A model generated the notes under the pieces. That model saw only the letters and a program-made list of their open reading frames with translations, ran no database searches and had not been told where the DNA came from. The translations under genes were made by a program, and so were the position numbers. This document shows positions 1-64,000 of a DNA stretch of 64,000 nt, in pieces; position 1 is the first letter of the stretch, and the number at the start of each line of letters is the position of its first letter. This DNA comes from a virus. The stretch spans positions 1 through 64,000 of IMG/VR virus record IMGVR_UViG_3300042908_001045. The stretch is one strand, 5' to 3'.

Positions 1-10
1 CTCTCAACTA

Positions 11-46
11 CTCCTTTATCATAAACTACTTTTATTTTACCGTCAA
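11..46 (-). promoter_or_regulatory. Leftward promoter and ribosome site of a gene beyond the left edge
   Basis: On the minus strand TTGACG (41-46) and TATGAT (18-23) are separated by 17 bp, and an AAGGAG ribosome site lies at 11-16. No start codon follows before base 1, so the gene starts just outside the window. The promoter is embedded in a perfect inverted repeat, AAACTACTT (23-31) and AAGTAGTTT (45-53). Confidence 0.7.
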
Positions 47-148
47 GTAGTTTAGAGAAAAAAGTTTTGGATACAAAAGTGCTTTACAGCTAATCCAAAT
101 TACAACTTTTAACTCTTAAACTTCTTGAAAAATCAACAAAAGAGTGCT

Positions 149-499
149 TTATAGCAAAACTCTCCACTCTCTACACCAGTTTTCAAACTCTGGTGATTGC
201 ATATTCACATTGTGCGGCAACACATATCTTGCCTCTATCTCGGTTTTGTACAAGTGTCTCCCATTAACAGCTTTAGCAGCTGCTAATCCAGCTCTCGTGG
301 CTGGAAAATATCTATTCTGTTCTTCTAGCTCGTCATCTCCTAAAACAACGACAGAAACACAGTAGCACGCTATTAGTCTGTCTTTGAAGACAGACAATCT
401 ATTCGCATGCCACTGTACTGGACGTTCTAATGCTTTTGTCATACTTCTCCTGTGGGTGTAAACAGCTTCCCACGACTGCCTTTCGGCAGTTTCGTCCAT
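149..499 (-). CDS. Hypothetical protein, 116 aa
   Basis: I do not recognise this protein. It is soluble-looking, with a Trp-rich start and end and no obvious motif. It lies 27 bp downstream of the 387-residue gene on the same strand and is probably the second gene of the operon read from the promoter at 1720-1748. The opposite-strand reading of the same bases is a low-complexity shadow. The start codon has only a weak purine-rich ribosome site (GACGAG), in keeping with translation after the upstream gene. Confidence 0.6.
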   Translation of the reverse strand: MDETAERQSWEAVYTHRRSMTKALERPVQWHANRLSVFKDRLIACYCVSVVVLGDDELEEQNRYFPATRAGLAAAKAVNGRHLYKTEIEARYVLPHNVNMQSPEFENWCREWRVLL

Positions 500-526
500 T
501 GCTAATGGACTCGTCAGGTGGGTGGA

Positions 527-1690
527 TTATTTTGCTGCCCATTTTTCAAAGCTCTTAACAGGCAACGAGCGTTTTTGCCTGTCAAGCACGTATGCCTCAT
601 AGGCGTTTAGAATACTCGTTTTAGCAGCCATCTTAGCCTCTTTCTCGCCAAGTCTTAGTTCAATCTGTGCTAAAACAGCAGCTTCATCACTGCCTAGCTC
701 TTTGGATTTATAGCGATCAACGGCATTCAGTCCGTTCCGGCGATCGTCCATTGATTCCACTACTTGCCCTATCTCTGGATTCCAAAAATAAGAAATAATA
801 TAATCTTCTCCTACCCAAAAACGCTGCTTACTAGCGTTTCTTTTTATTTTCTCAAACCAGTCGGGTACTGGTACTGCTGCTGCTTTTTTGACAGCTTCAG
901 CTTTCCTTTGTAAATCATACTGTTCATTGAGCATTCTTTGATGCTCAATTGACTTGATAAATTCATCCCATGTCATATTCTCCCGTTGGAGAAATTCATA
1001 CATCCATTTTTGGATATACTTTAATACTTGCTCTTCACTCCAAACGTGAGTAAAGTCTCCGCCTGCCCAGACGGTAGTGCCGTCTGCATGACGGTATTCA
1101 TAACGAATGTCGTAATCGTTATGAATATAAGTGTTATCACGCATACCATCTCCCTCCATTAAAGATGGTATGGAGACTTCTTTAATTCTCCCTGTTGGAG
1201 AGAATCTTTCTCCCCAGTATTTTTTGGGAAGATTATGTGTTACCGAACCAACTGCCTCCTCTAGTGAGGAAGCAGCAATAATAGCTGCTTTGTGTCCTGG
1301 ACACGCGTACTTATCCCAGTCGGATAAGCACGCAAAGTTTTTCTCTACTTCTTTCAGAGGATTTTCTTTATCTTCATCTTCCCAGCTAATCAACTGGGAA
1401 ATTCTATCAGCATCAGTATCTATGCTGCCATAAATACTGATTTCAATTTGTTCCCAGTTTATATCTTCTGGGTTTTGGGATACTAGCAATACCCCATTTA
1501 CTAGCTTCCCATTCAAATGGAAAGCTAGTTGTTTTTGGATGTCTATGTGTAACTCATTACATTTTATCTTGAACATGTTTGCCTCCAATAACTTTTCAGC
1601 GTCCAGTAGCTGGATAATGTACTTCCGGCATCCAGCTTTCACTAGGGTGGTGAATTTTGCTATTTGTCTCTGAATTGCCGTTGTATTCAT
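527..1690 (-). CDS. Hypothetical protein, 387 aa
   Basis: A sizeable unrecognised protein with a mixed alpha/beta look and no membrane segment. A charged, probably helical stretch covers roughly residues 245-275. The start is supported by a purine-rich AGGAG site just upstream and by a consensus promoter 30 bp further up (1720-1748). It heads a two-gene leftward operon with the 116-residue protein. It lies in the accessory, promoter-dense left arm typical of early phage genes, which is all the context says about its role. Confidence 0.7.
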   Translation of the reverse strand: MNTTAIQRQIAKFTTLVKAGCRKYIIQLLDAEKLLEANMFKIKCNELHIDIQKQLAFHLNGKLVNGVLLVSQNPEDINWEQIEISIYGSIDTDADRISQLISWEDEDKENPLKEVEKNFACLSDWDKYACPGHKAAIIAASSLEEAVGSVTHNLPKKYWGERFSPTGRIKEVSIPSLMEGDGMRDNTYIHNDYDIRYEYRHADGTTVWAGGDFTHVWSEEQVLKYIQKWMYEFLQRENMTWDEFIKSIEHQRMLNEQYDLQRKAEAVKKAAAVPVPDWFEKIKRNASKQRFWVGEDYIISYFWNPEIGQVVESMDDRRNGLNAVDRYKSKELGSDEAAVLAQIELRLGEKEAKMAAKTSILNAYEAYVLDRQKRSLPVKSFEKWAAK

Positions 1691-1719
1691 CTTCCTACTC
1701 CTGAATCGTTTACTCTTTT

Positions 1720-1755
1720 AATATAAACCACTTTATTTTACCTGTCAAGTGGTTT
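1720..1755 (-). promoter_or_regulatory. Consensus promoter inside an inverted repeat
   Basis: On the minus strand TTGACA (1743-1748), a 17-bp spacer and TATATT (1720-1725) drive the 527-1690 operon. The inverted repeat AAACCACTT (1725-1733) and AAGTGGTTT (1747-1755) has the same 13-bp spacing as the copy at 23-53. Both arms differ from that copy by a matching base change, so the pairing is kept. Confidence 0.75.
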
Positions 1756-1763
1756 GGAAAAAT

Positions 1764-2360
1764 CTAATCTCTATCGTCCCAATAGCTCACTCTTGTCTCT
1801 TTTTTGGGTTTTATCCACTCCATTGACTGGATTTCTTCTAACTCTAAAAACTGATTACGCCACTTTGTTAACTCTCTCTCATCCACCATCTCCGCATCAG
1901 CAGAGTTGATTGACATTATCATCTCTCTCACTGTCATGTACTCACAGACAACAATCTCTACACTTTTGTCATACTTCACTATCCCTATGTCCGGTCCGTC
2001 TCTTAACACCATCCTGATTTTGAGTTTGTATGCTAATACTTCACTCAAAAACTCCCTGGCACCAAACCGGAAATTCACATACGCCGCTAAAGCAATGATT
2101 TGCCCCCTATTCGGGGAGAGTTCTCCCGCCACAACAGGCAGTTCTTCAGCTTCCTCTACTGTGTCTAGAACGTATTCTAGAGATGGTACATAACATTCCT
2201 CTACTTGCTCAAAACTGAGGCGCTTACCGTCGTAAGTCATTCTTACCGCATATTGCTTCATCGCTATGACTGCGCATAGCTTGTAGAATGGAGTGTTCTC
2301 CCCACTAAGGGAGAATTTTTTAACCAGCTGTTGAGATTGCTTGTAACTTAATGTCTTCAT
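1764..2360 (-). CDS. Hypothetical protein, 198 aa
   Basis: Unrecognised protein. The first half is mixed, with acidic patches around residues 65-80; the rest alternates strands and helices, and the C-terminus is charged (KPKKETRVSYWDDRD). A GGAGAGGA ribosome site precedes the ATG, and a dedicated promoter of the inverted-repeat family lies at 2389-2425. It is a single-gene transcription unit beside the 387-residue gene, and both are driven by near-identical promoters. The two genes are therefore probably expressed at the same time. Confidence 0.68.
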   Translation of the reverse strand: MKTLSYKQSQQLVKKFSLSGENTPFYKLCAVIAMKQYAVRMTYDGKRLSFEQVEECYVPSLEYVLDTVEEAEELPVVAGELSPNRGQIIALAAYVNFRFGAREFLSEVLAYKLKIRMVLRDGPDIGIVKYDKSVEIVVCEYMTVREMIMSINSADAEMVDERELTKWRNQFLELEEIQSMEWIKPKKETRVSYWDDRD

Positions 2361-2388
2361 TGTTCCTCTCCTAAAATATTTCTCTCTT

Positions 2389-2425
2389 AAAATAAACTAC
2401 TTTTTATTATAATGTCAAGTACTTT
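2389..2425 (-). promoter_or_regulatory. Promoter of the 198-aa gene, inverted-repeat family
   Basis: On the minus strand TTGACA (2413-2418), an 18-bp spacer and TATTTT (2389-2394). The flanking arms AAACTACTT (2394-2402) and AAGTACTTT (2417-2425) keep the family's inverted repeat with one mismatch. Confidence 0.65.
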
Positions 2426-2469
2426 AGAAACTTTTTACACCAAAAACTAATATTTGTTATAATATGTAT

Positions 2470-2562
2470 ACCCTGCTGCTTGCGAAGTCTCAGGTTTCAC
2501 CTAAGATACGCCTAAACGCAATCTGTTGATATGCTACAGGCATAGCAAGAGCGGGGTTTTAA
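2470..2562 (+). ncRNA. Candidate structured small RNA, about 90 nt
   Basis: A + strand promoter, TTTACA (2434-2439) and TATAAT (2458-2463), predicts a start near 2470. The transcript would open with CCCTGCT (2471-2477) and close with AGCGGGG followed by TTTT (ending near 2560). The two ends pair over seven base pairs with one G-U, giving a closing stem that runs into a U-tract like an intrinsic terminator. Inside, TTGCG/CGCAA, AGGT/ACCT and TGCTA/TAGCA can form further stems. It carries no long reading frame and is not a tRNA: there is no T-loop and the acceptor geometry is wrong. The family is unknown. The 3' end touches the stop of the convergent HigA-like gene. Confidence 0.45.
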
Positions 2563-2810
2563 TTAGACAGTAACATTCGGTATTGCAATTCTCTGTTAAG
2601 CCAAAAGCTAGATGTACTACCAAGCACTTGTTCTAGTCTAGCCGCCACATCTTTATCGATTAACGCTTCACCACCAATTAATTGATTTGTATATTCAATT
2701 GTGTAATTTAACTGCTGTGACAACTGCTCTATTGTCCAGCCGCGCTCTTCTGCTATATCTAATATTGTGTCCCCTGGGGGAGAAATCCAGCCATTAATAG
2801 CCATTTGCAT
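2559..2810 (-). CDS. HigA/VapI-like XRE-family HTH protein, 83 aa
   Basis: A small DNA-binding protein of the HigA-type antitoxin family. The opening SPPGDTILDIAEERG resembles the family's HPGE-ILLEE start. A Cro/CI helix-turn-helix follows at about residues 25-50 (WTIEQLSQQL...YTNQLIGGE), and the signature SSFWLN occurs near residue 70. No HigB-type toxin gene adjoins it, so it is an orphan that may act as a plain transcriptional regulator. It is divergent from the antirepressor-like gene at 2892, with a perfect 9-bp inverted repeat between them that could be its operator. The family is clear; the role is inferred. Confidence 0.75.
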   Translation of the reverse strand: MQMAINGWISPPGDTILDIAEERGWTIEQLSQQLNYTIEYTNQLIGGEALIDKDVAARLEQVLGSTSSFWLNRELQYRMLLSN

Positions 2811-2827
2811 AATTAATTACTTGTGTA

Positions 2828-2860
2828 AGCAAAACTCTCCTAAGAAAGTTTTGCTATAAT
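2828..2860 (+). promoter_or_regulatory. Inverted repeat abutting a -10 box (probable operator)
   Basis: AGCAAAACT (2828-2836) and AGTTTTGCT (2847-2855) form a perfect 9-bp inverted repeat. A TATAAT -10 box follows immediately (2855-2860) for the gene at 2892. The -35 position is poor, so the repeat, lying between two divergent regulatory genes, probably binds a regulator. Confidence 0.55.
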
Positions 2861-2891
2861 AGTAAAATCCACCCTTTTTGGAGTTACTATC

Positions 2892-3653
2892 ATGAAATCT
2901 ATTATAGCACAGATTGATCTTGGTTTTGCAACAATTGAAGGATTAATGTTGCCAGACGGAACTTATGCTGTTTCTGTCCCTCAGATTGCTAAATTGTTTT
3001 CATTGGGATCTTCGCATGCTGCTAGAGACATCAAAACTTTAGTCAAAAAAAGTACTTTAGTTAATCTTTCTAACCAAGAGCAAGAAAATCAAATTGATTT
3101 TGATTGCAGTAACTTTATTTCTCAAACCCAAATAGAAGGGCAAAGACATAAAATTAATGTAATTTACTTGGAATATTTTCCGTTGGTTATACATGAATTG
3201 CATAAAAAAGGTAATAAATTAGCACGTGCTTTTGCAGACGCATTATTTCTAGAAGGACTGGAAAGACGATTTGACGAAGTGTTTAAAGTCAAGAAAACAG
3301 AAGAAGTAAGAAATTTAATGGCTCAAAACAGAATACAGCATTATTTAGAAGAAGCAGAAAAAGAAGAAATGTGCAAAAAAGGGTTTGTATATCTTATTAA
3401 ATGTGGAGAATTTTACAAGATTGGAAAAACAACAAATCTAGAAAAAAGAATTAAACAGCTTACAACTGGCAACCCTTATCCTTTGGTATTGGTAAATAGT
3501 ATATATAGCTTAGATATTGACTCTCTTGAAAAGTCTTTTCATAGTTATTACAGGCAAAAAAGAATAATAGGAGAGTGGTTTAAACTAAACTTTGAAGAAG
3601 TATTAGAATTTACTAATGTAGCATCTATGGCTGAAATGTCTTTCTGTAAATAA
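2892..3653 (+). CDS. Antirepressor-like protein with T5orf172/MUG113 GIY-YIG-like C-terminus, 253 aa
   Basis: Two-part protein. Residues 1 to about 150 resemble phage antirepressor or BRO-type regulators: the PDGTYAVSVPQIAKLF start, then the PLVIHELHKKGNKLARAFADAL helices. Residues 165-245 resemble the T5orf172/MUG113 branch of the GIY-YIG fold, with GFVYLIKCGEFYKIGKT, a following Lys/Arg-rich helix, and GEWFKL near the end. Such fusions are usual in phage regulatory proteins. Whether the nuclease-like domain cuts DNA cannot be told. The gene is divergent from the HigA-like gene and ends in a strong bidirectional terminator. Confidence 0.72.
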   Translation: MKSIIAQIDLGFATIEGLMLPDGTYAVSVPQIAKLFSLGSSHAARDIKTLVKKSTLVNLSNQEQENQIDFDCSNFISQTQIEGQRHKINVIYLEYFPLVIHELHKKGNKLARAFADALFLEGLERRFDEVFKVKKTEEVRNLMAQNRIQHYLEEAEKEEMCKKGFVYLIKCGEFYKIGKTTNLEKRIKQLTTGNPYPLVLVNSIYSLDIDSLEKSFHSYYRQKRIIGEWFKLNFEEVLEFTNVASMAEMSFCK

Positions 3654-3656
3654 TCA

Positions 3657-3682
3657 AAAGCCTAGGACGTATCCTAGGCTTT
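3657..3682. terminator. Bidirectional intrinsic terminator
   Basis: AAAGCCTAGGA (3657-3667) and TCCTAGGCTTT (3672-3682) form a perfect 11-bp hairpin with a 4-base loop between two convergent genes. Confidence 0.85.
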
Positions 3683-3687
3683 GTTCG

Positions 3688-4209
3688 TTAACCGTTAACT
3701 ATCTTTTCCCATTTCTTTAAGTCATCAAAATGAATTTCATCAAACGCCTGGTATTTGTCTTCATAAACATAGTATTTCCAGTCATTCAGAGTCTTAGTTG
3801 TTTCTTCTGAGTTGTTTTTAATTGCCAAGACATACACTTTATCTGGCAAGACTTTATGGAACAAAAAGTCTTGTATGTAGACTCCAGGATGCCAATGTTT
3901 AACAGCATTTCTGACATCTTCTGATAATGTTTTGGAACAAGATTCAATAACAATTGATCTGTTTGTGTGACAGATTAACCAATTGTTTTTGTCGTCTGGA
4001 TTAATGTTAAAGATGTTCTCAGCCACATCGGATTGGCTAACACCATTAAAATATAAGTCAACTTTCTGTTCTTTCTTAAAAATCACTTGCAAAGGTTTTT
4101 CGCCTTTTGCTTTGTGCTCCCAAACCTGATAGTCACCGCAATTGATTTTACGGCACTCGTAATGGGTTAATGTTTTCACTGTTCCAGCGCTGTTGATATA
4201 TACAAACAT
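3688..4209 (-). CDS. Hypothetical protein, 173 aa
   Basis: Unrecognised soluble protein of mixed alpha/beta character with no clear catalytic motif. It has an ideal ribosome site (TAGGAGGT) eight bases before the ATG and its own consensus promoter (4236-4264). Convergent with the antirepressor-like gene, it shares that gene's terminator. The strong, independent expression signals suggest a well-expressed monocistronic accessory gene. Confidence 0.7.
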   Translation of the reverse strand: MFVYINSAGTVKTLTHYECRKINCGDYQVWEHKAKGEKPLQVIFKKEQKVDLYFNGVSQSDVAENIFNINPDDKNNWLICHTNRSIVIESCSKTLSEDVRNAVKHWHPGVYIQDFLFHKVLPDKVYVLAIKNNSEETTKTLNDWKYYVYEDKYQAFDEIHFDDLKKWEKIVNG

Positions 4210-4235
4210 TGTGTTACCTCCTAAATATTACTTAA

Positions 4236-4264
4236 ATTATAATATTAAAAAGAAAAACTGTCAA
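4236..4264 (-). promoter_or_regulatory. Promoter of the 173-aa gene
   Basis: On the minus strand TTGACA (4259-4264), a 17-bp spacer and TATAAT (4236-4241): a perfect vegetative-type promoter. Confidence 0.8.
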
Positions 4265-4276
4265 TAGATTTATGAT

Positions 4277-4303
4277 AAAAACCTCCTAAAAAAGGAGGTT
4301 TTT
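4277..4303. terminator. Intrinsic terminator
   Basis: AAAAACCTCC (4277-4286) and GGAGGTTTTT (4294-4303) form a 10-bp hairpin with T-tracts on both strands. It ends the pentapeptide-repeat gene. Confidence 0.8.
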
Positions 4304-4305
4304 AC

Positions 4306-4731
4306 TTAGTTCCAAAATCTTGTTTTATTAAAACTTGCATTATCCAAATTAGTTTTTTGGATAGTGCAACGTCTTAAATCTGCTTTTTTAAGATTAGCGT
4401 TCTTGAATATTGTCCCATTTAAATCAGAGTAAGACAAAACTGCTTCCTCTAAATTAGCGTCTGTGAAATTAGCATTTTTTAAATCAGCGCCTTTTAATAT
4501 AGCGCCATTTAATTTAGCATTTACTAAAATGGCGTTACTTAAAACAGCTCCCGTTAAATTAGCTTTTGTTAAATCAGCGTTTGTCAAATCAGCGCTTGTT
4601 AAATTAGCACCTATCAAATTAGTATTTGATAGGTCGTGTCCTTTTAAGTCAGCGTAACTTAAATCGGTATATTCAAGACTTTCCATATTTTTTTCAGTTA
4701 AAAGTACTTTGTTTATTTTATCAACAAACAT
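4306..4731 (-). CDS. Pentapeptide-repeat protein, 141 aa
   Basis: From about residue 24 onward the protein is a run of five-residue repeats of the A(D/N)LxX type (DLSNTNLIGANLTSADLTNA and so on), which form a right-handed quadrilateral beta-helix in this family. There is no signal peptide or transmembrane segment. Such proteins are abundant in cyanobacteria, and some phage or plasmid members mimic DNA to protect gyrase, but nothing here proves that role. It is a single gene ending in its own terminator. Confidence 0.88.
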   Translation of the reverse strand: MFVDKINKVLLTEKNMESLEYTDLSYADLKGHDLSNTNLIGANLTSADLTNADLTKANLTGAVLSNAILVNAKLNGAILKGADLKNANFTDANLEEAVLSYSDLNGTIFKNANLKKADLRRCTIQKTNLDNASFNKTRFWN

Positions 4732-4806
4732 CGATAATTTTATGTTAAATAATTGTAAATTACTTTAGTTTTTGTTAATATTTTAATTAATTTTGAGGCA
4801 ACAAAT

Positions 4807-5082
4807 ATGTTTATTCAACAAGGCAACAAACTGCGTGACTTAGGACTTGAACAAAGAAGTCAAGGTAATCCAGAATTTATGGATCAATACAATGCAGCAT
4901 TGTCTTCCTATGATTCTGCTATACAAGAGTCAGAATCATGGGAAGCGTATTACAACAAGGCAGTAGCTTTATTTGATGTTAAAGACCTGTCTGGTGCCAT
5001 AGAATGCGCCAATAAAGCTTTTGTCTTAAATCCCAAACATAAGCCTATTTCAGTTCTTAGGGATTATTTACTATCCCTTTAG
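4807..5082 (+). CDS. Small TPR-like protein, 91 aa
   Basis: Shows two TPR-type helical hairpins: YNAALSSYDSAIQ at about residues 28-40, and YYNKAVALFDVKDLSGAIECANKAFVLNPKH at about residues 47-77. It probably mediates a protein-protein contact, partner unknown. Its 3' end overlaps the convergent 125-residue gene by 26 bases. Small TPR proteins recur at 5967, 22484 and, as a fragment, 27195, so the replicon carries a family of them. Confidence 0.68.
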   Translation: MFIQQGNKLRDLGLEQRSQGNPEFMDQYNAALSSYDSAIQESESWEAYYNKAVALFDVKDLSGAIECANKAFVLNPKHKPISVLRDYLLSL

Positions 5083-5434
5083 TCCTGGGTCTACCTTTGG
5101 CTTTTGCTCTTATATTTCGCGTAAAAAACTCAACGCGATACTGAGCGTAAAAATCTAGCAAAGTTTTAATTGTCAGTGGGTCTCCTACTGACAAATATTT
5201 TTTTATGTTCCGATTATCGATTTTTTTCTCTGAGGTCCATCTTGGTCTAATCGATGTTCCAGATTTCAAAAACCTCATTCTAAAATTAAAATCTTCCCCA
5301 ACAACGAGAAACGATTTGTTAGATAGAGCCTTGTTTAAAGCTCTATTAAATACTATTTTATTAGTAGCGTCTACTCGTTCATTTTCGTTAACAACCAACG
5401 TTCTGGTTTTTAATTCTACATATGGAAATTCCAT
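5057..5434 (-). CDS. Hypothetical basic protein, 125 aa
   Basis: An unrecognised Lys/Arg-rich protein whose C-terminus (RAKAKGRPRTKGI) resembles an AT-hook-like GRP segment, so nucleic-acid binding is possible. A good promoter (TTGACC, 17 bp, TATAAT) at 5471-5499 on the minus strand supports it as real. It overlaps the convergent TPR gene tail-to-tail by 26 bases. Confidence 0.65.
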   Translation of the reverse strand: MEFPYVELKTRTLVVNENERVDATNKIVFNRALNKALSNKSFLVVGEDFNFRMRFLKSGTSIRPRWTSEKKIDNRNIKKYLSVGDPLTIKTLLDFYAQYRVEFFTRNIRAKAKGRPRTKGIVNNP

Positions 5435-5470
5435 AGCAACACCTTTTAGCCTAAATGTTTACACCAAATT

Positions 5471-5533
5471 ATTATAAACTACTTTGTTTTTGTGGTCAAT
5501 AGATTTGACAATTTAATGTTAAATTCATATATT
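5471..5533. promoter_or_regulatory. Back-to-back divergent promoters
   Basis: Leftward: TTGACC (5494-5499), 17 bp, TATAAT (5471-5476). Rightward: TTGACA (5505-5510), 17 bp, TATATT (5528-5533). The two -35 boxes are only 5 bp apart, so the promoters may compete for polymerase or share an upstream regulator. Confidence 0.8.
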
Positions 5534-5550
5534 AAAAGTAGTTATATACC

Positions 5551-5988
5551 ATGAATAAAATGGATAAATTCAGTACTAAAAAAGGTATATTATGGGCTGA
5601 GGTTGCCCAAGAGTTTCCGGCTCCTCTTGTTTTTGATCGTAGTAATCCAAGTCATATAACGCTAGAATACAGTGCTGAATATGATAAATCTAGGAAATAT
5701 TTGGGGCGAGAATATTTTGTTGATTTAAAGACTAAACTTTGGAATCACAAGATTGAGATAGTCTTGGTTGATTTGCCATCTAAAATGCCGTTTAAAGAGA
5801 AACAACCATTCATATTACTGTCTTGGCGAGAAGGGACTAAGCCAACTGTAAAGGATGGAATAGACTTAATTAATTCATGGAAAAACAAAGAACCAGTTTT
5901 TTGCCAAGATGTTAGTCATTTTGGTAAAATAAGAACAGTAATCGCTTTTTATAAATGGAGTCAACAATGGGACAGCACACAGGATTAG
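5551..5988 (+). CDS. Hypothetical protein, 145 aa
   Basis: Unrecognised compact protein with a mixed alpha/beta pattern, several Trp residues and no membrane segment. It is transcribed from the rightward promoter at 5505-5533. The small TPR gene starts inside its last 22 bases in another frame, so the two are probably translationally coupled. Confidence 0.66.
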   Translation: MNKMDKFSTKKGILWAEVAQEFPAPLVFDRSNPSHITLEYSAEYDKSRKYLGREYFVDLKTKLWNHKIEIVLVDLPSKMPFKEKQPFILLSWREGTKPTVKDGIDLINSWKNKEPVFCQDVSHFGKIRTVIAFYKWSQQWDSTQD

Positions 5989-6263
5989 GACTAGCACTTG
6001 CAATAGCCGTGTTTGCAAGTAATTCTATTTCATCGCAAACACAAGCACAAAGTAATGAATCATTGTTAATTCATAAATATAGTGAATTAATAGATAAAAA
6101 TCCACGAGACATAAACAGCTTATTAACCCGTGGTCTGCTATACCGAAAATTATATTTTTATGATGAGGCAATAGCTGACTTTAAAGCTGTGTTAAGAATT
6201 AACCCTAAGAATATCGAAGCAAAGAGAGAGCTAGATATCACTTACAAAGCTAAAAGAGGTTGA
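5967..6263 (+). CDS. Secreted small TPR protein, 98 aa
   Basis: I chose ATG 5967 because GGAG (5957-5960) sits six bases before it. An in-frame ATG at 5955 lacks such a site. The start has a short hydrophobic stretch (LGLALAIAVFA) ending in small residues, consistent with a signal peptide cleaved near TQAQ. One TPR unit pair follows, around LLTRGLLYRKLYFYDEAIADFKAVLRINPKN. It is probably exported, role unknown. The 3' end overlaps the convergent lipase gene by 22 bases. Confidence 0.65.
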   Translation: MGQHTGLGLALAIAVFASNSISSQTQAQSNESLLIHKYSELIDKNPRDINSLLTRGLLYRKLYFYDEAIADFKAVLRINPKNIEAKRELDITYKAKRG

Positions 6264-6901
6264 TTGATTTTACTAAGAGCCATTACGTATTCATTTACGT
6301 AATGGTTTTTGATTTTAGACCTTAACCCAAAAACAGAAAATTTATTGATGACTCCAATTGGATAAGCTGGGCAAACATGATGATAATCTCCTTGCCACCA
6401 TCTTGGCAGGCTTGGGACAATATCACTTGAATTAACTATTCTATACGTTGGTATTTCTAAGTCAGAGTATAACTGGGCAAAACATTTGTTTCCTGGTTTG
6501 GGAGATCCAAAAGTAACACAAGTAAGATTAGTGTTGTAGTAAAAAATTTTAATACTAAGAGCAGCTAATGTCGCTATAGCGCCTCCTAAGCTATGCCCTG
6601 TTAAAAATATTGGACGTGGGTCATCTTTTATTAATTTAAATATTTGGTGTTTAACGGATAAAAAACATTCTAAAAATCCAGAATGAACTTTAGCATTCCC
6701 AGCTAATGGAAATGGTTCTAGTTTTAAATCAATGTTTTGTCTCCAGTCTGTGATTGATTCACTGCCAGTAAACGCTATAATAATTTTGTCAGGTTGCTCA
6801 TTTATTAGAACTTCGGTATCTGTTGAAGTTCCAATAATAGTTTTAGTCTCATAAGCTCTTGCACAATGCTGACACAGATCTAAAATATCACGGTAATTCA
6901 T
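6242..6901 (-). CDS. Class 3 lipase-family alpha/beta hydrolase, 219 aa
   Basis: Fungal-type (class 3) lipase fold. The nucleophile elbow is GHSLGG with Ser104. The probable acid is Asp160 in NSSDIVP and the probable base is His200 in KNHYV, in the order and spacing of the family. An oxyanion-region motif, AFTGSESITDWRQN, lies near residue 43. No signal peptide is visible, so it would act in the cytoplasm or be released at lysis, possibly on membrane lipids. Its start codon is only nine bases from that of the divergent csf3-like gene. Family assignment is firm; substrate unknown. Confidence 0.85.
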   Translation of the reverse strand: MNYRDILDLCQHCARAYETKTIIGTSTDTEVLINEQPDKIIIAFTGSESITDWRQNIDLKLEPFPLAGNAKVHSGFLECFLSVKHQIFKLIKDDPRPIFLTGHSLGGAIATLAALSIKIFYYNTNLTCVTFGSPKPGNKCFAQLYSDLEIPTYRIVNSSDIVPSLPRWWQGDYHHVCPAYPIGVINKFSVFGLRSKIKNHYVNEYVMALSKINQPLLAL

Positions 6902-6910
6902 ATCATAATT

Positions 6911-7534
6911 ATGTTCTCTAATGTTAAAATAGTTGCCTCTTTGGTTAATCCTATTGCATTAAACGATAACTGGACCCCTAGCTTTGATGGGATTTTGTCA
7001 TATCAAATTTTGTTTAACGCTAGAATGCTTAAACAAAATCCTAGCATCGACCAAGTAAAGTCGGGATTAGCAATAGTAAAAGAGAATATCCCATTAGAAA
7101 TTGGGTATTTATCCAACGAAAAAACAAGTTGGTATTATAAAGCTAGTAGTCCGCACTATGTATTAAACAAAAAGCACAATCTTGGTACTGGAGCTACAAA
7201 ACCATGGAGAGTAACTTCTGAACTTACATGGTACTGTCGTGCTGATTTAGAAAAAATAGAAGAACTACTAGAGGCTATTCAATCGATAGGCAAATACAGA
7301 ACGCTATCTTATTCTGGTGTTAAAAGCTGGTTAGTACAAGAATTAGTAGAAGATTGTCATGTTTGGAAAGACAATAGACTTAGTCGTCCGGTCCCTTGTA
7401 TTTATTTGCAAGATGACAAGCGTGTACTCATGTGTGATTACAGGATAAAAGAGTGGGGATGGAGATGTCCCCCGTATTTGCCAGATAATCAAGCACAATG
7501 TTATATGCCTTTACACAATATTTCCAATGAGTAA
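6911..7534 (+). CDS. Second Csf3/Cas5-like protein (type IV CRISPR), 207 aa
   Basis: Clearly homologous to the Csf3 of the operon at 13496-14194. Shared blocks are PIAxxDNxxPSxDG (residues 14-27), SSPHY (79-83), the Gly-loop region (126-140), RLSRPVPCIY (147-156) and CYMPLHN (197-203). In Cas5-type RAMP proteins the Gly-rich loop helps hold the crRNA 5' handle. Here GYGQV of the operon copy has become SYSGV, so that loop is degenerate. The gene overlaps the thymidylate-synthase-like gene by eight bases (ATGAGTAA), so the two are co-translated. No other csf gene adjoins it. It could be a swapped or inhibitory subunit of the type IV-B complex or a repurposed RAMP. The start lacks an obvious ribosome site. 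Confidence 0.78.
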   Translation: MFSNVKIVASLVNPIALNDNWTPSFDGILSYQILFNARMLKQNPSIDQVKSGLAIVKENIPLEIGYLSNEKTSWYYKASSPHYVLNKKHNLGTGATKPWRVTSELTWYCRADLEKIEELLEAIQSIGKYRTLSYSGVKSWLVQELVEDCHVWKDNRLSRPVPCIYLQDDKRVLMCDYRIKEWGWRCPPYLPDNQAQCYMPLHNISNE

Positions 7535-8930
7535 CAACATTGCCATAGCAACAGGCTGGACAATTGCTTCTACCGTTTCTAAACACTTAGATCCAAGCAG
7601 TTATTTTGTCATAAAAGAGTTATATTCTTGTACTCCGGGAATTAATTTATTAGTTCGTAATTTACTAGCTAACACAACTATTCGTTATTTATTTTTGTTG
7701 AAAGCCAGTAAATATGATTTAAACTCTGGCTCTATAGATTGTGTCTTGGATTTTTTTGCTAAAGGAGTTCAACTGGGAAAGACAAATGGTGGGAGAACAG
7801 CATGGATAGTAGATTCAAAATACACGGCTTATATTGATGCTGAAATACCAAGTATTGCACTTGATAGTTTACGTATGTCTGTTCAAGTGTATGAATTTCA
7901 AGACATTTCCTCACTAGTAGAAAAAGTTAAATCTTTTAGTGATAAAACATCTAATCCTTGGGCTTCTCCAATGATATTTCCAGAACATAAGCCAGTTAAT
8001 CTAATAACTCCTGGGCAGTTAAATGGGCATAGAATAGAGTCAAGATTTATCCATGAAGCATGGGTCAAAATATTGCATAGAGTAAGAAGTAATGGCAAAA
8101 TTAGTGTAAGTTCTAGCGATATTTTATGGCAGGAGCTACTAAACGTTATTACTGTTATTACAGATGAGCCAGAAGATTTGATATTTCCAGAGCCTAACTA
8201 TTTGCCCATAGATAATTTTTTTATTGAAAAATATGTTTATCAAATGTTAAACGGTGGAGATAATTCTAGTAGTTATGGAACTAGAATGATTAGTCATTTT
8301 GGCATTAATCAAGTTGAATCTGTTGTTAATAATCTAAAAAACAACAGAATTTCTAACAGACTTGTAATTAATCTATGGGATGTTCAAAGTGATATAAAAT
8401 CACCGTCTCCACCATGCTTAAATCATGTTTGGGTTAAAATATATGACAATCAATTGTACATGACTGCAACTTTTCGCAGTAACGATATGTTTTCTGCATG
8501 GACTTCTAATGCCATGGGATTAAGAAAACTGCAATACCATATTTTCAATCAAATCAAAGAGCATTATTTAGATGTTAAAATGGGTTCTTTGTCTATTATT
8601 AGTGAAAGCGCTCACATTTATGAAGACTCTTGGACTGCTGCTGATGATATTATTCAGTGTCATTATCAACGTATTGTTAATAGGAAAGTTTTTGAAGACC
8701 CTGTTGGAAACTTTGTTATTCGCATTGATGATAATGCCATTTTAGTCACTCACGTAACTAAAGATGGTGAACAAGTAGCTAAATACACTGGCAAGTCAGC
8801 TACTTTGATTTGTAACAAAATTGTAGCTAACAATCCATCTATATTACCAGGACATGCGGCTTATCTTGGAATAGAATTAAATAGAGCTGAGAATAGCTTA
8901 CTCTTCGGCAAAACCTACTCTCAGTTCTAA
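7527..8930 (+). CDS. thyA: Thymidylate synthase-like protein with DUF4346-like tail, 467 aa
   Basis: The central part carries thymidylate-synthase landmarks: catalytic PPC with Cys297, the phosphate-binding RSND (317-320), Asn328 in the position that reads uracil, and HIY (363-365). The RSND...AW..NAMGLR pattern resembles archaeal-type enzymes more than bacterial ThyA. The N-terminus, with GINLLVRNLLANTTIRYL near residues 38-55, recalls MtrA-like pterin proteins. The C-terminus (about 389-460, with HAAYLGIELNRAE) matches my memory of cyanobacterial DUF4346. It likely methylates or hydroxymethylates dUMP for phage DNA. The retained Asn argues for dUMP over dCMP. It is coupled to the csf3-like gene and ends in a terminator. 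Confidence 0.72.
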   Translation: MSNNIAIATGWTIASTVSKHLDPSSYFVIKELYSCTPGINLLVRNLLANTTIRYLFLLKASKYDLNSGSIDCVLDFFAKGVQLGKTNGGRTAWIVDSKYTAYIDAEIPSIALDSLRMSVQVYEFQDISSLVEKVKSFSDKTSNPWASPMIFPEHKPVNLITPGQLNGHRIESRFIHEAWVKILHRVRSNGKISVSSSDILWQELLNVITVITDEPEDLIFPEPNYLPIDNFFIEKYVYQMLNGGDNSSSYGTRMISHFGINQVESVVNNLKNNRISNRLVINLWDVQSDIKSPSPPCLNHVWVKIYDNQLYMTATFRSNDMFSAWTSNAMGLRKLQYHIFNQIKEHYLDVKMGSLSIISESAHIYEDSWTAADDIIQCHYQRIVNRKVFEDPVGNFVIRIDDNAILVTHVTKDGEQVAKYTGKSATLICNKIVANNPSILPGHAAYLGIELNRAENSLLFGKTYSQF

Positions 8931-8956
8931 TGTCTCTGTATTGTTGTCTCCTCTTT

Positions 8957-8983
8957 AGCCATCTGAAAAGATGGCTTTTATTT
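8957..8983 (+). terminator. Intrinsic terminator
   Basis: AGCCATCT (8957-8964), GAAA loop and AGATGGCT (8969-8976), followed by a T-rich stretch. It ends the csf3-like/thymidylate synthase operon and serves the convergent gene too. Confidence 0.8.
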
Positions 8984-9251
8984 ATAATTCACTTTTCCAG
9001 TAATTATTAAAAACTCTAATACCACCAGGACTAAAAGACAGTATGGCTATGGTTAATGCCAACTTATTAAATATTTCAGCAGCAGCGCCTTTTTTCTCTC
9101 TTTTATCAGCAAAAAGTAGCGTGTCACCATGAGACGCGATTAATTCTTGTATGCCATCTGGAATAGCCGGTAAATAGCCTAGCTTTTTTATCTGAAGCAC
9201 ATGCAAAGGTACTGCGCACTCTAAAGACGGTATTAATACGTGATTTTCCAT
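8982..9251 (-). CDS. Hypothetical protein, 89 aa
   Basis: Unrecognised small protein with a moderately hydrophobic middle (residues 58-75, IFNKLALTIAILSF) that may be a membrane segment or a buried helix. It is convergent with the thymidylate synthase-like gene, and the shared terminator lies at its stop codon. Confidence 0.55.
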   Translation of the reverse strand: MENHVLIPSLECAVPLHVLQIKKLGYLPAIPDGIQELIASHGDTLLFADKREKKGAAAEIFNKLALTIAILSFSPGGIRVFNNYWKSEL

Positions 9252-9327
9252 TGTTTTCAGTGATTACATTACTAGTATTTTACCTTAGATTGTTGAGTGG
9301 TAAGCGTTGTATGAATTTAAAATATTT

Positions 9328-9368
9328 TTCAGAAAACACTTGACACTAAAATAAAAGTAGTTTATATT
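9328..9368 (+). promoter_or_regulatory. Consensus promoter with conserved upstream box
   Basis: TTGACA (9340-9345), 17 bp, TATATT (9363-9368). It is preceded by TTTTCAGAAAACAC, an upstream sequence shared with the promoters at 23795 and 44559. Confidence 0.8.
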
Positions 9369-9394
9369 GAGTAGCGAGTAATCAAGGAGATATT

Positions 9395-9886
9395 ATGAAC
9401 ATTCAAGAAAAAATAGATAACATTCAAATGAACAATTTAGCTAATTACCTGCGTGTGCAGGGTGTTAGCTCGTTGGAAGAATACAAGCAAAGCAAAAAAC
9501 AAGAGTTTCTGGAGTGTGCGGATACTCCAGAAGAAGGAGAGGATGATTACAAAAAGTGGCTCGCCACTTTAGACAAAGTCCTGTCTAAAGTGACAAATGG
9601 CGGCTCCTACCCCATAGATCTCCGTTATTGGGAGATGGTGGAGGAAAAACAGTTATTTCCACAAGACGTTGTGGAGTACTTCAATGCCAATGATGGCAAA
9701 GAAGTATTAATGCCAGTAGAATACTTCTGCTCAGGACAGGAGTTGGCTGCACTCCAAGAAGCAGCACACTGGACAAAAGATACTGTTCAGGTTGAGATTG
9801 CTGGACAAATTCTAGGAAATATTCCAGAACGTCAGCCGGACCCGGCAAACAATCCACCAGCTAATAGTGGATGGGATAGCTGGTAA
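9395..9886 (+). CDS. Hypothetical acidic protein, 163 aa
   Basis: Unrecognised, strongly acidic protein (for example TPEEGEDDYKKW) with a helical N-terminal half and a Pro/Asn-rich tail (QPDPANNPPANSGWDSW) that looks flexible. A canonical AAGGAG site and a consensus promoter point to high expression early in infection. An acidic, early, abundant small protein is compatible with a DNA mimic or host-takeover factor, but this is only a suggestion. A hairpin closes the unit at 9901. Confidence 0.68.
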   Translation: MNIQEKIDNIQMNNLANYLRVQGVSSLEEYKQSKKQEFLECADTPEEGEDDYKKWLATLDKVLSKVTNGGSYPIDLRYWEMVEEKQLFPQDVVEYFNANDGKEVLMPVEYFCSGQELAALQEAAHWTKDTVQVEIAGQILGNIPERQPDPANNPPANSGWDSW

Positions 9887-9900
9887 TAGCATTGCTTTTT

Positions 9901-9932
9901 AAATTATACTTTTTGCCTTAAAAGTATAATTT
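9901..9932. terminator. Hairpin after the acidic-protein gene
   Basis: AAATTATACTTTT (9901-9913) and AAAAGTATAATTT (9920-9932) are perfect 13-base inverted arms. The following T-run is short, so termination may be partial. Confidence 0.6.
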
Positions 9933-10130
9933 AGTCAAATAGAATTGTACTTGAATATTAATTCAGGGAAAATCCTATGGTAGTTACTTTTTACTGAAAA
10001 TAGGGCATTGCATAATAAAGTATGAGTTTAAGCAAGAGAGATGAAATGTCCAAAGTGTAATGTTTTTTATTTATATTGCCATTGACAACATAATTTGGTA
10101 ATATAGAATCAGGAGTTACAACAAAAATAA
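9933..10130. other. Intergenic stretch with a 14-codon frame
   Basis: No long gene is present. The frame 10041-10085 begins MKCPKCN, like the zinc-ribbon start of an InsA-type protein, and stops after 14 codons. It may be chance or the relic of a lost zinc-ribbon gene. I see no clear promoter for the SSB-like gene here. Confidence 0.3.
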
Positions 10131-10451
10131 ATGAATGTTATCGTATTGACAGGAATAGCGTTGAAGCCAAAACAAATTGAATTGCCTTGGGGAAAACCAG
10201 GTATTGAATTTGTGATAAAAGTTCAGCCTACAAAGCCAGGAGAACTTGATTATTTCTTTAAAGTAATTGCATCTGAAGCTAGCAGCTTTAAGGAGCAAGA
10301 TACTGTCTTGATAGAAGGTTATCTTGATATAAATCAAGAGGAATTACCAAATGGCAATAAAAATAAAAAAGCCGTTATTTACGGCAAAAAAATTGAGGTG
10401 ATAAACACCAGCTACAAAGCAGAAAGTAGCTTAGATAGTATGCCATTTTAA
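10131..10451 (+). CDS. SSB-like single-strand DNA-binding protein, 106 aa
   Basis: An OB-fold-sized protein that opens MNVIVLTGIALKPKQIEL, like SSB family starts. It ends SSLDSMPF, resembling the acidic, Phe-terminated SSB tail that recruits partner enzymes. It is shorter and more diverged than the second SSB at 15767-16087, so it may be a specialised paralogue. It is convergent with csf2 and shares a bidirectional terminator with it. Family call is moderate. Confidence 0.65.
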   Translation: MNVIVLTGIALKPKQIELPWGKPGIEFVIKVQPTKPGELDYFFKVIASEASSFKEQDTVLIEGYLDINQEELPNGNKNKKAVIYGKKIEVINTSYKAESSLDSMPF

Positions 10452-10454
10452 AGC

Positions 10455-10485
10455 AATAACCTCCGAATTATACTCGGAGGTTATT
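10455..10485. terminator. Bidirectional terminator between SSB-like gene and csf2
   Basis: AATAACCTCCGA (10455-10466) and TCGGAGGTTATT (10474-10485) form a perfect 12-bp hairpin followed by T-rich sequence on both strands. It closes the type IV-B operon. Confidence 0.85.
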
Positions 10486-10490
10486 TTATT

Positions 10491-11627
10491 TTATTCCAGA
10501 AAGCTAGAAGTATTGGTTTTGCTTAAAAAATCAGATAAAGCGGTTAATTTAGTTTTTGCTCTATCAGACAAGATAGATGAATTCTCAGTAATTGTTAGAT
10601 ATTGACCTGCTTCTTGTCCAGAGCGATAGTAAACATCAACAGAAACCAATCCACATCCAGTGTTTCCTTTACCTCCTAGATAAGGTGCCAAAGCAAATTC
10701 AGACAGAGCATTAACGATAAAACCTTCCTCTACAGAAGTTATATCACTATCCCACCGGCTAAGAAGAGTGGAGCCTTTTTGGAGTAGCCAATCACCCATA
10801 ATCATCTGTTGGCTCTTAGATTCTTTTTTGTCTTTCTTTTTATCACTTGCTCCGAATAAAGATATCTGTCCTTGGTTTTCCTGTTCTAAATGTTTTGCAA
10901 GTTCAGAATCTTTTAAGCTATCTTGTCTGGTTTGCTGCCTATACGTTAAATATTGCGTATAAGGCTTTAGATCATTTTCTAAATTTGGCATCCATTTTTC
11001 AATAGCATTTCTGTATTTTTCTGTGCTAACAACTGAATTAATGTTGTTTAACCAGTTTTCAACTCGTGATTTTTCTAGTTCGTTTTTAGCTTCTACAATC
11101 TCTTTAACTGCTTCTAAACAATTGTAAGGAATAGCAGCAGGAAGAGTGTTGTAGATATATTCAGCTGTTTCTAAACAAACTAAATATGCTCCACCCACAT
11201 TGATGCGCCCTGGAATCATCTGTGATTCTTTAGAGCCAAATAGTCCAGTTGGCTTAGCAGTTCCCAGTAAAGAAATGCCAGGAAGATATGTTCTAATCTT
11301 TTTGTCTAGCTCTAAATCGTTGCCTGTAGAGCCGTCGATAAAACCGCCAGCAAACATAGTTTGATGGGTAGTAGGATTTACAGAATATCCACCTTCCTTG
11401 AGTTTATTTAAGAAAGAACTATTACCTATTCTTCTTAATATTTTGCCTCTTAAAGCATTGCCAGAATAGACAAATACTTCTGCACTATTGTTCTCTAAAT
11501 CTCTGACCTTTTCAACTCTTAAATTGCTCTGATTCCCAATAGCTTCACCAATATGCGATAAAGGTGATAATAACTTGATTACCAAATAAAACGTTATTTT
11601 ACTTCTATTTTCGTATGGATTATACAT
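10491..11627 (-). CDS. csf2: Csf2, Cas7-like backbone subunit of a type IV-B CRISPR complex, 378 aa
   Basis: A RAMP-type protein: the first strand and loop (YLVIKLLSPLSHIGEAIG), then SGNALRGKILRR near residues 54-65, then a Gly-rich loop LGGKGNTGCGL around residues 320-330. This architecture and length fit Csf2, the repeating backbone subunit that coats the guide RNA in type IV complexes. A charged, low-complexity insertion (DKKKDKKESKSQQ) sits in the middle. It is the last gene of the operon, overlapping the small-subunit gene by eight bases. Assignment rests on motif layout plus the csf1, cysH and csf3 neighbours. Confidence 0.8.
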   Translation of the reverse strand: MYNPYENRSKITFYLVIKLLSPLSHIGEAIGNQSNLRVEKVRDLENNSAEVFVYSGNALRGKILRRIGNSSFLNKLKEGGYSVNPTTHQTMFAGGFIDGSTGNDLELDKKIRTYLPGISLLGTAKPTGLFGSKESQMIPGRINVGGAYLVCLETAEYIYNTLPAAIPYNCLEAVKEIVEAKNELEKSRVENWLNNINSVVSTEKYRNAIEKWMPNLENDLKPYTQYLTYRQQTRQDSLKDSELAKHLEQENQGQISLFGASDKKKDKKESKSQQMIMGDWLLQKGSTLLSRWDSDITSVEEGFIVNALSEFALAPYLGGKGNTGCGLVSVDVYYRSGQEAGQYLTITENSSILSDRAKTKLTALSDFLSKTNTSSFLE

Positions 11628-12117
11628 TATTTTCTTCCTCTTCTGTAAGTTTCAATTCTTTTTCTTCTTCATGTCTTAGCCTAACTAATGCAGCAATTAG
11701 ATGGGGACAATCTTTAATTTGTTTTAAGATATGTCTATCAGTAACTCCTTGCATCTTTAAAGAATGTAAAATCTCTTCCCATCCCATCCATTGAAGTTTT
11801 ACATTCTCTTGATCTTGCTTCAACTCAACAATTTCGTCTTTGTTGTTAATCCTAAGTATTTTTTGTTGTGGGTTTAGTATTCTAGAAAAAACTGATGGAT
11901 TTAAATGATTTACCACTAGTTTTTTGGAGAAATTTTCTATGAAATCTGATACACTCCCACTAGGAATAACAGCATTAGACAGAGATGATTGAAAATATTC
12001 CCATGTCTTGATTCCCATTGCAGGAGACTTGTCTTTGTCCCTGCATAAAAAGCACCAGTAACTTAATGCACTGGCTAATCCTATTTTTGAATCATGCGTC
12101 TGAAATCCGTGCCACAT
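11620..12117 (-). CDS. cas11: Small-subunit (Cas11-like) protein of the type IV-B operon, 165 aa
   Basis: A mostly helical protein with no catalytic motif, placed between csf1 and csf2 exactly where type IV-B loci carry the small subunit that lines the belly of the complex. The C-terminus is a charged helix (HEEEKELKLTEEEENN). Sequence alone would not identify it; position and size do. It overlaps csf1 by 26 bases and csf2 by eight, so translation of all three is coupled. Confidence 0.68.
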   Translation of the reverse strand: MWHGFQTHDSKIGLASALSYWCFLCRDKDKSPAMGIKTWEYFQSSLSNAVIPSGSVSDFIENFSKKLVVNHLNPSVFSRILNPQQKILRINNKDEIVELKQDQENVKLQWMGWEEILHSLKMQGVTDRHILKQIKDCPHLIAALVRLRHEEEKELKLTEEEENNV

Positions 12118-12751
12118 ATCCTAACAGCGCTCCATAAGAAGTTGCTCTTGTCTCTTTTATTTTAGACTCTAATTGAGTCCATTCGTCAATACATTTCATT
12201 AATCTATCTGATCTATATTCCCCTGACATAATTTCTGTTTTTGAAAAACCAAGTTGCATAAGTTTTTCAAAATAATTCAAAGACTCAATAAAGTCTAGTC
12301 TATTTAGCCAAACAATTTCCTCTTCTAGTAAAACTGGAAAGAAATTTCTGTCATAAGCTACATGTCTAAATGGATAAGTATGCTTTTGTCCAGAAGTTGC
12401 TAAACAAATAGAGAATGGTGGTTCTGGTGGATCTATTATCCATTTTTTAATTAATTCTCTAGTTGGAATTTTGGTCGCAACTGGCAAATTATCACCATGG
12501 GGAGATTCACCAAAAGTAAAGACGGGATATCTCTCGGTTGTAGATTCAAGCCAACTCCAACATCTAGCAAATACTTTACTCCATGCTTGTTTAGATTCAT
12601 TGTAATACCATGCAGAAGTAGTGATAGCAAAATTACACTTATCGCAAATTAAGTTAGAAAAAGGATTTTTAGCCCTAGATCTCGCGGTAAATTTGTCTCC
12701 TAGTACTAATTTTTTACTAGCAGATTCTCCACAGAAAAAACAAGTTGTCAT
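12092..12751 (-). CDS. csf1: Csf1, zinc-finger large-subunit-like protein of type IV CRISPR, 219 aa
   Basis: Starts with a four-cysteine zinc finger (Cys4, Cys7, Cys36, Cys39) followed by a mixed alpha/beta body, the hallmark layout of Csf1, the signature subunit of type IV systems. A CxxC-x28-CxxC arrangement at the extreme N-terminus plus the flanking cysH-like and csf2 genes supports the call. Unlike large subunits of other class 1 systems, no HD or polymerase-type catalytic domain is visible. Its start overlaps the cysH-like stop by four bases. Confidence 0.8.
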   Translation of the reverse strand: MTTCFFCGESASKKLVLGDKFTARSRAKNPFSNLICDKCNFAITTSAWYYNESKQAWSKVFARCWSWLESTTERYPVFTFGESPHGDNLPVATKIPTRELIKKWIIDPPEPPFSICLATSGQKHTYPFRHVAYDRNFFPVLLEEEIVWLNRLDFIESLNYFEKLMQLGFSKTEIMSGEYRSDRLMKCIDEWTQLESKIKETRATSYGALLGYVARISDA

Positions 12752-13494
12752 GTATACCTCCTAATCTCTGGAAACATTAATGCAAACGCTTCATATTTAT
12801 CAGGAAAATGTAATCTCAGATTAGCTATTCGCCCCCAATTAATACCGGTTGTTCCAATTGGTGGTCCATTTCTAACAGTCATTCTATCTATGTCATACAT
12901 AGCAGGATATTTCAAACTAAAGTTATCAATATATTGCCAAATAGCTTCAGTTCTCCAAAATCCAACAGGACTGCAAACGACTAAATCAGCTTTAGTTTTA
13001 TAAACTAATCCATGTTTTTTCAAGTACAATGCTCTTCCTTTACTTTCTTGAGATCTAATGCCCCAAGCATATCCTTTGATATTGTTGTTTTCTGTGTACT
13101 CATCAAGTGGATCATACATCAACTTTTGATTAATAATTTTGTCCAGCTTAGTATTCATTTTACCGTCTAACGGAATGCCGTAATCTACATAAAGATTAAG
13201 TAAAGAACGAACTGGACAAAGTTCAACAACGTTTAATCCTTGCTCTTTATAATCTTCAATTAACTCTATACAATCTTCCCATTCAGCTAAGTGTCCTTGA
13301 TTGACCCAAACTAATGGGCATTGTGGATAGACAGTCGTAATCAAATGTGCGGCAACTAGACTGTCTTTGCCACCGGAGATTGAGCAGTAAACTTGAAAAT
13401 CGCACTCTATTAGCCACTGCTCAATAACTGTTTTAGCTTTACTAATAACAGATTTTAACCATGGTGCTTTAACGCCAGTTCCGGTAGATAACAT
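12748..13494 (-). CDS. cysH: CysH-like PP-loop protein of the type IV-B operon, 248 aa
   Basis: An adenine-nucleotide alpha-hydrolase of the PAPS-reductase fold. The PP-loop SISGGKDS is at residues 38-45 and the family motif GIRSQESKGR lies near residue 160. The cysteine motif (ECGxH) used by assimilatory PAPS reductases is absent, so it is unlikely to reduce sulfate. A cysH-like gene is a recognised hallmark of type IV-B loci; its job there is unknown. It may activate a substrate with ATP to modify a nucleic acid or a subunit. It lies one base after csf3 and overlaps csf1 by four. Confidence 0.85.
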   Translation of the reverse strand: MLSTGTGVKAPWLKSVISKAKTVIEQWLIECDFQVYCSISGGKDSLVAAHLITTVYPQCPLVWVNQGHLAEWEDCIELIEDYKEQGLNVVELCPVRSLLNLYVDYGIPLDGKMNTKLDKIINQKLMYDPLDEYTENNNIKGYAWGIRSQESKGRALYLKKHGLVYKTKADLVVCSPVGFWRTEAIWQYIDNFSLKYPAMYDIDRMTVRNGPPIGTTGINWGRIANLRLHFPDKYEAFALMFPEIRRYT

Positions 13495-13495
13495 T

Positions 13496-14194
13496 TTATA
13501 TTTTTACCGTATTATGCTTGGGCAAATAACACATTCTGCGGTTAGATAATAGCCAACCAGGTGGTTTAATACTCCAAACCAATTTTGGACAATCAACAAA
13601 TCTTGATGATACATTTTCATAAAATTCTTGTGCGTATTCTACAGGAATAGGGCGAGCTAATTTGTCTTTTCTGAAAAGATGATAATCCTGGTCTATAAAA
13701 CAAACTTCCCATTGAGAAACCTGCCCATATCCGTAGCTAGTTTTTTTCCCTAGTGCTTTACACGAAGTAATAATTTCCATAATTTCTTTGGCATTACCTA
13801 CCGCAAACCAATCAATTCTAGAAACTGTTTTAACTGGTAATGGTAAATCGTAAGATTTAGTATGTCCTACCGAAACATCTACTTTAGCTTTCTTTTTACC
13901 CCAATTACAGTTAGACTCCTGATAATCCCATCTTTTCCTGTATTTAGCTATTACAGCTTCAGAATATTGGTAATGAGGTGAACTGACAGCCCAATACCAA
14001 TCATCATTGCTTAGTTTAATTTTTAGTAATGGCAAATCAACATCAATTAAATCCGCTTCAGTTGGATTGGGATTAATAGGTATTCCCTGTTTTAACAAAA
14101 AAAAGTACTGCAATAATCCATCTAATGATGGACTATAGTTATCGTAAACAGCGATAGGCGACTGCAAATGTGCCGTTATTTGTAAATTTTCCAT
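13496..14194 (-). CDS. csf3: Csf3, Cas5-like subunit of type IV-B CRISPR, 232 aa
   Basis: First gene of the operon. Motifs: PIAVYDNYSPSLDG (13-26), SSPHY (71-75), LGKKTSYGYGQV with the RAMP-type Gly-rich loop (148-159), RPIPVEY (171-177) and CYLPKHN (222-228). In class 1 complexes the Cas5-type subunit caps the guide's 5' end. It has an intact Gly loop, in contrast to its paralogue at 6911-7534. A likely promoter lies at 14215-14243. The order csf3, cysH, csf1, cas11, csf2 puts csf3 first, whereas I recall it last in plasmid IV-B loci. Confidence 0.8.
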   Translation of the reverse strand: MENLQITAHLQSPIAVYDNYSPSLDGLLQYFFLLKQGIPINPNPTEADLIDVDLPLLKIKLSNDDWYWAVSSPHYQYSEAVIAKYRKRWDYQESNCNWGKKKAKVDVSVGHTKSYDLPLPVKTVSRIDWFAVGNAKEIMEIITSCKALGKKTSYGYGQVSQWEVCFIDQDYHLFRKDKLARPIPVEYAQEFYENVSSRFVDCPKLVWSIKPPGWLLSNRRMCYLPKHNTVKI

Positions 14195-14214
14195 GTTCTT
14201 TAATTATTTTTTTA

Positions 14215-14243
14215 ACTAAAACATATTTTAACCAAAAAGTCAA
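14215..14243 (-). promoter_or_regulatory. Probable promoter of the type IV-B operon
   Basis: On the minus strand TTGACT (14238-14243), 17 bp, TTTAGT (14215-14220). The -10 is weaker than in other promoters of this window, which suggests lower or regulated expression. Confidence 0.5.
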
Positions 14244-14298
14244 TATATGTCTTAATACTGGTTGCTAAAATTAGCTGCAAAATGCAATAAATAAGTCT

Positions 14299-14333
14299 AA
14301 GCACTATAGAACATTTTTTATTCTATAGTGCTT
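14299..14333 (-). terminator. Hairpin terminator of the 108-aa gene
   Basis: AAGCACTATAGAA (14299-14311) and TTCTATAGTGCTT (14321-14333) are perfect 13-base arms just past the stop of the leftward gene at 14338. It insulates the CRISPR operon from upstream transcription. Confidence 0.75.
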
Positions 14334-14337
14334 ATAA

Positions 14338-14664
14338 TCAGGTGCTAGCTTGTACTTTTTTAGATTCTTTACTTCTTTGTTTCCATTCTTTATTTACCAT
14401 TTCTAAATAATCTGGCAGCACGCTAGTCCACAAAATACCATATATAGCAAAACCTATCATTGCAGCAGTAGTTGAGTAGTCTTGATTGATTGGAATATGG
14501 GTTCTTATTCCTATGGATTTGTTATGGACTTGTATACCATTTTCGTCTAAAGACAATTCATCAAATATATCTAGTAATTGATTCATAATCTTTAGTTGCT
14601 CAAATATTTCCTCAATTGGTTTGAACGTCAAATCACACAAATATTTTGATATTTCTACTGACAT
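14338..14664 (-). CDS. Hypothetical protein, 108 aa
   Basis: Unrecognised. A moderately hydrophobic stretch, STTAAMIGFAIYGILWTSVL (about residues 64-83), may cross the membrane, and the C-terminus is very basic (KEWKQRSKESKKVQAS). AGGAG sits just upstream of the ATG. It is the second gene of a two-gene leftward unit, nine bases after the 67-residue gene. Confidence 0.6.
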   Translation of the reverse strand: MSVEISKYLCDLTFKPIEEIFEQLKIMNQLLDIFDELSLDENGIQVHNKSIGIRTHIPINQDYSTTAAMIGFAIYGILWTSVLPDYLEMVNKEWKQRSKESKKVQAST

Positions 14665-14673
14665 GTTTCTCTC

Positions 14674-14877
14674 CTATTCAAATAACTCAATTATTGCATG
14701 TTTTGCTTGTTTGTAGTTTTTCCCTAGAAATTCTCCGTTATCACCAAAAAAACGAGGTTCACAAGGAGATACCCACCAGCCAGATTTTCCTCTGTATTCT
14801 GCTATCCAATCTCCAATTTCTGGGCGCTCTTTCTGTATGTCGTCTATCATCTGTTGAAGTATGTCCGTTTTATTCAT
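14674..14877 (-). CDS. Hypothetical protein, 67 aa
   Basis: Small soluble protein with two Trp-rich patches (GDWIAEYRGKSGWWVSP). I do not recognise it. It is the first gene of a short leftward pair and is divergent from the ParB-like gene at 14918. Confidence 0.55.
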   Translation of the reverse strand: MNKTDILQQMIDDIQKERPEIGDWIAEYRGKSGWWVSPCEPRFFGDNGEFLGKNYKQAKHAIIELFE

Positions 14878-14917
14878 GTATGTTAATCTGTTAATGTAAA
14901 TAACTTGTCTATTTTAT

Positions 14918-15505
14918 ATGAAAAAAATAACAATATCAGCCATAGAGACGTGGGATGTTAAACGTCCTATTCCTTACGATAAGAACGCAAAATTACATCC
15001 TGACTCACAAGTAGAGCAAATAGCTAATAGCATTACTGAGTTTGAATTCTTAGACCCAATTGCTGTTGATGAGAAAGGAGTAATTTTAGAAGGACATGGA
15101 CGATTATTAGCTGCTCAAAAATTAAATTTAGCTACAGTTCCTGTTATTATCATTTCTGGACTGTCTAAAGAGCAAAAAATAGCGTATAGACTTGCTCATA
15201 ATAAAATCTCACATAATTCCGGATTTAACCCAGAATTACTTCAAGATGAGTTATCTTTTCTAGATGACAATAATTTTGACATTGAACTAACAGGCTTTAC
15301 TTTAGACGATTTGAACTTTGGAGAGGACCTATTGGATTGGGAAGAGCCATTTAAACAAGAATCTATTGAGCCAGAAGAAACAGTACTTAAATTAAAAATT
15401 GCAACGGAGTACAAACAACCATTGCTAGATGCATTAGACATAACAAAACCCAATCCATCTGCAAATGAATTGGGTGATGCTTTAATTAATTACTTGCAAC
15501 TTTAG
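14918..15505 (+). CDS. ParB/sulfiredoxin-fold nuclease-like protein, 195 aa
   Basis: The N-terminal half is a ParB N-terminal-like domain: PYDKNAKLHPDSQVEQIANSI, then GVILEGHGRLLAAQKLNLATVPVII with the hallmark GHGR (about residues 59-62). No centromere-binding helix-turn-helix is evident, so this is the stand-alone type that in phages usually neighbours methyltransferases, not a partition ParB. The C-terminal half is acidic. Its 3' end overlaps the convergent 90-residue gene by four bases. Activity (nuclease or CTP-dependent clamp) cannot be told. Confidence 0.82.
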   Translation: MKKITISAIETWDVKRPIPYDKNAKLHPDSQVEQIANSITEFEFLDPIAVDEKGVILEGHGRLLAAQKLNLATVPVIIISGLSKEQKIAYRLAHNKISHNSGFNPELLQDELSFLDDNNFDIELTGFTLDDLNFGEDLLDWEEPFKQESIEPEETVLKLKIATEYKQPLLDALDITKPNPSANELGDALINYLQL

Positions 15506-15774
15506 CGTTTAGCCTCCTTGTATAGTCTGGCTACATCGGCGATAGTCCATTGCCGATGCCCAGGAGATGCAATCTCTAGTTGATTGGCTTTGGTCCAACA
15601 GGACTTACTAGATAGCATTTTCATCAATGGATCGACCATTGGATCTGCCTCTAGCTGAAAGGTTTGGTCCTTTGAGCTAAATCCAACTATCTTGTAAATA
15701 GCAGGGTCAGGATTGGACTCTTTTGATTTTATATGTACATAGTCGTACATTTTAAAAATTGGTTTTTTATTCAT
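15502..15774 (-). CDS. Hypothetical protein, 90 aa
   Basis: Small unrecognised protein. Its YDYVHIKSKESNPDPAIYKIVGF segment looks like a beta-barrel (SH3-like) strand pair. It overlaps the SSB gene by eight bases at its start, so it is translated with SSB as the last gene of a three-gene operon. Confidence 0.6.
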   Translation of the reverse strand: MNKKPIFKMYDYVHIKSKESNPDPAIYKIVGFSSKDQTFQLEADPMVDPLMKMLSSKSCWTKANQLEIASPGHRQWTIADVARLYKEAKR

Positions 15775-16087
15775 TTACCCCATCCTTTTTACTTGAGATA
15801 AGATTCACACTTTCAGCAACGATAACTGGCTTTTCTCTCCTTTCACCAGTTTTAGTGTCATTCCAAGAGTCTATCTTGAGACTCCCAGAGACAGCTAGCT
15901 TCGTTCCTTTTGGAGCATAGTTAACAATAATGTCTCCGGTCTTACCCCATGCTTCAATATCAAACCATGTAGTTTTTTTGTCCCTACCTCTCACTGCAAG
16001 AGTGATAGTGACTTTTGACGCACCGGACTCAAAATATTTCACTACTGGGTCTTGTCCTGTGTTACCGACCAAAATTACAGTGTTCAT
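15767..16087 (-). CDS. ssb: Single-stranded DNA-binding protein, 106 aa
   Basis: A classical SSB OB-fold: MNTVILVGNTGQDPVVKYF, then TTWFDIEAWGKTGDIIVNYAPKGTKLAVSGSL. I placed the start at ATG 16087, nine codons inside the longest frame, because AGGAGA sits at the right distance (16094-16099) and the residues match the SSB start. It ends without the acidic Phe tail of cellular SSB, unlike the SSB-like protein at 10131. It is the middle gene of the operon from the promoter at 16570-16598. Confidence 0.88.
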   Translation of the reverse strand: MNTVILVGNTGQDPVVKYFESGASKVTITLAVRGRDKKTTWFDIEAWGKTGDIIVNYAPKGTKLAVSGSLKIDSWNDTKTGERREKPVIVAESVNLISSKKDGVNE

Positions 16088-16097
16088 GTCGTCTCTC

Positions 16098-16544
16098 CTA
16101 ATAAATTTCTTCAAACAACTTTATACTAGACTCTCTGTCTAATACAATAGTTTTTACGCAAAGTTTTAAGAATTTGCGTTGCCTATCTATTGATAGGTTG
16201 TTAAATTTTACTCCATTCAAGGAGTTTATTCTAGACAACTTTGTCAAGGTCAATTTACCTAAAACAAAGTTGTTTAGAGTGGTAACAAAATCAATACTAG
16301 AATTTAAGTCTAGTACCTTTTTAGTATTGATTTCCTTTAGCATAAATATTGCCTGTATAGGCACACCCAGAAACATGCTTTCAATGGATTGAGATTGTTT
16401 TAGAACATCCCATCTCCATTTAGTTGAATCGTAAAATGTAATTTCTTTGTTCTTAATTCCATAAACTAAACTCTCTACAGTATATTCCGTAGTATTATAA
16501 AGAGCTTGCCTGGCTTTAATCTTGATTTCTTCTTCTATTTCCAT
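16098..16544 (-). CDS. Short DUF262-like protein lacking the catalytic motif, 148 aa
   Basis: The pattern KWRWDVLKQSQSIESMFLGVPIQAIFMLKE...VLDLNSSIDFVTTLNNF follows the DUF262 domain (the ParB-like N-terminal part of GmrSD-type enzymes), where W..qS.fIESillgiPi is followed by a DGQQR catalytic motif. Here that motif is replaced by LNSSID, so any nuclease or nucleotidase activity is probably lost. At 148 residues only the N-terminal domain is present. It heads the operon with SSB. It may be a remnant or a DNA- or protein-binding relative. Confidence 0.6.
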   Translation of the reverse strand: MEIEEEIKIKARQALYNTTEYTVESLVYGIKNKEITFYDSTKWRWDVLKQSQSIESMFLGVPIQAIFMLKEINTKKVLDLNSSIDFVTTLNNFVLGKLTLTKLSRINSLNGVKFNNLSIDRQRKFLKLCVKTIVLDRESSIKLFEEIY

Positions 16545-16569
16545 GTTTATTTATGTAAATGCTCATATT

Positions 16570-16598
16570 AAAATATCACATTTTCACTGTTTTGTCAA
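16570..16598 (-). promoter_or_regulatory. Promoter of the DUF262-like/SSB operon
   Basis: On the minus strand TTGACA (16593-16598), 17 bp, TATTTT (16570-16575). Confidence 0.72.
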
Positions 16599-16685
16599 TA
16601 TATATCTAAAATAAATTTTACTTTACAATCCACCAAATTAAGTATCACTTGAGTTACAGTAAGAAAACCGTTTACCAGAAAAAAT

Positions 16686-19600
16686 ATGTTTAACGCAGCT
16701 ACCGCTAATCCAGTATTTTACAGAACATATTCTCGCCATACAGAGTATGGACGCGAATCATGGGAACAAGTTTGTTCTAGAACGTTAAAAGCGTTGGAAA
16801 AACTAGGTAAATTAAACACAGAAGAAATTGCATTAATTACTAAAATGCAAAGCAGTATGAAATCATTACCTAGTGGTAGATGGCTTTGGGTTGGCGGCAC
16901 AAAATGGCTGGAAAAGCCAGCTAACTACTCTGGAGCCTATAACTGCACGTCAACTAACTTAACCAGCTGGAACGCCTTTGCTTTAATGATGGATCTAGCT
17001 ATGATGGGCTGCGGAACAGGAGCAGTCATTGAGGAAAAATACTTTAGCAGATTACCGAAAATTACTAACAGTATTAACATCGATGTTTTTGGTGAACCAG
17101 GAGATGTATCACCAGAAGAAAGACAAGAAGAAACGTCCTGGACTGCCGCAGGTAACGGAAAATTTGTTATGTATGTTGGTGACAGTCGCAACGGATGGGT
17201 TGAAGCATATAAATTATTACTGGAAGCGGCTTCTAATACTATGTATCAAGGAGAGATAAGCATAAGTGTTTGTTTATCTCATGTTCGTCCAAATGGTGAA
17301 CCACTAAAATCATTTGGTGGAGTTGCTAACCCTGTTAAAATTAAAGACCTATTTGTGCGTTGCTCTGCAATACTTAATAAAGCAGTTGGTAGGCAGCTGT
17401 CATCCATAGAATGTTGTTTGCTAATTGATGAAGCAGCAAGCACTATAGTGGCTGGAAATATTAGGCGGTGTTTACCTGGCAATGCGTTAGTGCATACAGA
17501 GTCAGGCTTAGTACCTATCGCTAAGATAAGAATAGGAGATCGTGTTCTTACCAGCAAAGGATTTTACCCTGTAACTAACTTCTTTGATCAAGGTGAGCAA
17601 TCTCTTTGCAGAATCAAAACTCAAGACGGTAGTTTTGAGTGTACAGCAGAACACAAGATTGCTGTGTTAACAGATGTCTATGGCAACTACAAAATGGTTA
17701 AAGCCAAAGACTTGAAGCAAGGTGATAGATTGATACGTGTTCTAGAAGCCACAGAATTAATACCAGTTAAATTTGTGGACATTGAGTTTGATGTACGAAC
17801 TGCTCCCACTTACGACATAGAAGTTGCCACTGTGCATGAATTTGTGTGCGAAGGCATCTTAGTTTCAAATAGCGCCGGCATGCGCCAGTTCACTTCTAGT
17901 GATAACGTAGCTGCTAACGCTAAAGCAAATCTATGGGAGCAAACACCAACTGGAGAGTGGAGAATAGATCCAGAGAAAGATGCTTTGCGCATGGCAAATC
18001 ACACCAGAGTTTTTCACCAAAAGCCTACTTATAAGGAGGTGTTTGATTCAGTAACAAGTCAATATTGGAGTGGTGAAGGAGCAATTCAATGGGCTGGTGA
18101 AGCTGTCGCCAGAGCAAATGCAGATTTATTGATTACCCAAAAGTTAAAAGCAGAGTTCTTGAATGCTTATGAGAATGGTGGAGCCAAGGAATGGATAAGA
18201 AAAAATTATCCAAGCATGCCACATGCGGAGATAGAACATAGAGTAAGTACATATGGATTAAATCCGTGTGTTACTGCTGATACATGGATTCACACAGAAA
18301 AAGGAGCGAGGCAAGTTAAAGACTTGATAGGCAAACAAACCAGTGTTTACGTTGATGGAGAATTATTTAGCACCACACCCGAAGGTTTTTGGCTAACAGG
18401 AATCAAGCCTGTGCTAAAAGTGATTACTCAAGAAGGATATGAGTTGCGTTTAACTGACAATCATCAGCTACTCAAAGTTACTGCCCAGACTCAACGTAAA
18501 CAATATTCTGAGTGGACTGAAGCTAAAGATTTAAGTCCAGGACATTATATTTCAGTCCATAACCATCGTGAAGCACAGCATTGGGACAGTTTTGGAACTT
18601 TTGACGAAGGCTGGTTAATTGGCAATTTAATTGGCAATGGCAGCATCTCGTCAACACAGTGGGGGAAAACAGCACTTTTGCGATACTGGGAAGATTCTCA
18701 AGATGAGATGGGAAGACATGCTGTTGCTCTACTTGAAAAAACTGTTGATTATGCTGGAACTACAGAATCTGGACATTACTATGAACAGCAGAATTATCGA
18801 GTAGTCCAATCAACAGGATTAGCTAGATTAGCTGCTAGTTATGACGTTACGCTAGAGAACAAAATGCCAACAGGTAAAATCGAAGAAGCAAGTTATGAAT
18901 TTTACCGTGGTTTTTTACGTGGCTTATTTGATGCTGATGGGAGCGTGCAAGGAAATCAACAAAAAGGCATTAGCATCAGATTGTCACAAAGCAATCTAGA
19001 GACTTTGAAAATAGTCCAAAGAATGCTGGCGAGATTAGGTATTATCTCAACAATTTATCAAAAAGCACAACATGAACTTGTTATCAGTAATGATAATATC
19101 TGTGTCTTTCAAAACATTATTGGATTCCAAAAACCTGACAAAGCTAATCGCTTGAATGAATTAATTACCAGATATGAGCCAAAATTAAATCGTGAGCGAT
19201 TTGTAGTTAAAATCAAAGAGATTATACCCGATGGAGTAGAAGCAGTTTTTGACTGTACTGTTCCGGGAGTTTCTCGATTTGATGGTAATGGAATTGTCGC
19301 CCATAATTGTGGTGAAATTATTGGTAGCAATTTCCATTGTGTTAGTGGTGACACGCTACTAATTACCAAAGATGGATTACACGCAATCAAAGATGTTGTA
19401 GGATGCGATGTTGAGATTTGGAATGGTAGGAATTGGAGTCAAGTACAGCCATTTAAAACTGGCAGTTCTCGCGTTCTTTATCGTGTACGATTTGCGGATG
19501 GTACGTATTTAGATGCTACCGAATATCATAGATTCTTTGTTAAGGATAGGTTTGGCAAAGAATACAAAGAAGTACAGACAAAAGACTTAATGGATGCAAG

Positions 19601-22487
19601 TAAGTATCGTATTCACACCAAGCCATTTACTATTCAGTATGATGATGGATTGGATATTGATACTAATTATGCTTATGTCTTGGGGGTAGCCGTAGGAGAT
19701 GGCACCACAGACAAAGACGACAACGCAAAAATAAGATTGTATGGCAAAAAAATTGCCTTGTCTGTGGCAGGTAATAAGTCTCCCATTAGGGAATATGAAT
19801 ACGTTACAAACTTCACTGATGTTACAAATTTAAGCTTTTCTGGGGAATTTCTGAAGAGTCTCAAAACCAAACCAGAAGCATTAAACATCATAGCAAGTTG
19901 GAATCGTGAAGCAATTTTGCATTTTATTGCTGGTTTAGCAGATACAGATGGAACAAATAGTAGTGGCAATGGTATTAGAATCTACATCTCTGATTATGAC
20001 AGAGCGTATAGAATACAATTGTTGCTAATTAAGTGTGGCATTCGCTCTTCTGTCAATCTTTGTGCTTATAAAGGAGCAGTTACAAACTATGGAGTTAGAA
20101 GTAAAGATTTGTACTGTGTACAAGTAACTGATTGTAGTAAAATCCCTTGTCAGCGATTAGACGTAAGCCAAGGTAGAGTACCTAAATTTAAAGGTAAATG
20201 GCAAGTTATCAGGAGTGTGGAGCAATTACCGGGATTGCATGACACTTACTGTTTTAATGAACCACAATATCATGAAGGTGTATTTGGAAACACATTGACT
20301 GGGAATTGTAATTTGTCAGAAATACACTTGAATCAGCTCAATCCTACTGACTATAAAGAACAAGAAGATGCTTTTAAAGCAGCTTCACTCTCAGTAGCTG
20401 CATTGCTTCACCATAGATTCACCGAGCCTATTTATCAAGAATCTAGAGAGTTAGATCCTATTGTTGGTGTTTCCTTCACCGGATTATTTGACTTTTTTGT
20501 TCATGCTTTTGGAGCAGAATGGCTTCACTGGTGGCAACAAGAGAGAGAAGACAATGAGCAAGGCAGGATATTTAAACAAAAAGAACAAGAGTATTTATCT
20601 AGATGGAAAGACATAGTACATCAAACTGTTTGGGAATATTGCGATAAACACAATCTCAAACGTCCTAATCGTTGTACTACTGTTCAGCCCAGTGGGTGTT
20701 TAGATCGCACTGCATTAAGAATTTTTGATCAAGGCTTACTTTATGCGGATGAATTGATAGCACCTGGCAGTGGTGAAACTACTAATTTGAAACTAAGTGT
20801 TCGTGAAGGAGTGTCTGTTACCACAGGAATTGCTAATCAACCATTGCAATTGATTAAAGTCACATTACAGAATGGACGTATTTTACGTATGACTCCAAAC
20901 CATCGTCTTTCTATTGATGGAAACTGGATTTATGCGTCTGACATGACTCCTGGAATGAAGATTGATTTTAGTCTTGGGGAATATCAAAACACCCAAGAAA
21001 CTCCATTACTTGATATAGATCAATTTAGCTATACAAGAGAAGCGAGGCAATTAGAAGCTGGACATAATCGTGGCATCACAGCAACTATCATTAAAATGCC
21101 TAAAACAATGTCGCCTGACTTAGCTTATTTTATTGGAGCATTGTTTGGGAATGGATGTTTAAGTATATCCGGACATCGTATTAGGTTTTCTAGTAATAGT
21201 TATAAATTACTAGAAAGACTACAACAAATAGCACAAAATCTGTTTGTTGTAGATGGGAAAATCAATAAATACTCTGACAGAGCAGCCTATGAACTAAGCA
21301 TTTCTAGTGTTCAGCTTTATAATTGGTTGCAATTGACTGGAATAGCTAAAACGGAAAAAAGTTTAAATCTTGACAGAATACCATTAGCTATTCGTTGTTC
21401 CTCCAAACAAAGCATTTTATCGTTTTTCTGTGGATTAATTGACACTGATGGATGTATTAGGTCTAACGGTTCAATGTCGATTGATAGCGCCAGTGAAGAT
21501 TTCATTAGAAATCTTCAGCAAATTGGTGAAGCTGTGGGATTATGCTTTTCTATATTCCATAACACTCAAGGAAAGAACAACCAAGCACAGAAAAGTATGT
21601 GGGGTTTATGTTTAAGCCGCATGTTATCCAAACCTGATGCTTTAGATTATTTAAACAAGAATAGTCAAAAAGCTGAGATTCGTCCTATTCCTTCACTCAA
21701 GAGAAACTATAAGTTTGATCCATATCTCATTGAATCTGTGGAATGGGAAGAAACTCCTGATTATAGCTACGACTTTGCAGTTCAGGGAGAGGACGACAAT
21801 GATTCATGGTATTGGCAAGGAGCGATTAAATCACACAACACAAAGTCTTTGTTAACTGGCGCTTCTCCTGGTTGGCATCCTCCCAAAGCACAACAATTTA
21901 TCCGTCGGATTACTTTCCGTAAAAATGATCCAGTAGCATTGGCATGTATAGACTTTGGCTATAGTGTAGTTCCATCACAATCAGATAAAGATGAAAATGG
22001 TAACTTATTAGACAACCCATTTGATGAACGTTGTACAGAATGGTTAGTGGAAATACCAGTAGCTGTATCTTGGGCAAATCTACCAGGAGTTGATGTTGAT
22101 ATTTCCAAATTCTCCGTGTTGGCACAGTTTGATTTTTATATGCAAGTGCAGAAGTATTACACAACTCACAATACTTCAGCCACACTTGAACTACGCCAGA
22201 ACGAAATTGGTGCTTTAAGTAGAGCTATATATGACTCAATCGAAAACAATGACGGGTATATTTCTGCTGCTATTCTTAGCCGTTTTGACGATTTCCAGTC
22301 TTATCCTAGATTGCCTTTTGAGCCTATTAGCAAGGACAAATACTTGCAGTTAGTAAAAGAGGTAAATCAAAGAAAAACTAATGACGATTTCTTAAATGCT
22401 TTACACAAGTATGATAATGGATTTGATGACCAATCAGGACCTGCTCCATGTGATTCAGATAAATGTCTTTTACCGGAGTCAAAGTGA
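16686..22487 (+). CDS. nrdJ: Adenosylcobalamin-dependent (class II) ribonucleotide reductase with four inteins, 1933 aa precursor
   Basis: After protein splicing the exteins sum to 748 residues, the usual size of monomeric B12-dependent ribonucleoside-triphosphate reductase. Landmarks are YNCTST with the N-terminal redox cysteine, NPCGEI with the thiyl-radical cysteine (residue 875), HCNLSEIHLNQ, TTVQPSGTKSLLTGASPGWHPP, and the C-terminal CDSDKC pair that re-reduces the active site. Four inteins interrupt it at residues 262-395, 528-874, 885-1207 and 1338-1718. The enzyme makes dNTPs without oxygen or a second subunit. There is no clear ribosome site, and no B12 riboswitch is recognisable upstream. 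Confidence 0.93.
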   Translation: MFNAATANPVFYRTYSRHTEYGRESWEQVCSRTLKALEKLGKLNTEEIALITKMQSSMKSLPSGRWLWVGGTKWLEKPANYSGAYNCTSTNLTSWNAFALMMDLAMMGCGTGAVIEEKYFSRLPKITNSINIDVFGEPGDVSPEERQEETSWTAAGNGKFVMYVGDSRNGWVEAYKLLLEAASNTMYQGEISISVCLSHVRPNGEPLKSFGGVANPVKIKDLFVRCSAILNKAVGRQLSSIECCLLIDEAASTIVAGNIRRCLPGNALVHTESGLVPIAKIRIGDRVLTSKGFYPVTNFFDQGEQSLCRIKTQDGSFECTAEHKIAVLTDVYGNYKMVKAKDLKQGDRLIRVLEATELIPVKFVDIEFDVRTAPTYDIEVATVHEFVCEGILVSNSAGMRQFTSSDNVAANAKANLWEQTPTGEWRIDPEKDALRMANHTRVFHQKPTYKEVFDSVTSQYWSGEGAIQWAGEAVARANADLLITQKLKAEFLNAYENGGAKEWIRKNYPSMPHAEIEHRVSTYGLNPCVTADTWIHTEKGARQVKDLIGKQTSVYVDGELFSTTPEGFWLTGIKPVLKVITQEGYELRLTDNHQLLKVTAQTQRKQYSEWTEAKDLSPGHYISVHNHREAQHWDSFGTFDEGWLIGNLIGNGSISSTQWGKTALLRYWEDSQDEMGRHAVALLEKTVDYAGTTESGHYYEQQNYRVVQSTGLARLAASYDVTLENKMPTGKIEEASYEFYRGFLRGLFDADGSVQGNQQKGISIRLSQSNLETLKIVQRMLARLGIISTIYQKAQHELVISNDNICVFQNIIGFQKPDKANRLNELITRYEPKLNRERFVVKIKEIIPDGVEAVFDCTVPGVSRFDGNGIVAHNCGEIIGSNFHCVSGDTLLITKDGLHAIKDVVGCDVEIWNGRNWSQVQPFKTGSSRVLYRVRFADGTYLDATEYHRFFVKDRFGKEYKEVQTKDLMDASKYRIHTKPFTIQYDDGLDIDTNYAYVLGVAVGDGTTDKDDNAKIRLYGKKIALSVAGNKSPIREYEYVTNFTDVTNLSFSGEFLKSLKTKPEALNIIASWNREAILHFIAGLADTDGTNSSGNGIRIYISDYDRAYRIQLLLIKCGIRSSVNLCAYKGAVTNYGVRSKDLYCVQVTDCSKIPCQRLDVSQGRVPKFKGKWQVIRSVEQLPGLHDTYCFNEPQYHEGVFGNTLTGNCNLSEIHLNQLNPTDYKEQEDAFKAASLSVAALLHHRFTEPIYQESRELDPIVGVSFTGLFDFFVHAFGAEWLHWWQQEREDNEQGRIFKQKEQEYLSRWKDIVHQTVWEYCDKHNLKRPNRCTTVQPSGCLDRTALRIFDQGLLYADELIAPGSGETTNLKLSVREGVSVTTGIANQPLQLIKVTLQNGRILRMTPNHRLSIDGNWIYASDMTPGMKIDFSLGEYQNTQETPLLDIDQFSYTREARQLEAGHNRGITATIIKMPKTMSPDLAYFIGALFGNGCLSISGHRIRFSSNSYKLLERLQQIAQNLFVVDGKINKYSDRAAYELSISSVQLYNWLQLTGIAKTEKSLNLDRIPLAIRCSSKQSILSFFCGLIDTDGCIRSNGSMSIDSASEDFIRNLQQIGEAVGLCFSIFHNTQGKNNQAQKSMWGLCLSRMLSKPDALDYLNKNSQKAEIRPIPSLKRNYKFDPYLIESVEWEETPDYSYDFAVQGEDDNDSWYWQGAIKSHNTKSLLTGASPGWHPPKAQQFIRRITFRKNDPVALACIDFGYSVVPSQSDKDENGNLLDNPFDERCTEWLVEIPVAVSWANLPGVDVDISKFSVLAQFDFYMQVQKYYTTHNTSATLELRQNEIGALSRAIYDSIENNDGYISAAILSRFDDFQSYPRLPFEPISKDKYLQLVKEVNQRKTNDDFLNALHKYDNGFDDQSGPAPCDSDKCLLPESK
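17469..17870 (+). other. Intein 1 of the reductase (mini-intein, 134 aa)
   Basis: Begins with Cys after GNIRR and ends VSN before SAGMRQF. Splicing blocks are visible (CLPGNALVHTESG; GSFECTAEHKIAV; EFVCEGILVSN). No homing endonuclease domain fits in 134 residues. The penultimate residue is Ser where His is usual. Confidence 0.9.
18267..19307 (+). other. Intein 2 of the reductase (LAGLIDADG type, 347 aa)
   Basis: Begins CVTADTW after LNP and ends AHN. It has two LAGLIDADG-like helices (WLIGNLIGNGS and FLRGLFDADGS), so a homing endonuclease is probably intact. The +1 residue is the cysteine of NPCGEI, the catalytic radical site. Confidence 0.92.
19338..20306 (+). other. Intein 3 of the reductase (LAGLIDADG type, 323 aa)
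   Basis: Begins CVSGDTLL after SNFH and ends TGN before CNLSEIHL. Endonuclease motifs are YVLGVAVGDGT and FIAGLADTDGT. It lies only 10 extein residues after intein 2. The penultimate residue is Gly where His is usual. Confidence 0.9.
20697..21839 (+). other. Intein 4 of the reductase (LAGLIDADG type, 381 aa)
   Basis: Begins CLDRTALR after QPSG and ends SHN before TKSLLTG. Endonuclease motifs are YFIGALFGNGC and FFCGLIDTDGC. The +1 residue is Thr, and the insertion splits the conserved substrate-loop motif. Confidence 0.92.
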
Positions 22488-23029
22488 AAAATAACAGCAG
22501 ACAATTAGCAGCTTTGGCGGCTCATAATGGAGACCACAAAACTGCTATTAAACATTATTCCGAAGCACTTGTTATTGAGAAAAGTGCTTCTTTATTCCGT
22601 CAAAGAGCAAAGTCTTATATTGCTTTAAAGAAGTTAGATAATGCAATCAAAGATTATACTTCAGCTATTAACATTGAAGTAGATAATTCAGAATGCTATT
22701 GTGAAAGAGCGGAGGCTTTTATTAAAAAAACTGATTACAAAGCTGGGTTAGCTGATTGCAACGACGCTTTGGAGGTCAATCCTAGTTCTCCAACCGCTTT
22801 GCTTCTTAAAGGAATAATATTAGCTAAACTAGGTGATATCAATGCTGGCATAAACTCCATTAACAGTTGCTTAAAAATTAACAAATGGTATGCCAGAGCG
22901 TATTACGAAAGAGCAATATTAATGGAATCAATTGACAAAGAAAAAGCTAAACTTGATTACTACCAGGCAGCGCATATAGGATATCTAGATGCCCTTGAAA
23001 AGTATCGAAAATTAGCAAAAATTACGTAA
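22484..23029 (+). CDS. TPR protein, 181 aa
   Basis: Consists almost wholly of TPR helices (GDHKTAIKHYSEALVIEK; KKLDNAIKDYTSAINIE; TDYKAGLADCNDALEVNPSS; GDINAGINSINSCLKINK), giving four or more repeats. I prefer GTG 22484 as the start: it overlaps the reductase stop (GTGA) and has GGAG five bases before it. An in-frame ATG at 22463 would lie inside the reductase gene without a ribosome site. Translational coupling to the reductase suggests a scaffold or chaperone role linked to it, which is inference. Confidence 0.8.
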   Translation: MKNNSRQLAALAAHNGDHKTAIKHYSEALVIEKSASLFRQRAKSYIALKKLDNAIKDYTSAINIEVDNSECYCERAEAFIKKTDYKAGLADCNDALEVNPSSPTALLLKGIILAKLGDINAGINSINSCLKINKWYARAYYERAILMESIDKEKAKLDYYQAAHIGYLDALEKYRKLAKIT

Positions 23030-23092
23030 CTTTATTTATGTTGTCTTTTAAAATTATAATAAAATAAAATTATGATATTAAGAGACAACAAA

Positions 23093-23770
23093 ATGAATGT
23101 ATTAATAGTAGACACAGAGACTACAGGGCTAGAAGAGTCTAGTCTTGTTATAGAGGTAGCAGCTATTTTATATAGCGTTAAGACTAAGTCTATACTTAGT
23201 CAAGTCAGTTCTTTGATAAATTGGGAGAACGCTGATAATCCAGCAAAAGGGATTAACAAAATTAGCACAGAAATGCTTAGAGAAGGTGCTGCTCAAGAAT
23301 TGGCTTTAGAAATGATTTATCAAATGTCTCAAAACGTACAGTATATCTTAGGGCATAATATTGAATTTGATAAAAAACAACTGCATAAAATCATTGGTAC
23401 TGGATTTGGGAAAAACAACACTTGGGTAGATACTCAAGATATTACTTATCCTAATTCTGAGTATTGCAAATCCACTGCATTGGCTAATTTAGCTTATGCT
23501 CATAGTATTCCAGTTATTGATTGTCATAGAGCGCTAGATGACTGCCGGACTCTAGTTAGATTACTCACTGTAGTACCAGAATTAGAAGCAGAAATCATTA
23601 AAGCAGCACGCCCTAAGTTTCTTTACCGTAGTTTAGAGCCAAAGCCAGGCACATTAAGCAAGCAAGCTGGATTTAGATGGAATACTTTAATTCAAAACGC
23701 TTGGGCTAAGAAAATGTCAGCAGAAGATGCTACTAAACTGCCATTTGAAACAGTTTTAATACAAGAATGA
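23093..23770 (+). CDS. DnaQ-type 3'-5' exonuclease, 225 aa
   Basis: A DEDDh exonuclease. Exo I is DTETTG (Asp7, Glu9), exo II is GHNIEFD, and exo III is DCHRALDD with the active-site His. The start at ATG 23093 sits after a purine-rich site; an in-frame ATG at 23072 is possible. Such proteins proofread for the replicative polymerase (epsilon subunit role) or trim ends. With the phage beta clamp and DnaB but no visible polymerase, it may work with the host Pol III alpha subunit. The C-terminal basic extension is unassigned. Confidence 0.88.
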   Translation: MNVLIVDTETTGLEESSLVIEVAAILYSVKTKSILSQVSSLINWENADNPAKGINKISTEMLREGAAQELALEMIYQMSQNVQYILGHNIEFDKKQLHKIIGTGFGKNNTWVDTQDITYPNSEYCKSTALANLAYAHSIPVIDCHRALDDCRTLVRLLTVVPELEAEIIKAARPKFLYRSLEPKPGTLSKQAGFRWNTLIQNAWAKKMSAEDATKLPFETVLIQE

Positions 23771-23784
23771 AAACAAATAATTTT

Positions 23785-23823
23785 CAGAAATCACTTGACA
23801 CGCTATTGTCAATGGATTATACT
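23785..23823 (+). promoter_or_regulatory. Promoter of the five-gene accessory operon
   Basis: TTGACA (23795-23800), 17 bp, TATACT (23818-23823), with the upstream box TTCAGAAATCAC shared with 9328 and 44547. Confidence 0.8.
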
Positions 23824-23848
23824 GAATTTGTACTTTTAAGGTAAGAAA

Positions 23849-24070
23849 GTGTACTATTTTGCAAAAGTAGAAAGAATCAAAGGCAAATGCCATTTAACTG
23901 ACTCTAACTACAGTATCAGTCAAGATGCTGCGTTAGCGGTGTTGAGTTTAGGATTAGTTGGAGCTATTCCAGATGCTGTTGTGTTTAGAGAAATACTTGA
24001 TGCTGACACCATCAAGTATCGTGTAGAGGCTCCTCAAGAAGAATGGGATAAATGGAGGGAAGATAAATGA
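23849..24070 (+). CDS. Hypothetical protein, 73 aa, family A of the accessory operon
   Basis: Starts at GTG after an AAGGTAAG ribosome site. The sequence ISQDAALAVLSLGLVGAIPDAVVF...YRVEAPQEEWDKW resembles the N-terminus of the fifth gene of this operon (25307), so they form a small paralogous family of unknown function. It overlaps the next gene by four bases (ATGA). Confidence 0.65.
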   Translation: MYYFAKVERIKGKCHLTDSNYSISQDAALAVLSLGLVGAIPDAVVFREILDADTIKYRVEAPQEEWDKWREDK

Positions 24071-24492
24071 ATTACGTTGTTAATTATGATGATCCATACC
24101 TTAAAAATTGGCTAAATGCTAATCCTGATGTGTGGGAACAATTCATAAAGAAACACAAAAATGGAAAGTTTTTCATAGCGCTCAAAGACAGATTTGATGC
24201 GTGTGTTTTTTATGAAACTAAAGATCATTGGGGAGAATTTATCTATGGAGTCCAACTTCATCCTCCTTTAGAGAAAGAAGAATTTGGTTTTCTAGATATT
24301 GAACAAATAGAAAATCGTTTCCACTGTCATTGCTTAATGCTTATAGGGAAAGCAGCAGATCCTGTTTCCAAAGAGCAACAAAGGCAGGAATACATCTCTT
24401 ACATAGAGTTGTACGGAGTTGAAAAACTCGTACAAGTGGTTGGAGAAAGCAAAGCTAAAGAAGTCTTAGGAGATTATGCAATTTATTGCTGA
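24067..24492 (+). CDS. Hypothetical protein, 141 aa, WLNANPDVW family
   Basis: Contains WLNANPDVWEQFIKKH near residues 16-31, a motif repeated almost exactly in the next gene. The rest is unrecognised. It is translationally coupled to its neighbours and overlaps the next gene by 17 bases. Confidence 0.65.
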   Translation: MNYVVNYDDPYLKNWLNANPDVWEQFIKKHKNGKFFIALKDRFDACVFYETKDHWGEFIYGVQLHPPLEKEEFGFLDIEQIENRFHCHCLMLIGKAADPVSKEQQRQEYISYIELYGVEKLVQVVGESKAKEVLGDYAIYC

Positions 24493-24736
24493 CGATGAAA
24501 AAATTCAGGATTGGCTAAACGCTAATCCTGACGTGTGGGAACAATTTATTAAAGAACATCCAGAATATTCTTACACGACTTTTGATAAAGCTATTTTCTT
24601 TACAGAAGAAATGCCAGAAAATAGCGATTATTCAATAGCAACGTTTGTCAAATTTGAGCCAAGAGTCAAATCATCTGATGCATGGTTCTTGTCTGATTGT
24701 TTCTTAGATTTTTGTAAAAGGAGGTGGAATGTTTAA
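24476..24736 (+). CDS. Hypothetical protein, 86 aa, WLNANPDVW family
   Basis: Carries WLNANPDVWEQFIKEH at residues 13-28, shared with the previous protein. It is shorter, lacking the C-terminal half. This looks like tandem duplication followed by divergence. It overlaps the following gene by eight bases. Confidence 0.65.
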   Translation: MQFIADDEKIQDWLNANPDVWEQFIKEHPEYSYTTFDKAIFFTEEMPENSDYSIATFVKFEPRVKSSDAWFLSDCFLDFCKRRWNV

Positions 24737-25328
24737 AGTAGATTGTTTTGGGACTGAATTAGTCGTTGATATTCTTATGGAAAAGAATCAAATGGCAATA
24801 TTAAATCTTTCTCCATTAGAAGATTATATCTGGGCAAAAATATTTTACGAATTTGGATGGAATGTGCCAGATCCATCCAATATAGCAAAGTCTTGTTTTG
24901 CTTTTTCAATGGATAAAAAAGAAAAAAGTCATGTACTCTTTTTGGAGTACAAAGAGAATTGCCTCAAACATGTTTACAATCAACTACAAAGCAAAATGAA
25001 ACTCTATCTAGAGGACAATCCAAATGAGTTTAGATGGGATTTGCCATACGTCAAAGGAACGTATGACTACCATTATTTTAGATTGCTAGAAACTCCAGTT
25101 AGCATGTATGTTGATGTAAATTACTACAGAGGCTGGGAAACTCAAATATGGTATGAGCTGTTAACCAAAAACAGTAATAAAACAAAAGAACAATTTTTCA
25201 AAGAGGAAAAAGAAAAACTAAAACAGTTTTTTTATAAACTTGCTTCAGACAGGCTAAATATTGACTTGTCTAAATACACATATATTGACAACACAAACAC
25301 TTTGGTATGGACATTATGTACGCAGTAA
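24729..25328 (+). CDS. Hypothetical protein, 199 aa
   Basis: Unrecognised aromatic-rich protein with a lysine-rich helical stretch (KEEKEKLKQFFYK, around residues 158-170). An AAAGGAGGTGGA ribosome site precedes the ATG. It is the fourth gene of the coupled operon, and its last 22 bases overlap the next gene. Confidence 0.66.
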   Translation: MFKVDCFGTELVVDILMEKNQMAILNLSPLEDYIWAKIFYEFGWNVPDPSNIAKSCFAFSMDKKEKSHVLFLEYKENCLKHVYNQLQSKMKLYLEDNPNEFRWDLPYVKGTYDYHYFRLLETPVSMYVDVNYYRGWETQIWYELLTKNSNKTKEQFFKEEKEKLKQFFYKLASDRLNIDLSKYTYIDNTNTLVWTLCTQ

Positions 25329-25861
25329 TTGATGAAAATAAACAGCTTAAAGAAGCTAGTCCTGGTATTACCAGAGATTTAGCTATGGTTGCTTTAGCTT
25401 TGGCAAAAGCAGGTAAACTCCCAAACGTTTCTTTTAAGAAGCAAAAAAATTTATATTTTATCGAGGCATCTGAAGCTTCGTGGGAAAAAGCAAACCGCAG
25501 GCTTAAACGATTTGATGATTTGACAATTTACTCAATTAAATACCCAGCTTACTTGCTGGGTTTTGCTTTAATTATGCAAAAATATGTTGAAATAACAGCT
25601 AATGGTGAGATAGTAAATGGCACGCTTAAATTAAATGAAATAGCTGCTAAAACACTACTAGAATTAATCAAAAACGAAGGCAACTCCAACTTACACACAG
25701 AGTATGGAGTATTTTCTATATTTCAAACAGCTTTTATTAGACAAGACATCTTGTATACGGAAAACAATAAAATTTGTATGCATGATGCAGTACTAAGCTA
25801 TTTTGTTTTAGCCAATGATAAAACATGGGACAATCTATTAGCAACAGGTGAAAATATATGA
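25307..25861 (+). CDS. Hypothetical protein, 184 aa, family A paralogue with extension
   Basis: The first 60 residues (ITRDLAMVALALAKAGKLPNVSF...FIEASEASWEKAN) parallel the 73-residue protein opening this operon; the following 120 residues are unique. An in-frame ATG at 25316 is an equally good start. It ends in an ATGA overlap with an interrupted small frame at 25858. Confidence 0.65.
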   Translation: MDIMYAVIDENKQLKEASPGITRDLAMVALALAKAGKLPNVSFKKQKNLYFIEASEASWEKANRRLKRFDDLTIYSIKYPAYLLGFALIMQKYVEITANGEIVNGTLKLNEIAAKTLLELIKNEGNSNLHTEYGVFSIFQTAFIRQDILYTENNKICMHDAVLSYFVLANDKTWDNLLATGENI

Positions 25862-26013
25862 CCGCACAAGAATACTACCAATTAGGACAAATAATCTCTA
25901 AACGTATAATTGGTAGAAATGGCTAGAAGTTAGCAGACAAGCAAGCAGCTGTTAGAGCCTTTGGGTCCAGTATCTTGTTAGATTTAAATTTGCTGTTGCC
26001 TATTCAGCAATAG
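25858..26013 (+). pseudogene. Short coupled frame interrupted by an amber codon
   Basis: ATG 25858 overlaps the previous stop (ATGA) and encodes 22 codons (MTAQEYYQLGQIISKR...), then TAG at 25924-25926. The same frame continues for 28 further codons (KLADKQAAVRAFGSS...) to TAG 26011. The start resembles a TPR or helical protein. It is most simply a decayed gene, though readthrough of the amber codon would give a 51-residue product. Confidence 0.4.
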
Positions 26014-26018
26014 GCAAC
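25995..26018. terminator. Perfect hairpin between the accessory operon and parA
   Basis: GTTGCCTATT (25995-26004), CAGC loop and AATAGGCAAC (26009-26018) are perfect arms between convergent units. There is no T-tract on either strand, so it may be a terminator, a protein-binding site or an mRNA stabiliser. Confidence 0.5.
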
Positions 26019-26050
26019 GTCTACTACCCAACCGGAGATTTTATACTAGC

Positions 26051-26956
26051 CTAAGTATTAAGTCTCCATAAAAGGGACGCAAAAGACGAAATTTCAGTCA
26101 CAGTCAAACTACCATTCATGTTCTGTTCAGCATATACTTGATTAGGCAATAATAAGTTATTCATTTCCAGAATTGGTTTTAGTTTAGTAGTGACCGTCTT
26201 TTCTATTTCTTTTATCCAAGTTTGAAATGCTCTGGCTTCTTTGCCTCTGATAATTCCATAGTTTTGCACTATAGTTCCTAAAAATTTCAACTTAAACCCT
26301 GGAAATGGATAAGCAGCTTCTTTTAGAATAGGATTTTTGCTTGCTTTCTTTGCCCAATCACACCATTTTGGTAATATTCTAGCTAAAGAATCTATGGCCA
26401 TTACTGAAAAGAAATCAGCAGTTGTAGGTACTAAGAAAAAATCACTAATCATTAATAAATTTTGATTGATTGCTCCTAAACTGGGACTCATATCAATTAA
26501 AATGTAGTCAGCATTAAATTTATTAGCTGTCTTTTCTAAAAGATCAGAAATCGCACCTGGTAAATTTTTTAGTGCATGAATTGAACCACTCAGTTCTTGT
26601 GCAATACCTAACGTTACTTCATATTCAGCAAAACCAACATGTCCAGGTAATAAAAACAGTCCTTCTTGTCCTTCTATGGGAATACAATCTACTGCTTGAA
26701 TAGCTCTTGGCTGAGATTCAAAAGCAGGAGCTAAGCCAGTTTTAATATTAGAAGAATTTTGATAAATGCTTTCTATTCTGGCTTCATCTTCTTCTGTTTC
26801 TTCTTTTAATGCCATGCCTGTAAGATTACACTGAGGATCAGCATCTACCAAAATTACTCTTTTCCCTTTTTCAGCAAGCATCCAACCTAAGTTGAATGTA
26901 GTAGTGGTTTTGCCCACACCACCTTTATGATTAAATAAGGCAATTTTTTGAACCAT
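26051..26956 (-). CDS. parA: ParA/Soj-type partition ATPase, 301 aa
   Basis: A deviant Walker A motif, KGGVGKTT (residues 11-18), is followed by VDADPQCN, then DYILIDMSPSLGAIN, as in ParA ATPases. There is no N-terminal helix-turn-helix, so it is the short (type Ib or Soj-like) form. Such proteins segregate low-copy replicons, which suggests a plasmid-like prophage state. No ParB or obvious centromere repeat array lies next to it. The promoter is upstream at 27013-27041 with palindromes downstream of it. The gene lies between two copies of a 36-bp direct repeat. Confidence 0.92.
   Translation of the reverse strand: MVQKIALFNHKGGVGKTTTTFNLGWMLAEKGKRVILVDADPQCNLTGMALKEETEEDEARIESIYQNSSNIKTGLAPAFESQPRAIQAVDCIPIEGQEGLFLLPGHVGFAEYEVTLGIAQELSGSIHALKNLPGAISDLLEKTANKFNADYILIDMSPSLGAINQNLLMISDFFLVPTTADFFSVMAIDSLARILPKWCDWAKKASKNPILKEAAYPFPGFKLKFLGTIVQNYGIIRGKEARAFQTWIKEIEKTVTTKLKPILEMNNLLLPNQVYAEQNMNGSLTVTEISSFASLLWRLNT
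26054..26089. repeat. Direct repeat, left copy (3' end of parA)
   Basis: Matches 27178-27213 with about three mismatches. The shared core includes TCTCCATAAAA and GGACGCAAAAG. Here it encodes the last residues of ParA (LLWRLNT). Confidence 0.75.
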
Positions 26957-26980
26957 TGTTACGCACCATTTTAATTTTAA

Positions 26981-27041
26981 TGATCAAACTTATTGATTAA
27001 TCATTTGTATGAATTATACCATATTTTCCCAGAAATGTTGA
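26981..27041 (-). promoter_or_regulatory. parA promoter with extended -10 and palindromes
   Basis: On the minus strand an extended -10 (TGG-TATAAT, 27013-27021) has a weak -35 (TCAACA, 27036-27041). Downstream of it, before the start codon, lie TGATTAATCA (26994-27003) and TGATCA (26981-26986), suitable for autorepression. Confidence 0.55.
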
Positions 27042-27177
27042 ATGTCGTTACGCAAGTTTGCATATTCAGTTATAGTAGTCCTATTAAGAGTGAAAATGTT
27101 AACATCTCATGATATTTGGATATAGATTCCGCAACTTTAGTAATTTTAGATTACGTAGTTTATTAAATTGGCACTTC
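27042..27177. other. Intergenic stretch upstream of parA
   Basis: AT-rich and without a convincing gene or hairpin. I see nothing definite between the parA promoter and the right direct repeat. Confidence 0.4.
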
Positions 27178-27213
27178 AGTATTAATTCTCCATAAAAAGG
27201 ACGCAAAAGCCAA
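27178..27213. repeat. Direct repeat, right copy (upstream of parA)
   Basis: A second copy of the sequence at 26054-26089. Read on the minus strand it still encodes FLWRINT-like residues, so it is a relic of a parA 3' end. Confidence 0.72.
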
Positions 27214-27322
27214 TTATCGCAAAGCTGTTAAATTAAAGCCAAATAGCCTAGTTAACCGTGCTGTTTTATTCAATTTACTCAAAAAACAAGGAAGAATTAA
27301 TGAAGTAAGCGGTTTAATTTGA
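27195..27322 (+). pseudogene. C-terminal fragment of a TPR protein
   Basis: The frame reads DAKANYRKAVKLKPNSLVNRA... and ends at TGA 27320-27322, a typical final TPR unit with its LKPNS turn. It has no start codon and merges upstream into the parA-end repeat, so a TPR gene was truncated here by rearrangement. Confidence 0.6.
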
Positions 27323-27343
27323 TTAATAACATAACTAGTGGGT

Positions 27344-27376
27344 AAAAGCATTTAACTGTATAATTAAATGCTTTTT
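27344..27376 (+). terminator. Intrinsic terminator
   Basis: AAAAGCATTTAA (27344-27355) and TTAAATGCTTTT (27364-27375) with a T-run. It separates the parA/TPR-remnant region from the replication genes. Confidence 0.75.
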
Positions 27377-27482
27377 ATCACGGAAGGTGGTAAAAAATTT
27401 CTAAAAAAAAATAACAAAACCAGATCTTTCCGCTACTGGCTCTGTTATGATAGATTTATTATTCATCATGGATCTATTATAA

Positions 27483-28694
27483 ATGAGTTTTGTTTTTCCG
27501 GGGAGAGTAATCGCATATTCTCCAGAGGTATCAAAAAAACTAGGGTCTGTCACCGCTGCCATCCTAGTAGGACAATTAGAGTTTTGGTTCAGCAAATATA
27601 AGACATTTTGGAAGTTCTTAGAACCAAACAACTCTGAGAATTATAGAGAAGGCGACTCTTGGACAGAAGAACTAGCGTTTTCCAAAGCAGAGTTCAAGAC
27701 TGCTTTTAACAAAGTAGGGATAAAGTACGCCTCCCAAAAAGAGTATGAAGATGCAGAGAATAAGTTCGTCAAGGACGGTAAAGAATATCTTTACTGTTCT
27801 TATACGAATAAGATGACGCATATTACCTGGTATGAGCGCAACGATGCCAAGGTAGAGAAATTTTGGATAGACACATTTTTTGTGGATAGAAGCACTCTTA
27901 AAGAACGTCCGTTTCCATCTAATGAACTACAAGATAAGAAAGGCACAAGACCGCTGACACCCGTACTTGGTATTAGACGAGATTTACCACAATCACAATC
28001 TTACTTTCCCGAAAGCAAGAAAGTTGATCTCGATTCATATACAGATATCAATGCAAAGAAAAAAAATAAATATGTCAAGAAAGATGTTGTGGACAAGACT
28101 CAGAATAAGTCTGAGGAGAAGCCAGAAGTCCAAGAAGTAAAAAGTCTTTCTTTAGTAAAAACTCAAGAAGATAAGAATGTTGAAAGATTATCCGTTGATC
28201 AATATAAACAAGTGCCGCCCGCGCCCGCGTCTTGTCAAGGCAAGGATGGTCTTGGATTAAGCAATGATTATTATACGCGTCCAACACATCATATAAAAAA
28301 GACATCTATGAGCATTGCAACAGATGCTTGGATGGCTGAAAGCAAGCAAAATGTTAAAGCTTCGTTTGCTGAATGGGTGTATAATGAGCGGCGAAAAAGC
28401 AATTCTAATACTAATTTGGTTGATATTGTTGCTGAGATTAAAAACAATGCCGACGGCGCTGCTATTTGGTGGAAACAGTATCTTAAATACCAAGAAGAAC
28501 AAGCCAAGCTAGAACAGCTGCAACAAGAGAAGTTAAAAGAGAAGGCATTGGCTGAAGCCAAAGAAAAGCAAGCGCAATGGGAGATAGAACAAGAAGCTGA
28601 ATCTTATGGCATGACTACTCAAGAGTACATTCTCTATAAGAACAGAAAAGCTAAAGAGGACTTAAAAGCTAAATTCAATGAGTGGGGTTCCTAA
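27483..28694 (+). CDS. Phage replication protein (initiator or helicase-loader type), 403 aa
   Basis: The N-terminal 150 residues follow the winged-helix pattern of phage replication proteins (GSVTAAILVGQLEFWF..., EELAFSKAEFKTAFNKVG, then a wing). A long Lys/Glu/Ser-rich linker follows. The C-terminal third contains a compact segment (around 280-325) and a charged coiled coil (about 320-395). Position directly before DnaB supports an origin-binding and helicase-loading role like lambda O or DnaD-type proteins. This is inference from layout more than from a diagnostic motif. Confidence 0.65.
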   Translation: MSFVFPGRVIAYSPEVSKKLGSVTAAILVGQLEFWFSKYKTFWKFLEPNNSENYREGDSWTEELAFSKAEFKTAFNKVGIKYASQKEYEDAENKFVKDGKEYLYCSYTNKMTHITWYERNDAKVEKFWIDTFFVDRSTLKERPFPSNELQDKKGTRPLTPVLGIRRDLPQSQSYFPESKKVDLDSYTDINAKKKNKYVKKDVVDKTQNKSEEKPEVQEVKSLSLVKTQEDKNVERLSVDQYKQVPPAPASCQGKDGLGLSNDYYTRPTHHIKKTSMSIATDAWMAESKQNVKASFAEWVYNERRKSNSNTNLVDIVAEIKNNADGAAIWWKQYLKYQEEQAKLEQLQQEKLKEKALAEAKEKQAQWEIEQEAESYGMTTQEYILYKNRKAKEDLKAKFNEWGS

Positions 28695-28699
28695 TTTTA

Positions 28700-28728
28700 T
28701 TGACAGTGTGTTTTTATTGTGTTAGATT
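28700..28728 (+). promoter_or_regulatory. Promoter of dnaB
   Basis: TTGACA (28700-28705), 17 bp, TAGATT (28723-28728). Confidence 0.7.
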
Positions 28729-28756
28729 GCTGGTGGTGTTTACTTAGTAGTGGTTC

Positions 28757-30061
28757 ATGGATATTACAATAATTGATTCTCCGGAGTCGGAGAGAGAGCT
28801 TCTAAGCTATGTGTTAGTGCATAGTAGTTTGGATATAGTTGAAAAATACGAGATACAGGAAGAAGATTTTTCTGTATTGGATTACAAAAAGCTATTTAAA
28901 GTATTTAAGGCTTTAAATAGTCAAGGCAAGCGCATTGACTTAATGGAAGTCACTAATTTTTTGACTACAAACTCTGTCAAGTTAGTGGCAGAGCCAAAAG
29001 CATTGATAGCATCTATCCTGGATAGTGCATATTACAATCCAGAGTCAGCAGCATCTATTATTAAAGACAAAACGCTCAGGAGGCGAATTATGTCAGCTGC
29101 TGAATTTGCAAAAAAGGAGTCTAACAACTTGCTTATTGAGCCACAGGACTTATTGGCATCTATGCAAGAGGAGTTACTAAAAGTCGAAAGGCAAGTTCAT
29201 GGGGACAGATATCAGCTGTTCTCTGCTAATAAGCTGGCTATGTCCGTTTTTGATTATCTTACTTCAGAACATCAGAAATTGCCTAATTTAGGCTGGTATT
29301 CACTTGATAATATACTAGAAGGCATTCGTCCATGTGTGTACCTTGTAGCTGGCGGTACAGGCATGGGGAAAACGTCTTTTATGTTAGCCATGGCAATGCA
29401 ATTAATGAAGCTGCATGGATTGCCTGCATTGTACTTTACTCCTGAGATGACACAGGAGCAGTTTGCAACAAGAGTTTTGTCAAACATCACTGGAATAAAT
29501 TCTAGTGATTTGTTGCAGATTGGCAGAAATGAGCAACATCACAAGTGGGATACAATGAGTCAGGGTATTGCTCAATTGGGAGAATTGCCATTGTATGTGA
29601 ACGATAATAGTTCACCGAGCATGGCAATCATTGAGTCAGATATCAGGAAAGTGATAGCTCAGCGTGGTGAGAAGATGGCTGTATTTGTGGATTATTTACA
29701 GCAATTGCCACCTGTATCTAAAGATGGTGATTCTGCATCTGAGCTAGGACGACGGATGCAACTACTTGATAATATTTCTAAGAAATATCAAGTACCGTTA
29801 TTCGTTGGTTGTCAGATTAATCGTAGTAACGCTACTACACAAGACAAACGTCCTGATTTGTTTAGTATTCGTGGTAGTGGAGAGATCGCGGAAAAGGCAG
29901 CTGTTATTCTAGGATTGTTTCGTTCTGCTTATTATAGTAAAGATCCAGGAGATTATAGCTTTGAAGTTTTAGTGTTAAAAAATCGATGGGGAAGGATGGG
30001 CGAGACTGCTTATCTTCAATGCGATCTCGGTACATCTACGTTCAAGGACACAACAGTATAA
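28757..30061 (+). CDS. dnaB: Replicative DNA helicase DnaB, 434 aa
   Basis: The N-terminal DnaB domain (residues 8-100, ERELLSYVLVHSSLDIVEKYEIQEEDF) leads into a RecA-like ATPase with Walker A GGTGMGKTS (199-207), FTPEMTQEQ and VFVDYLQQL, plus the DnaB-type LGRR...KKYQVP and GSGEIAEKAA motifs. It unwinds DNA ahead of the replicase and carries primase contacts. No intein interrupts it. It has its own promoter and overlaps the ASCH gene by one base. Confidence 0.95.
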   Translation: MDITIIDSPESERELLSYVLVHSSLDIVEKYEIQEEDFSVLDYKKLFKVFKALNSQGKRIDLMEVTNFLTTNSVKLVAEPKALIASILDSAYYNPESAASIIKDKTLRRRIMSAAEFAKKESNNLLIEPQDLLASMQEELLKVERQVHGDRYQLFSANKLAMSVFDYLTSEHQKLPNLGWYSLDNILEGIRPCVYLVAGGTGMGKTSFMLAMAMQLMKLHGLPALYFTPEMTQEQFATRVLSNITGINSSDLLQIGRNEQHHKWDTMSQGIAQLGELPLYVNDNSSPSMAIIESDIRKVIAQRGEKMAVFVDYLQQLPPVSKDGDSASELGRRMQLLDNISKKYQVPLFVGCQINRSNATTQDKRPDLFSIRGSGEIAEKAAVILGLFRSAYYSKDPGDYSFEVLVLKNRWGRMGETAYLQCDLGTSTFKDTTV

Positions 30062-30438
30062 TGCAACCTATTATGGTGGCTTTCACCCCAAGTTTTGTCA
30101 GAAAAATTTTACTACGGGAGAAGACGATAGAGCTACGCAAGTTTTCTCCAGTTTCAAACAAGTTAATTATTTTTGAAAAAAGACCAATGATGGCTATTGT
30201 AGCCAAATGCAAAATTAAACAAATAGTTTCTGGAAATGCGGATTATTGGTGTAATTATTCCAATAAACTTTGCATGTCTACAAAAGAAATTAAAGATTAC
30301 TTAGGAGAGTCTGATGGCTATGGTTGGTACTTGTCTGATATTCAAAGAACTAAACAAGTACCATTTAACATGTTGGGATTGTCTTGTATTCCAAGTAAAT
30401 TTATTTACACTCCTTATGACTGGTTTTACAACTTATAA
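30061..30438 (+). CDS. ASCH/PUA-like domain protein, 125 aa
   Basis: I take ATG 30061, which overlaps the dnaB stop, as the start; longer frames would run inside dnaB. The sequence FTPSFVRKILLREKTIELRKF...KLIIFEKRPMMAIVAKCKIKQIVSG is the ASCH pattern: a helix with EKTIELR, then the barrel strands. ASCH proteins bind RNA or modified nucleosides, and some hydrolyse N4-acetylcytidine. Coupling to dnaB suggests an early function. Catalytic residues cannot be assigned with confidence. Confidence 0.72.
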   Translation: MQPIMVAFTPSFVRKILLREKTIELRKFSPVSNKLIIFEKRPMMAIVAKCKIKQIVSGNADYWCNYSNKLCMSTKEIKDYLGESDGYGWYLSDIQRTKQVPFNMLGLSCIPSKFIYTPYDWFYNL

Positions 30439-30499
30439 GGAATTGCAAGTTTTTGTAACTTACTTTAGAATATTGTCAAGATATTTATTGAGTTAAGTT

Positions 30500-30751
30500 A
30501 TGACTAACATAGAATCAAGGAAAAAATCTCAAAAAAATTATTACCTAAGAATAAAGGCGGGATATAAAACTATCGCTTGTTCTCTTTGTGGAGCGCGATT
30601 AAAAGTAGATTCCCGCCATTCTCCAATATGCTGGGGCTGTTGGTATAAAACTGAAGAAGGAAGATTGTATCTGAAAGAAAAACAACAAAAAAGCAGAGCT
30701 AAGAAAAAGAAAATAATAGAAATACTGAAAAATTTAGAAAATAAATTCTAA
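30500..30751 (+). CDS. Small zinc-ribbon protein, 83 aa
   Basis: Two Cys pairs (CSLCGARL near residues 27-34 and CWGCW near 43-47) form a probable zinc ribbon, followed by a very basic C-terminal helix (EKQQKSRAKKKKIIEILKNLENKF). It probably binds nucleic acid. It lies between the dnaB/ASCH unit and the Erf gene. Confidence 0.65.
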   Translation: MTNIESRKKSQKNYYLRIKAGYKTIACSLCGARLKVDSRHSPICWGCWYKTEEGRLYLKEKQQKSRAKKKKIIEILKNLENKF

Positions 30752-30756
30752 ACCAC

Positions 30757-30785
30757 TTGACAAGATAGTTCTGATAAGTTATATT
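30757..30785 (+). promoter_or_regulatory. Promoter of the erf gene
   Basis: TTGACA (30757-30762), 17 bp, TATATT (30780-30785); AACCACTT precedes as in the promoter family. Confidence 0.8.
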
Positions 30786-30814
30786 TGTAGTATTGAACAA
30801 TACAGGACAATAGT

Positions 30815-31444
30815 ATGAAAAACGTAATTGCAGCTTTAACAAAAGCTAAACTTCAATTTAAACCACTTAAAAAGAGTGGGTTTAATAAATTCCTGAATTA
30901 TGAATATTCGACCTTGTCGGATGTTCACGCTGCTGTTGATGTAGGTTTAGCCCAAAATGGGCTTGCTTGTGTTTTTACGTTTGAAGATGAAAAATTGACT
31001 TTGACTCTTTGGCACGAGTCAGGAGAAAGTTTATCGTCGTCCACTACACTACTTGTCGAAAGGACCAAAGGCAGGGACGGCAAAGAACAATCCTACTGCC
31101 ACGCGTGGGGCAGTGTGATTACGTACACGAGAAGATATTTGTTAGAATCTCTTCTAGGCCTTTCGGCTGAGGAAGATGATGATGCGCAAGAATCAGTACT
31201 ATTAGACAAAAAAGAAACTATTAGTGCTAGTGTCAGTAGGTTATCAGATGAGCAAGTCAACAAATTGATGGATGTTGCTCGTCAAAGCAATCTATTGGAC
31301 TCTAATGGAGACATTGGGGATAAAGTAAAAATTGCCATAACGGCAAAAACTGGACTAAAGTCTAAAATTAAATCTTTTGGGGAAATTCCCCCGGAGAAAT
31401 ACGAGCTAATTATAGCTTGGCTGCCAACTGTTAAGTTAGAATAG
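30815..31444 (+). CDS. erf: Erf-family single-strand annealing recombinase, 209 aa
   Basis: The Erf core is clear: LNYEYSTLSDVHAAVDVGLAQNGLA, then a strand-rich middle, then WGSVITYTRRYLLESLLGLSAEEDDDA, the hallmark Tyr-Thr-Arg-Arg and acidic motif. These proteins anneal complementary strands in phage recombination and genome circularisation. The C-terminal 70 residues are a separate small domain. It has its own consensus promoter and a strong terminator, so it is an independent unit. Confidence 0.9.
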   Translation: MKNVIAALTKAKLQFKPLKKSGFNKFLNYEYSTLSDVHAAVDVGLAQNGLACVFTFEDEKLTLTLWHESGESLSSSTTLLVERTKGRDGKEQSYCHAWGSVITYTRRYLLESLLGLSAEEDDDAQESVLLDKKETISASVSRLSDEQVNKLMDVARQSNLLDSNGDIGDKVKIAITAKTGLKSKIKSFGEIPPEKYELIIAWLPTVKLE

Positions 31445-31459
31445 AAAATTAGATACTTT

Positions 31460-31495
31460 AAAATACCCCGCATCCAGTTAGGAGCGGGGTATTTT
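31460..31495. terminator. Bidirectional terminator between erf and dnaN
   Basis: AAAATACCCCGC (31460-31471) and GCGGGGTATTTT (31484-31495) are perfect 12-base arms between convergent genes. Confidence 0.88.
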
Positions 31496-31504
31496 ATTGA
31501 TTAG

Positions 31505-32608
31505 TTATTGTCTCAACTGAATAGGCATTAGTAATCTTAAATTATCTGGATCTCCCATTTTAGACAAGATAACCGGTGTTAGTTCTTGATTCATTTGAAG
31601 TCTCACCTCTTCTCCATTAAGAGATTTTAATGCTTCTAAGATGTATTTTGCATTAAAACAAATTACAATTGGGCTTCCGGAGAAATCACAATTTAATGTG
31701 TCAATAGCGCTGCCAACGCCTTGATTTTCAGTTGTTAATTCTACTTTTTGTTCATCTGGCACAAAAGTCATTTTCACAATATTATTTTTTGAGTCAGACA
31801 TAATATTAACCCGTTCCAGTGTTTCTATTAGCTGCTTTCTAGAAATACAACATTCTCTCTCAAATTGTCTTGGTATTAATTGAGAATAGTTTGGATAATT
31901 TCCCTGTAATGTTCTGAAGACAACAGTAGTGTTGTCTGATTGAATTTTGGCTATTGACTCTGAAAATGTTAACTGAAATACGCTATAAGGCTTTACAATT
32001 TTAATTATTTCATGTAAAACCTTTGCTGGAATAGTGCATGCGTTTATAGTTTCTTTGCTTTCGTAAGAAAATACTGATAGCCTGTGTCCATCGGTTGTGG
32101 CTAAGCACATTTTTTCGTTTTTATACTGAAAATTTACTCCAGTTAATACTTGTTTAGTTTCATCACTAGAAGCAGAGAAAAGAACGGATTTTAATCCTTC
32201 TAGCAACTTTTCAGCAGATAGCGATATTTCTTCACTTTCCTCTAAAGATGGAAAAGTTGCATACTCTGCTGAGGAAACACCATTAATTTTGAATTTACCA
32301 GTTTTGTGCTTAATGTTTAATGTTGTCTCGTCTGTGTTTACTTTAATCTCTAAATCACAGTTAGGTATTTTGTTGATGCTGTCTACTAACGCTCTAGCGG
32401 AAACACAGATAGAGCCTTCTTCTATTATTTCTGCTGCAATTTCTGTTTTAATCCATATAGATAAATCAGACCCTGTTATAATTAAATTGTCTTCCTTAGC
32501 TTCTACTAAGAAACAACCTAAGATAGGGTGGGTAGGACGAGCTGAAATTGCTCTAGCGACCTGATTTATTGCATTAGAAAAACTAGCTTGGTTTACGAAA
32601 AATTTCAT
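31505..32608 (-). CDS. dnaN: DNA polymerase III beta sliding clamp, 367 aa
   Basis: Full-length beta clamp: MKFFVNQASFSNAINQVARAISARPTHPIL start, three clamp domains, LATTDGHRLSVFSYE in the middle, and the conserved C-terminal LLMPIQLR that helps form the partner-binding pocket. It would tether a replicase to DNA. With no clamp loader or polymerase in the window, it presumably uses host partners. It is divergent from the terminase gene, only 32 bases away. Confidence 0.95.
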   Translation of the reverse strand: MKFFVNQASFSNAINQVARAISARPTHPILGCFLVEAKEDNLIITGSDLSIWIKTEIAAEIIEEGSICVSARALVDSINKIPNCDLEIKVNTDETTLNIKHKTGKFKINGVSSAEYATFPSLEESEEISLSAEKLLEGLKSVLFSASSDETKQVLTGVNFQYKNEKMCLATTDGHRLSVFSYESKETINACTIPAKVLHEIIKIVKPYSVFQLTFSESIAKIQSDNTTVVFRTLQGNYPNYSQLIPRQFERECCISRKQLIETLERVNIMSDSKNNIVKMTFVPDEQKVELTTENQGVGSAIDTLNCDFSGSPIVICFNAKYILEALKSLNGEEVRLQMNQELTPVILSKMGDPDNLRLLMPIQLRQ

Positions 32609-32640
32609 GATTAACTACTCTGTATTGCCAATTTAATTAT

Positions 32641-34146
32641 ATGATAGAAATTCAATTAAATCCAAGATTTAAAACAAAAATTAAACAAAGAACAATTGAC
32701 TTTTTAACACAAAACGGACGCGCTCAGTCGCTAGATAACTTTTATCAAGTTCCGTCTAATTATAGTGAGTTTTTGCAAGAGTGTTGTCGAATTAGATCTG
32801 GTAATAAATTTATTCCTTTTGCTCCGTTTGAATATCAAAAAATTGTTAGTGATTTAATAGATAAATATCGCGGTATAATGATTTTCAAAACAAGACAATT
32901 AGGTTTAACTGAATGTATTTCTGCTAAGTTTTTACATAAAGCATTGTTAAACCCTGCCTACGCTGCGGCTGTATTGTCTTTAGGACAAAAAGAATCTTCT
33001 AATATTGCAGTGCGTATTCAATCCATGCCTGCTAATATCAAAGACCTTAGATTTTTAACTAAATCTAAAACGGAGATCCACTTTCAGAATGCTGGTAAAA
33101 TATGGTTTCGCCCTGCTACAGATAATGCTACACGGTCACTAGAATCTGTTAGTGATATTTTTTATGATGAGGCTGCATTTCCTCCTAATTTTAGTGAGAT
33201 TTATGCATCGTCAACACCATCACAAGAAGCGGTAGGGGAAAATGCCAGAACTATAATGGCTACAACAATGTCTCAACTAGGAAAATTGTCGACTTTTTGG
33301 CAAATGTTTGATTCAGCTAATCCAGTAAATGCAGAGGAATTGATAGAAAAAATTAAAGCAGGTAAAGAAGAGCCGTGCTATTGGTGGGTGGACAACAATG
33401 GCTGGGCAAAAGTAATTATTCATTGGAAGGCTCATCCAGTATATAGCAATGTTCCTGACTTTTTGCAAAAGACTAAAGAAAAACATAAATTAACAGATGA
33501 TGCACTTAATAGAGAATACAATCTTGGCATTCCTGATTCAGGTGGTGCTTTATTTAGTTCTGAGAATGTTTTTAAATGTGCTGTTGGTAGTTGGGCATTA
33601 CCAAATAAAGAAAGACATTATATGGCAGCATTAGATCCAAATTTTGGAGGTACAGACTATTGGGAGTATTTAATAATTGACATTACTGATTATCCATATC
33701 AAGTAGTAGCTGAGTACAGAGAAAACGATAGACAATCTTTGTTCTGTATAGACAAAACATTACAATTATCAGATGCTTACAATCCTGTTTTAACTGTAAT
33801 AGAACACAACTCTGGTGGTGCTATTATTGCAGCTGAAATTGTTAAACAGCGTCCTGGTTTAGCAATTGACACAGTAGCCACTACTAACACTTCTAAAGTT
33901 GTTAACACAGACCGATTGGCATTAGCATTAGAAAAAAGAGAGATTATATTTCCAGCTAATTGGGCAGGGTTAACAGAATTTAAAAGTTTTTCTCTTCAAA
34001 CTAGAAATGCAATGTATGGACATGATGATTGTATTATGTGTTTAAGCATTGCTTTTGCTAGATTAGAAACAGCGTTAAGAAGACGCGGAGGAGCGTTAGC
34101 AGCAGATCTGGGAACTGTGTCTAGAGCAAAATCTAGGTTTAGATAA
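32641..34146 (+). CDS. terL: Terminase large subunit, 501 aa
   Basis: The ATPase has a modified Walker A, FKTRQLGLTE (82-91), and Walker B, DIFYDEAA (172-179), the usual TerL layout. The nuclease half starts at ALDPNFGGTDYW with its first acidic residue, followed by VIEHNSGG and HDDCIMCLSIA. It packages DNA into the prohead. No small subunit is recognisable next to it. Confidence 0.92.
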   Translation: MIEIQLNPRFKTKIKQRTIDFLTQNGRAQSLDNFYQVPSNYSEFLQECCRIRSGNKFIPFAPFEYQKIVSDLIDKYRGIMIFKTRQLGLTECISAKFLHKALLNPAYAAAVLSLGQKESSNIAVRIQSMPANIKDLRFLTKSKTEIHFQNAGKIWFRPATDNATRSLESVSDIFYDEAAFPPNFSEIYASSTPSQEAVGENARTIMATTMSQLGKLSTFWQMFDSANPVNAEELIEKIKAGKEEPCYWWVDNNGWAKVIIHWKAHPVYSNVPDFLQKTKEKHKLTDDALNREYNLGIPDSGGALFSSENVFKCAVGSWALPNKERHYMAALDPNFGGTDYWEYLIIDITDYPYQVVAEYRENDRQSLFCIDKTLQLSDAYNPVLTVIEHNSGGAIIAAEIVKQRPGLAIDTVATTNTSKVVNTDRLALALEKREIIFPANWAGLTEFKSFSLQTRNAMYGHDDCIMCLSIAFARLETALRRRGGALAADLGTVSRAKSRFR

Positions 34147-34153
34147 ATAATTT

Positions 34154-34197
34154 GCCAGCTTATTGAAGCGAAGCTGGCTTAGGTAGGAGAGGCTACC
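34154..34197 (+). other. Two tandem hairpins after terL
   Basis: GCCAGCTT/AAGCTGGC (34154-34161, 34171-34178) is followed by GGTAG/CTACC (34182-34186, 34193-34197). The first may terminate or stabilise the terL message. The 134-base gap to the portal gene holds no gene. Confidence 0.5.
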
Positions 34198-34281
34198 ATA
34201 AAAAATAGTATCACAAGTTTATCAATTTATGCTTTAAAAAATATTAAGATTTAAAATAAAGTATAAGTTAATTTATTTTTT

Positions 34282-35571
34282 ATGCCAAATTACGGGAAAA
34301 TCTTTAACAAAATATGGCAATTTTTTAGACGTTCTAGTTCCTCAGATCTAGAAGGGTATAGGCAATCTGTTATTTACCCAGCTATTCAGTTTAAAGCTAA
34401 TTATGATTTACCAGAAACTCCAATACGTCCAGTACATGGTGATTTAAATATTTCTTATGATTTATTGGAGATGTATTATTGGAGTTATGAATATCGTCAT
34501 GCCATAGACACTATAGCATCAGATTGCTTTCAAGAAGTCGAGGGACAAGTATCTAGTTGGTATGTTTCTGACACATTAATAGATGGAAGTTCTGTTGCTC
34601 CAGAAGTATTAGAAATAGCCAAAGAATTATCTACTGCTCGTTGCGGAAAAGATTTAATTTTAGGTGGTGATTTTTTAATACGAGCTGCTGTAGAAGCGTT
34701 GGCTTTTGGAGATAGTTTTGTGGAACTTGGTATTGGTAAAACTGGGTTAAGTAAAGATGATTGGGATATTACTGCTAGTCAATATTTACCAACTTTTTCT
34801 ATATTTGTAGAGAAAACTGCTAATAATGAAACTCTCAAATATATACAACGAACTAAGTTAATGTCTTCTGATGATGACTTAGAGTTTAATCCAGTTAAAA
34901 TACTTCATTTTAAGTACAAATCTCGCGGTCTTTATGGCAATTCTATTGGTTTTCCTTCGATAGAAACATGGCGCAAATTTAAAGATTGTTCCGTAGCTTT
35001 AGAAACCGCAGCACGAGATGTGGGCATTACTCCTTGGCTTCATATTTTACCAGAAGACAAAACAGAACAAGACAGAATTGATTATATGCAACGTCATGAA
35101 AGCATGGCGGCATCTGGCATTATCACAAACTTGTATTTAATGTCTGGTTCTGATGTCCGTAAAGCAGCTAGCACATCCGGAGATGCGTTAACTCCATTAG
35201 TCGATTACTGGTTAAAATTGCGATATCAATGCATTCCACCAAGAGTGCCAGCATGGATATTCCCCGGCTTAGCTGATACAGCAAGTGGAGCCAAGGACAT
35301 TCATGGACAACCAGCATTAACATACAGCAGATTAATTGGGGAAGTACGTTCATTGATTGGAGAACAAGTGCGGTGGGCAATTTGCGTTAAAATGGTTCTT
35401 AGATATGGCTATGATTTCTACTTAAATAATCGAGCTTTTGACGTTAAGTGGCCTAAATGGGTATTAACTCCAAATTCTGAATACACTCAAGTTATGAGTG
35501 AGTTTACTCATCAAGATTCTACTCCTCCACCACAAGATTTACAACTAGAAAAATACTATGCTAGAAACTAA
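34282..35571 (+). CDS. Portal protein, 429 aa
   Basis: Size, position after TerL and before a minor head protein, and features such as WSYEYRHAIDTIASDCF near the start, FGDSFVELG in the middle and the long helical C-terminal crown fit a siphovirus portal. It forms the dodecameric DNA channel at the capsid vertex. No exact family signature is certain from memory. Confidence 0.75.
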   Translation: MPNYGKIFNKIWQFFRRSSSSDLEGYRQSVIYPAIQFKANYDLPETPIRPVHGDLNISYDLLEMYYWSYEYRHAIDTIASDCFQEVEGQVSSWYVSDTLIDGSSVAPEVLEIAKELSTARCGKDLILGGDFLIRAAVEALAFGDSFVELGIGKTGLSKDDWDITASQYLPTFSIFVEKTANNETLKYIQRTKLMSSDDDLEFNPVKILHFKYKSRGLYGNSIGFPSIETWRKFKDCSVALETAARDVGITPWLHILPEDKTEQDRIDYMQRHESMAASGIITNLYLMSGSDVRKAASTSGDALTPLVDYWLKLRYQCIPPRVPAWIFPGLADTASGAKDIHGQPALTYSRLIGEVRSLIGEQVRWAICVKMVLRYGYDFYLNNRAFDVKWPKWVLTPNSEYTQVMSEFTHQDSTPPPQDLQLEKYYARN

Positions 35572-35728
35572 GTTTGTACCTGAAAAATCAGATCTAATCC
35601 CATTAGATGAATTACTTAAAACAGCATTAATTACTGATGATGATGTTAATAACTATATTAAAGATTGGGACAAAAACAATGTTGAATATGCTGGTTTACT
35701 AAAAGCTGAAATTGTGGCTGAGGAGTAA
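35558..35728 (+). CDS. Small acidic protein in the head operon, 56 aa
   Basis: The frame starts inside the last codons of the portal gene (ATG 35558), reads MLETKFVPEKSDLIPLDELL... and ends EIVAEE, stopping two bases before the next gene. AGGAG at its end doubles as the ribosome site of that gene. It is acidic and helical, with unknown function; tight packing between structural genes supports it. Confidence 0.6.
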   Translation: MLETKFVPEKSDLIPLDELLKTALITDDDVNNYIKDWDKNNVEYAGLLKAEIVAEE

Positions 35729-35730
35729 CA

Positions 35731-36426
35731 ATGGCAGATTTCTCCTTTGACACTAAAACTCAAAGATTCCGCTATACTTCTGGTATTTTTGCTGGTAGAT
35801 TTGTATCTAGAGCAGACATACAAGAAGTGATAGAAAATAATATTAATAGGCTAAAAGGAGATATTAAAACTACTACTCAATTGCTATTAGATAAAAAAAT
35901 AACTGTAGCAACATGGGAACAAACTATGCGGGAGATTATTAAAAAAGGTAATACTCAATCTTACCTAGCAGGTAAAGGAGGTAATTATCAATTCAAAGCT
36001 AGGGATAAAGGAGTAGTAGGCAATAGTTTAGTTGATGAATATGCTTACCTACGACGTTTTTCTCAGGAAATTAATAGCGGTAATTTATCTCCTGCTCAAA
36101 TATTAGACAGGTCCAGTAAATATGGAGATTCTTTCTATAAATTCTATGAAAGAGGAAGGTCAGAAGCACATAAAGAAGCTGGATTTAAATGGGAAAAATG
36201 GGTAATTGGAGCATACAACAACGTTTGCCCTGACTGCATTTCTTATTCAATGAATGGCTGGCAAATAATTGGATATTTTCCACCAATTGCTGTTGCCACG
36301 GCTTGTAAAATGCGCTGTAGATGTCACAAAGATTATTCTAACAGTGTTACTAAACCAATTGTAGATTTATTAAATTCAAAACAAGGATGGATTAATTATG
36401 GAAGTTATGCTACAAAAGCCAGTTAA
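35731..36426 (+). CDS. Phage minor head (morphogenesis) protein, 231 aa
   Basis: The pattern RSEAHKEAGFKWEKWVIGAYNNVCPDCISYS...GWQIIGYFPP...CKMRCRCHKDY is the C-terminal signature of SPP1 gp7 / Mu F-like head morphogenesis proteins. The Cys/His cluster probably binds zinc. These proteins bind the portal and may be ejected with DNA. The gene overlaps the next one by 29 bases. Confidence 0.82.
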   Translation: MADFSFDTKTQRFRYTSGIFAGRFVSRADIQEVIENNINRLKGDIKTTTQLLLDKKITVATWEQTMREIIKKGNTQSYLAGKGGNYQFKARDKGVVGNSLVDEYAYLRRFSQEINSGNLSPAQILDRSSKYGDSFYKFYERGRSEAHKEAGFKWEKWVIGAYNNVCPDCISYSMNGWQIIGYFPPIAVATACKMRCRCHKDYSNSVTKPIVDLLNSKQGWINYGSYATKAS

Positions 36427-37105
36427 ACGTACTTTATACATGGGTTCTCCTACACCAGAAGATTTAGATAAAATCAAATTTTATACTAAAGAAGATTGGG
36501 AGTATGACGAATGGTATGTTGTTCCGCTGCGTGCTTCAGACAATTTAGTTAGTAGAAGCTATAAAGTGTGGCATGATGACGTTCTACAACAAATGCCTAA
36601 AGAATTGATTGGTAAAAATTTAATATACAACCACGAATGGAGTGAAGCCGAGGAATCAATTGGTTTTATATTAGATGCTTTTTTAGTGTCTGAACCAAGT
36701 TATGACAACGCAATTGACAGCGGCGACAGATACACTAAAAACATGTCTATTGTAAAAAATAAAGGGTATAAATGCGTTTATTGTCTAGCTGCTATTCATG
36801 CATCAAAAGCTGAAGACATAATGAATATTAAGACAATGCGCGTTAATAAATGCTCTACTGGTGGTGTATTATCTCAAGTAGATATTATTTGTCCTAATTG
36901 CTCTGCTGAATACGGGAGAGAAGTCAGCTTCTTTGAATTAGATTCTATGGGTAAATACATCTGTCCTCACCAAATACCAGGAGGATATGAATACGACGAA
37001 GACGACGAGATAGCTGATTATGCAATTTGGAATGGCATATTTGAGGGTGTTGAGCTATCTTTAGTCGTTTGCGGAAATTTACCCAATGCTGAAATTTTAA
37101 GATAG
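36398..37105 (+). CDS. Possible prohead protease or zinc-binding head protein, 235 aa
   Basis: The position fits a prohead protease. Its pattern (GKNLIYNHEWSEAEESIGFILDAFLVSEP, and near the end VELSLVVCGNLPNAEIL) is like the catalytic His and Ser strands of HK97-type proteases. A central insertion with CVYC and CPNC looks like a zinc ribbon and is unusual for that family. I am not sure of the call. It ends before a strong terminator that closes the first head operon. Confidence 0.5.
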   Translation: MEVMLQKPVKRTLYMGSPTPEDLDKIKFYTKEDWEYDEWYVVPLRASDNLVSRSYKVWHDDVLQQMPKELIGKNLIYNHEWSEAEESIGFILDAFLVSEPSYDNAIDSGDRYTKNMSIVKNKGYKCVYCLAAIHASKAEDIMNIKTMRVNKCSTGGVLSQVDIICPNCSAEYGREVSFFELDSMGKYICPHQIPGGYEYDEDDEIADYAIWNGIFEGVELSLVVCGNLPNAEILR

Positions 37106-37133
37106 AATAGTTTAGCACCTTAAACAACAAATC

Positions 37134-37168
37134 AAAGTGCTGTCTGTGGCAATTGGCAGCACTTTTTA
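37134..37168. terminator. Terminator of the first head operon
   Basis: AAAGTGCTG (37134-37142) and CAGCACTTT (37157-37165) with a T-run, between convergent units. Confidence 0.8.
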
Positions 37169-37170
37169 CT

Positions 37171-37515
37171 TTATGCTTCGTAACTACTATTTAGCCACTC
37201 AACAAACTTATCCAAGAGCAAATACAGTGTTTGCTCATTGGCTTGTCTTTGCCAAAATTCTTCTCTACTCATCTTTCCTTCTACAGGAAACATGAGTTCT
37301 TTAAATTTAAGATCCATCCAAGGCTTTATTTGTCTTGATTGACAATCGCCGTCCGGGTGGATCTCAACTACAACATTTTCTACAATGTCGTTCCACAGAA
37401 CATTATCAAATGTTTTGTCGCATGCAAACACAAACCGCTCCCACGCGTTGACTTGGATTGCGTATTCAGTTAATTCCCACGCACGAGAATTTCCTGGGTC
37501 TCTTACATATCTCAT
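37171..37515 (-). CDS. Hypothetical protein, 114 aa
   Basis: Unrecognised acidic, Trp-rich protein. GGAGGGAC lies just before its ATG and a consensus promoter is at 37541-37569, so it is a monocistronic accessory gene inserted in the structural region. Confidence 0.66.
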   Translation of the reverse strand: MRYVRDPGNSRAWELTEYAIQVNAWERFVFACDKTFDNVLWNDIVENVVVEIHPDGDCQSRQIKPWMDLKFKELMFPVEGKMSREEFWQRQANEQTLYLLLDKFVEWLNSSYEA

Positions 37516-37540
37516 ATACAGTCCCTCCTATTCAATAGTT

Positions 37541-37569
37541 ATAATAAACCACAAATATATAGTTGTCAA
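37541..37569 (-). promoter_or_regulatory. Promoter of the 114-aa gene
   Basis: On the minus strand TTGACA (37564-37569), 17 bp, TATTAT (37541-37546). Confidence 0.75.
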
Positions 37570-37573
37570 TAAT

Positions 37574-37933
37574 TTATTTATGTAATTTTCGATAATTTCT
37601 TTGCAGTGTTTTAACAAACGCCGGAGTATTTTTGTTTTTCCAAACTGGGTCTGTTTTGCTTATAATCCAATTCTCTGAGGAATGACATACGTTTTTATGA
37701 CAGTACTTACATACTGGGAAGAAGTTAACTCCATATTTATCCCCAGATTTTCTATAACTGCTATGATGCACTTCTTCACTTTTGTTTATGCCACAACAGC
37801 AGCATTTGCCGTTAGTTCTTCTGTGTGCAGCAGACAACTTTTTTTTAGTTACTTTTTTATATCGTTGGCTGTAATCGTAGTTCATGCCTGGTTTTGGCAT
37901 ATCTTGAAATAACCATTGAAGTATATTAAACAT
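37574..37933 (-). CDS. HNH-type nuclease domain protein, 119 aa
   Basis: Has the zinc-supported HNH pattern: GKCCCCGINKSEEVHHSSYR with the His-His catalytic pair, NFFPVCKYCHKNVCHSSENW with the second Cys pair and Asn/His. It could be a free-standing homing-type or packaging-associated nuclease. It lies in the structural region, where HNH genes often insert or help terminase. Confidence 0.8.
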   Translation of the reverse strand: MFNILQWLFQDMPKPGMNYDYSQRYKKVTKKKLSAAHRRTNGKCCCCGINKSEEVHHSSYRKSGDKYGVNFFPVCKYCHKNVCHSSENWIISKTDPVWKNKNTPAFVKTLQRNYRKLHK

Positions 37934-37985
37934 AGTTGCCTCCTTTTATAGCTATTACGGATTTACCGCAATAGCTTGTAATTTA

Positions 37986-38387
37986 TTAAGATTTATGTCT
38001 CCCAATCCACGATTGAGCAATTTTTATTTGCATTTCTACTTCCAATTCATAAGCAGCGCTACATTCATTTTTCGCTCTTTCTTCAAAAGTTTCTATGTAT
38101 TTTAACGCAGCTGCTGAATTATAAGAAAATAATTCCCAAGTAAATTTAACAGCAGATTCTTGTATTTGTTTTTTCTTTAAAATACAGTTGTAGATCTTCT
38201 CCGCTATATCATATTTACCATTTACTATTCGTAAAGCAGCTAGGGGACAGTGGTCAAAAACTTCCCAAATAAAACTGTTATCATCAATCTCAGAGTCATT
38301 AATTAAACGACATTTTATTTCTTCTGGGGTAATCTTAACCGTAACTTCATCTAAATTATTACGAATTTTGGCAATTTGTCTTGTCAT
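37986..38387 (-). CDS. Hypothetical protein, 133 aa
   Basis: A helical protein with repeat-like segments (FIWEVFDHCPLAALRIVNGKYDIAEKI and FTWELFSYNSAAALKYIETFEERAK), suggesting two related helical units. Function unknown. It is driven by the leftward promoter at 38415-38443, divergent from the helicase gene. Confidence 0.62.
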   Translation of the reverse strand: MTRQIAKIRNNLDEVTVKITPEEIKCRLINDSEIDDNSFIWEVFDHCPLAALRIVNGKYDIAEKIYNCILKKKQIQESAVKFTWELFSYNSAAALKYIETFEERAKNECSAAYELEVEMQIKIAQSWIGRHKS

Positions 38388-38414
38388 TTTACTTTTCGGT
38401 ATTTTGTCTTTTAC

Positions 38415-38493
38415 ATTTTACTTAATATTGGTTTTGTTGTCAATAACAATCTGTAAGATATGTATTGACACTTATCCTTATTTCTGATATAAA
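38415..38493. promoter_or_regulatory. Divergent promoters
   Basis: Leftward: TTGACA (38438-38443), 17 bp, TAAAAT (38415-38420). Rightward: TTGACA (38465-38470), 17 bp, TATAAA (38488-38493). Confidence 0.75.
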
Positions 38494-38523
38494 AATAATT
38501 GATAAAACTAAGTAATTGTTACT

Positions 38524-40233
38524 ATGCTCAGACAGTATCAACAAAACGTAATTAAAGACGTGTACTCTTTGTATAAAAAAGGAATTAAATCAGTTTTGGT
38601 TTATGCTCCGACTGGTAGTGGAAAGACGTTTATCGCGTCTCAAATTATAGCTGATGCATTGAATAAGGGGCGAAAAGTTCTTTTTTTAGTTCACAGGACA
38701 AGGTTAATAGAGCAAACGATCAAAACACTGAGAGAAAAATATAGTATTTCCCAATTTGATATTGGAGTGATTTCACCAGAATACTCTCCTGCCTATCATT
38801 GTCCAATTCAAATAGCAATGGTACAAACGATAGCCAGGAGGCAATTGCCATCAGATATTGGTTTAGTGATTGTTGATGAGGCGCATACACTTGCTTACTT
38901 TGAAGTGTATTCTAGAATAGTAAATCATTACTCTGGTGGCGTATTAGCTTGTTCTAATTGCTTTTTCCTTGGATTATCCGCTTCTCCATGGAGAACTAAA
39001 GCTAAAGAAGGATTTTGTCAGTATTTCCAAGCTATTGTGCGCGCTCCATATCCAGCCGAATTAATTAGAGAAAAACATTTAGCGTCTGCACGTCATTTTG
39101 GATGGGGTGGGTTAATAGATTACAGGAAGCTGGATTCTGCTAATGGAGATTTCACGTCAGTTAGTTTAGAGTTAGTTTGTAATAGCGAGTATAATGCTAT
39201 TGTTGTTGATAAATTTAAAGATTTATGCCCTAATAGAAAAACTATAGCTTTTTGTGCTAGTGTTAAACAGGCTGAAGACTTAGCGGAAAAATTTAATCAA
39301 TTGAATATTATTTCTGAAGTAATAAAAGCAGAAACTGATAATAGTGAAAGAAATGCTATTTACAATAGATTTAAGCACGGCATTACACAAATGTTGGTTA
39401 GTGTTTCCGTTTTATGCGAAGGTTTTGATGAGCCAAGTTGTGATGCTGCGATAATTGCTAGACCAACAAAATCTAAAGCATTGTGGGTTCAGATGTGCGG
39501 TAGAGCATTACGAATTTTCCCTGGTAAAGAAAATGCTTATTTACTAGATTTTGGTGACAATACTAAAAGATTTGGATTATCAACAGAAGGCTATCAAACG
39601 CCATTGTGTCCAGTATTTAAGAAAAATCATGAAATGCCAGTTAAAGAATGCCCTAACTGTGCTGCTGTGTTACCTATTTTTGCTCAAATATGTCCTCATT
39701 GCGGTTTTGAATTTATTGGAGAAGAAGATAAAGAAATTCCTGATGTTTTACCAGAGTTTGGTGAGATTTTTTCAAAAGAACAGCAGAAACAAATTGGATA
39801 TTTAAGAGGACAGCTACTTCGTGCTTACAAAGCTGGTAGGAATATTGCGAGAGTAACTTGGCTGTTTACAGAACAATATGGATTTGCGCCAGAACAACAT
39901 TGGTATAAAGATGCAATTTTTAGACGCGGTAAATCATGTCATCCGCTTGTTAGAAAAGCAGATCAAGCTAGACTTCTTAAAGTGCTAAAAAAGGCTAATC
40001 CTAAAGCGACATTGGGTTGGTTAGGAGAACAATTCCGCAGAGAATTTGGACCTGGATATTACAATTTTGAAAATGTTATTACTTGGTATGATGCACTGGG
40101 AATACCATCTAGCAGTTGTTGGAAAGAAATTAAACAAGCCTACCAAAAGTTAATAATAGATGCATCTCCAGAGTATGCGGAAGTTCTTAATTTCTGCTTA
40201 GAAGATGCTAAAAGTATAAAACTTGGGAAATAA
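38524..40233 (+). CDS. DEAH-box superfamily 2 helicase with zinc ribbon, 569 aa
   Basis: Walker A APTGSGKT (28-35), DEAH (118-121), then GLSASPWR, SVLCEGFDEP and QMCGRALR mark a complete SSL2/UvsW-like helicase core. It is followed by a four-Cys zinc ribbon (CPNC...CPHC, around residues 372-396) and a C-terminal domain of about 170 residues of unknown kind. It probably remodels branched or damaged DNA during replication and recombination, like T4 UvsW. It is convergent with the next gene without a gap. Confidence 0.9.
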   Translation: MLRQYQQNVIKDVYSLYKKGIKSVLVYAPTGSGKTFIASQIIADALNKGRKVLFLVHRTRLIEQTIKTLREKYSISQFDIGVISPEYSPAYHCPIQIAMVQTIARRQLPSDIGLVIVDEAHTLAYFEVYSRIVNHYSGGVLACSNCFFLGLSASPWRTKAKEGFCQYFQAIVRAPYPAELIREKHLASARHFGWGGLIDYRKLDSANGDFTSVSLELVCNSEYNAIVVDKFKDLCPNRKTIAFCASVKQAEDLAEKFNQLNIISEVIKAETDNSERNAIYNRFKHGITQMLVSVSVLCEGFDEPSCDAAIIARPTKSKALWVQMCGRALRIFPGKENAYLLDFGDNTKRFGLSTEGYQTPLCPVFKKNHEMPVKECPNCAAVLPIFAQICPHCGFEFIGEEDKEIPDVLPEFGEIFSKEQQKQIGYLRGQLLRAYKAGRNIARVTWLFTEQYGFAPEQHWYKDAIFRRGKSCHPLVRKADQARLLKVLKKANPKATLGWLGEQFRREFGPGYYNFENVITWYDALGIPSSSCWKEIKQAYQKLIIDASPEYAEVLNFCLEDAKSIKLGK

Positions 40234-40656
40234 TTAATCAATTATGTTGTAGACAAAAAATGATTTAAACCAATCAAAAATAAGTTGTATTTTGTTCCGA
40301 AAAAAAAATAACATTAAAGCGTTTATTCTCACAAAAGTTTCTTTAATATTGACTTTTATTTTTTTAATTTGAAACATTACTATTCTAGATGGTGTTTCAC
40401 TAGAAACTAGAATTACTGTCTTAATTCGCTCAGATTTAAATGTAGGAGTGTCCATTTTCTTAGATCTTAAAAAAGATATAAATTCCGTATAATATTCGGC
40501 TAACAATAGCCAAGTCTCATCCTGACAGCTTACAAACATGTCTAAATTATTTGTGTTGCTATTATTATCTGTGTTGCTACTATTATTTGATTCTATAAAT
40601 GTTATTGAACAGTAGCTTAGTATTTCTTCTATAGGAGTTTTAATTATTTCAGCCAT
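40234..40656 (-). CDS. Hypothetical protein, 140 aa, paralogue of the 55431 gene
   Basis: ILSYCSITFIESN...LDMFVSCQDETW parallels ILNNCSISCLERN...TDIFISCEDDI of the gene at 55431-55820. Both end in a hydrophobic segment that may be a membrane anchor (here about residues 105-135). Function unknown. It overlaps the preceding Cro-like gene by 13 bases and is probably co-transcribed with it. Confidence 0.6.
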   Translation of the reverse strand: MAEIIKTPIEEILSYCSITFIESNNSSNTDNNSNTNNLDMFVSCQDETWLLLAEYYTEFISFLRSKKMDTPTFKSERIKTVILVSSETPSRIVMFQIKKIKVNIKETFVRINALMLFFFRNKIQLIFDWFKSFFVYNIID

Positions 40657-40883
40657 GGGTTTTTTGGATTAACTACGCTTTCATCTAAATTTAGCAAAGT
40701 GACAGGGTTTATCTCCAGTGCGCGAGCTAACTTAATTAATAATGGAACTGTCTTAATTCCTCTTTGCTCAGCGCGAATAACTGTCATTCTACTAAGATTT
40801 GCACAAATAGCTAATCTTTGGTGACTGAATCCTTTCTCTATTCGAACTTCTCGTAAGTAACTACCTTGTTTTGATGGTTTCAT
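40644..40883 (-). CDS. Cro/CI-type HTH regulator, 79 aa
   Basis: XRE-family helix-turn-helix: LREVRIEKGFSHQRLAICANLSRMTVIRAEQRG, then LIKLARALEINPVTLLNL. It probably represses from the short divergent region before the capsid gene. It is coupled with the 140-residue gene downstream. Confidence 0.85.
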   Translation of the reverse strand: MKPSKQGSYLREVRIEKGFSHQRLAICANLSRMTVIRAEQRGIKTVPLLIKLARALEINPVTLLNLDESVVNPKNPWLK

Positions 40884-40977
40884 ATTTTGTACCGTATTAG
40901 ATACATCTATTCAGATTATTGCCATTTTAGTTGGTATTTTTATTTTAAAGTAATAAGTATAATCTAGCCAAAATTGT

Positions 40978-42738
40978 ATGCCAAGAAAAGTTATAAGAGA
41001 ACTGCTATCAGAACAAGTCATAGATTCATTCAATGAGCAAAAACGCAGTAGGGTGAATTTAAAGCAACCCAAAGGCTTTGTTATTAACAGTTCTTTAAAA
41101 GTTCAAGATAGTGTTGACAGTCCAGATGAAACACAAGAAGTAGTAGAGCCTACACCTGTTGTGTCCACTGAATCTGTGGATATGACCACTGCTCCCAATG
41201 TTTCTTTGGAACAGGTAAAACAGCTAATCGAAAGTCAAGTTTCTCATTTACAGCAATCTCTAATGAAAGAGACTCAGTCAAGAATTGAATTAGAGTCTGC
41301 CTTAAATAAAGAACGTCTTGAGAAAGCTGAGTTAGAATCTCAGTTGCAATCTGCTAAAAAAGCAGAAACAATTTTAGACGAACTTGGTAAAATAAGCAAA
41401 ACTCCAATTACAATGCCAACTCCTAGCGTAAATAGAGTGCTTAGCTCTAAGTCCGACAGCCCGCAAGGCGCATTAAAAGACTGGTTTAATATTTACGAAA
41501 ACTCCAATAAAGTAGTTAAAGTACGTGCTAATGGCTCTCAGTACAGATCTCAAGACAACCGGGAATTAAACCAATTTGTTAAAGAGAACAAATCTCAAGT
41601 AATTAAAGATTTAGAATCTTGGGGCAAAGCTAATGGAATGCTTCGTGGTTCGTCTTTAGTTAGTAAAGATTCTGCAACTATTGGTACCGATATTGTTGGT
41701 GGGTTTCTCCAAGTACTATCTTCAATTATGCGTACTAACAACCGCCAAGGATTTGTGTTCTGGCAATTTGCTAATACTGTAATTGATTTTGGAAAAGGAT
41801 TGGGAGATACAATTAAAATCCCTAGAGCTGCTTACCAACCGGCTCCTGGCACTCCTGAGGACAGATTACTTTCAAGTGCTGGTGCATATACTCGAATTGA
41901 CTCTGGCAACCAAAATTTGTCTACTGGAGTTGTAACAGCTGAACTGCAAGAATGGGGTCTAGGTCGCAATTCTCAATATCCTCCCGTGACTTTAGTTAGC
42001 TTTGTTACCGCTTATTCAATGATTGAACTGTTGTCAATCTTGAATAGAAATTTAATGCGAGATTACTACGCATGGGAAGATCTAAAAATTAGAAGTTTAT
42101 GGACTGGCACAACTCGTGTTGTTTACAACGATAAAAACGCTGTTGCCACAAGTGCCACTTCTGTCACATCCGGAGACGATGGTACTTTAACACGTCGTTT
42201 TCTAGCTTCTTTATATGGATACATGAAGGAGATTCAGATTCCTCCCTTTGCTGGAAATAAATACGGTTTGGTAGTTAACAGCACAGCTTTAACTCAATTA
42301 AAGATTAGCTACGACAGCTTGTGGCACGCAGCTACTCCCGGTGAATTACAAACTTTAACAGAATTCTTGAATCCTGTTTTAATTGCGCCTGGAGAGACGG
42401 ATAAGCTAAGTGGATATTGTGGAGACTTTGAGAACTTTATGATTTTCGAAACTAATGCTTATGGCGTTGGTGCAAGTGGTTCTCCTGGCGTTCAAACAGA
42501 AGATAGTAAAGTTACTCATACTAGCTTCGCTTTTGGTTCAGACACTATTGGACGTGGTATTGGAACTGAAATGGAAGTTCGTTTTGATGACGACACTGAT
42601 TTTGGACGCGCTACTAGAGCTATCTGGCGCTCTGAAGAATCATTCGTTCAAATGGATGTTGATGGAGCTGGAGATAATAGTGCTGTTCCACAACAACTTA
42701 GAGTTATTAAAGTTAACACGCTGAAAAATGCGATTTAA
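40978..42738 (+). CDS. Major capsid protein with N-terminal coiled coil, 586 aa
   Basis: Residues 70-145 are a charged coiled coil (SLEQVKQLIESQVSHLQQSLMKETQ...), like the delta/scaffolding domain of HK97-fold capsid proteins that is removed during maturation. The coat domain begins around residue 215 and carries the expected long strands and loops. Position in the head cluster and length support the call. The -10 box TATAAT (40959-40964) precedes it in the divergent region with the Cro-like gene. Confidence 0.75.
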   Translation: MPRKVIRELLSEQVIDSFNEQKRSRVNLKQPKGFVINSSLKVQDSVDSPDETQEVVEPTPVVSTESVDMTTAPNVSLEQVKQLIESQVSHLQQSLMKETQSRIELESALNKERLEKAELESQLQSAKKAETILDELGKISKTPITMPTPSVNRVLSSKSDSPQGALKDWFNIYENSNKVVKVRANGSQYRSQDNRELNQFVKENKSQVIKDLESWGKANGMLRGSSLVSKDSATIGTDIVGGFLQVLSSIMRTNNRQGFVFWQFANTVIDFGKGLGDTIKIPRAAYQPAPGTPEDRLLSSAGAYTRIDSGNQNLSTGVVTAELQEWGLGRNSQYPPVTLVSFVTAYSMIELLSILNRNLMRDYYAWEDLKIRSLWTGTTRVVYNDKNAVATSATSVTSGDDGTLTRRFLASLYGYMKEIQIPPFAGNKYGLVVNSTALTQLKISYDSLWHAATPGELQTLTEFLNPVLIAPGETDKLSGYCGDFENFMIFETNAYGVGASGSPGVQTEDSKVTHTSFAFGSDTIGRGIGTEMEVRFDDDTDFGRATRAIWRSEESFVQMDVDGAGDNSAVPQQLRVIKVNTLKNAI

Positions 42739-42752
42739 TATTGATATTTCCT

Positions 42753-42968
42753 ATGACAGAACAAGATGAAAACAAGGAAATAGTCAAAGAGGTAAAAGAG
42801 CCAAAGAAAAAAACATCTGCGGCTCCTACCCCAGCTTTGCAGCATCCTGGCTTTGACACTCAATCAAAATGTTTGTTGTGTGGACAATTTAGAACCAACT
42901 TAGTTGGTCAAATATTTTGTCCAGAGTATTTAATAGAATGCCCTAGATTTGTGGAGGATAGATTGTAA
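42753..42968 (+). CDS. Small Cys-containing protein, 71 aa
   Basis: A charged Lys/Glu/Pro-rich N-terminus precedes CLLCGQFRT...FCPEYLIECPRF, four cysteines that may bind zinc. I take ATG 42753; an in-frame ATG at 42741 is possible. It lies between the capsid and decoration-like genes and overlaps the next start by one base. Confidence 0.55.
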   Translation: MTEQDENKEIVKEVKEPKKKTSAAPTPALQHPGFDTQSKCLLCGQFRTNLVGQIFCPEYLIECPRFVEDRL

Positions 42969-43384
42969 TGCCTAAATTGAATACAATACCAGCCAGAGTT
43001 CAGTCTGACTCTGTTGGTGGAATTGCTAAAGTCGTTTACGATGTTGCTGACTTAGGTGGTAAAATAGGAAACATTTCATTGGAATTAGCTTTACCATCAG
43101 GAGCAATTATTCACCGTGGCTTTATTGATGTTGTTACTCCTCTTGCTAGTGGAGGCTCTGCAACTGTAACATTAAGTTTTATAGGTAGTTCCACCCAATC
43201 TCTTCTTGCCGCTCCCTCTAATTATGATGCTCTTACTTCAGTGCATGCTTTAGCTGTTAACACAACTGCTGTTAAATTATCTAGTACAAATGCAACTAAA
43301 ACATCTGTGCTTAATGTTGTTATCGCAGGAGCTGATTTAACAGCAGGTAGATTTAACGTTTATTTACAGTATTTTGGAGTGTAG
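42968..43384 (+). CDS. Probable capsid decoration or structural protein, 138 aa
   Basis: A beta-rich, Ser/Thr/Ala-rich protein without charged clusters, typical of head decoration or small virion proteins. Identified only by composition and position between the capsid and connector genes. Confidence 0.5.
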   Translation: MPKLNTIPARVQSDSVGGIAKVVYDVADLGGKIGNISLELALPSGAIIHRGFIDVVTPLASGGSATVTLSFIGSSTQSLLAAPSNYDALTSVHALAVNTTAVKLSSTNATKTSVLNVVIAGADLTAGRFNVYLQYFGV

Positions 43385-43386
43385 TT

Positions 43387-44100
43387 ATGCCGTGGCTTTC
43401 TAATCAAGAATGCTTGCAGTATGCTCCGGGCATTACTTTGACTGGAGAGCCATTAACTACTGCTATTGCTTTAGCACAATCACTAGCTGAGGGCGTTAAT
43501 GGAGCAAATCGCCCATTGGAAATAGCTCAATATAAGAAAATATTGACAATCCCAAACACAGGTAGAGTTATTGTCCCAATTCGTCCAATGCTATCAAATC
43601 CAACTCCTATTGTTGAATTAAGAGGAAGTGATACACCTCCAAGATTTGGAGTTTACTCTATTCAGGAATGGGAGCCACTTATTTTAGACAAAGATTATAA
43701 GATTGATTATGATAATAACGAGATTAGTTTACTAGCACTTAGCAGGGTATTACAACACGAATATTATTATCACACTGGCTTCAGAAGATATAGTCGCAAT
43801 CCAACTGTACCAAGGGTAAAGAAGCAGCTTAAAATAACTTATTCTAGCGGTATTAATTTTGCCGCTACATCAGAGTCTGTAGTTAATTTAAAGCGTAGTT
43901 TAGCCGCTATTGTTGCTTTGCGGAATTCTCCTCAATCGCAAGGAGTCAAATCAGTAGATGTATCTGATGAAAAATATGTTATAGAATACGCGTCTCAATC
44001 AGACTATCTTGGTATTAGTGGTAACAAAACTAATGGTAGTCCAATAAATGAGTTGTTATCAATATTTCGTAAATATCGTCCAAGCGAGTATACATCATGA
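43387..44100 (+). CDS. Head-tail connector (adaptor) protein, 237 aa
   Basis: The first gene after the decoration-like protein, with the N-terminal helix pattern and strand-rich middle expected of adaptor proteins that dock under the portal (gp6/gp15 type). The call depends mainly on gene order. It overlaps the next gene by four bases. Confidence 0.55.
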   Translation: MPWLSNQECLQYAPGITLTGEPLTTAIALAQSLAEGVNGANRPLEIAQYKKILTIPNTGRVIVPIRPMLSNPTPIVELRGSDTPPRFGVYSIQEWEPLILDKDYKIDYDNNEISLLALSRVLQHEYYYHTGFRRYSRNPTVPRVKKQLKITYSSGINFAATSESVVNLKRSLAAIVALRNSPQSQGVKSVDVSDEKYVIEYASQSDYLGISGNKTNGSPINELLSIFRKYRPSEYTS

Positions 44101-44537
44101 ATATTGAACAAATTGTTGGTGGGGCATTGCAGCATTTACCTGACAAATATTTTAGTACTGTTAACTTGGAACTAACTTTTAATATTGGCAGTGGAGCATT
44201 TACCGTAGATCCAGAAACTGGAAATTACATTCAATCTTCAGTGCCTTTGATATTGCTGGCATCTGCTACAGAATATAAAGACCCAAGAATATTGCAATCT
44301 CCTGGCAGCTACGGCACAAGCATAATTCAAGTCCAAGGTAGATTAGATAATCCAAAATTAATGCCTACTACAGTTGGAGTTCAGTCTATTGGCACAGCTA
44401 AACTCACTAACAACGATGGTACTATTTTTACAGGTGTCTGGAAATTTACTGCTATAACTCAAAATAGAATTAATGCATATACGTCTAAGCGAGGTACGCT
44501 AATAAGAGGGACTATAACTCTACCCACAGCTGTTTAA
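44097..44537 (+). CDS. Probable head-closure protein, 146 aa
   Basis: A beta-barrel-like protein of the size and position of siphovirus stopper proteins. Its sequence (ILQSPGSYGTSIIQVQGRL, GVWKFTAITQNRINAYTSKRG) has strand alternation but no certain signature. Confidence 0.5.
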   Translation: MNIEQIVGGALQHLPDKYFSTVNLELTFNIGSGAFTVDPETGNYIQSSVPLILLASATEYKDPRILQSPGSYGTSIIQVQGRLDNPKLMPTTVGVQSIGTAKLTNNDGTIFTGVWKFTAITQNRINAYTSKRGTLIRGTITLPTAV

Positions 44538-44546
44538 AATAAATAT

Positions 44547-44587
44547 TTCAGATATCACTTGACATTACAAAAATAATAAGTTATTCT
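44547..44587 (+). promoter_or_regulatory. Promoter of the leader peptide/DUF3310 unit
   Basis: TTGACA (44559-44564), 17 bp, TATTCT (44582-44587), with upstream TTTCAGATATCAC shared with the promoters at 9340 and 23795. Confidence 0.75.
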
Positions 44588-44611
44588 AGAAAAAATTCTG
44601 AGGGCAAGAAA

Positions 44612-44647
44612 ATGAAAGATGTAGATTATCCTGAAAGACCTAGATAA
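44612..44647 (+). CDS. 11-codon leader peptide
   Basis: MKDVDYPERPR, preceded by a GAGGGCAAG ribosome site. Its residue pattern mirrors the start of the next protein (MSNIEHPKHYQ), so it may be a duplicated gene start. It sits between a promoter and a terminator-like hairpin. Confidence 0.45.
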   Translation: MKDVDYPERPR

Positions 44648-44667
44648 AATATAGTAGTAGTAGTTTT

Positions 44668-44694
44668 TAGCTTCCCCTTGGAAGCTATTGTTTT
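44668..44694 (+). terminator. Attenuator-like hairpin
   Basis: TAGCTTCC (44668-44675), CCTT loop and GGAAGCTA (44680-44687), then TTGTTTT directly before the DUF3310 start codon at 44695. It could end transcription or hide the start, depending on leader translation. Confidence 0.6.
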
Positions 44695-44898
44695 ATGAGT
44701 AATATTGAACACCCAAAACATTATCAGCAAGCAGATATTGAGTGCATTGACGCAATTAAAGCAGCATTGTCTTCTGAAGAGCTAAAAGGCTTTATAAAAG
44801 GGAATATCATAAAGTACACTTGGCGAAGTGACCATAAAAACGGATTAGAAGATCTCCAAAAAGCTCAATGGTACTTAAATTGGTATTTGAATTTATAG
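44695..44898 (+). CDS. DUF3310 protein, 67 aa
   Basis: Matches the compact phage DUF3310 pattern: HPKHYQQADIECIDAIKAAL, then FIKGNIIKYTWRSDHKNGLEDLQKAQWYLNWYL. The family is common in phages and is sometimes annotated as nucleotide kinase-like; its role is not established. Its 3' end overlaps the convergent sigma-like gene by six bases. Confidence 0.85.
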   Translation: MSNIEHPKHYQQADIECIDAIKAALSSEELKGFIKGNIIKYTWRSDHKNGLEDLQKAQWYLNWYLNL

Positions 44899-45828
44899 CT
44901 TAATTAGCTTATTGCCTATAACTTTGTATTGCTTCAACCAGTTATAGGCAGTAGTTTTAGAAATATGTAAATAAGTTTTACACCAAGCAAATGATTTTCC
45001 TTGATTCAAAGCATTGATTACAGCAATTTTCAATTCTGTGCTATAGCCAGGTCTTCCTAGTGCGCCAGGGTTTTCCACAAATTGATATTTACAGTTTTTA
45101 CATAAATATTGTTGTTTTTGTTTTCTTTTCCCGTTTTTAACAATATTTTTACTCAAACAAAGAGGACAAAACAAAATGTTGTTTACAATATTTTTAAGTA
45201 ATTCTATACCTTGTTTTTCTATCTGCTTAATCTGATATACAGATAATCCATACATATTTTTTATTTCTTGTATTTTAAAATCATGTATATGTATTAACCT
45301 AATTATTTGAGCATGTATATCAGGAATTTTTTCTAAAATAATCTCTAATTCCTGTATAGAAGAATTATCGTAATAACTAATTTCTGGTAAATCTAAACAA
45401 GTTTTTTGGTATGCTTTACTAATTTCTTCAACTTTTTCTGGAGTTATATTTAAAAGTTTTACTGCACATTCATATGACATGTTGTTCTTACGTGCATAAC
45501 GTTTAATTGTCTGATGCGTTTCTTGTATTGCCCTAGGAATTTTTATTATTTTATCTTTATCTCGCAAGTACATCAAAATAGATCCGTTAATAAACGGTAG
45601 CGCAAAACTAGACAACTTTTCTGATTTATTTGGATTATATCTTTCTATGGCTTGAATTAATCCCATACTGCCAATCTGAATTAAATCGTCTAAAGGAGTA
45701 GAACATGTTTTTTGCATTTTGCTAGCGACAGAATACACTAATCCCATGTTTTGCTCTACTAATTTATTTCTAGTAGTTATGTTTTTGTCTTTAAAATATT
45801 TTATTAACAGCTGTTGGTTGTCATACAT
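44893..45828 (-). CDS. Sigma-70-like factor fused to an InsA-type zinc ribbon and HTH, 311 aa
   Basis: Residues 20-95 match sigma region 2 (LVEQNMGLVYSVASKMQ...LDDLIQIGSMGLIQAIERYNP). Residues 165-215 resemble region 4 (IIRLIHIHDFKIQEIKNMYGLSVYQIKQIEKQGIELL). After that comes CPLC...CKNC (Cys221, 224, 243, 246) with YQF, then a helix-turn-helix (KIAVINALNQGKSFAWCKTYLHISKTTAYNWLK). The last two are the zinc ribbon and HTH of IS1 InsA-type proteins. It probably redirects host RNA polymerase to late phage promoters, with the added domain supplying extra DNA contacts. It is convergent with the DUF3310 gene. Confidence 0.8.
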   Translation of the reverse strand: MYDNQQLLIKYFKDKNITTRNKLVEQNMGLVYSVASKMQKTCSTPLDDLIQIGSMGLIQAIERYNPNKSEKLSSFALPFINGSILMYLRDKDKIIKIPRAIQETHQTIKRYARKNNMSYECAVKLLNITPEKVEEISKAYQKTCLDLPEISYYDNSSIQELEIILEKIPDIHAQIIRLIHIHDFKIQEIKNMYGLSVYQIKQIEKQGIELLKNIVNNILFCPLCLSKNIVKNGKRKQKQQYLCKNCKYQFVENPGALGRPGYSTELKIAVINALNQGKSFAWCKTYLHISKTTAYNWLKQYKVIGNKLIKL

Positions 45829-45846
45829 ATCAATAACAAAAAAGTT

Positions 45847-45892
45847 GCACTTTTATATTAGCAATTTAAATCAATCGCCGCAGTAAAAGTGC
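45847..45892 (-). terminator. Long hairpin terminator of the S74 fibre gene
   Basis: GCACTTTTA (45847-45855) and TAAAAGTGC (45884-45892) pair across a 28-base loop, followed on the minus strand by a T-rich stretch. Confidence 0.6.
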
Positions 45893-45908
45893 TTATTTGT
45901 TAGTTTAA

Positions 45909-46868
45909 TTATTGTGCTTGCAAAGCAGTTTCTAAAAGTTCTACACGCACAGTTAGCTCTTGTATAGCTTTGACTAAAATTGGGATAAGTCTAGCTGGTG
46001 CAATTAGCTTTTGGTCTGTAACAATGTTTTCGTCAGTTTCTGGGTCTGTGTAATCAATATCGTAAGTTGACACAATACCCGGCACAGCGTATACACTTGA
46101 TTGAACAGACTCAACTTCTTGCGCTATAAACCCTATTTCCGTAATGTCCTTTTTGGTGCCAACGCATTTGCGCATGTTCCAAGTAAATTTTCTAGGAATA
46201 AGTGCATTTATGTAAGCTAGTCCACTGAAATTTAATGCTTCAATGTCTTTTTTGTCACGGGCATCTGAATGCCCAGATATTGAAGTATCAGCACATATTA
46301 AATTTGTGACTTCACTGTTTCCAAGAACAAAATGGTTGTTTTGAGTAGTTATATTTACGCCATAGACTCCAGCACTTTGTCCTATCGCCACGTTATTGAA
46401 TCCAGTGGTGTTAGAAGAAAGCGCACTTGTCCCTATCGCCGTGTTGGCATAACCAATGGTGTTAAAATAAAGCGCATCTCGTCCTATCGCCGTGTTGGCA
46501 TAACCAGCGGTGTTAGAAAAAAGCGCACCTTGCCCTATCGCCACGGTATTTACTCCAGTGGTGTTAGAATAAAGCGCATCTCGTCCTATCGCCGTGTTGG
46601 CATAACCAGTGGTGTTAGACTGAAGCGCATTTATCCCTAACGCTGCGTTATCTCCTGCTGAAAGCAAATAAGGAGTCCAAGTCGTTCCTAAATATATTTT
46701 TACTCTACTGTTATTTGTGTCAAACCAGAATTGTTGTTGTTGTGGATTACTTGGCGCTGTAGCTCCAGAGGACATGGTAGCAACTTGTTTTAATGCTTCA
46801 TTAACATACTGCCTGTAATTAGCGCCAGATACGTTTTGGATGTCTAATCCTTGAGTTCCTTGTGACAT
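45909..46868 (-). CDS. Tail fibre with S74 self-cleaving chaperone, 319 aa
   Basis: The middle (about residues 75-185) is a run of roughly 23-residue repeats (LYSNTTGYANTAIGRDA...) of the YadA-head type. The C-terminus contains SDARDKKDIEALN, the peptidase S74 intramolecular-chaperone signature with its Ser cleavage site, and ITEIGFIAQEV. The chaperone helps trimerise the fibre and then cuts itself off. It lies on the strand opposite the surrounding structural genes, like an exchangeable receptor-binding cassette. Confidence 0.9.
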   Translation of the reverse strand: MSQGTQGLDIQNVSGANYRQYVNEALKQVATMSSGATAPSNPQQQQFWFDTNNSRVKIYLGTTWTPYLLSAGDNAALGINALQSNTTGYANTAIGRDALYSNTTGVNTVAIGQGALFSNTAGYANTAIGRDALYFNTIGYANTAIGTSALSSNTTGFNNVAIGQSAGVYGVNITTQNNHFVLGNSEVTNLICADTSISGHSDARDKKDIEALNFSGLAYINALIPRKFTWNMRKCVGTKKDITEIGFIAQEVESVQSSVYAVPGIVSTYDIDYTDPETDENIVTDQKLIAPARLIPILVKAIQELTVRVELLETALQAQ

Positions 46869-46921
46869 AATATTTAAATCAATGTTAAACTATAGTTGTA
46901 ATTATAGTATATCTTGAAAAG

Positions 46922-47299
46922 ATGAAAATTAATTGGAACAATATTCAAATACCAGCTAATGCTAAATCTACTTTAACGTGGTCAGTAGATTATGCAAGCA
47001 TTGTTCATGAAGGTACTGGGGCTAATTATCCGCCTCGTCCATGGGTAGATGAAGCTAGAAGACATTTCCAGAATGAATTTAACAATTATGCTACAAACGC
47101 TTTAAATTCTGCTGATTATAAGCAAGCATTTTACAGTATTACTAAAGATTTTGGGCAATTGTGCCAAGATAAAATAGAAGAATCAATTTATCCTTGGCCG
47201 GGTGAGACTAAAAGGAAAAGTGGCGATATAGTTACTTCTCCTCGAAATATTGTTGATACAAAAAAGTTATACAATTCTTACTTAATTACTCACGAATGA
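46922..47299 (+). CDS. HK97 gp10-like tail completion protein, 125 aa
   Basis: SVDYASIVHEGTGANYPPRPWVDEARRHF matches the (Y)A-x-HEGT...PPRPW signature of the HK97 gp10 / minor tail completion family. It works at the head-tail junction. The last four bases overlap the next gene. Confidence 0.75.
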   Translation: MKINWNNIQIPANAKSTLTWSVDYASIVHEGTGANYPPRPWVDEARRHFQNEFNNYATNALNSADYKQAFYSITKDFGQLCQDKIEESIYPWPGETKRKSGDIVTSPRNIVDTKKLYNSYLITHE

Positions 47300-47673
47300 A
47301 CTTAGTAGAACTAAACACTAAATTACGCGCGTTGTTAACTCCAGAGTTAGGTACGTATAGTAATGGCGCGCTATCTATTTGGGCTTATGGATCTAGTAAT
47401 CCACCTCCTTCTGTTAGTAATGGATTAGAATGCTTGATTAGGCAAGTGCCTCTTGGGTATGCAAAGTCGTCTAGTGCTGGGCAAAAATACAAAATTCAAG
47501 AATGGGAGATATATTTAAAAAACTACAAAAAAGATTTAAATTTATCTAAAGCAATAATTAAGATAGAAAAAAGTTTTTCAGTTATACAAGTAGTCCATAT
47601 GCCTTATAGTTTAGATACAATTGAACAAGCAAGAATACTTATTAAGGATCCAATAGTTTTTCAGTCTTTCTAA
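47296..47673 (+). CDS. Probable tail terminator protein, 125 aa
   Basis: Follows the gp10-like protein and precedes the tail-tube genes, the usual site of the tail terminator. The alpha/beta pattern fits, with no certain signature. Confidence 0.5.
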   Translation: MNLVELNTKLRALLTPELGTYSNGALSIWAYGSSNPPPSVSNGLECLIRQVPLGYAKSSSAGQKYKIQEWEIYLKNYKKDLNLSKAIIKIEKSFSVIQVVHMPYSLDTIEQARILIKDPIVFQSF

Positions 47674-47715
47674 TAAAATGGCAATTATAAGTTAATAAAG
47701 GATTAAAAGAAGCTC

Positions 47716-48747
47716 ATGCCATTAGCCACAGCATCTGTTGTTTTACAAAGTTATACACTTGATTTAATGCTTTTGGGACTTAATGTTTTTGGCGCTTCAA
47801 ACAGATTTGTAGCCAAAGATATTTTAACAGTCCAGAATAATGCTGCGGTTTATGACAAAAGTATTATTTTAAAAAGTAACTCAAGTACTGGAACTTATTT
47901 AAGAGCTGGAACAGGAATTAGTTTTAGTGGTGTTAATTACAGAAATCAAGTAGTAGTAGCAGAAGACATTACTGTAACTGGATCTAGTGGTTCTGTTACA
48001 TCAGTAAAAGTAGAGCCATTGTTAAAACCATTGTCTAGTGGAGTAACTGGGACTGTTTTAGCTCCTGTTAGAATGATTCTTAATTCAGTTGACACAACTA
48101 ATAATATTGACACTTGGCGATTTGTAGATTCAATGACAACAATTGAAGGGTTAAGCCCATTTACTAGAGCAGTGATAAGTATTGTTAATCCCGTGGCTGG
48201 CTCTTCTCCTATAATGATACCTCAAAATGCTAATCTTGATTTTGGTTCTTTAACTCCAATTAATCCTGATGTTGTTTTTTTAAATTCAACATCCAGCTCA
48301 GTTATTTATTTTAATGGTAGCCCAAATACACTAAATATTTCTGCTGGTTCACAAGCAAGTTATTTAACTGGTTCTATTCCATTGTGTGGTATTCAAACAA
48401 TGGATTTAAGTAATCAAGATACTCAAATAGATATTACAACGTTTCAATCTGGACTTGGGACAGATTCTAACACAGTAAGATATTCTCGCTCGTATTCAAT
48501 TTCTGGCATTTCATTGTCTGGGGATGAGGCACTTGAAAAAATAGTTAAACCAGCTGCTGGACTAAAATCTATATCTAATGGGAAAGAAGTGTATGCAATA
48601 GCTACTTTTCCTGATGGAGAAAGAATAGAAGGAGTTGCTGTAATAAACAATTTGAATTTACCTACCAATCAAAATGAAGTTAAGAAATATTCATTTACTT
48701 TAACTTTTCTTGGTAAAAATTTTAATTGGGATTCTCCTATAATTTAA
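47716..48747 (+). CDS. Tail tube protein, paralogue 1, 343 aa
   Basis: One of four related proteins sharing the start MPLATASVVLQSYTLDLMLLG, the block LCGIQTMDLSNQDTQIDITTFQSG, SGDEALEKIVKP and the end QNEVKKYSFTLTFLGKNF. The last block resembles the final strands of siphovirus tube subunits. About 100 residues are inserted between VKVEPLLKPLSSGVTG and the DLSNQDTQ block, with one unit of each repeat type seen in the next gene. It forms the tube, or caps or rings within it. Confidence 0.7.
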   Translation: MPLATASVVLQSYTLDLMLLGLNVFGASNRFVAKDILTVQNNAAVYDKSIILKSNSSTGTYLRAGTGISFSGVNYRNQVVVAEDITVTGSSGSVTSVKVEPLLKPLSSGVTGTVLAPVRMILNSVDTTNNIDTWRFVDSMTTIEGLSPFTRAVISIVNPVAGSSPIMIPQNANLDFGSLTPINPDVVFLNSTSSSVIYFNGSPNTLNISAGSQASYLTGSIPLCGIQTMDLSNQDTQIDITTFQSGLGTDSNTVRYSRSYSISGISLSGDEALEKIVKPAAGLKSISNGKEVYAIATFPDGERIEGVAVINNLNLPTNQNEVKKYSFTLTFLGKNFNWDSPII

Positions 48748-48805
48748 TAAAGCTAAAGTTGGATATATCTGGCAAGTATAAAGTAAGAAAAGGATTAAAA
48801 GTCTT

Positions 48806-51800
48806 ATGCCATTAGCCACAGCATCTGTTATTTTACAAAATTACACACTTGATTTGATGCTTTTAGGGACTAGTGCGTCTGGAGCGTCTAATAGATTTGT
48901 GGCTAAAGATATTTTAACAGTTCAGAGCAACGCAGCTATTTACGATAAAGATATTGTATTAAGAACTAGTTCAACTAGTGGAACGTATTTAAGAGCTGGG
49001 CTTGGAATTAGTTTTGACGAATCTGGCTATAAAAATCAAGTAGTAATCGCACAAGATGTTACAATTGCCAGTAATGTAAATACTAACGTCAAAGTAGAGC
49101 CGTTATTAAAACCATTATCTAGTGGAGTAACCGGTACTGTCTTGGCTCCCATTAGATTACAATTAACTTCAGTTGACACTACCAATAATATTGATAGCTG
49201 GTATTTTATAGATTTAATGCCAAAAATTCAAGGAAACAGTCCTTTTACTCAGGCAAAAATAAAAACTACTAATTTACCTGCTGATTCTCCTTCTGTAATG
49301 GTAAAAGAATCAAAACTTGCTTTTGGTAATACTGTTTTAACAATTGCAAATACTGATGTTATAAAAACTCCAATAAATTTATTTAATACGTTTGTTCGAG
49401 TTCATATAGCGTCGGTAGATTCTACTAATTTTGTTGATAGCTGGCGTTATATAGATTTTATGCCAACTATACAGGGAGAAAGTCCATTTACTCAATCAAA
49501 GTTAAGAGTTAGTAATTTAGACCGCAACACACAATCAGTAGTAGCTCCATATTCAAGTCTTGTTTTTGAAAATATTAATGTAAGTTTAACGGTATCTCCT
49601 GAAATATTTATTAGCTTTCTTGATACAATTAATGATGGTAATAGCTTATTTACTCAAGCTGTTATAGAGATGAGAAAACTACCTTTTGATTACAGCTCAA
49701 TAACAGTACCTGATTCAACTTTTGTTTTTAATAATGTTCCATTAGCCACAGAAGTCAGTATTAGACCGCAAATTACTTGGGTTGACGAAGGCGTTGATGT
49801 TTACATACATTCAATTAACACAAATAATAATATCGATACTTGGCGTTACATAGATTTTATCTCAAATATTGATAATGGAATTAGTCCATTTACTCAAGTA
49901 AATTTAGGAGTTAATAGATTACCATCTAACGCTCCATTTGTACAAATTCCGGATTCGGTACTTATTTTTAATGGAATTAGTACAAGTAAAAGCGTGCCTC
50001 CTGAGTTGTATGTTAGCTCTGTTGATACAAATAACAATGGAAATATTCTATATACCAAAGTTGTTGTAAAAACAAGAAAGATACCTTTTGATTTTTCATC
50101 AATAACAATACCTGATTCAGCATTTACTTTTGGAAATGTTCAGCCAACTGCAAACGTTAATGCTGAAGCACGATTATCTTGGGTTGATGAAGGCGTTGAT
50201 GTTTATATAGATTCAATTAATACAAGCAATATTAATACTTGGCGTTATATAGACTTTGTCTCAGATATTGACAATGGAACTAGCCCATTTACCCAGGCAA
50301 GCATAAAAGTTAGTAGATTGCCATCTAACGCTCCATTTGTGCAAATTCCGGATTCAGTACTTACTTTTGATGGAATTAGCACAAGTAAAAGTGTACCTCC
50401 TGAGTTGTATGTTAGTTTTGTTGGTACAAATAATTTTATTGATACTTGGCGATTTATTGATTCAATGCCAACAATTCAAGGTAGTAGTCCATTTACACAA
50501 GTTATTTTAAAGACAAGAAAAATACCTTTTGATACTTCTTCAATAGCTATACCTGATTCAGCTTTTACTTTTGCAGGTATTCAGCCAAGTACAGATGTGT
50601 CTAGCATTAAAAACATTTTTTTATCTGGTGGTGATACTGCAACAGTTTATTATGCTGGTAGCCCAGATACTTCATTAATTTCTGTTGGATTGTTCAATAC
50701 ATTTACAGCTTTTGTCCCTACTTCTCCTGGGTACAATGGAGTTATAATTAACCAAAATTCTGCATCAATAGTTTATTTTGATGGCGCTCCCAATCAAGTA
50801 TCTGTTGCTGTTGGATCATTGTTTTCTTACGTTACCAATTTTATTGATACATGGCGTTTCATTGATTTAATGCCAACAGTTGAATCAATTAGTCCGTTTA
50901 CACAAGCTAAAATAACAGTTACAGAAACGCCAGTAGAATACAATTTCGTAACAATACTTCAGTCTAGTCTTGTTTTTAATAATATTAGTGCAATTGAATC
51001 TAGCGTTGTAGTCAATAGAAACTCAGAAGCAATAATTTATTTTAATGGTAATCCACGTACCTTGCCTATTTCTATTGGATTGTCGTCTAATCCTTTTCCA
51101 GTATCAGTGCCTTCGTTAAATGACGTTAGAAATACTCTATTATCTGGTAACGATACTGCAACAATTTATTTTAATGGCATTCCAGGTACATTGCCTATTT
51201 CAGTAGGTTTATTTAACACATTTACAGCTTTTGTCCCTACTTCTCCTGGGTACAATGGAGTTATAGTTAACCAAAATTCTACATCAATAGCTTATTTTGA
51301 TGGCGCTCCTGGCACGGTACCTATTTCAGTAGGTCTCTTTAATTCTTACGTTACCAACTTTATTGATACATGGCGTTTCATTGATTCAATGCCAACAGTT
51401 GAATCAATTAGTCCGTTTACGCAATCTAAAATAAAAGTTACAAAAACGCCAGTAGAATATGCCTCAGTGACTGTACCTCAATCTAGTCTTACTTTTAATG
51501 GGCTTACTGCACTCGAAAGTAGTGCTATAGTTAACAGAAACTCAGAAGCAATAATTTATTTTAATGGCAGCCCACGGACTTTACCGATTTCTGCTGGGTT
51601 AACATCTAGTTCTTTCCGTGTAACTGTTCCTCCATTGTCTGAAATTAAAAATACTGTTCTATCTGGCAATAATATAAAGAGAACAGTTTACTTTGATGGA
51701 CTCCCAGGTACGTTGCCTATATCTACTGGATTGTTTAACACATTCACTGCTTTTGTTCCTCCAACACCTGGATATAATGGAGTTTTCATTGCTAGAAATT

Positions 51801-52411
51801 CCAGGACTACAGTTTACTTTGATGGTGAGCCAAATACATTGCCTATTTCTACAGAATCATCTAATACTTATGTAACAGGAATTTTCCCTTTTTCTGCTGC
51901 ACAAGAAATGGATTTAGATGAACAGGAAATACAGTTTTATGGAACAGATCCTGGTATTACTGAAATTTATTTTAACGGCAGTCCAAATACATTGCCTATT
52001 TCAGCTGGATCCCAGACAAACTATTTAACTGGTCCTATTCCTCTTTGTGGTATTCAGGCAATGGATTTAAGTAATCAAGATACTCAAATAGATACAACAA
52101 CATTTCAATCTGGTGTTAAAACAGATGCTAGTGTTGTACGTTCTGCACGGTCTTATAATGTATCTGGGATTGCTTTAGTTGGGGATGAAGCATTGGAGAA
52201 AATAGTCAAAAAAGCAAATGGGCTAACTCCAACTTCATTTGAATTTGTAGGAGATGAAGTGTATGCTGTAGCCACATTTCCAGATGGAGAAAAGATAGAA
52301 GGCGCTGCTTTGATAACCAATCTAAGTCTACCTGGCAACCAAAACGAAGTTAAAAAGTATTCTTTTACTTTAACTTTTCTTGGTAAAAAAATGTCTCAAA
52401 TTTTACTTTAA
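48806..52411 (+). CDS. Giant tail tube paralogue 2 with repeat insertion, 1201 aa
   Basis: Same ends as the 343-residue paralogue, but the insertion point now holds over 900 residues. It is built from two alternating repeat types: one around (I/V)DTWRxIDxMPTIQGxSPFTQ (seven clear units plus two decayed), the other around YFNGSPxTLPISxG (about nine units). A beta-rich decoration projecting from the tail tube or a host-surface-binding arm is likely. Adjacent units are close at the DNA level, so unit number can change by recombination. Confidence 0.72.
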   Translation: MPLATASVILQNYTLDLMLLGTSASGASNRFVAKDILTVQSNAAIYDKDIVLRTSSTSGTYLRAGLGISFDESGYKNQVVIAQDVTIASNVNTNVKVEPLLKPLSSGVTGTVLAPIRLQLTSVDTTNNIDSWYFIDLMPKIQGNSPFTQAKIKTTNLPADSPSVMVKESKLAFGNTVLTIANTDVIKTPINLFNTFVRVHIASVDSTNFVDSWRYIDFMPTIQGESPFTQSKLRVSNLDRNTQSVVAPYSSLVFENINVSLTVSPEIFISFLDTINDGNSLFTQAVIEMRKLPFDYSSITVPDSTFVFNNVPLATEVSIRPQITWVDEGVDVYIHSINTNNNIDTWRYIDFISNIDNGISPFTQVNLGVNRLPSNAPFVQIPDSVLIFNGISTSKSVPPELYVSSVDTNNNGNILYTKVVVKTRKIPFDFSSITIPDSAFTFGNVQPTANVNAEARLSWVDEGVDVYIDSINTSNINTWRYIDFVSDIDNGTSPFTQASIKVSRLPSNAPFVQIPDSVLTFDGISTSKSVPPELYVSFVGTNNFIDTWRFIDSMPTIQGSSPFTQVILKTRKIPFDTSSIAIPDSAFTFAGIQPSTDVSSIKNIFLSGGDTATVYYAGSPDTSLISVGLFNTFTAFVPTSPGYNGVIINQNSASIVYFDGAPNQVSVAVGSLFSYVTNFIDTWRFIDLMPTVESISPFTQAKITVTETPVEYNFVTILQSSLVFNNISAIESSVVVNRNSEAIIYFNGNPRTLPISIGLSSNPFPVSVPSLNDVRNTLLSGNDTATIYFNGIPGTLPISVGLFNTFTAFVPTSPGYNGVIVNQNSTSIAYFDGAPGTVPISVGLFNSYVTNFIDTWRFIDSMPTVESISPFTQSKIKVTKTPVEYASVTVPQSSLTFNGLTALESSAIVNRNSEAIIYFNGSPRTLPISAGLTSSSFRVTVPPLSEIKNTVLSGNNIKRTVYFDGLPGTLPISTGLFNTFTAFVPPTPGYNGVFIARNSRTTVYFDGEPNTLPISTESSNTYVTGIFPFSAAQEMDLDEQEIQFYGTDPGITEIYFNGSPNTLPISAGSQTNYLTGPIPLCGIQAMDLSNQDTQIDTTTFQSGVKTDASVVRSARSYNVSGIALVGDEALEKIVKKANGLTPTSFEFVGDEVYAVATFPDGEKIEGAALITNLSLPGNQNEVKKYSFTLTFLGKKMSQILL
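49150..52030 (+). repeat. Intragenic repeats of the giant tail tube gene
   Basis: Two interleaved protein-level repeat families, the DTWRxID unit and the YFNG unit. They begin near residue 117 and end just before the conserved LCGIQAMDLSNQDTQ block. Confidence 0.8.
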
Positions 52412-52427
52412 CAAATAAGGAGAAATT

Positions 52428-53225
52428 ATGCCTTTAGCTACCGCTCCAGTTATTTTACAAGATTATTCTTTAGAAGTAATGCTATTGCCTTTGGTTACAA
52501 GTGGGTTTGCTGCTGGAACTTCTGATAGAAACATTAGTTCGTTAAGACGTGTTCTTACTTGTACTACTCAAGTTGCACCTCCTACCAGCGGTGGTGTAGC
52601 TACACTTGCATTGACCACTGATGAAGGTAGTAGTTCTTCTCCAACAATCATTAAGGAAGGCACTGGATTATCGTTTATAGAACCACTTGCGCAAAATGCC
52701 CCAGCTGGAACTGTTAGAACTAGAATTCAAGTAATGGCTGCTGAAGATAAAAGTATTGCGCATGGCGCTAGTGCTACTGATTTGAAAGTAATTGGACTAG
52801 ACAGAACTATTGCTGCAAATAGCACGGCTGCATTAATTGAGGGTTTACTCCCATTAAGCGGTATTCAAACACTAGATTTGAGTAATCAAGAAACTCAAGT
52901 TGATACCACTTCTTTCCAATCTGGATCCGGAACAGAAATGGCAATGATTCGCGTGGCTCGTGCCTATTCCGTGTCTGGTATTGCATTGGCTGGAGATGAG
53001 GCGCTCGAAAGAGTAGTTAAACCAGTTGCTGGATTTCAGGGAGAATTTTTTGGTAGAGAAATTTATGCTGTAGCTACATTCCCAGACGGTGAAAGATTGG
53101 CAGGTGCTGCTAAAGTAACTGCGTTTAACTTTCCAGCCAACCAAAACGAAGTTAAAAAGTACAGTTTTACGCTAACATTTATGGGTAAATCCTTTGAATG
53201 GAATCCTCCATATTCTATTAGCTAA
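52428..53225 (+). CDS. Tail tube protein, paralogue 3, 265 aa
   Basis: The compact form of the family (MPLATAPVILQDYSLEVMLL...LSGIQTLDLSNQETQVDTTSFQSG...ANQNEVKKYSFTLTFMGKSFEW), without the repeat insertion. Probably the main tube subunit, given the canonical size and strong AAGGAG site. Confidence 0.75.
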   Translation: MPLATAPVILQDYSLEVMLLPLVTSGFAAGTSDRNISSLRRVLTCTTQVAPPTSGGVATLALTTDEGSSSSPTIIKEGTGLSFIEPLAQNAPAGTVRTRIQVMAAEDKSIAHGASATDLKVIGLDRTIAANSTAALIEGLLPLSGIQTLDLSNQETQVDTTSFQSGSGTEMAMIRVARAYSVSGIALAGDEALERVVKPVAGFQGEFFGREIYAVATFPDGERLAGAAKVTAFNFPANQNEVKKYSFTLTFMGKSFEWNPPYSIS

Positions 53226-53227
53226 AT

Positions 53228-53953
53228 ATGTCTTTTTCCCAACCACTTTGCAACAGCTCTCTTGACGTAATGCTGCTTCCCAGCAACAGTGCGGGAAGCA
53301 CTATTACTGACGTTACGAAGGTGACAGCTTTAATTGCTCAAACTGCTAACATTGGGTCTTCTCAAATCTATTTGCAAGTCGTCGGTGGATCTTACTTTGT
53401 TCCCGCCGGCATTGCTTTGTCTTTTGCGGGAACTTCTGTTAGTGGCGTAGCGTCTAGGCGAAGACAAGTTGTAATATCTCAAGATGTTGTGTTAACAACA
53501 AGTCCACTATTAGTTCCGGTAGAGCCTTTACAATATCCGGTACTGCAAACTGATAGCGCAGTCGTTGTACCTGGATTACTCCCAATTAATGGTATTACGA
53601 CTTTAGATATTTCAGCTCAAGAAACTTCTGTTGACACAACTAATGCTTCATCTCGTAAAGGAGTGAATAGCGTTTTCATACGCAGGGCGATCAGCTGCAA
53701 TGTTAGCGGCATTGCGTTGGCTGGAGACAAGGCGTTGGAGACAGTAATTAAGCCAGCTGGAATATTCTCTAATAGTTTGTATGGTAGAGATATTTATGCT
53801 GTAATTACTTTACCTAATGGAGAGAGAATTGTTGGAGTGGCTAAAGTTGGTGGCATATCTTTCCCAGCTAATCAAAACGAAGTTATGAAATATTCGTTTA
53901 ACTTAATATTCCAAGGAGATTTACTTGAGTGGACTTCTGCTTTTAGTTTTTGA
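53228..53953 (+). CDS. Tail tube protein, paralogue 4, 241 aa
   Basis: The most diverged member: LDVMLLPSNSAG start, LPINGITTLDISAQETSVDTTNAS, GIALAGDKALETVIKP and ANQNEVMKYSFNLIFQGDLLEW. It lies two bases after paralogue 3. Confidence 0.7.
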   Translation: MSFSQPLCNSSLDVMLLPSNSAGSTITDVTKVTALIAQTANIGSSQIYLQVVGGSYFVPAGIALSFAGTSVSGVASRRRQVVISQDVVLTTSPLLVPVEPLQYPVLQTDSAVVVPGLLPINGITTLDISAQETSVDTTNASSRKGVNSVFIRRAISCNVSGIALAGDKALETVIKPAGIFSNSLYGRDIYAVITLPNGERIVGVAKVGGISFPANQNEVMKYSFNLIFQGDLLEWTSAFSF

Positions 53954-54010
53954 GTTATTATTTTAAAAATAACCTTAATGGTTTATTGACCACCACCACA
54001 TCAAGTAACA

Positions 54011-54244
54011 ATGAAGATTTTAACAGACAGTACTCAGCTCCTTGCCGTATTAATTAATTGCACCAGAGAAGGAAAATCCTTGTATTGTGGTGCTGCTATT
54101 TTTAAAGGGGGATTATCAGGAACTATTAATGTTTCTGATAAATTTAGTTCGTATACAATTAAAGTTCCAGAATCAGTTGCTAAAACTGCTACTAAAGAAT
54201 GTTATATTGATGAGTATGATTCTTTAGAATTTGAGATTGTGTAA
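54011..54244 (+). CDS. Hypothetical small tail-region protein, 77 aa
   Basis: Unrecognised. Its stop is one base before the G-like gene, suggesting coupling. Two strand-rich halves are visible. Confidence 0.55.
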   Translation: MKILTDSTQLLAVLINCTREGKSLYCGAAIFKGGLSGTINVSDKFSSYTIKVPESVAKTATKECYIDEYDSLEFEIV

Positions 54245-54245
54245 A

Positions 54246-55076
54246 ATGCTTGGATTTATCACTGGCAATCCTAAAACTAATTTTATAAAAGTAGGAGATG
54301 TGCTTTTCTTTCCCAAGAAAGACGGTATTACTGTTGGGGAAAGAAGACAACTAGCCGAAACAGAACAAAGTAGGCAGCATGCTTCTTTGAAGATTCGTCG
54401 ATTAGTTGGAAAAATTGCGCAACAAAAAGGGATTTCACTAGAAGAAGCTACAAAACTTTTAACTGGTGGTATGACCGAACAAGATGGTGTTGAGGTCATT
54501 GACAACACTGAAGTTGTATTAGAATATGCTGATGATTTAGCTGATATCAATGCTTATACATCTAGCATGGAACTTAACCTAAAATCTGTTGTAGCAACAA
54601 TGCTTATTAAAGAGCGTGTTGCACATATTATTAGTGTTGTTGTAGATGCTAATAAAGATGACAAAAAGTTGGTAATTGAGCCTTTGCCAGCAGATTTTTT
54701 ACTAGAAAAAGGCACTAAAATTAGATTTGGGGAGAGTTACGAAAATTCATTCATTGTAACAGTAGAAGATAATTATAGCGAAAATGCAGAACAAATTAGA
54801 GTTTCTGCATTACCTAAAAATATTACTGCTGGAACAGTTGGATTTTTACATAGAGGAAAAATTCCTTTACTTGGTTATCCTAGTTGGAATTTAGAAAAGA
54901 CCTATTCTTTAGATGAGACTTTGGTAGATGAAATTTACGATTTTTATCTTAATGAGTCTAGCAGATGGAAAAAAATAGAAGAAACTGAAACGCAGGGGGA
55001 GGATCAACTGGAGAGTCGGAAATTCCCAGAATTGACTGGGAAGGACTCTACTGGAGAATTCAGTCTTACAGAATAG
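54246..55076 (+). CDS. Tail assembly chaperone, G-like frame, 276 aa
   Basis: The longest frame begins at 54231, but ATG 54246 follows the previous stop directly. Residues 60-110 are helical and acidic; the C-terminal part is a low-complexity EETETQGEDQLESRKFPELTG tail. It sits after the tube genes and before where a tape-measure gene is expected, like lambda gpG. The tail reads through a region where another frame is also coding, the sign of a programmed frameshift. Confidence 0.65.
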   Translation: MLGFITGNPKTNFIKVGDVLFFPKKDGITVGERRQLAETEQSRQHASLKIRRLVGKIAQQKGISLEEATKLLTGGMTEQDGVEVIDNTEVVLEYADDLADINAYTSSMELNLKSVVATMLIKERVAHIISVVVDANKDDKKLVIEPLPADFLLEKGTKIRFGESYENSFIVTVEDNYSENAEQIRVSALPKNITAGTVGFLHRGKIPLLGYPSWNLEKTYSLDETLVDEIYDFYLNESSRWKKIEETETQGEDQLESRKFPELTGKDSTGEFSLTE

Positions 55077-55411
55077 CTGATCCCAGATTTACTAGCTGGG
55101 AATCATATTTAGAGCAACTTGATTACGTAGTTTTTAATTGCATTAATCAAATGGAGAAGCTACGCCAACAAGAACTAAATATGCAAGCTAGAGTTCATGC
55201 TATTGGCTGGGCAGGACTATTTAATGGATTTAAAGGTAAAGACGATCCATCTATTAAATACACTGATTTACTGCCATTCCCAGACAGAAGCAAATCTGAA
55301 GGAAATGGCGTATTAAGTCCAAAAACTAAAACTATTATTGAGGACGCTATTAAAAAACGGGAATTGCCAATACAAACATTAACTTCTTTGGCAATGCTTC
55401 TGGAAAAATAA
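54989..55411 (+). CDS. GT-like -1 frame extension of the tail assembly chaperone, 140 codons
   Basis: The frame -1 to the G-like gene opens after a stop at 54986 and reads IPRIDWEGLYWRI...YRIADPRFTSWESYLEQLDYVVFNCINQMEKLRQQE before its first ATG (55151). It must therefore be entered from upstream. A G-run (CAGGGGGAG, 54993-55001) near its start is the best slip site I see. Lambda makes gpGT by -1 shifting at the same gene position. Confidence 0.65.
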   Translation, partial: NAGGGSTGESEIPRIDWEGLYWRIQSYRIADPRFTSWESYLEQLDYVVFNCINQMEKLRQQELNMQARVHAIGWAGLFNGFKGKDDPSIKYTDLLPFPDRSKSEGNGVLSPKTKTIIEDAIKKRELPIQTLTSLAMLLEK

Positions 55412-55413
55412 TT

Positions 55414-55443
55414 AAAAGGCATGTAGTAATCTATATGCCTTTT
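55414..55443. terminator. Terminator between tail chaperone and inverted tail-tip block
   Basis: AAAAGGCAT (55414-55422) and ATGCCTTTT (55435-55443) between convergent genes; the right arm overlaps the stop of the 129-residue gene. Confidence 0.7.
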
Positions 55444-55820
55444 ATAGCGTCTTTAGCAGCTTTTAGTATTGTTTTTATAGTTTGATATGTTTGAATAAAT
55501 AATGTTTTTAAGCTAGAAGTAAATATTTGTAAACACTGAAAGATTAACACAACAGTCATTATAAGTATGGTTTGTTTGTTCAAATCATCTTCTAGCGAAC
55601 AAAGCTCAAATGTGGCTTTGTATGAACTATTAGTAGATTTAAACATTACTAAGTTTACATTTTTAACTTTATTTTTAATATAAGACAAAACTGCATCTTG
55701 ATTTTCTTCTATCTTCTGGCATATATCATCTTCACAACTTATGAAAATGTCAGTATGCCCATTGCGCTCTAAACAAGATATAGAACAGTTATTTAAAATA
55801 TCAAGAACAATTTGGCTCAT
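55431..55820 (-). CDS. Hypothetical protein, 129 aa, paralogue of the 40234 gene
   Basis: NNCSISCLERN...DIFISCEDDI is shared with the 140-residue protein at 40234-40656, and a C-terminal hydrophobic segment (ILIMTVVLIFQCLQIF) looks like a membrane anchor. It overlaps the gpK-like gene by four bases, so it belongs to the inverted tail-tip operon. A holin-like or superinfection role is conceivable but unsupported. Confidence 0.6.
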   Translation of the reverse strand: MSQIVLDILNNCSISCLERNGHTDIFISCEDDICQKIEENQDAVLSYIKNKVKNVNLVMFKSTNSSYKATFELCSLEDDLNKQTILIMTVVLIFQCLQIFTSSLKTLFIQTYQTIKTILKAAKDAIKGI

Positions 55821-56605
55821 TCTAATAATTGATGTCTACATCTGTATTTTGTCACTCTATCCCAGTAACTTCCACCATAGACAAATAATTCACTAACTCT
55901 ATCTCCTCCTAAGTTATGCAGTCCTGTTTTTTTTGCAGTATCTATAATTATTGCTACATGATGTGGTTGTACACCACTAAGAGTCATAACAATAACGTCA
56001 TTGTTTTTTAAAAGTTCATCATCCTCTAATTTTCTAAAATTTGCTTTGGAAAAATTTTCGTCCAATAAATTCCATGATGCATTAGTTGTTTCTTCAAGTG
56101 AAAATCCTCTTGGAAAGTCTGGTAATGTTATATCTAGCATTCCTTTATAGTAGGCTCTAAGTAAACTAAAACAATCAGAACGGTTGTAAACAAACGGCCA
56201 TTTTAGATAATAATCTATTTCCTTAAGAGAATAAATATTAAAATTGTCAAAGCAAGGAAATGGATTAATTATGTTGTTTGGATCAAACAAATCCCAGCAA
56301 TCAAACTCACTGTGATATAAGCAATACGCCAACTTATTAGACTTAGCATTACAAATGTCAGGAGGGCTTAAATATCCAGGCTGACTATCGTTCCAATGCG
56401 TGTGATAAACCATTTGAATCTTTCCATGAGATTCTATTAATCCATCAATTTCATCTGGATTAATTACAAACGCCTCATTTTTGTTCTCAGCAATGTTAGA
56501 ACATTTGTATGGCTTGTCATTGATTACAACACCACAAACTTCTTGTTTTGGAAACTGCTTAGAATGTTTAATAATATGTTCTTTAATATGTTGTGATAAT
56601 AGCAT
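55817..56605 (-). CDS. Lambda gpK-like protein: JAB metallopeptidase plus NlpC/P60, 262 aa
   Basis: Residues 1-110 carry the JAMM signature HTHWNDSQPGYLSPPD, which binds zinc. The second half has the NlpC/P60 layout, with the probable nucleophile in RSDCFSLLRAYY and the His in VQPHHVAIIID. This pairing is the hallmark of tail-tip gpK, which digests peptidoglycan at injection. It is coupled on both sides in the inverted block. Confidence 0.9.
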   Translation of the reverse strand: MLLSQHIKEHIIKHSKQFPKQEVCGVVINDKPYKCSNIAENKNEAFVINPDEIDGLIESHGKIQMVYHTHWNDSQPGYLSPPDICNAKSNKLAYCLYHSEFDCWDLFDPNNIINPFPCFDNFNIYSLKEIDYYLKWPFVYNRSDCFSLLRAYYKGMLDITLPDFPRGFSLEETTNASWNLLDENFSKANFRKLEDDELLKNNDVIVMTLSGVQPHHVAIIIDTAKKTGLHNLGGDRVSELFVYGGSYWDRVTKYRCRHQLLE

Positions 56606-56973
56606 TACATTACAATACCTAAGTTACTAGGAATATTAGATCTGACTTGACTAGCAGTGATTTTATTACTTATAACATATTGGTTTTCTCCAATTAAAGA
56701 TAAAACCCATTCTCCGCAAACACATTCTTTAAGATTTTGTCCTGTAGGACTCCAAAGAAACGACTTGTCAGCATATTGTCGTAACACGTTCAAAATATCG
56801 TTTACTTCGGATTCTGAGTAGACTGGGCTGCGAACATCCCATTCTACAATAGGAAATATTCCCTGAGTTAAAACTTGACTATAATTATCTCCTAGTCTAG
56901 TTTTAGCTGTAGGAATAAGAGTCTTTTGGCTTGTTTGCCAAGTAGGAGTAAGATAAAGAATTGGTAACGTCAT
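56605..56973 (-). CDS. Lambda gpM-like minor tail protein, 122 aa
   Basis: The pattern RLGDNYSQVLTQGI...WDV, then LWSPTGQNLKECVCGEWVLSLIGENQYVIS, follows the gpM-type tail-tip layout. Another protein with a similar pattern starts at 63622. It is coupled with its neighbours by overlaps of one and four bases. Confidence 0.65.
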   Translation of the reverse strand: MTLPILYLTPTWQTSQKTLIPTAKTRLGDNYSQVLTQGIFPIVEWDVRSPVYSESEVNDILNVLRQYADKSFLWSPTGQNLKECVCGEWVLSLIGENQYVISNKITASQVRSNIPSNLGIVM

Positions 56974-59900
56974 GATGCTATAAAATAACCAATTGTGTAA
57001 TTAAAAGTGGATGCAGCAGAAGATACAATATTTAGTGCTGTGTTTGGAGATAAGCGTATTTCTCTGTTTTGCGCTAAATTAGCCTCTCCTTCCATTCCTT
57101 GGGAAGACAAGAAAAATCTAGCAACATTATCAGCACCATTTCTAATTGTAACTGTTTGTGCAGCAGTTCCTTCTAATTGTACTCTAATATATGATACATA
57201 AATTCTATTACCAGTTGGGACAGGAGCGCCAACAACAGTAGTTGTGGTAGCAGTAGTGATAGTATTTGTGATGAACACCATAGTTCTATCACTAATCGAC
57301 TGCTGAGTAAGTGTAATTAATATTTTCAACAATCCAATCAAACTTGTTGTGTTTGCATTGTAGTCAATGCTTGCCCAGCTATCTATAAACGATATACTAT
57401 CAATATTTATAATTGGAGCATCTGAAATAGCACCAATAGACACAATATTATTAGCTTCTGTAAGAAGTCTTTTGGTTAAAGAGATTAAACTAGCAGTACC
57501 CGTGTCAGTGGCTGCCGAACTATCTGTCGTCGTACCAATAGATGTAATTACTCCTTTTAAAAGTGCAACTAAACTGGCTGTTCCTGTAGTGGCTGCTGTA
57601 TCTGTTGTTGTTCCAATAGACGCAATATTATCTGTTTCTTGTAATAGTTTTTTGATTAAAGATATTAAAGTAGCAGTACCTGTGTCTGTTGTTGCTGCCG
57701 CATCTGTTGTTGTTCCTAAAACTGCACTAACATTACCAATTTGCTGGTTAATAGCAGTAACTGTGTTATCTCCATCGGTGCTTAATAGCCTTTTAAGTAA
57801 TGATATTAAGCTGGTATTTTGAGTGTCTGTAGTAGCTGCACTATCTGATGTGGTGCCAATTGAACTAATTAGTCCTTTCAATAATGAAACAACACTAGCG
57901 TTGCCAGAAGTGACTGCTGCATCAGATGTTGCTCCAATAGAAGCAACATTGTCTGTTTCTACTAACAACCGTTTTAATAAAGCTATAACAGTAAAAGTAC
58001 CTGTATCTGTTGTTGCTACTGCATCTGTTGTTGTTCCTAATGATGCAGTAACATTGTTTATTTGTTGATTGATAGCAGTAACTGTGTTATCTCCATCGGT
58101 ACTTAACAATCTTTTAAGTAGTGATATCAAACTAGTGTTTTGAGTGTCTGTCGTAGCTGCCGTATCAGAGGTAGATCCAATAGAGGCATTTAAGCCTTTA
58201 ATTAAAGACACTAAACTAGCAGAACCACTATTTGCCGCTGCATCTGAAGTTGTCCCAATAGAAGCAATGTTGTCAGTTTCTTGTAGTAATCTTTTGAATA
58301 AAGCAATTAAGCTAAACGTCCCGCTATCCGTTGTTGCCGCTGCATCTGCTCTAGTTCCAAGTAAAGTGTATATATCACTTAATTGTTGATTAGTGCCTGC
58401 CACACCGTCTGTTTCAAGTAGTCGTTTAATTAAAGATATTAAACTTGCATTGGCAGTGTCTGAAGTGGCCGAATTGTCAGTAATAGACCCTATTGCATTA
58501 TTTAATCCTTTAATTAAAGCTACTAAACTAGCGTCGCCTGATGCTGCTGCAACATCTGAAATGCTTCCAATTGATGCAATATTGTTAGTTTCTGATAACA
58601 ACCGTTTTAGCAACGCTATGACAGTAAAAGTACCTGCATCTGTCGTTGCCGCTGCATCTGATGTTGTTCCTAGCGCTGTAGTAACGTTACTTATTTGTTG
58701 ATTAATAGCAGTAACTGTATTATCTCCATCAGTTGCTAACAATCTTTTAAGTAACGATATTAAACTTGCATTTTCAGTATCTGTAGTGGCTGCACTATCT
58801 GATGTAGTGCCAATTGAAGTATTTAATCCTTTAACTAACGACACTAAGCTAGCAGAGCCACTGTTTGCCGACGCGTCTGAAGTAGTTCCAATAGAGGTAA
58901 TATTGTCAGTTTCTTGTAATAATCTTTTAATTAAAGATATTAAAGTAGCAGCACCTGTATCTGTCGTTGCTGCCGAGTCAGAATTAGTTCCAATAGATTG
59001 ATTTAATCCTTTGATTAAAGAGATTAAACTAACATTACCGGATATAGCAGCTAAATCACTGGTAGTTCCAATTGAAGATATGTTGTTAGTTTCACTTAAT
59101 AATCGCTTAAACAGTGATATTAACGTAAATACTCCATCATCTGAAGTAGCTAATGAATCATTGGTAGTTCCAATTGAAGCAAGTATATTAGATAAATGCT
59201 GATTAATACTGTTTATGTTACTGCTATCCCCATCAGTACTTAACAATCTTTTGAGTAGAGAAATTAAAGTAGCTGAGTCAGTATCTGAAGTTGCTGGTGT
59301 GTCTGATGTTGCCCCAATAGTTAAATTAAGTCCTTTAAGTAAACTAACTACACTAGCATTACCAGATGTAGCAGCTGTATCCGACACTTCTCCAATTGAT
59401 GCAATATTATTTGTTTCTTGTAATAATTTTTTAAGTAAAGAAATTATGCTAAATGTTCCTGTATCGTTAGTTGCGACTGCATCTGTTGTGTTTCCTAAAG
59501 TTGTGGTGACATTACCAATTTGCTGATTAATAGCAGTAACTGTATTATCTCCATCACTTGCTAATAGTCTTTTAAGCAATGATATCAAACTAGAATTTTG
59601 GTCATCTGCTGTAGCTGCTGCATCAGAAGTAGATCCAATGGAAATGTTCAAACCTTTAATTAAAGATATTAAACTAGCATTCCCAGAGTTTGCCGACGCG
59701 TCTGAAGTTGCCCCAATCGAAGCAATATTATTAGTTTCAGTTAATAGTTTTTTAATTAAAGATATTAAACTAAATTGTCCATCATCTGCTGTAGCTGGAC
59801 TATCAATTGAAGTTCCGATAGAATTGTAAATATTAGCAAGTTGTTGATTAATGCCTTGGATATTGCCGCTATCGCCATCTGTACTTAATAGTCTTTTTAG

Positions 59901-60290
59901 CAAAGATATTACGCTAGCATTGGCTGTGTCTGATGTAGCAGGACTATCATTTATACTGCCAACAGAAGTTTCAACTTTATTATTTAGTTCAACACACTCT
60001 AATACAGACCTTTGCCCAAAGTCTATTAGTCTTTTTGTTAAAGCTATTAAAGTTCCATCACTAACGCTATAGTCAATTTGTGTTAAATCATCGGGAACTG
60101 TTATGTTATCGAGATCAGTAATAGTGTCCAGCAATTTGACGGTATCTATAGTTTTAGACGCAAAATCACTAATATCACCAACATCAGCTGAGGAAAATTC
60201 TGGAATATGTGGGTTAGCTTCTGTTCCCGCTCCTGATACTTTCCTGTATTTTACAGCACCAGCTCCATCAATATATCTAGCAGAACTCAT
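56970..60290 (-). CDS. Giant repetitive tail fibre, 1106 aa
   Basis: After a 108-residue head come 24 related units arranged as a repeating A-B-C set (47, 34 and 26 residues; 107 in all), each starting SIGxxSDxxAT and running into ISLLKRLL or LIKGLN helices. The last 150 residues form a beta-rich tip (VFITNTITTATTTTVVG...GYFIAS), probably receptor-binding. This would give a long trimeric coiled-coil-like shaft with a globular end. On the opposite strand the repeats create many false frames. Confidence 0.82.
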   Translation of the reverse strand: MSSARYIDGAGAVKYRKVSGAGTEANPHIPEFSSADVGDISDFASKTIDTVKLLDTITDLDNITVPDDLTQIDYSVSDGTLIALTKRLIDFGQRSVLECVELNNKVETSVGSINDSPATSDTANASVISLLKRLLSTDGDSGNIQGINQQLANIYNSIGTSIDSPATADDGQFSLISLIKKLLTETNNIASIGATSDASANSGNASLISLIKGLNISIGSTSDAAATADDQNSSLISLLKRLLASDGDNTVTAINQQIGNVTTTLGNTTDAVATNDTGTFSIISLLKKLLQETNNIASIGEVSDTAATSGNASVVSLLKGLNLTIGATSDTPATSDTDSATLISLLKRLLSTDGDSSNINSINQHLSNILASIGTTNDSLATSDDGVFTLISLFKRLLSETNNISSIGTTSDLAAISGNVSLISLIKGLNQSIGTNSDSAATTDTGAATLISLIKRLLQETDNITSIGTTSDASANSGSASLVSLVKGLNTSIGTTSDSAATTDTENASLISLLKRLLATDGDNTVTAINQQISNVTTALGTTSDAAATTDAGTFTVIALLKRLLSETNNIASIGSISDVAAASGDASLVALIKGLNNAIGSITDNSATSDTANASLISLIKRLLETDGVAGTNQQLSDIYTLLGTRADAAATTDSGTFSLIALFKRLLQETDNIASIGTTSDAAANSGSASLVSLIKGLNASIGSTSDTAATTDTQNTSLISLLKRLLSTDGDNTVTAINQQINNVTASLGTTTDAVATTDTGTFTVIALLKRLLVETDNVASIGATSDAAVTSGNASVVSLLKGLISSIGTTSDSAATTDTQNTSLISLLKRLLSTDGDNTVTAINQQIGNVSAVLGTTTDAAATTDTGTATLISLIKKLLQETDNIASIGTTTDTAATTGTASLVALLKGVITSIGTTTDSSAATDTGTASLISLTKRLLTEANNIVSIGAISDAPIINIDSISFIDSWASIDYNANTTSLIGLLKILITLTQQSISDRTMVFITNTITTATTTTVVGAPVPTGNRIYVSYIRVQLEGTAAQTVTIRNGADNVARFFLSSQGMEGEANLAQNREIRLSPNTALNIVSSAASTFNYTIGYFIAS
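57441..59966 (-). repeat. Higher-order repeat array in the tail fibre gene
   Basis: The 24 units follow an A-B-C order with a 107-codon period (321 bp). One set lacks its A unit and a final lone B unit ends the array. Confidence 0.85.
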
Positions 60291-60292
60291 GA

Positions 60293-60730
60293 TTAAAACT
60301 CTAAAGCAATGAATGAATTTATTTTAGCAGTAAAATCTAATACTGAATTACTATAGAATAATTCAACTGGTAAAACTGACTCCTCCCAGTCAGAAAACAA
60401 ATTAGTTAAAAAATTAGCTCGAACTCTAGTGTAGTAAGTATCTACTGGTAAATTATAGAAAACTGTTGTTAAATCAAAAACCGTTCTAGATTGTTGCCAA
60501 AAATTTTCGTCTTTTCGTTTTATTTCAGCAGTGTAGCTGGTAGCCCAAGGAGAATTAATATCTTCTTGAAGTGGTTGCTGCCAAGAAACGTAAATATTAA
60601 ATAAATCAGCATTAATAGAAGATAATTGAGTTGCTGGAATCAAAGAACTTGACATTACTATATTTCTTGGTTTTTGCCCAACAACTGGAAGTACCGTTTT
60701 AGATGGTAAATCGTCAAATTCCCATGTCAT
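60293..60730 (-). CDS. FN3-like tail-tip protein, 145 aa (paralogue 2)
   Basis: MTWEFDDLPSKTVLP...PRNIVMSSS, then NIYVSWQQPLQEDINSPWATSYTAEIKRKDENFWQQSRTVFDLTTVFYNLPVDTYYTRVRANFLTNLFSDW: a fibronectin-III-type beta sandwich, tandem paralogue of the next gene. These modules often extend gpJ in other phages; here they are separate genes. Confidence 0.7.
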   Translation of the reverse strand: MTWEFDDLPSKTVLPVVGQKPRNIVMSSSLIPATQLSSINADLFNIYVSWQQPLQEDINSPWATSYTAEIKRKDENFWQQSRTVFDLTTVFYNLPVDTYYTRVRANFLTNLFSDWEESVLPVELFYSNSVLDFTAKINSFIALEF

Positions 60731-61077
60731 TATACGGACTCCGTCCAGTCAGATAAGCTGTTGTCAAAGAATATTGCTCTAACTCTTACGTAATAATTAC
60801 CTGGTTGTATATTTTCGAAAGTAGTAAACAAATCTGTAGTTGTTCTAGTTTGCTCCCAAATTCCTTCTTGTCCTTTTTTGATTTCTGCTACATAGCCTAT
60901 TACCCAAGGAGATACAGCATTATCTAATAATGGTTGTTGCCAAGACGCAAAAACGTTAAATAAATCAACTTCTACAATCGTAGGAATTCGTATACTAGAT
61001 AAACTTATGTTTCTTGGACTAGCATTAGCGTTTGGAAGTGCTGTCTTAACTGGTAAATTATCAAATTCCCAAGTCAT
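60730..61077 (-). CDS. FN3-like tail-tip protein, 115 aa (paralogue 1)
   Basis: MTWEFDNLPVKTALP...VFASWQQPLLDNAVSPWVIGYVAEIKKGQEGIWEQTRT...GNYYVRVRAIFFDNSLSDW, the same FN3-like sandwich as the following gene. Its start overlaps the gpJ-like stop by four bases, so it may be a former C-terminal part of that protein. Confidence 0.7.
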   Translation of the reverse strand: MTWEFDNLPVKTALPNANASPRNISLSSIRIPTIVEVDLFNVFASWQQPLLDNAVSPWVIGYVAEIKKGQEGIWEQTRTTTDLFTTFENIQPGNYYVRVRAIFFDNSLSDWTESV

Positions 61078-63014
61078 ACCATTCTCATCTCATCAATAAA
61101 AGTATATTTACTATCATCATACTCTGCTGCTGTAATTTCATGCATACCTTCTATTGTTTCAGTTACAGGAACTCTGTTAATTACTCTGTATTTTTTAGGT
61201 TTAACGCTAGTTCCGGATAATATCCAGTTAGACTCAGGAAGTGGAATCATAGGAAAATTTGAAGATACTACAATCGTTGATATATCGCTTCCTGCCCCAG
61301 TAACTACAGTTCTTTCCACCGCTGTTCCATTGCTTAAAGTAACACTGATTTTGTAAGACTCTCCTGAAATTAACGTTACTGGACTATCTAGCGTAACAGT
61401 GTTTTCTGTGGCTGCTTTGATTAATCCTCCATATCTCATCTCTACTCTTTGTGAATCTAAAATATTAATTACGTCTCCTGGTTTAATAAATGCAGCGTAA
61501 GCCCTAGCTTTAAAAATAACTGTTTCTTGTTCTAGTCTATCTCCCATTAAAATAGCTACTCCAGCTCGCCTTGCTTGTCCTCTAGAAGTACATGCAATTG
61601 CTTCTACTTCTAGTTCTTTAATACCCCATTTCTGAATGCCGATAGGGTCTTCTACTACTTCTACTGTTTTCCTATAAAAATCATTTGGGTTAAGCCAGCT
61701 AACTAATGCTATTGTTTTTTTACTTTTTAATCCAGTTCTAGCATAAGTAAACAAGCCTTCTTCTACATCAGCTTGCGTAAATTGATATGAAACATTTGTT
61801 GGCTTGTCAGCGACGAATGTTATCGCACCAGATTGCCAATAGCTAAATCCTCTAAAAATTGTTATTAAAGATTGCAATACTTGGTACGCTTCTGTTTTAC
61901 TCTGTAAAGCTATATTGCATTGAAATCTATGTTCTGTACCACCGTATCCATCTGGTACTAATCCATTGCAATACTGGCTAATCTCATATAATCCCCACTT
62001 ATCTATTTGCCCAATATCAATATAGTCTCCAAGCCCATATCTTGTGTTTGTTAGTAAATCATAAAGAATCCATGCTGGATCAGAAACAGCAAGAGTTGAG
62101 TAAATAAAACTTCCGTTCCAAGTTCCACTGTATGTTAATCCTCTTTGCGCTGTGACAGTAGCATTACTGGGTATTCTAATAAGCATGCCAAAAACTTTAA
62201 AAGCAGCTGTAGGAATAGATGAAAAGCCACTAGTATTAAATCCAAACGCAGCTATAGCAGTGTTGGGATAACGTAAAGTAGTTGAATTTATTTTTGTGTA
62301 TCCAATCCATTGCATTTGACGTTGATAACCTTGCTGCTGGGTTTCTTCATTGTCTACTGTAAAATTTTGCACTCTTAATGTTAAAGAAGATAATGTATTT
62401 GCAGGGACAGGAATTGCGTAGTCAAACTCAGTAGGAGACGGAAATCTACCACCTATCGTAGTAGATAAAACAGTCACAAAAGCATTGTTATCTTGTTTTA
62501 ATGAAATTGCAAAACTTAAATCTGCGCCAGTGGTATCTCCATTATCTGGATTAATTCGTTGTAGTTGAAAAGAAAACTTAAAAATTATTAAATTTAGTAA
62601 AGTTTCACCTGGTTGAATAAATATGGTTTTATTAACACCATTTGGAATTGATTGTAAAACTTGAGCTGAGACTGATTCTGGAGAAGCAACCTGATCAAAT
62701 CCTGGAATTTCTGTTATAGCTGCTTGTGTTTGAGTGCCAGTTCTATATCCAAATTGAAAATCTTTAAAGTTTAAACTTCCATCATTGTTTTCTATAGGAG
62801 TTTCATCAAGAAAAACATTTCGTAAAGGATTTGAGCCTAATCCTTCTATAGTGCCTTCACAAATAGCTCCAAGAATATAAGCAGAAGCAACACTTCTTCC
62901 AGTTGGTTTTTGAATGCTTGGTTTACCACCGCCTTTACCGCCGCCTTTACCGCCGCCTCCACCGCCGCCTCCACCTTGCCCAAATATTTTAATTTCTTTC
63001 TTTTTTTTAACCAT
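61074..63014 (-). CDS. Lambda gpJ-like central tail-tip (host specificity) protein, 646 aa
   Basis: Starts with a Gly/Lys-rich run, then GRSVASAYILGAICEGTIEGLGSNPLRNVFLDETPIENNDGSLNF, the classic J opening (lambda ISEGPIEG). FDQVASPESVSAQV, WILYDLLTNTRYGLGDYI and AIACTSRGQARRAGVAIL follow, typical of the hub domains. It is shorter than lambda J, and the FN3-like parts are separate genes. The GGC/GGT-rich start contains short tandem repeats that may vary in length. Confidence 0.92.
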   Translation of the reverse strand: MVKKKKEIKIFGQGGGGGGGGGKGGGKGGGKPSIQKPTGRSVASAYILGAICEGTIEGLGSNPLRNVFLDETPIENNDGSLNFKDFQFGYRTGTQTQAAITEIPGFDQVASPESVSAQVLQSIPNGVNKTIFIQPGETLLNLIIFKFSFQLQRINPDNGDTTGADLSFAISLKQDNNAFVTVLSTTIGGRFPSPTEFDYAIPVPANTLSSLTLRVQNFTVDNEETQQQGYQRQMQWIGYTKINSTTLRYPNTAIAAFGFNTSGFSSIPTAAFKVFGMLIRIPSNATVTAQRGLTYSGTWNGSFIYSTLAVSDPAWILYDLLTNTRYGLGDYIDIGQIDKWGLYEISQYCNGLVPDGYGGTEHRFQCNIALQSKTEAYQVLQSLITIFRGFSYWQSGAITFVADKPTNVSYQFTQADVEEGLFTYARTGLKSKKTIALVSWLNPNDFYRKTVEVVEDPIGIQKWGIKELEVEAIACTSRGQARRAGVAILMGDRLEQETVIFKARAYAAFIKPGDVINILDSQRVEMRYGGLIKAATENTVTLDSPVTLISGESYKISVTLSNGTAVERTVVTGAGSDISTIVVSSNFPMIPLPESNWILSGTSVKPKKYRVINRVPVTETIEGMHEITAAEYDDSKYTFIDEMRMV

Positions 63015-63044
63015 TTGTTTTATTTTTTAAACAAAAAAACTAGA

Positions 63045-63623
63045 TTATGCTGGAATATAAGCACTACTTATTTTAGCCGAAATAACATAAAAACCAGAAA
63101 TCATGATACCGTAAATGATTGGTACTCTACCGCCTTCCTGTGTGTTAGACTGTATTCCACCAAAAGTTTCACTACTTTTTTCCGGCTCTTCTTTGGCTGG
63201 TTTGAACAAAGATGCAATACCTGCAAACAGTAACACGGCTCCCATCAAAATCGTCCAACTAGAAGTAAAAAACTTAGTTCCCCAAATTAGAACTCCACCT
63301 GGCGCAACTATTGCTAGAGTAAACAGTGCTGCTGCGCCTACCCACATCCACCAGTTATCTCCACTTCCGGAAATCACGGGAATAATTCTAATACTACGCA
63401 CTTTTTTTGAAATAGGACAATATAGTTTTTCTCCATGAACATCTTCATACCCAACTACTATTCTATACATCACTCCACGTTTTTCGGCTTGTTGTAAATA
63501 ATTTAAAAAATTGCTAAAATTGGCTTTTAAAGCTCGCATTAATTCGGCAATAGATTGTATAGCCAGTTCAATTTTATCTGTAAAAATATCGGCTAATTCA
63601 CCTTCTAGAGAGACTGTAATCAT
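63045..63623 (-). CDS. Lambda gpI-like tail assembly protein, 192 aa
   Basis: RALKANFSNFLNYLQQAEKRGVMYRIVVG at the start and ETFGGIQSNTQEGGRVPIIYGIMISGFYVIS at the end match gpI; two hydrophobic helices (about 94-135) lie between. It acts with gpJ in tail-tip assembly. Its start codon overlaps that of the divergent gpM-like gene (CATG). Confidence 0.88.
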   Translation of the reverse strand: MITVSLEGELADIFTDKIELAIQSIAELMRALKANFSNFLNYLQQAEKRGVMYRIVVGYEDVHGEKLYCPISKKVRSIRIIPVISGSGDNWWMWVGAAALFTLAIVAPGGVLIWGTKFFTSSWTILMGAVLLFAGIASLFKPAKEEPEKSSETFGGIQSNTQEGGRVPIIYGIMISGFYVISAKISSAYIPA

Positions 63624-63954
63624 GAGTTATCCAACCATTCCTTTTATTCCCAGCTGGGATAATACAAAAACAGAACAATCAAATTTGATTGTAACTAAGT
63701 TTTTGCCTAATGCTGTTGAAGCAAGGGCATTTAAGACCAAAATTAATACCACAAATGTTACTTTCGCCGTGTCTGGAAATATTACAAATGCAACTGAAGT
63801 GGACAATTTTCTAAGACAGCGTAATGGGAAAGCATTTAAAATAGAAGGTAGCGACGAACTATATCATTGCACAGAATGGACAGTGCAAATATTAGCAGAT
63901 AATGTAAATGCGTTTTCTGCAACATTTGAACAAGTAAGGAGTTTTGCAACATGA
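63622..63954 (+). CDS. gpM-like minor tail protein, 110 aa
   Basis: ATG 63622 is chosen because upstream sequence belongs to the opposite-strand gpI-like gene. The protein (NAVEARAFKTKIN...FLRQRNGKAFKIEGSDELYHCTEWTVQIL...SATFEQV) has the gpM layout with the final ATFEQV. It overlaps the following gene by four bases (ATGA). Confidence 0.65.
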   Translation: MSYPTIPFIPSWDNTKTEQSNLIVTKFLPNAVEARAFKTKINTTNVTFAVSGNITNATEVDNFLRQRNGKAFKIEGSDELYHCTEWTVQILADNVNAFSATFEQVRSFAT

Positions 63955-64000
63955 TTCCAAATTTAATGACATTAAACCCTGATGCTTTTATAGAATTATA
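63951..64000 (+). CDS. Probable gpL-like tail protein, 5' end only
   Basis: MIPNLMTLNPDAFIELY continues past the right edge. The start resembles minor tail protein L, which follows gpM in lambda. Confidence 0.5.
   Translation, partial: MIPNLMTLNPDAFIEL

Follow-up and report, generated by a model that had tools for sequence, protein, structure and literature searches.

Type IV-B CRISPR systems, including those of Mycobacterium JS623 (PMC7937560) and the Fuxiviridae (PMC10848311), serve a purpose that is unknown (PMC7937560, PMC8175902). The role of their Cas5 subunit, Csf3, is likewise open, including whether its thumb grips DNA (PMC7937560). In type IV-A3 complexes, the thumb loop of Cas5 inserts into the minor groove of DNA next to the PAM, and alanine changes of four thumb arginines abolish interference/protection (PMC11519345). 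Orphan Cas proteins that act as phage inhibitors are known, though few (PMC11656645; PMC13131331), and a 2024 review described the rarity with which viruses turn Cas proteins into inhibitors as an enigma (PMC11656645). One such inhibitor is AcrIB3, a phage Cas5 homologue without the Cas8b-binding hook; according to the account of Katz et al. 2024 given in PMC13131331, it replaces Cas5 in Cascade and renders the complex defective. The literature that we searched, of which our coverage was incomplete, described neither a stand-alone Csf3 nor a type IV-B inhibitor.

We analysed a stretch of 64,000 nucleotides (the window) that makes up bases 1-64000 of a cyanophage record 86,305 bases long. The window contains a complete type IV-B operon (10491-14194, minus strand) with the same five genes as the described systems: csf3 (13496-14194; PADLOC 3.8e-42), encoding a Cas5 with a full thumb segment and GYGQV loop; a cysH-like gene of the PAPS reductase family (12748-13494; PF01507 1.6e-12); the cas8-like csf1 (12092-12751; PADLOC 1.9e-23); cas11 (11620-12117; PADLOC 4.2e-10); and csf2, encoding Cas7 (10491-11627; PADLOC 1.6e-39). 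No cas6 match was found among these operon genes. Unlike the csf3 genes of type IV-B systems, a second, stand-alone csf3-like gene (6911-7534, plus strand, 207 aa) is located outside the operon and falls in a clade of its own. It sits next to a divergent class 3 lipase gene (6242-6901, minus strand; PF01764 5.7e-29) and overlaps the gene for a 467-aa thymidylate synthase (7527-8930, plus strand). A gap of only ~1.6 kb separates the synthase from the csf operon, which lies downstream on the opposite strand; the first-pass annotation was correct about the strand and modestly overstated the distance in placing the gene far from the operon.

Other features were recorded in passing. IV-B loci tend to adjoin ParB-like genes (L024 7606-9615, L030 6507-8960 and 14918-15505 in the window), and in two plasmids DUF3440 and GNAT genes fall in the same cluster as the IV-B locus. 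The window also encodes a pentapeptide-repeat protein (4306-4731; 96% identity in G001, a relative described below) and a 1933-aa ribonucleotide-reductase ORF (16686-22487) whose many Hint/intein and LAGLIDADG domains indicate several inteins with homing endonucleases. This ORF is 96% identical to that of G001 over 1542 aa, compared with 85% for the terminase. The ends of record G000 (bases 1-873 and the last 880 bases) form an inverted terminal repeat, 127 nt of it exact and ~890 bp at 87%, which may be an artefact of assembly and would otherwise be uncommon in a tailed phage record.

The 207-aa protein is a relative of type IV Cas5 (Csf3). It matched the PADLOC model PDLC01727 (typeIV_Cas5) at E=3e-26 and TIGR03116 at E=3.4e-6, under the curated cut-off of the latter model, and BLASTP aligned it with the operon Csf3 over its full length at 29% identity (E=3e-29). 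Because of this full-length alignment, the blocks common to both proteins lie far beyond chance, and the earlier claim of at least five shared motif blocks holds. Homology to the type IV Csf3/Cas5 family (TIGR03116, PDLC01727, PDB 7xg1, 8rc3, 8rc2) extends along the whole protein, taking in a predicted RRM/RAMP core and conserved SSP, LxRPxP, W and CY(M/L)PxxN positions. An AlphaFold model built from a four-sequence alignment, which is weak (mean pLDDT 60.7, C-terminus below 50), predicted the RAMP (RRM) fold that the first-pass annotation had expected; its only Foldseek matches in the PDB below 1e-3 were 7xg1_B (3.9e-7), 8rc3_F (4.7e-7) and 8rc2_F (4.9e-4), each the Csf3 chain of a type IV-A complex. 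Cas6 RAMP proteins ranked next. The model of the operon Csf3 (pLDDT 51.9) was too poor for comparison with that of the 207-aa protein. The best viral match in the fold search was a 240-aa protein, equal in length and similar in identity to the homologue of the isolate CrV-01T. Chance similarity to Csf3 is ruled out by the TIGR03116, PADLOC, full-length BLASTP and Foldseek matches. The gene is under purifying selection, with a dN/dS of 0.154 between the window and G001 (dS was saturated between Cr-LKS4 and L034); together with full-length ORFs in four lineages, this value rules out a decaying gene.

Aligning 37 Csf3s revealed what the stand-alone proteins have lost and kept. From the SSP motif to the second RRM, the four stand-alone proteins span 25-31 aa compared with 54-61 aa in the 33 operon Csf3s, leaving the thumb segment 24-30 aa short, or about half its length. 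In the window, the shortened inter-RRM segment is 25 aa long (SSPHYVLNKKHNLGTGATKP, residues about 78-98; 7143-7204, plus strand). The two GxG-loop glycines are present in 33/33 operon Csf3s and 0/4 stand-alones, a comparison in which the operon set includes near-identical viral sequences and the segment loss counts as one evolutionary event. Where the operon Csf3 reads KKTSYGYGQV, the G-loop region of the 207-aa protein (IGKYRTLSYSGV, residues 126-137; 7286-7321, plus strand) reads KYRTLSYSGV, in agreement with the first report that the GYGQV loop had been lost. Scored on residues conserved in close operon Csf3s, and with segment borders set after viewing the alignment, the stand-alones keep 14% of conserved residues in the thumb segment, where 50/72 cells are gaps, against 83% in the N-terminal RRM and 84% in the C-terminal part. 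The lost stretch holds a basic WGKKKAK-type loop, and the Cr-LKS4 branch also lacks the SxGxxK motif. This segment lines up with the IV-A3 Cas5 thumb that holds R102/R104/R105/R110/K119; the IV-A3 numbering is confirmed, since R102, R104, R105, R110, T114 and K119 all sit in the aligned stretch SPRTRRGLFTRVLLTGGPTK. From this alignment to IV-A structures, we infer that the stand-alones have lost the thumb, the part presumed to grip DNA.

Phylogenetic analysis traced the stand-alone gene to a single source. In a maximum-likelihood tree of the 37 Csf3s, the stand-alones form one clade (support 100/98) nested in a group (98/100) with Csf3s from the window operon, a Gloeobacter plasmid and cyanophage-type IV-B loci. 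In a smaller tree, an AU test rejected the pairing of the window stand-alone with its own operon copy (p=2e-4; p=7e-4 with G001 included). The nested clade and the AU rejection therefore establish one origin from a cyanophage/Gloeobacter-type IV-B Csf3; the AU results and the separate clade rule out a recent duplication of the window operon csf3, and the idea that the gene duplicates the phage's own operon copy falls away.

Stand-alone csf3 genes were found in six further phage records: G001 (93.6 kb), G002 (36 kb), the isolates Cr-LKS4 (OQ625504) and CrV-01T (MH636380), and two contig fragments. The carriers belong to a family of freshwater cyanobacterial viruses and are one phage group, with terminase identity to the window at 85% for G001 and 69-70% for Cr-LKS4. 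G001 and G002, near-identical to each other (99.75%), carry a csf3-like and synthase pair that shares 71% and 72-73% identity with the window, and the two isolates carry a stand-alone csf3 at 33% identity. Csf2 was absent from all six records. Local profiles of Csf1, Csf2, Cas11 and CysH, run against the window record, G001, 100/101 kb of Cr-LKS4 and 40 kb of CrV-01T, matched the window operon only, ruling out hidden other csf genes in these stand-alone carriers. At the matching place in G001, homologues of the operon flanks (8195-8452 and 8491-8799) lie 38 bp apart with no operon between them; what this branch has in common is therefore the stand-alone gene rather than the operon. Profile searches of genome contigs with the stand-alone alignment, and single-sequence searches of viral contigs with the 207-aa protein or the operon Csf3, returned nothing useful. 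The 207-aa protein is thus unlike type IV Csf3 in standing alone, in its 24-30 aa thumb loss and replaced GxG, and in that most carriers have no csf1, csf2 or cas11.

Cr-LKS4 also bears CRISPR arrays, built on a 36-nt repeat and holding at least 14 spacers, at L007 37526-39130 (Cr-LKS4 87.5-89.1 kb) and Cr-LKS4 68118-68380, and CrV-01T has a related array region. The Cr-LKS4 spacers gave no full-length match to sister phages, only 14-nt chance matches to G001.

Intact IV-B loci occur among the sister phages. A scan with a Csf2 alignment identified 32 viral contigs with IV-B genes; several of these (L043-L049) have sigma-factor and tail genes in common with the window record, and in two (G014 and G016) the terminase shows 65% identity to that of the window. 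All 14 IV-B records searched whole carry the operon Csf3 and none carries the stand-alone form. With Csf2 missing from the stand-alone carriers, the distribution is therefore either-or, a count based mostly on fragmentary contigs and on two sets that came from separate queries; the window is the only record with both a stand-alone csf3 and an intact IV-B. G004 has three intact Csf3s next to its IV-B genes. A compound IV-B locus was seen in a viral contig (L035 1372-8665), with three csf3, two cysH and two csf1 genes and partial extra csf2 and cas11 pieces. A related IV-B-type locus is found on a Gloeobacter plasmid; on Gloeobacter plasmid pGMOR1 (L018 9481-14488), a type IV locus with CysH, an annotated cas6 and a cupin gene mixes IV-A and IV-B traits.

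We also characterized the synthase that overlaps the stand-alone gene. Its catalytic domain spans about residues 170-377 (PF00303 1.3e-13) and is followed by a C-terminal DUF4346 (390-466; PF14251 2.6e-18). It is a ThyA-type enzyme of the methanogen branch described by TIGR03283, having the same Cys-motif catalytic domain and DUF4346 tail, and alignment to thymidylate synthases in the PDB showed that it keeps the catalytic Cys297 in SPPC297L. It differs from TIGR03283 members in overlapping a csf3-like gene and in scoring under the curated cut-off of 174.55 (2.7e-40, 138 bits). The archaeal-type synthase and the eight-base overlap (ATGAGTAA, 7527-7534, plus strand, identical in G001) are as first annotated; of the description 'fused into an operon', the overlap stands and no fused protein exists. 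The block of lipase, csf3-like and synthase genes is intact in the window, G001 and G002, the lipase staying next to the csf3-like gene, even though the block lies at different places on the genome maps; the linkage is therefore real in this branch. A C5 cytosine DNA methylase and a ParB-like gene lie near the block (L005 6165-7660 in G002; L004 132-1627 in G001). Among the six further records, only G001 and G002 have this synthase; it is absent from the two contig fragments and from Cr-LKS4 and CrV-01T, where the csf3-like gene has no synthase neighbour. These carriers rule out the pairing as a general rule: the conserved pairing that had been proposed extends to G001 and G002 and stops there. 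A motif scan for ThyX as an alternative synthase in these phages was empty, and searching genome contigs with the synthase gave one weak, unrelated match. The overlap is best read as lineage-specific, incidental and not needed for function, and the pairing as phage genes on one transcript rather than a joint enzyme system.

We propose, at about even confidence, that the 207-aa protein is a counter-CRISPR Csf3 mimic, dominant-negative on IV-B complexes and kept by freshwater cyanophages. It is a phage-encoded orphan homologue of an effector subunit and, judged by sequence alone, has lost a contact element while keeping its core. With the presumed DNA-gripping part gone, it probably acts as a decoy and blocks type IV-B machines; the dominant-negative option raised by the first-pass annotation fits an anatomy of intact core, lost thumb loop and lost G-loop glycines. 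Such a mimic and genuine Csf3 would compete to bind the Csf2 (Cas7) filament or the filament's guide RNA; once the mimic capped the complex, the thumb loop and G-loop glycines that a working effector requires would be missing. A IV-B complex joined and capped in this way could not engage its target and would be inhibited, the mimic acting as dominant-negative. Likely targets would be the IV-B systems of related phages or of cyanobacterial plasmids. The protein resembles AcrIB3 as an orphan Cas5 homologue on a mobile element that has lost an effector-contact element and kept the Cas5 core, and it differs in relating to type IV rather than type I-B, in lacking a thumb loop rather than a hook, and in that its inhibition is only predicted. 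AcrIB3 comes from Listeria elements, whereas the 207-aa protein occurs in tailed cyanophages. Against a mimic, the window phage carries both this gene and an intact IV-B operon, and a broad IV-B poison would therefore hit its own system. Csf3 specificity at 29% identity, or the timing of expression, could account for its tolerance.

Two other explanations merit tentative consideration. Possibly, though we doubt it, co-infecting cyanophages, or a phage and a plasmid, deploy type IV-B against each other as a weapon to which the stand-alone Csf3 confers immunity. Were that so, the phages of one family would carry either weapon or antidote, and the window phage both. On an equally doubtful view, the protein is an exapted RAMP whose new role has nothing to do with CRISPR: having kept its fold and left the Csf complex, it would bind RNA during infection, for example mRNA of the host or the phage. 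This would suit its occurrence in phages that have no other csf gene, the loss of the G-loop glycines, and the upkeep of two divergent sub-lineages (33% identity), one with the dN/dS given above; yet the N- and C-terminal Csf3 residues are kept at 83-84% despite the divergence, suggesting that Csf-facing surfaces are still selected.

We consider it unlikely that the protein is an alternative guide-capping subunit, one that enters the IV-B complex of the phage itself or of a helper element and alters the choice of RNA or target without blocking it. The window does have both genes, IV-B forms on non-specific RNA with the role of Csf3 there open (PMC7937560), and the three intact Csf3s of G004 show that multiple Csf3s do occur. 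However, Csf2 is missing from six stand-alone records, and the stand-alone form from 14 records that have Csf2. More improbable still is a remnant of a lost IV-B locus serving as an adaptor through which the phage-borne arrays of Cr-LKS4 and CrV-01T use host Cas proteins: Cr-LKS4 has its 36-nt-repeat arrays and no other csf gene, but a simple repeat scan found no clear array in the window record or G001, and no link between repeats and csf3 was seen. A functional partnership with the synthase in nucleotide metabolism or DNA modification is very improbable, for although the overlap is conserved in the window and G001, the block has relocated together and the two genes have similar dN/dS (0.15 and 0.172, window versus G001), four carriers lack this synthase, its catalytic Cys motif is intact and its family needs no Csf3 partner. 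What survives of the suggested Cas5 coupled to nucleotide metabolism is a stand-alone gene under selection, without the coupling; no evidence was found to support a role in modified DNA.

Our preferred reading thus remains a Csf3 mimic that would act against IV-B complexes. A conserved phage mimic of this kind, together with intact IV-B in sister phages, makes the 207-aa protein a natural candidate IV-B inhibitor. These phages also form a matched set for testing IV-B function, one that includes the cultivable Cr-LKS4 and its Raphidiopsis (Cylindrospermopsis) host.

What the first reader, a model, noticed from the sequence alone, without database searches (positions are those of the whole stretch)
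10491..14194. Array-less type IV-B CRISPR-Cas operon on a phage or phage-plasmid
Five tightly packed leftward genes give csf3, a cysH-like PP-loop gene, csf1 with an N-terminal four-Cys finger, a small helical protein and csf2 with a RAMP Gly-loop. Gene content matches type IV-B, known mostly from plasmids and lacking its own arrays. No array, cas6, adaptation gene or dinG is visible. Here it shares a genome with a full set of tailed-phage structural genes, so it may act in competition between mobile elements, with borrowed host guides or RNA of its own.
Basis: partly seen in the sequence, partly recalled or inferred. Interest (0 to 1): 0.85.

Follow-up and report, generated by a model that had tools for sequence, protein, structure and literature searches.

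The report
Cyanophage-borne type IV-B CRISPR effector operon
A virus of bloom-forming cyanobacteria carries a complete set of type IV-B CRISPR effector genes, plus a second, stripped-down copy of one subunit that its relatives (including two cultured phages) keep on its own, which makes the unknown role of these systems testable in real phages.

Summary
Confirmed: 10491-14194 (-) is a compact type IV-B operon, csf3-cysH-csf1-cas11-csf2, on an 86.3-kb tailed-cyanophage contig. Its terminase is 69% identical to those of the cultured Cylindrospermopsis phages CrV and Cr-LKS4. The operon is a clean insertion: its flanking genes lie about 100 bp apart in relative G003. The same Csf2 clade sits on 21 IMG/VR contigs (14 with terminase) but in only 1 of 386 sampled cyanobacterial genomes, so it is largely viral.

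It belongs to a family lacking the Cas5 'thumb', is under purifying selection, and is kept without csf2 in CrV, Cr-LKS4, G003 and G009. It is a plausible Cas-derived inhibitor or alternative cap.

'Array-less' is not proven. The contig breaks in a terminal inverted repeat; CrV and Cr-LKS4 carry arrays in that part of their genomes. Six relative contigs carry the operon plus real arrays without cas1 or cas6; two with 99%-identical operons share 1 of 13 versus 19 spacers, implying spacer turnover in trans. CysH is swapped between otherwise 95-98% identical operons. No guide targets were found. The mechanism (guide-directed silencing of rivals or host) is inferred.

The parts
13496..14194 (-). 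csf3 (type IV Cas5), first gene of the operon, with a basic thumb segment
   Evidence: PADLOC Csf3_0_IV 3.8e-42; AF2 pLDDT 84.6 with a low-confidence thumb at about 81-118; Foldseek best hit 8rc3_F, IV-A1 Csf3, 9.4e-13
12748..13494 (-). cysH-like PP-loop protein (CasCysH, type A, SGGKDS)
   Evidence: Pfam PAPS_reduct 1.6e-12; PP-loop invariant in A3; no Cys after residue 174
12092..12751 (-). csf1 (Cas8-like large subunit) with N-terminal four-Cys finger
   Evidence: PADLOC Csf1_0_IV 1.9e-23; CxxC...CxxC seen in all homologues listed
11620..12117 (-). cas11 small subunit
   Evidence: PADLOC type IV Cas11 4.2e-10 and 3.8e-9
10491..11627 (-). csf2 (Cas7 backbone)
   Evidence: PADLOC Csf2_0_IV 1.6e-39; the profile finds IV-B Csf2 7jhy in the PDB, 1.4e-6
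6911..7534 (+). csf3b: second, thumbless Csf3, core gene of the phage lineage, between a class 3 lipase gene and thymidylate synthase
   Evidence: PADLOC Csf3_0_IV 3e-26; orthologues in G003 71%, G009 57%, Cr-LKS4 33%, also CrV; AF2 pLDDT 91.0, pTM 0.87; Foldseek 8rc3_F 3.7e-10; dN 0.156, dS 0.836 against L114
10455..10485 (+). terminator-like hairpin between the SSB-like gene and the end of csf2
14298..14334 (-). terminator-like hairpin upstream of csf3, separating the operon from the 108-aa gene
10131..10451 (+). 106-aa SSB-like gene, left flank of the insertion site
   Evidence: homologue at G003 8195-8404, 99 bp before the right-flank homologue
14338..14664 (-). 108-aa gene, right flank of the insertion site
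   Evidence: homologues at G003 8503-8787 and G008 12092-12388
32641..34146 (+). large terminase, places the virus
   Evidence: phrog_2 3.6e-23; 69% to CrV and Cr-LKS4
1..873 (.). left arm of a diverged inverted repeat; the other arm is at contig 85426-86305
   Evidence: 87% over 888 nt

Best explanation
The operon makes a type IV-B effector ribonucleoprotein: a Csf2 filament with Cas11, capped by Csf3 and the zinc-finger subunit Csf1, with the PP-loop protein CasCysH as partner. It was inserted as a self-contained cassette into a cyanophage of the Cylindrospermopsis phage CrV/Cr-LKS4 lineage. Inferred mechanism: during infection the complex is loaded with short guides (crRNAs from virus-carried arrays as in relatives, matured by host Cas6, or host guides). 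It binds rival mobile elements or host genes without cutting them; CysH activates a nucleotide-dependent modification that differs between CysH families. The separate thumbless Csf3 (6911-7534) keeps the Cas5 fold but lacks the element that in type IV-A recruits target DNA. It most likely acts as a subunit mimic that blocks or resets type IV complexes of competing elements. Shown: gene identities, insertion, viral distribution, arrays and spacer turnover in relatives, CysH exchange, selection on the thumbless Csf3. Inferred: guide loading, targets, silencing, inhibition.
For: Gene identities. Empty site in G003. Csf2 clade of 16 rows supported 97/98, on 21 viral contigs, 14 with TerL, 1 of 386 cyanobacterial genomes. 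Arrays 3-10 kb from the operon in G019, G020, G021, G027, G028, G029, no cas1, no cas6 on those contigs. G027 and G028: operon region 99.0% identical, 13 and 19 spacers, one shared. CysH 28% identical between operons whose other genes are 95-98%. Thumbless Csf3: conserved, folded, under selection. Arginines of the Cas5 thumb are needed for IV-A3 interference (PMC11519345).
Against: No array in this contig. None of 105 spacers has a full match in the relative phages held, apart from one CrV/Cr-LKS4 spacer that resembles dispersed copies in those same phages. The one IV-B complex studied bound heterogeneous RNA, not crRNA (PMC7937560). Two repeats tested were absent from 386 cyanobacterial genomes, so dependence on a particular host's Cas6 is unsupported. 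csf3b occurs beside the operon only in this virus, so inhibition of type IV complexes is untested. Csf1, Csf2 and Csf3 fall below NCBIfam cut-offs, so they are divergent.
Confidence: 0.42

Rival explanations
1. RNA sponge: the complex coats and sequesters host crRNAs or other small RNAs without targeting, protecting the virus from host RNA-guided defence.
For: The purified IV-B complex assembled on non-specific RNA (PMC7937560). No array in the contig. The sponge idea is set out in PMC8175902.
Against: Relatives carry arrays whose spacers differ between near-identical phages. The thumb of the operon Csf3 and the Csf1 zinc finger, which recruit DNA in IV-A (PMC11519345), are conserved. CysH is unexplained.
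Confidence: 0.25
2. The arrays in relatives are only mini-arrays for hijacking host type I or III effectors, and the IV-B operon next to them does something unrelated.
For: Arrays are 3-10 kb away, not within the operon. CrV and Cr-LKS4 have arrays without csf2 or cysH. Cas-less arrays in viruses are known (PMC11656645).
Against: Arrays recur on operon-bearing contigs of several terminase lineages, and the G027/G028 repeat also occurs in G029, whose terminase belongs to another lineage.
Confidence: 0.25
3. Thumbless Csf3 is an alternative cap or assembly factor that serves the virus's own complexes or phage-encoded guides, not an inhibitor.
For: CrV and Cr-LKS4 have it together with arrays. 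Other operon phages carry two or three full Csf3 copies (L025, L010).
Against: Its lineage mostly lacks Csf2, so there is no own filament to cap. The lost segment is the DNA-recruiting thumb.
Confidence: 0.3
4. Thumbless Csf3 is a decaying pseudogene left by an earlier type IV operon.
For: It lacks a conserved segment and the Gly-loop sequence is altered.
Against: Intact frame in five phages, dN/dS about 0.19, equal to the adjacent thymidylate synthase at about 0.20; confident fold.
Confidence: 0.05

Closest known systems
Type IV-B CRISPR-Cas of Mycobacterium sp. JS623 (PDB 7JHY, PMC7937560)
   Same: csf1, csf2, csf3 and cas11; no array or cas6 in the locus; Csf2 recognised at profile level
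   Different: On a megaplasmid; here in a tailed cyanophage, with cysH inside the operon, a separate thumbless Csf3, and relatives with arrays
Type IV-B of the Bathyarchaeia virus Fuxivirus (PMC10848311)
   Same: Tailed virus with csf genes, cas11 and CysH-like gene; a mini-array of two repeats and one spacer
   Different: Archaeal virus; here cyanophages, arrays in relatives reach 28 repeats with spacer turnover, several csf3 copies, exchanged CysH
Type IV operon of Gloeobacter morelensis plasmid pGMOR1 (L006)
   Same: Same Csf2 clade, 39% identity; cas11, csf1, csf3, cysH
   Different: Plasmid; has cas6 and a cupin gene in the operon; other CysH family
Type IV-A1 and IV-A3 effectors (PMC11519345; 8rc3, 8rc2)
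   Same: Csf3 fold is the best structural match for both Csf3 copies
   Different: No dinG, csf5 or in-operon array here; CysH and Cas11 instead
Cas-derived or Cas-mimicking viral inhibitors (AcrIF3, phage dead Cas9; PMC11656645)
   Same: A Cas-like protein kept by viruses outside a working system
   Different: Thumbless Csf3 would be a Cas5-type example; inhibition untested

Membership tests
Type IV-B CRISPR-Cas | type IV Csf2 (Cas7) | tested here: met
   PADLOC 1.6e-39; 7jhy by profile
Type IV-B CRISPR-Cas | type IV Csf3 (Cas5) and Csf1 (large subunit) | tested here: met
   3.8e-42 and 1.9e-23; below NCBIfam cut-offs
Type IV-B CRISPR-Cas | Cas11-like small subunit gene | tested here: met
   4.2e-10
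Type IV-B CRISPR-Cas | ancillary CysH-like gene with PP-loop and without the catalytic C-terminal Cys | tested here: met
   definition in PMC8175902
Type IV-B CRISPR-Cas | no own CRISPR array | tested here: inconclusive
   None in 86.3 kb, but the contig ends in an inverted repeat and relatives have arrays
Type IV-B CRISPR-Cas | no cas6 and no adaptation genes | tested here: met
   Cas6b model and Cas1 absent from G000
Type IV-B CRISPR-Cas | assembles an RNA-protein complex | not testable with these tools
   needs biochemistry
Type IV-A CRISPR-Cas | dinG, csf5/cas6 and array in the operon | tested here: not met
   Operon and immediate flanks hold none
Type IV-C CRISPR-Cas | Cas10-like large subunit with HD domain in place of Csf1 | tested here: not met
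   The large subunit is a 219-aa Csf1
Anti-CRISPR by subunit mimicry (thumbless Csf3) | homologous to an effector subunit but lacking an essential element | tested here: met
   essential thumb in PMC11519345
Anti-CRISPR by subunit mimicry (thumbless Csf3) | inhibits a CRISPR effector | not testable with these tools
   needs an interference assay

The most novel reading that the evidence does not exclude
Cyanophages carry a distinct type IV-B lineage that is a working, spacer-updating, guide-directed weapon: the virus brings effector, array and an exchangeable CysH effector, and borrows adaptation and crRNA processing from the host. Related phages keep a thumbless Csf3 as a Cas-protein-derived inhibitor of such systems.
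Probability: 0.25. Interest if true: 0.9.

Novelty: new variant of a known kind. Interest (0 to 1): 0.7.

Why it matters
What type IV-B systems do, what RNA they hold and what CysH is for are open questions (PMC7937560, PMC8175902). This clade offers handles that the plasmid systems lack: natural arrays beside IV-B operons with spacer turnover between near-identical phages, CysH genes exchanged at a fixed operon slot, and a stand-alone thumbless Csf3 in two sequenced phages of a bloom-forming cyanobacterium. A 2024 review calls it an enigma that viruses recruited CRISPR RNAs but apparently not Cas proteins as inhibitors (PMC11656645); the thumbless Csf3 is a candidate counter-example that can be tested in a simple interference assay.

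Tried and rejected
Csf2 in sequenced phages: no match in INPHARED. First genome-contig scan: none; second: one Spirulinaceae MAG contig. Single-protein scan for csf3b: none; its alignment found four loci. Two phage repeats searched in 386 cyanobacterial genomes: none. 105 spacers against held relative phages: only short partial matches and one CrV/Cr-LKS4 spacer resembling dispersed copies in those phages. Two single-spacer scans of IMG/VR found only array-bearing contigs. Rfam: no RNA at the operon. tRNAs: none in the window. Short periodic repeats in G000, G003, G006, G008 and L002 were not counted as arrays: they lack an array's even repeat-spacer pattern or lie in long ORFs; this was judged by eye.
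Full report
Observation. PADLOC models name Csf3, Csf1, Cas11 and Csf2, and Pfam names the PAPS reductase fold. NCBIfam models for csf1, csf2 and csf3 match well below their cut-offs, so this is a divergent member. Terminator-like hairpins at 10455-10485 and 14334-14298 bracket the unit.

The virus. The record is an IMG/VR contig of 86,305 bp. Its terminase is 69% identical to those of Cylindrospermopsis raciborskii virus CrV and phage Cr-LKS4, and dozens of further genes match them. The host is therefore most likely a filamentous freshwater cyanobacterium; this is inferred from kinship. The contig ends carry a diverged inverted repeat, 1-873 and 85426-86305. CrV and Cr-LKS4 have a region with inverted gene order that holds annotated CRISPR arrays. 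That region is largely missing from the window's contig, so absence of an array in the virus cannot be claimed. A near-identical contig, G012, reads about 5 kb further without an array.

Insertion. In relative G003 the homologues of the two flanking genes (SSB-like 10131-10451 and the 108-aa gene 14338-14664) lie 99 bp apart, against 3.9 kb here. None of the 14 terminase-related records tested has Csf2; several of these are short fragments. The operon is an accessory cassette.

A second csf3. The ORF at 6911-7534 + matches Csf3 at 3e-26. It lacks about 30 residues that in the operon Csf3 read RKRW...WGKKKAK...KSYDLPL, and its Gly-loop is changed. Orthologues are in G003 (71%), G009 (57%) and Cr-LKS4 (33%), and in CrV. 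CrV and Cr-LKS4 lack csf2 and cysH by profile, and G003 and G009 lack csf2; in the two sequenced phages the gene is annotated as hypothetical. dN/dS against L114 is about 0.19, as for the adjacent thymidylate synthase, about 0.20. The AF2 model is confident (pLDDT 91, pTM 0.87) and Foldseek's best hits are the Csf3 chains of type IV-A complexes; the operon Csf3 gives the same top hits and has low confidence exactly in the thumb segment. In IV-A3, alanine substitution of thumb arginines abolishes interference (PMC11519345). That the missing segment equals this thumb rests on its position in the sequence alignment and the models, not on a solved structure of these proteins.

Distribution. A Csf2 alignment finds 21 IMG/VR contigs, all with csf3, 14 with a terminase, none with cas1. 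Their Csf2 proteins form one clade with those of a Gloeobacter plasmid and a Spirulinaceae MAG (97/98 support, long branch to other plasmid homologues). Only 1 of 386 cyanobacterial genomes, the one used as centre, holds it. Operon-bearing phages fall into at least five terminase groups. G029 belongs to the window's own lineage (terminase 65-66%).

Arrays. Six operon contigs, G019, G020, G021, G027, G028 and G029, carry arrays with 10 to 28 repeats, 37-nt repeats mostly ending TTGAAAC or CTGAAAC, 3-10 kb from the operon. G020 and G021 share nearly all spacers and are close relatives. None has cas6; cas6 occurs instead on G016, G017 and G033, where no true array was found on the two contigs examined in full (G016, G033). 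In G027 and G028 the operon region is 99.0% identical and the repeat is the same, yet of 13 and 19 spacers only one is shared. Spacers must have been gained or lost while on viruses without cas1. G029 and its sibling contigs also differ in spacers, but one array is at a contig end, so this is weaker. No spacer target outside the arrays' own phages was found.

CysH. Two families occupy the same slot: type A (SGGKDS; window) and type B (SWGKDS). Between L011 and L012 the other four proteins are 95-98% identical and CysH 28%. In L011 and L025 type B is followed by a conserved partner (1e-21) with a weak, sub-threshold Coq4 match. L010 carries three csf3, two cysH (one of each type) and two csf1. 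A part that is exchanged while the complex is conserved looks like an effector module; this is inference.

Mechanism. The complex very likely assembles as in PDB 7JHY. Which RNA it binds is open: the plasmid complex took random RNA (PMC7937560). The arrays in relatives make guided action on rivals or host genes the leading reading, at moderate confidence, with the RNA sponge as main rival. The thumbless Csf3 is best read as a subunit mimic, untested.

Relation to known work. Virus-borne type IV-B is not new: Fuxivirus has one with a two-repeat array (PMC10848311), and type IV in prophages and lytic phages is cited there. In the papers searched I found no report of this cyanophage clade, of long arrays beside IV-B, or of an orphan thumbless Csf3; subscription papers and preprints were largely out of reach. 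Novelty: new variant of a known kind.

Noticed in passing
window 16686-22487 +: A 1933-aa ribonucleotide reductase frame that appears to hold several inteins (splice-like HN/C boundaries and repeated homing-type inserts); relatives match it only in parts.
   Followed up: no
window 2467-2560 +: Rfam match to DUF3800-VIII RNA (RF03075), just over the gathering score, next to a small gene shared with CrV.
   Followed up: no
window 26051-26956 -: ParA-like ATPase (AAA_31, 3.9e-32) with no match in CrV or Cr-LKS4; with the ParB-like gene at 14918-15505 it might hint at partitioning.
   Followed up: no
window 2892-3653 +: Protein with a MUG113/T5orf172 domain of the GIY-YIG kind, possible homing endonuclease.
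   Followed up: no
L030 18118-18378 (Cr-LKS4 68118-68378 -): A further four-repeat array-like stretch, not annotated in the record, with repeats about five mismatches from the annotated arrays.
   Followed up: partly
L010 1699-8665: Operon with three csf3, two cysH (one of each family) and two csf1 around one csf2 and one cas11.
   Followed up: partly
L079 10040-10732; L025 5797-6414: Conserved partner downstream of type B CysH with an HDxxH motif and a weak Coq4 match.
   Followed up: partly
window 44893-45828 -: Phage sigma-70-type factor (regions 2 and 4), conserved in CrV and G029.
   Followed up: no
L006 7038-12470: Gloeobacter plasmid version of the operon with cas6 and a cupin gene inserted, no array in the 17 kb fetched.
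   Followed up: partly
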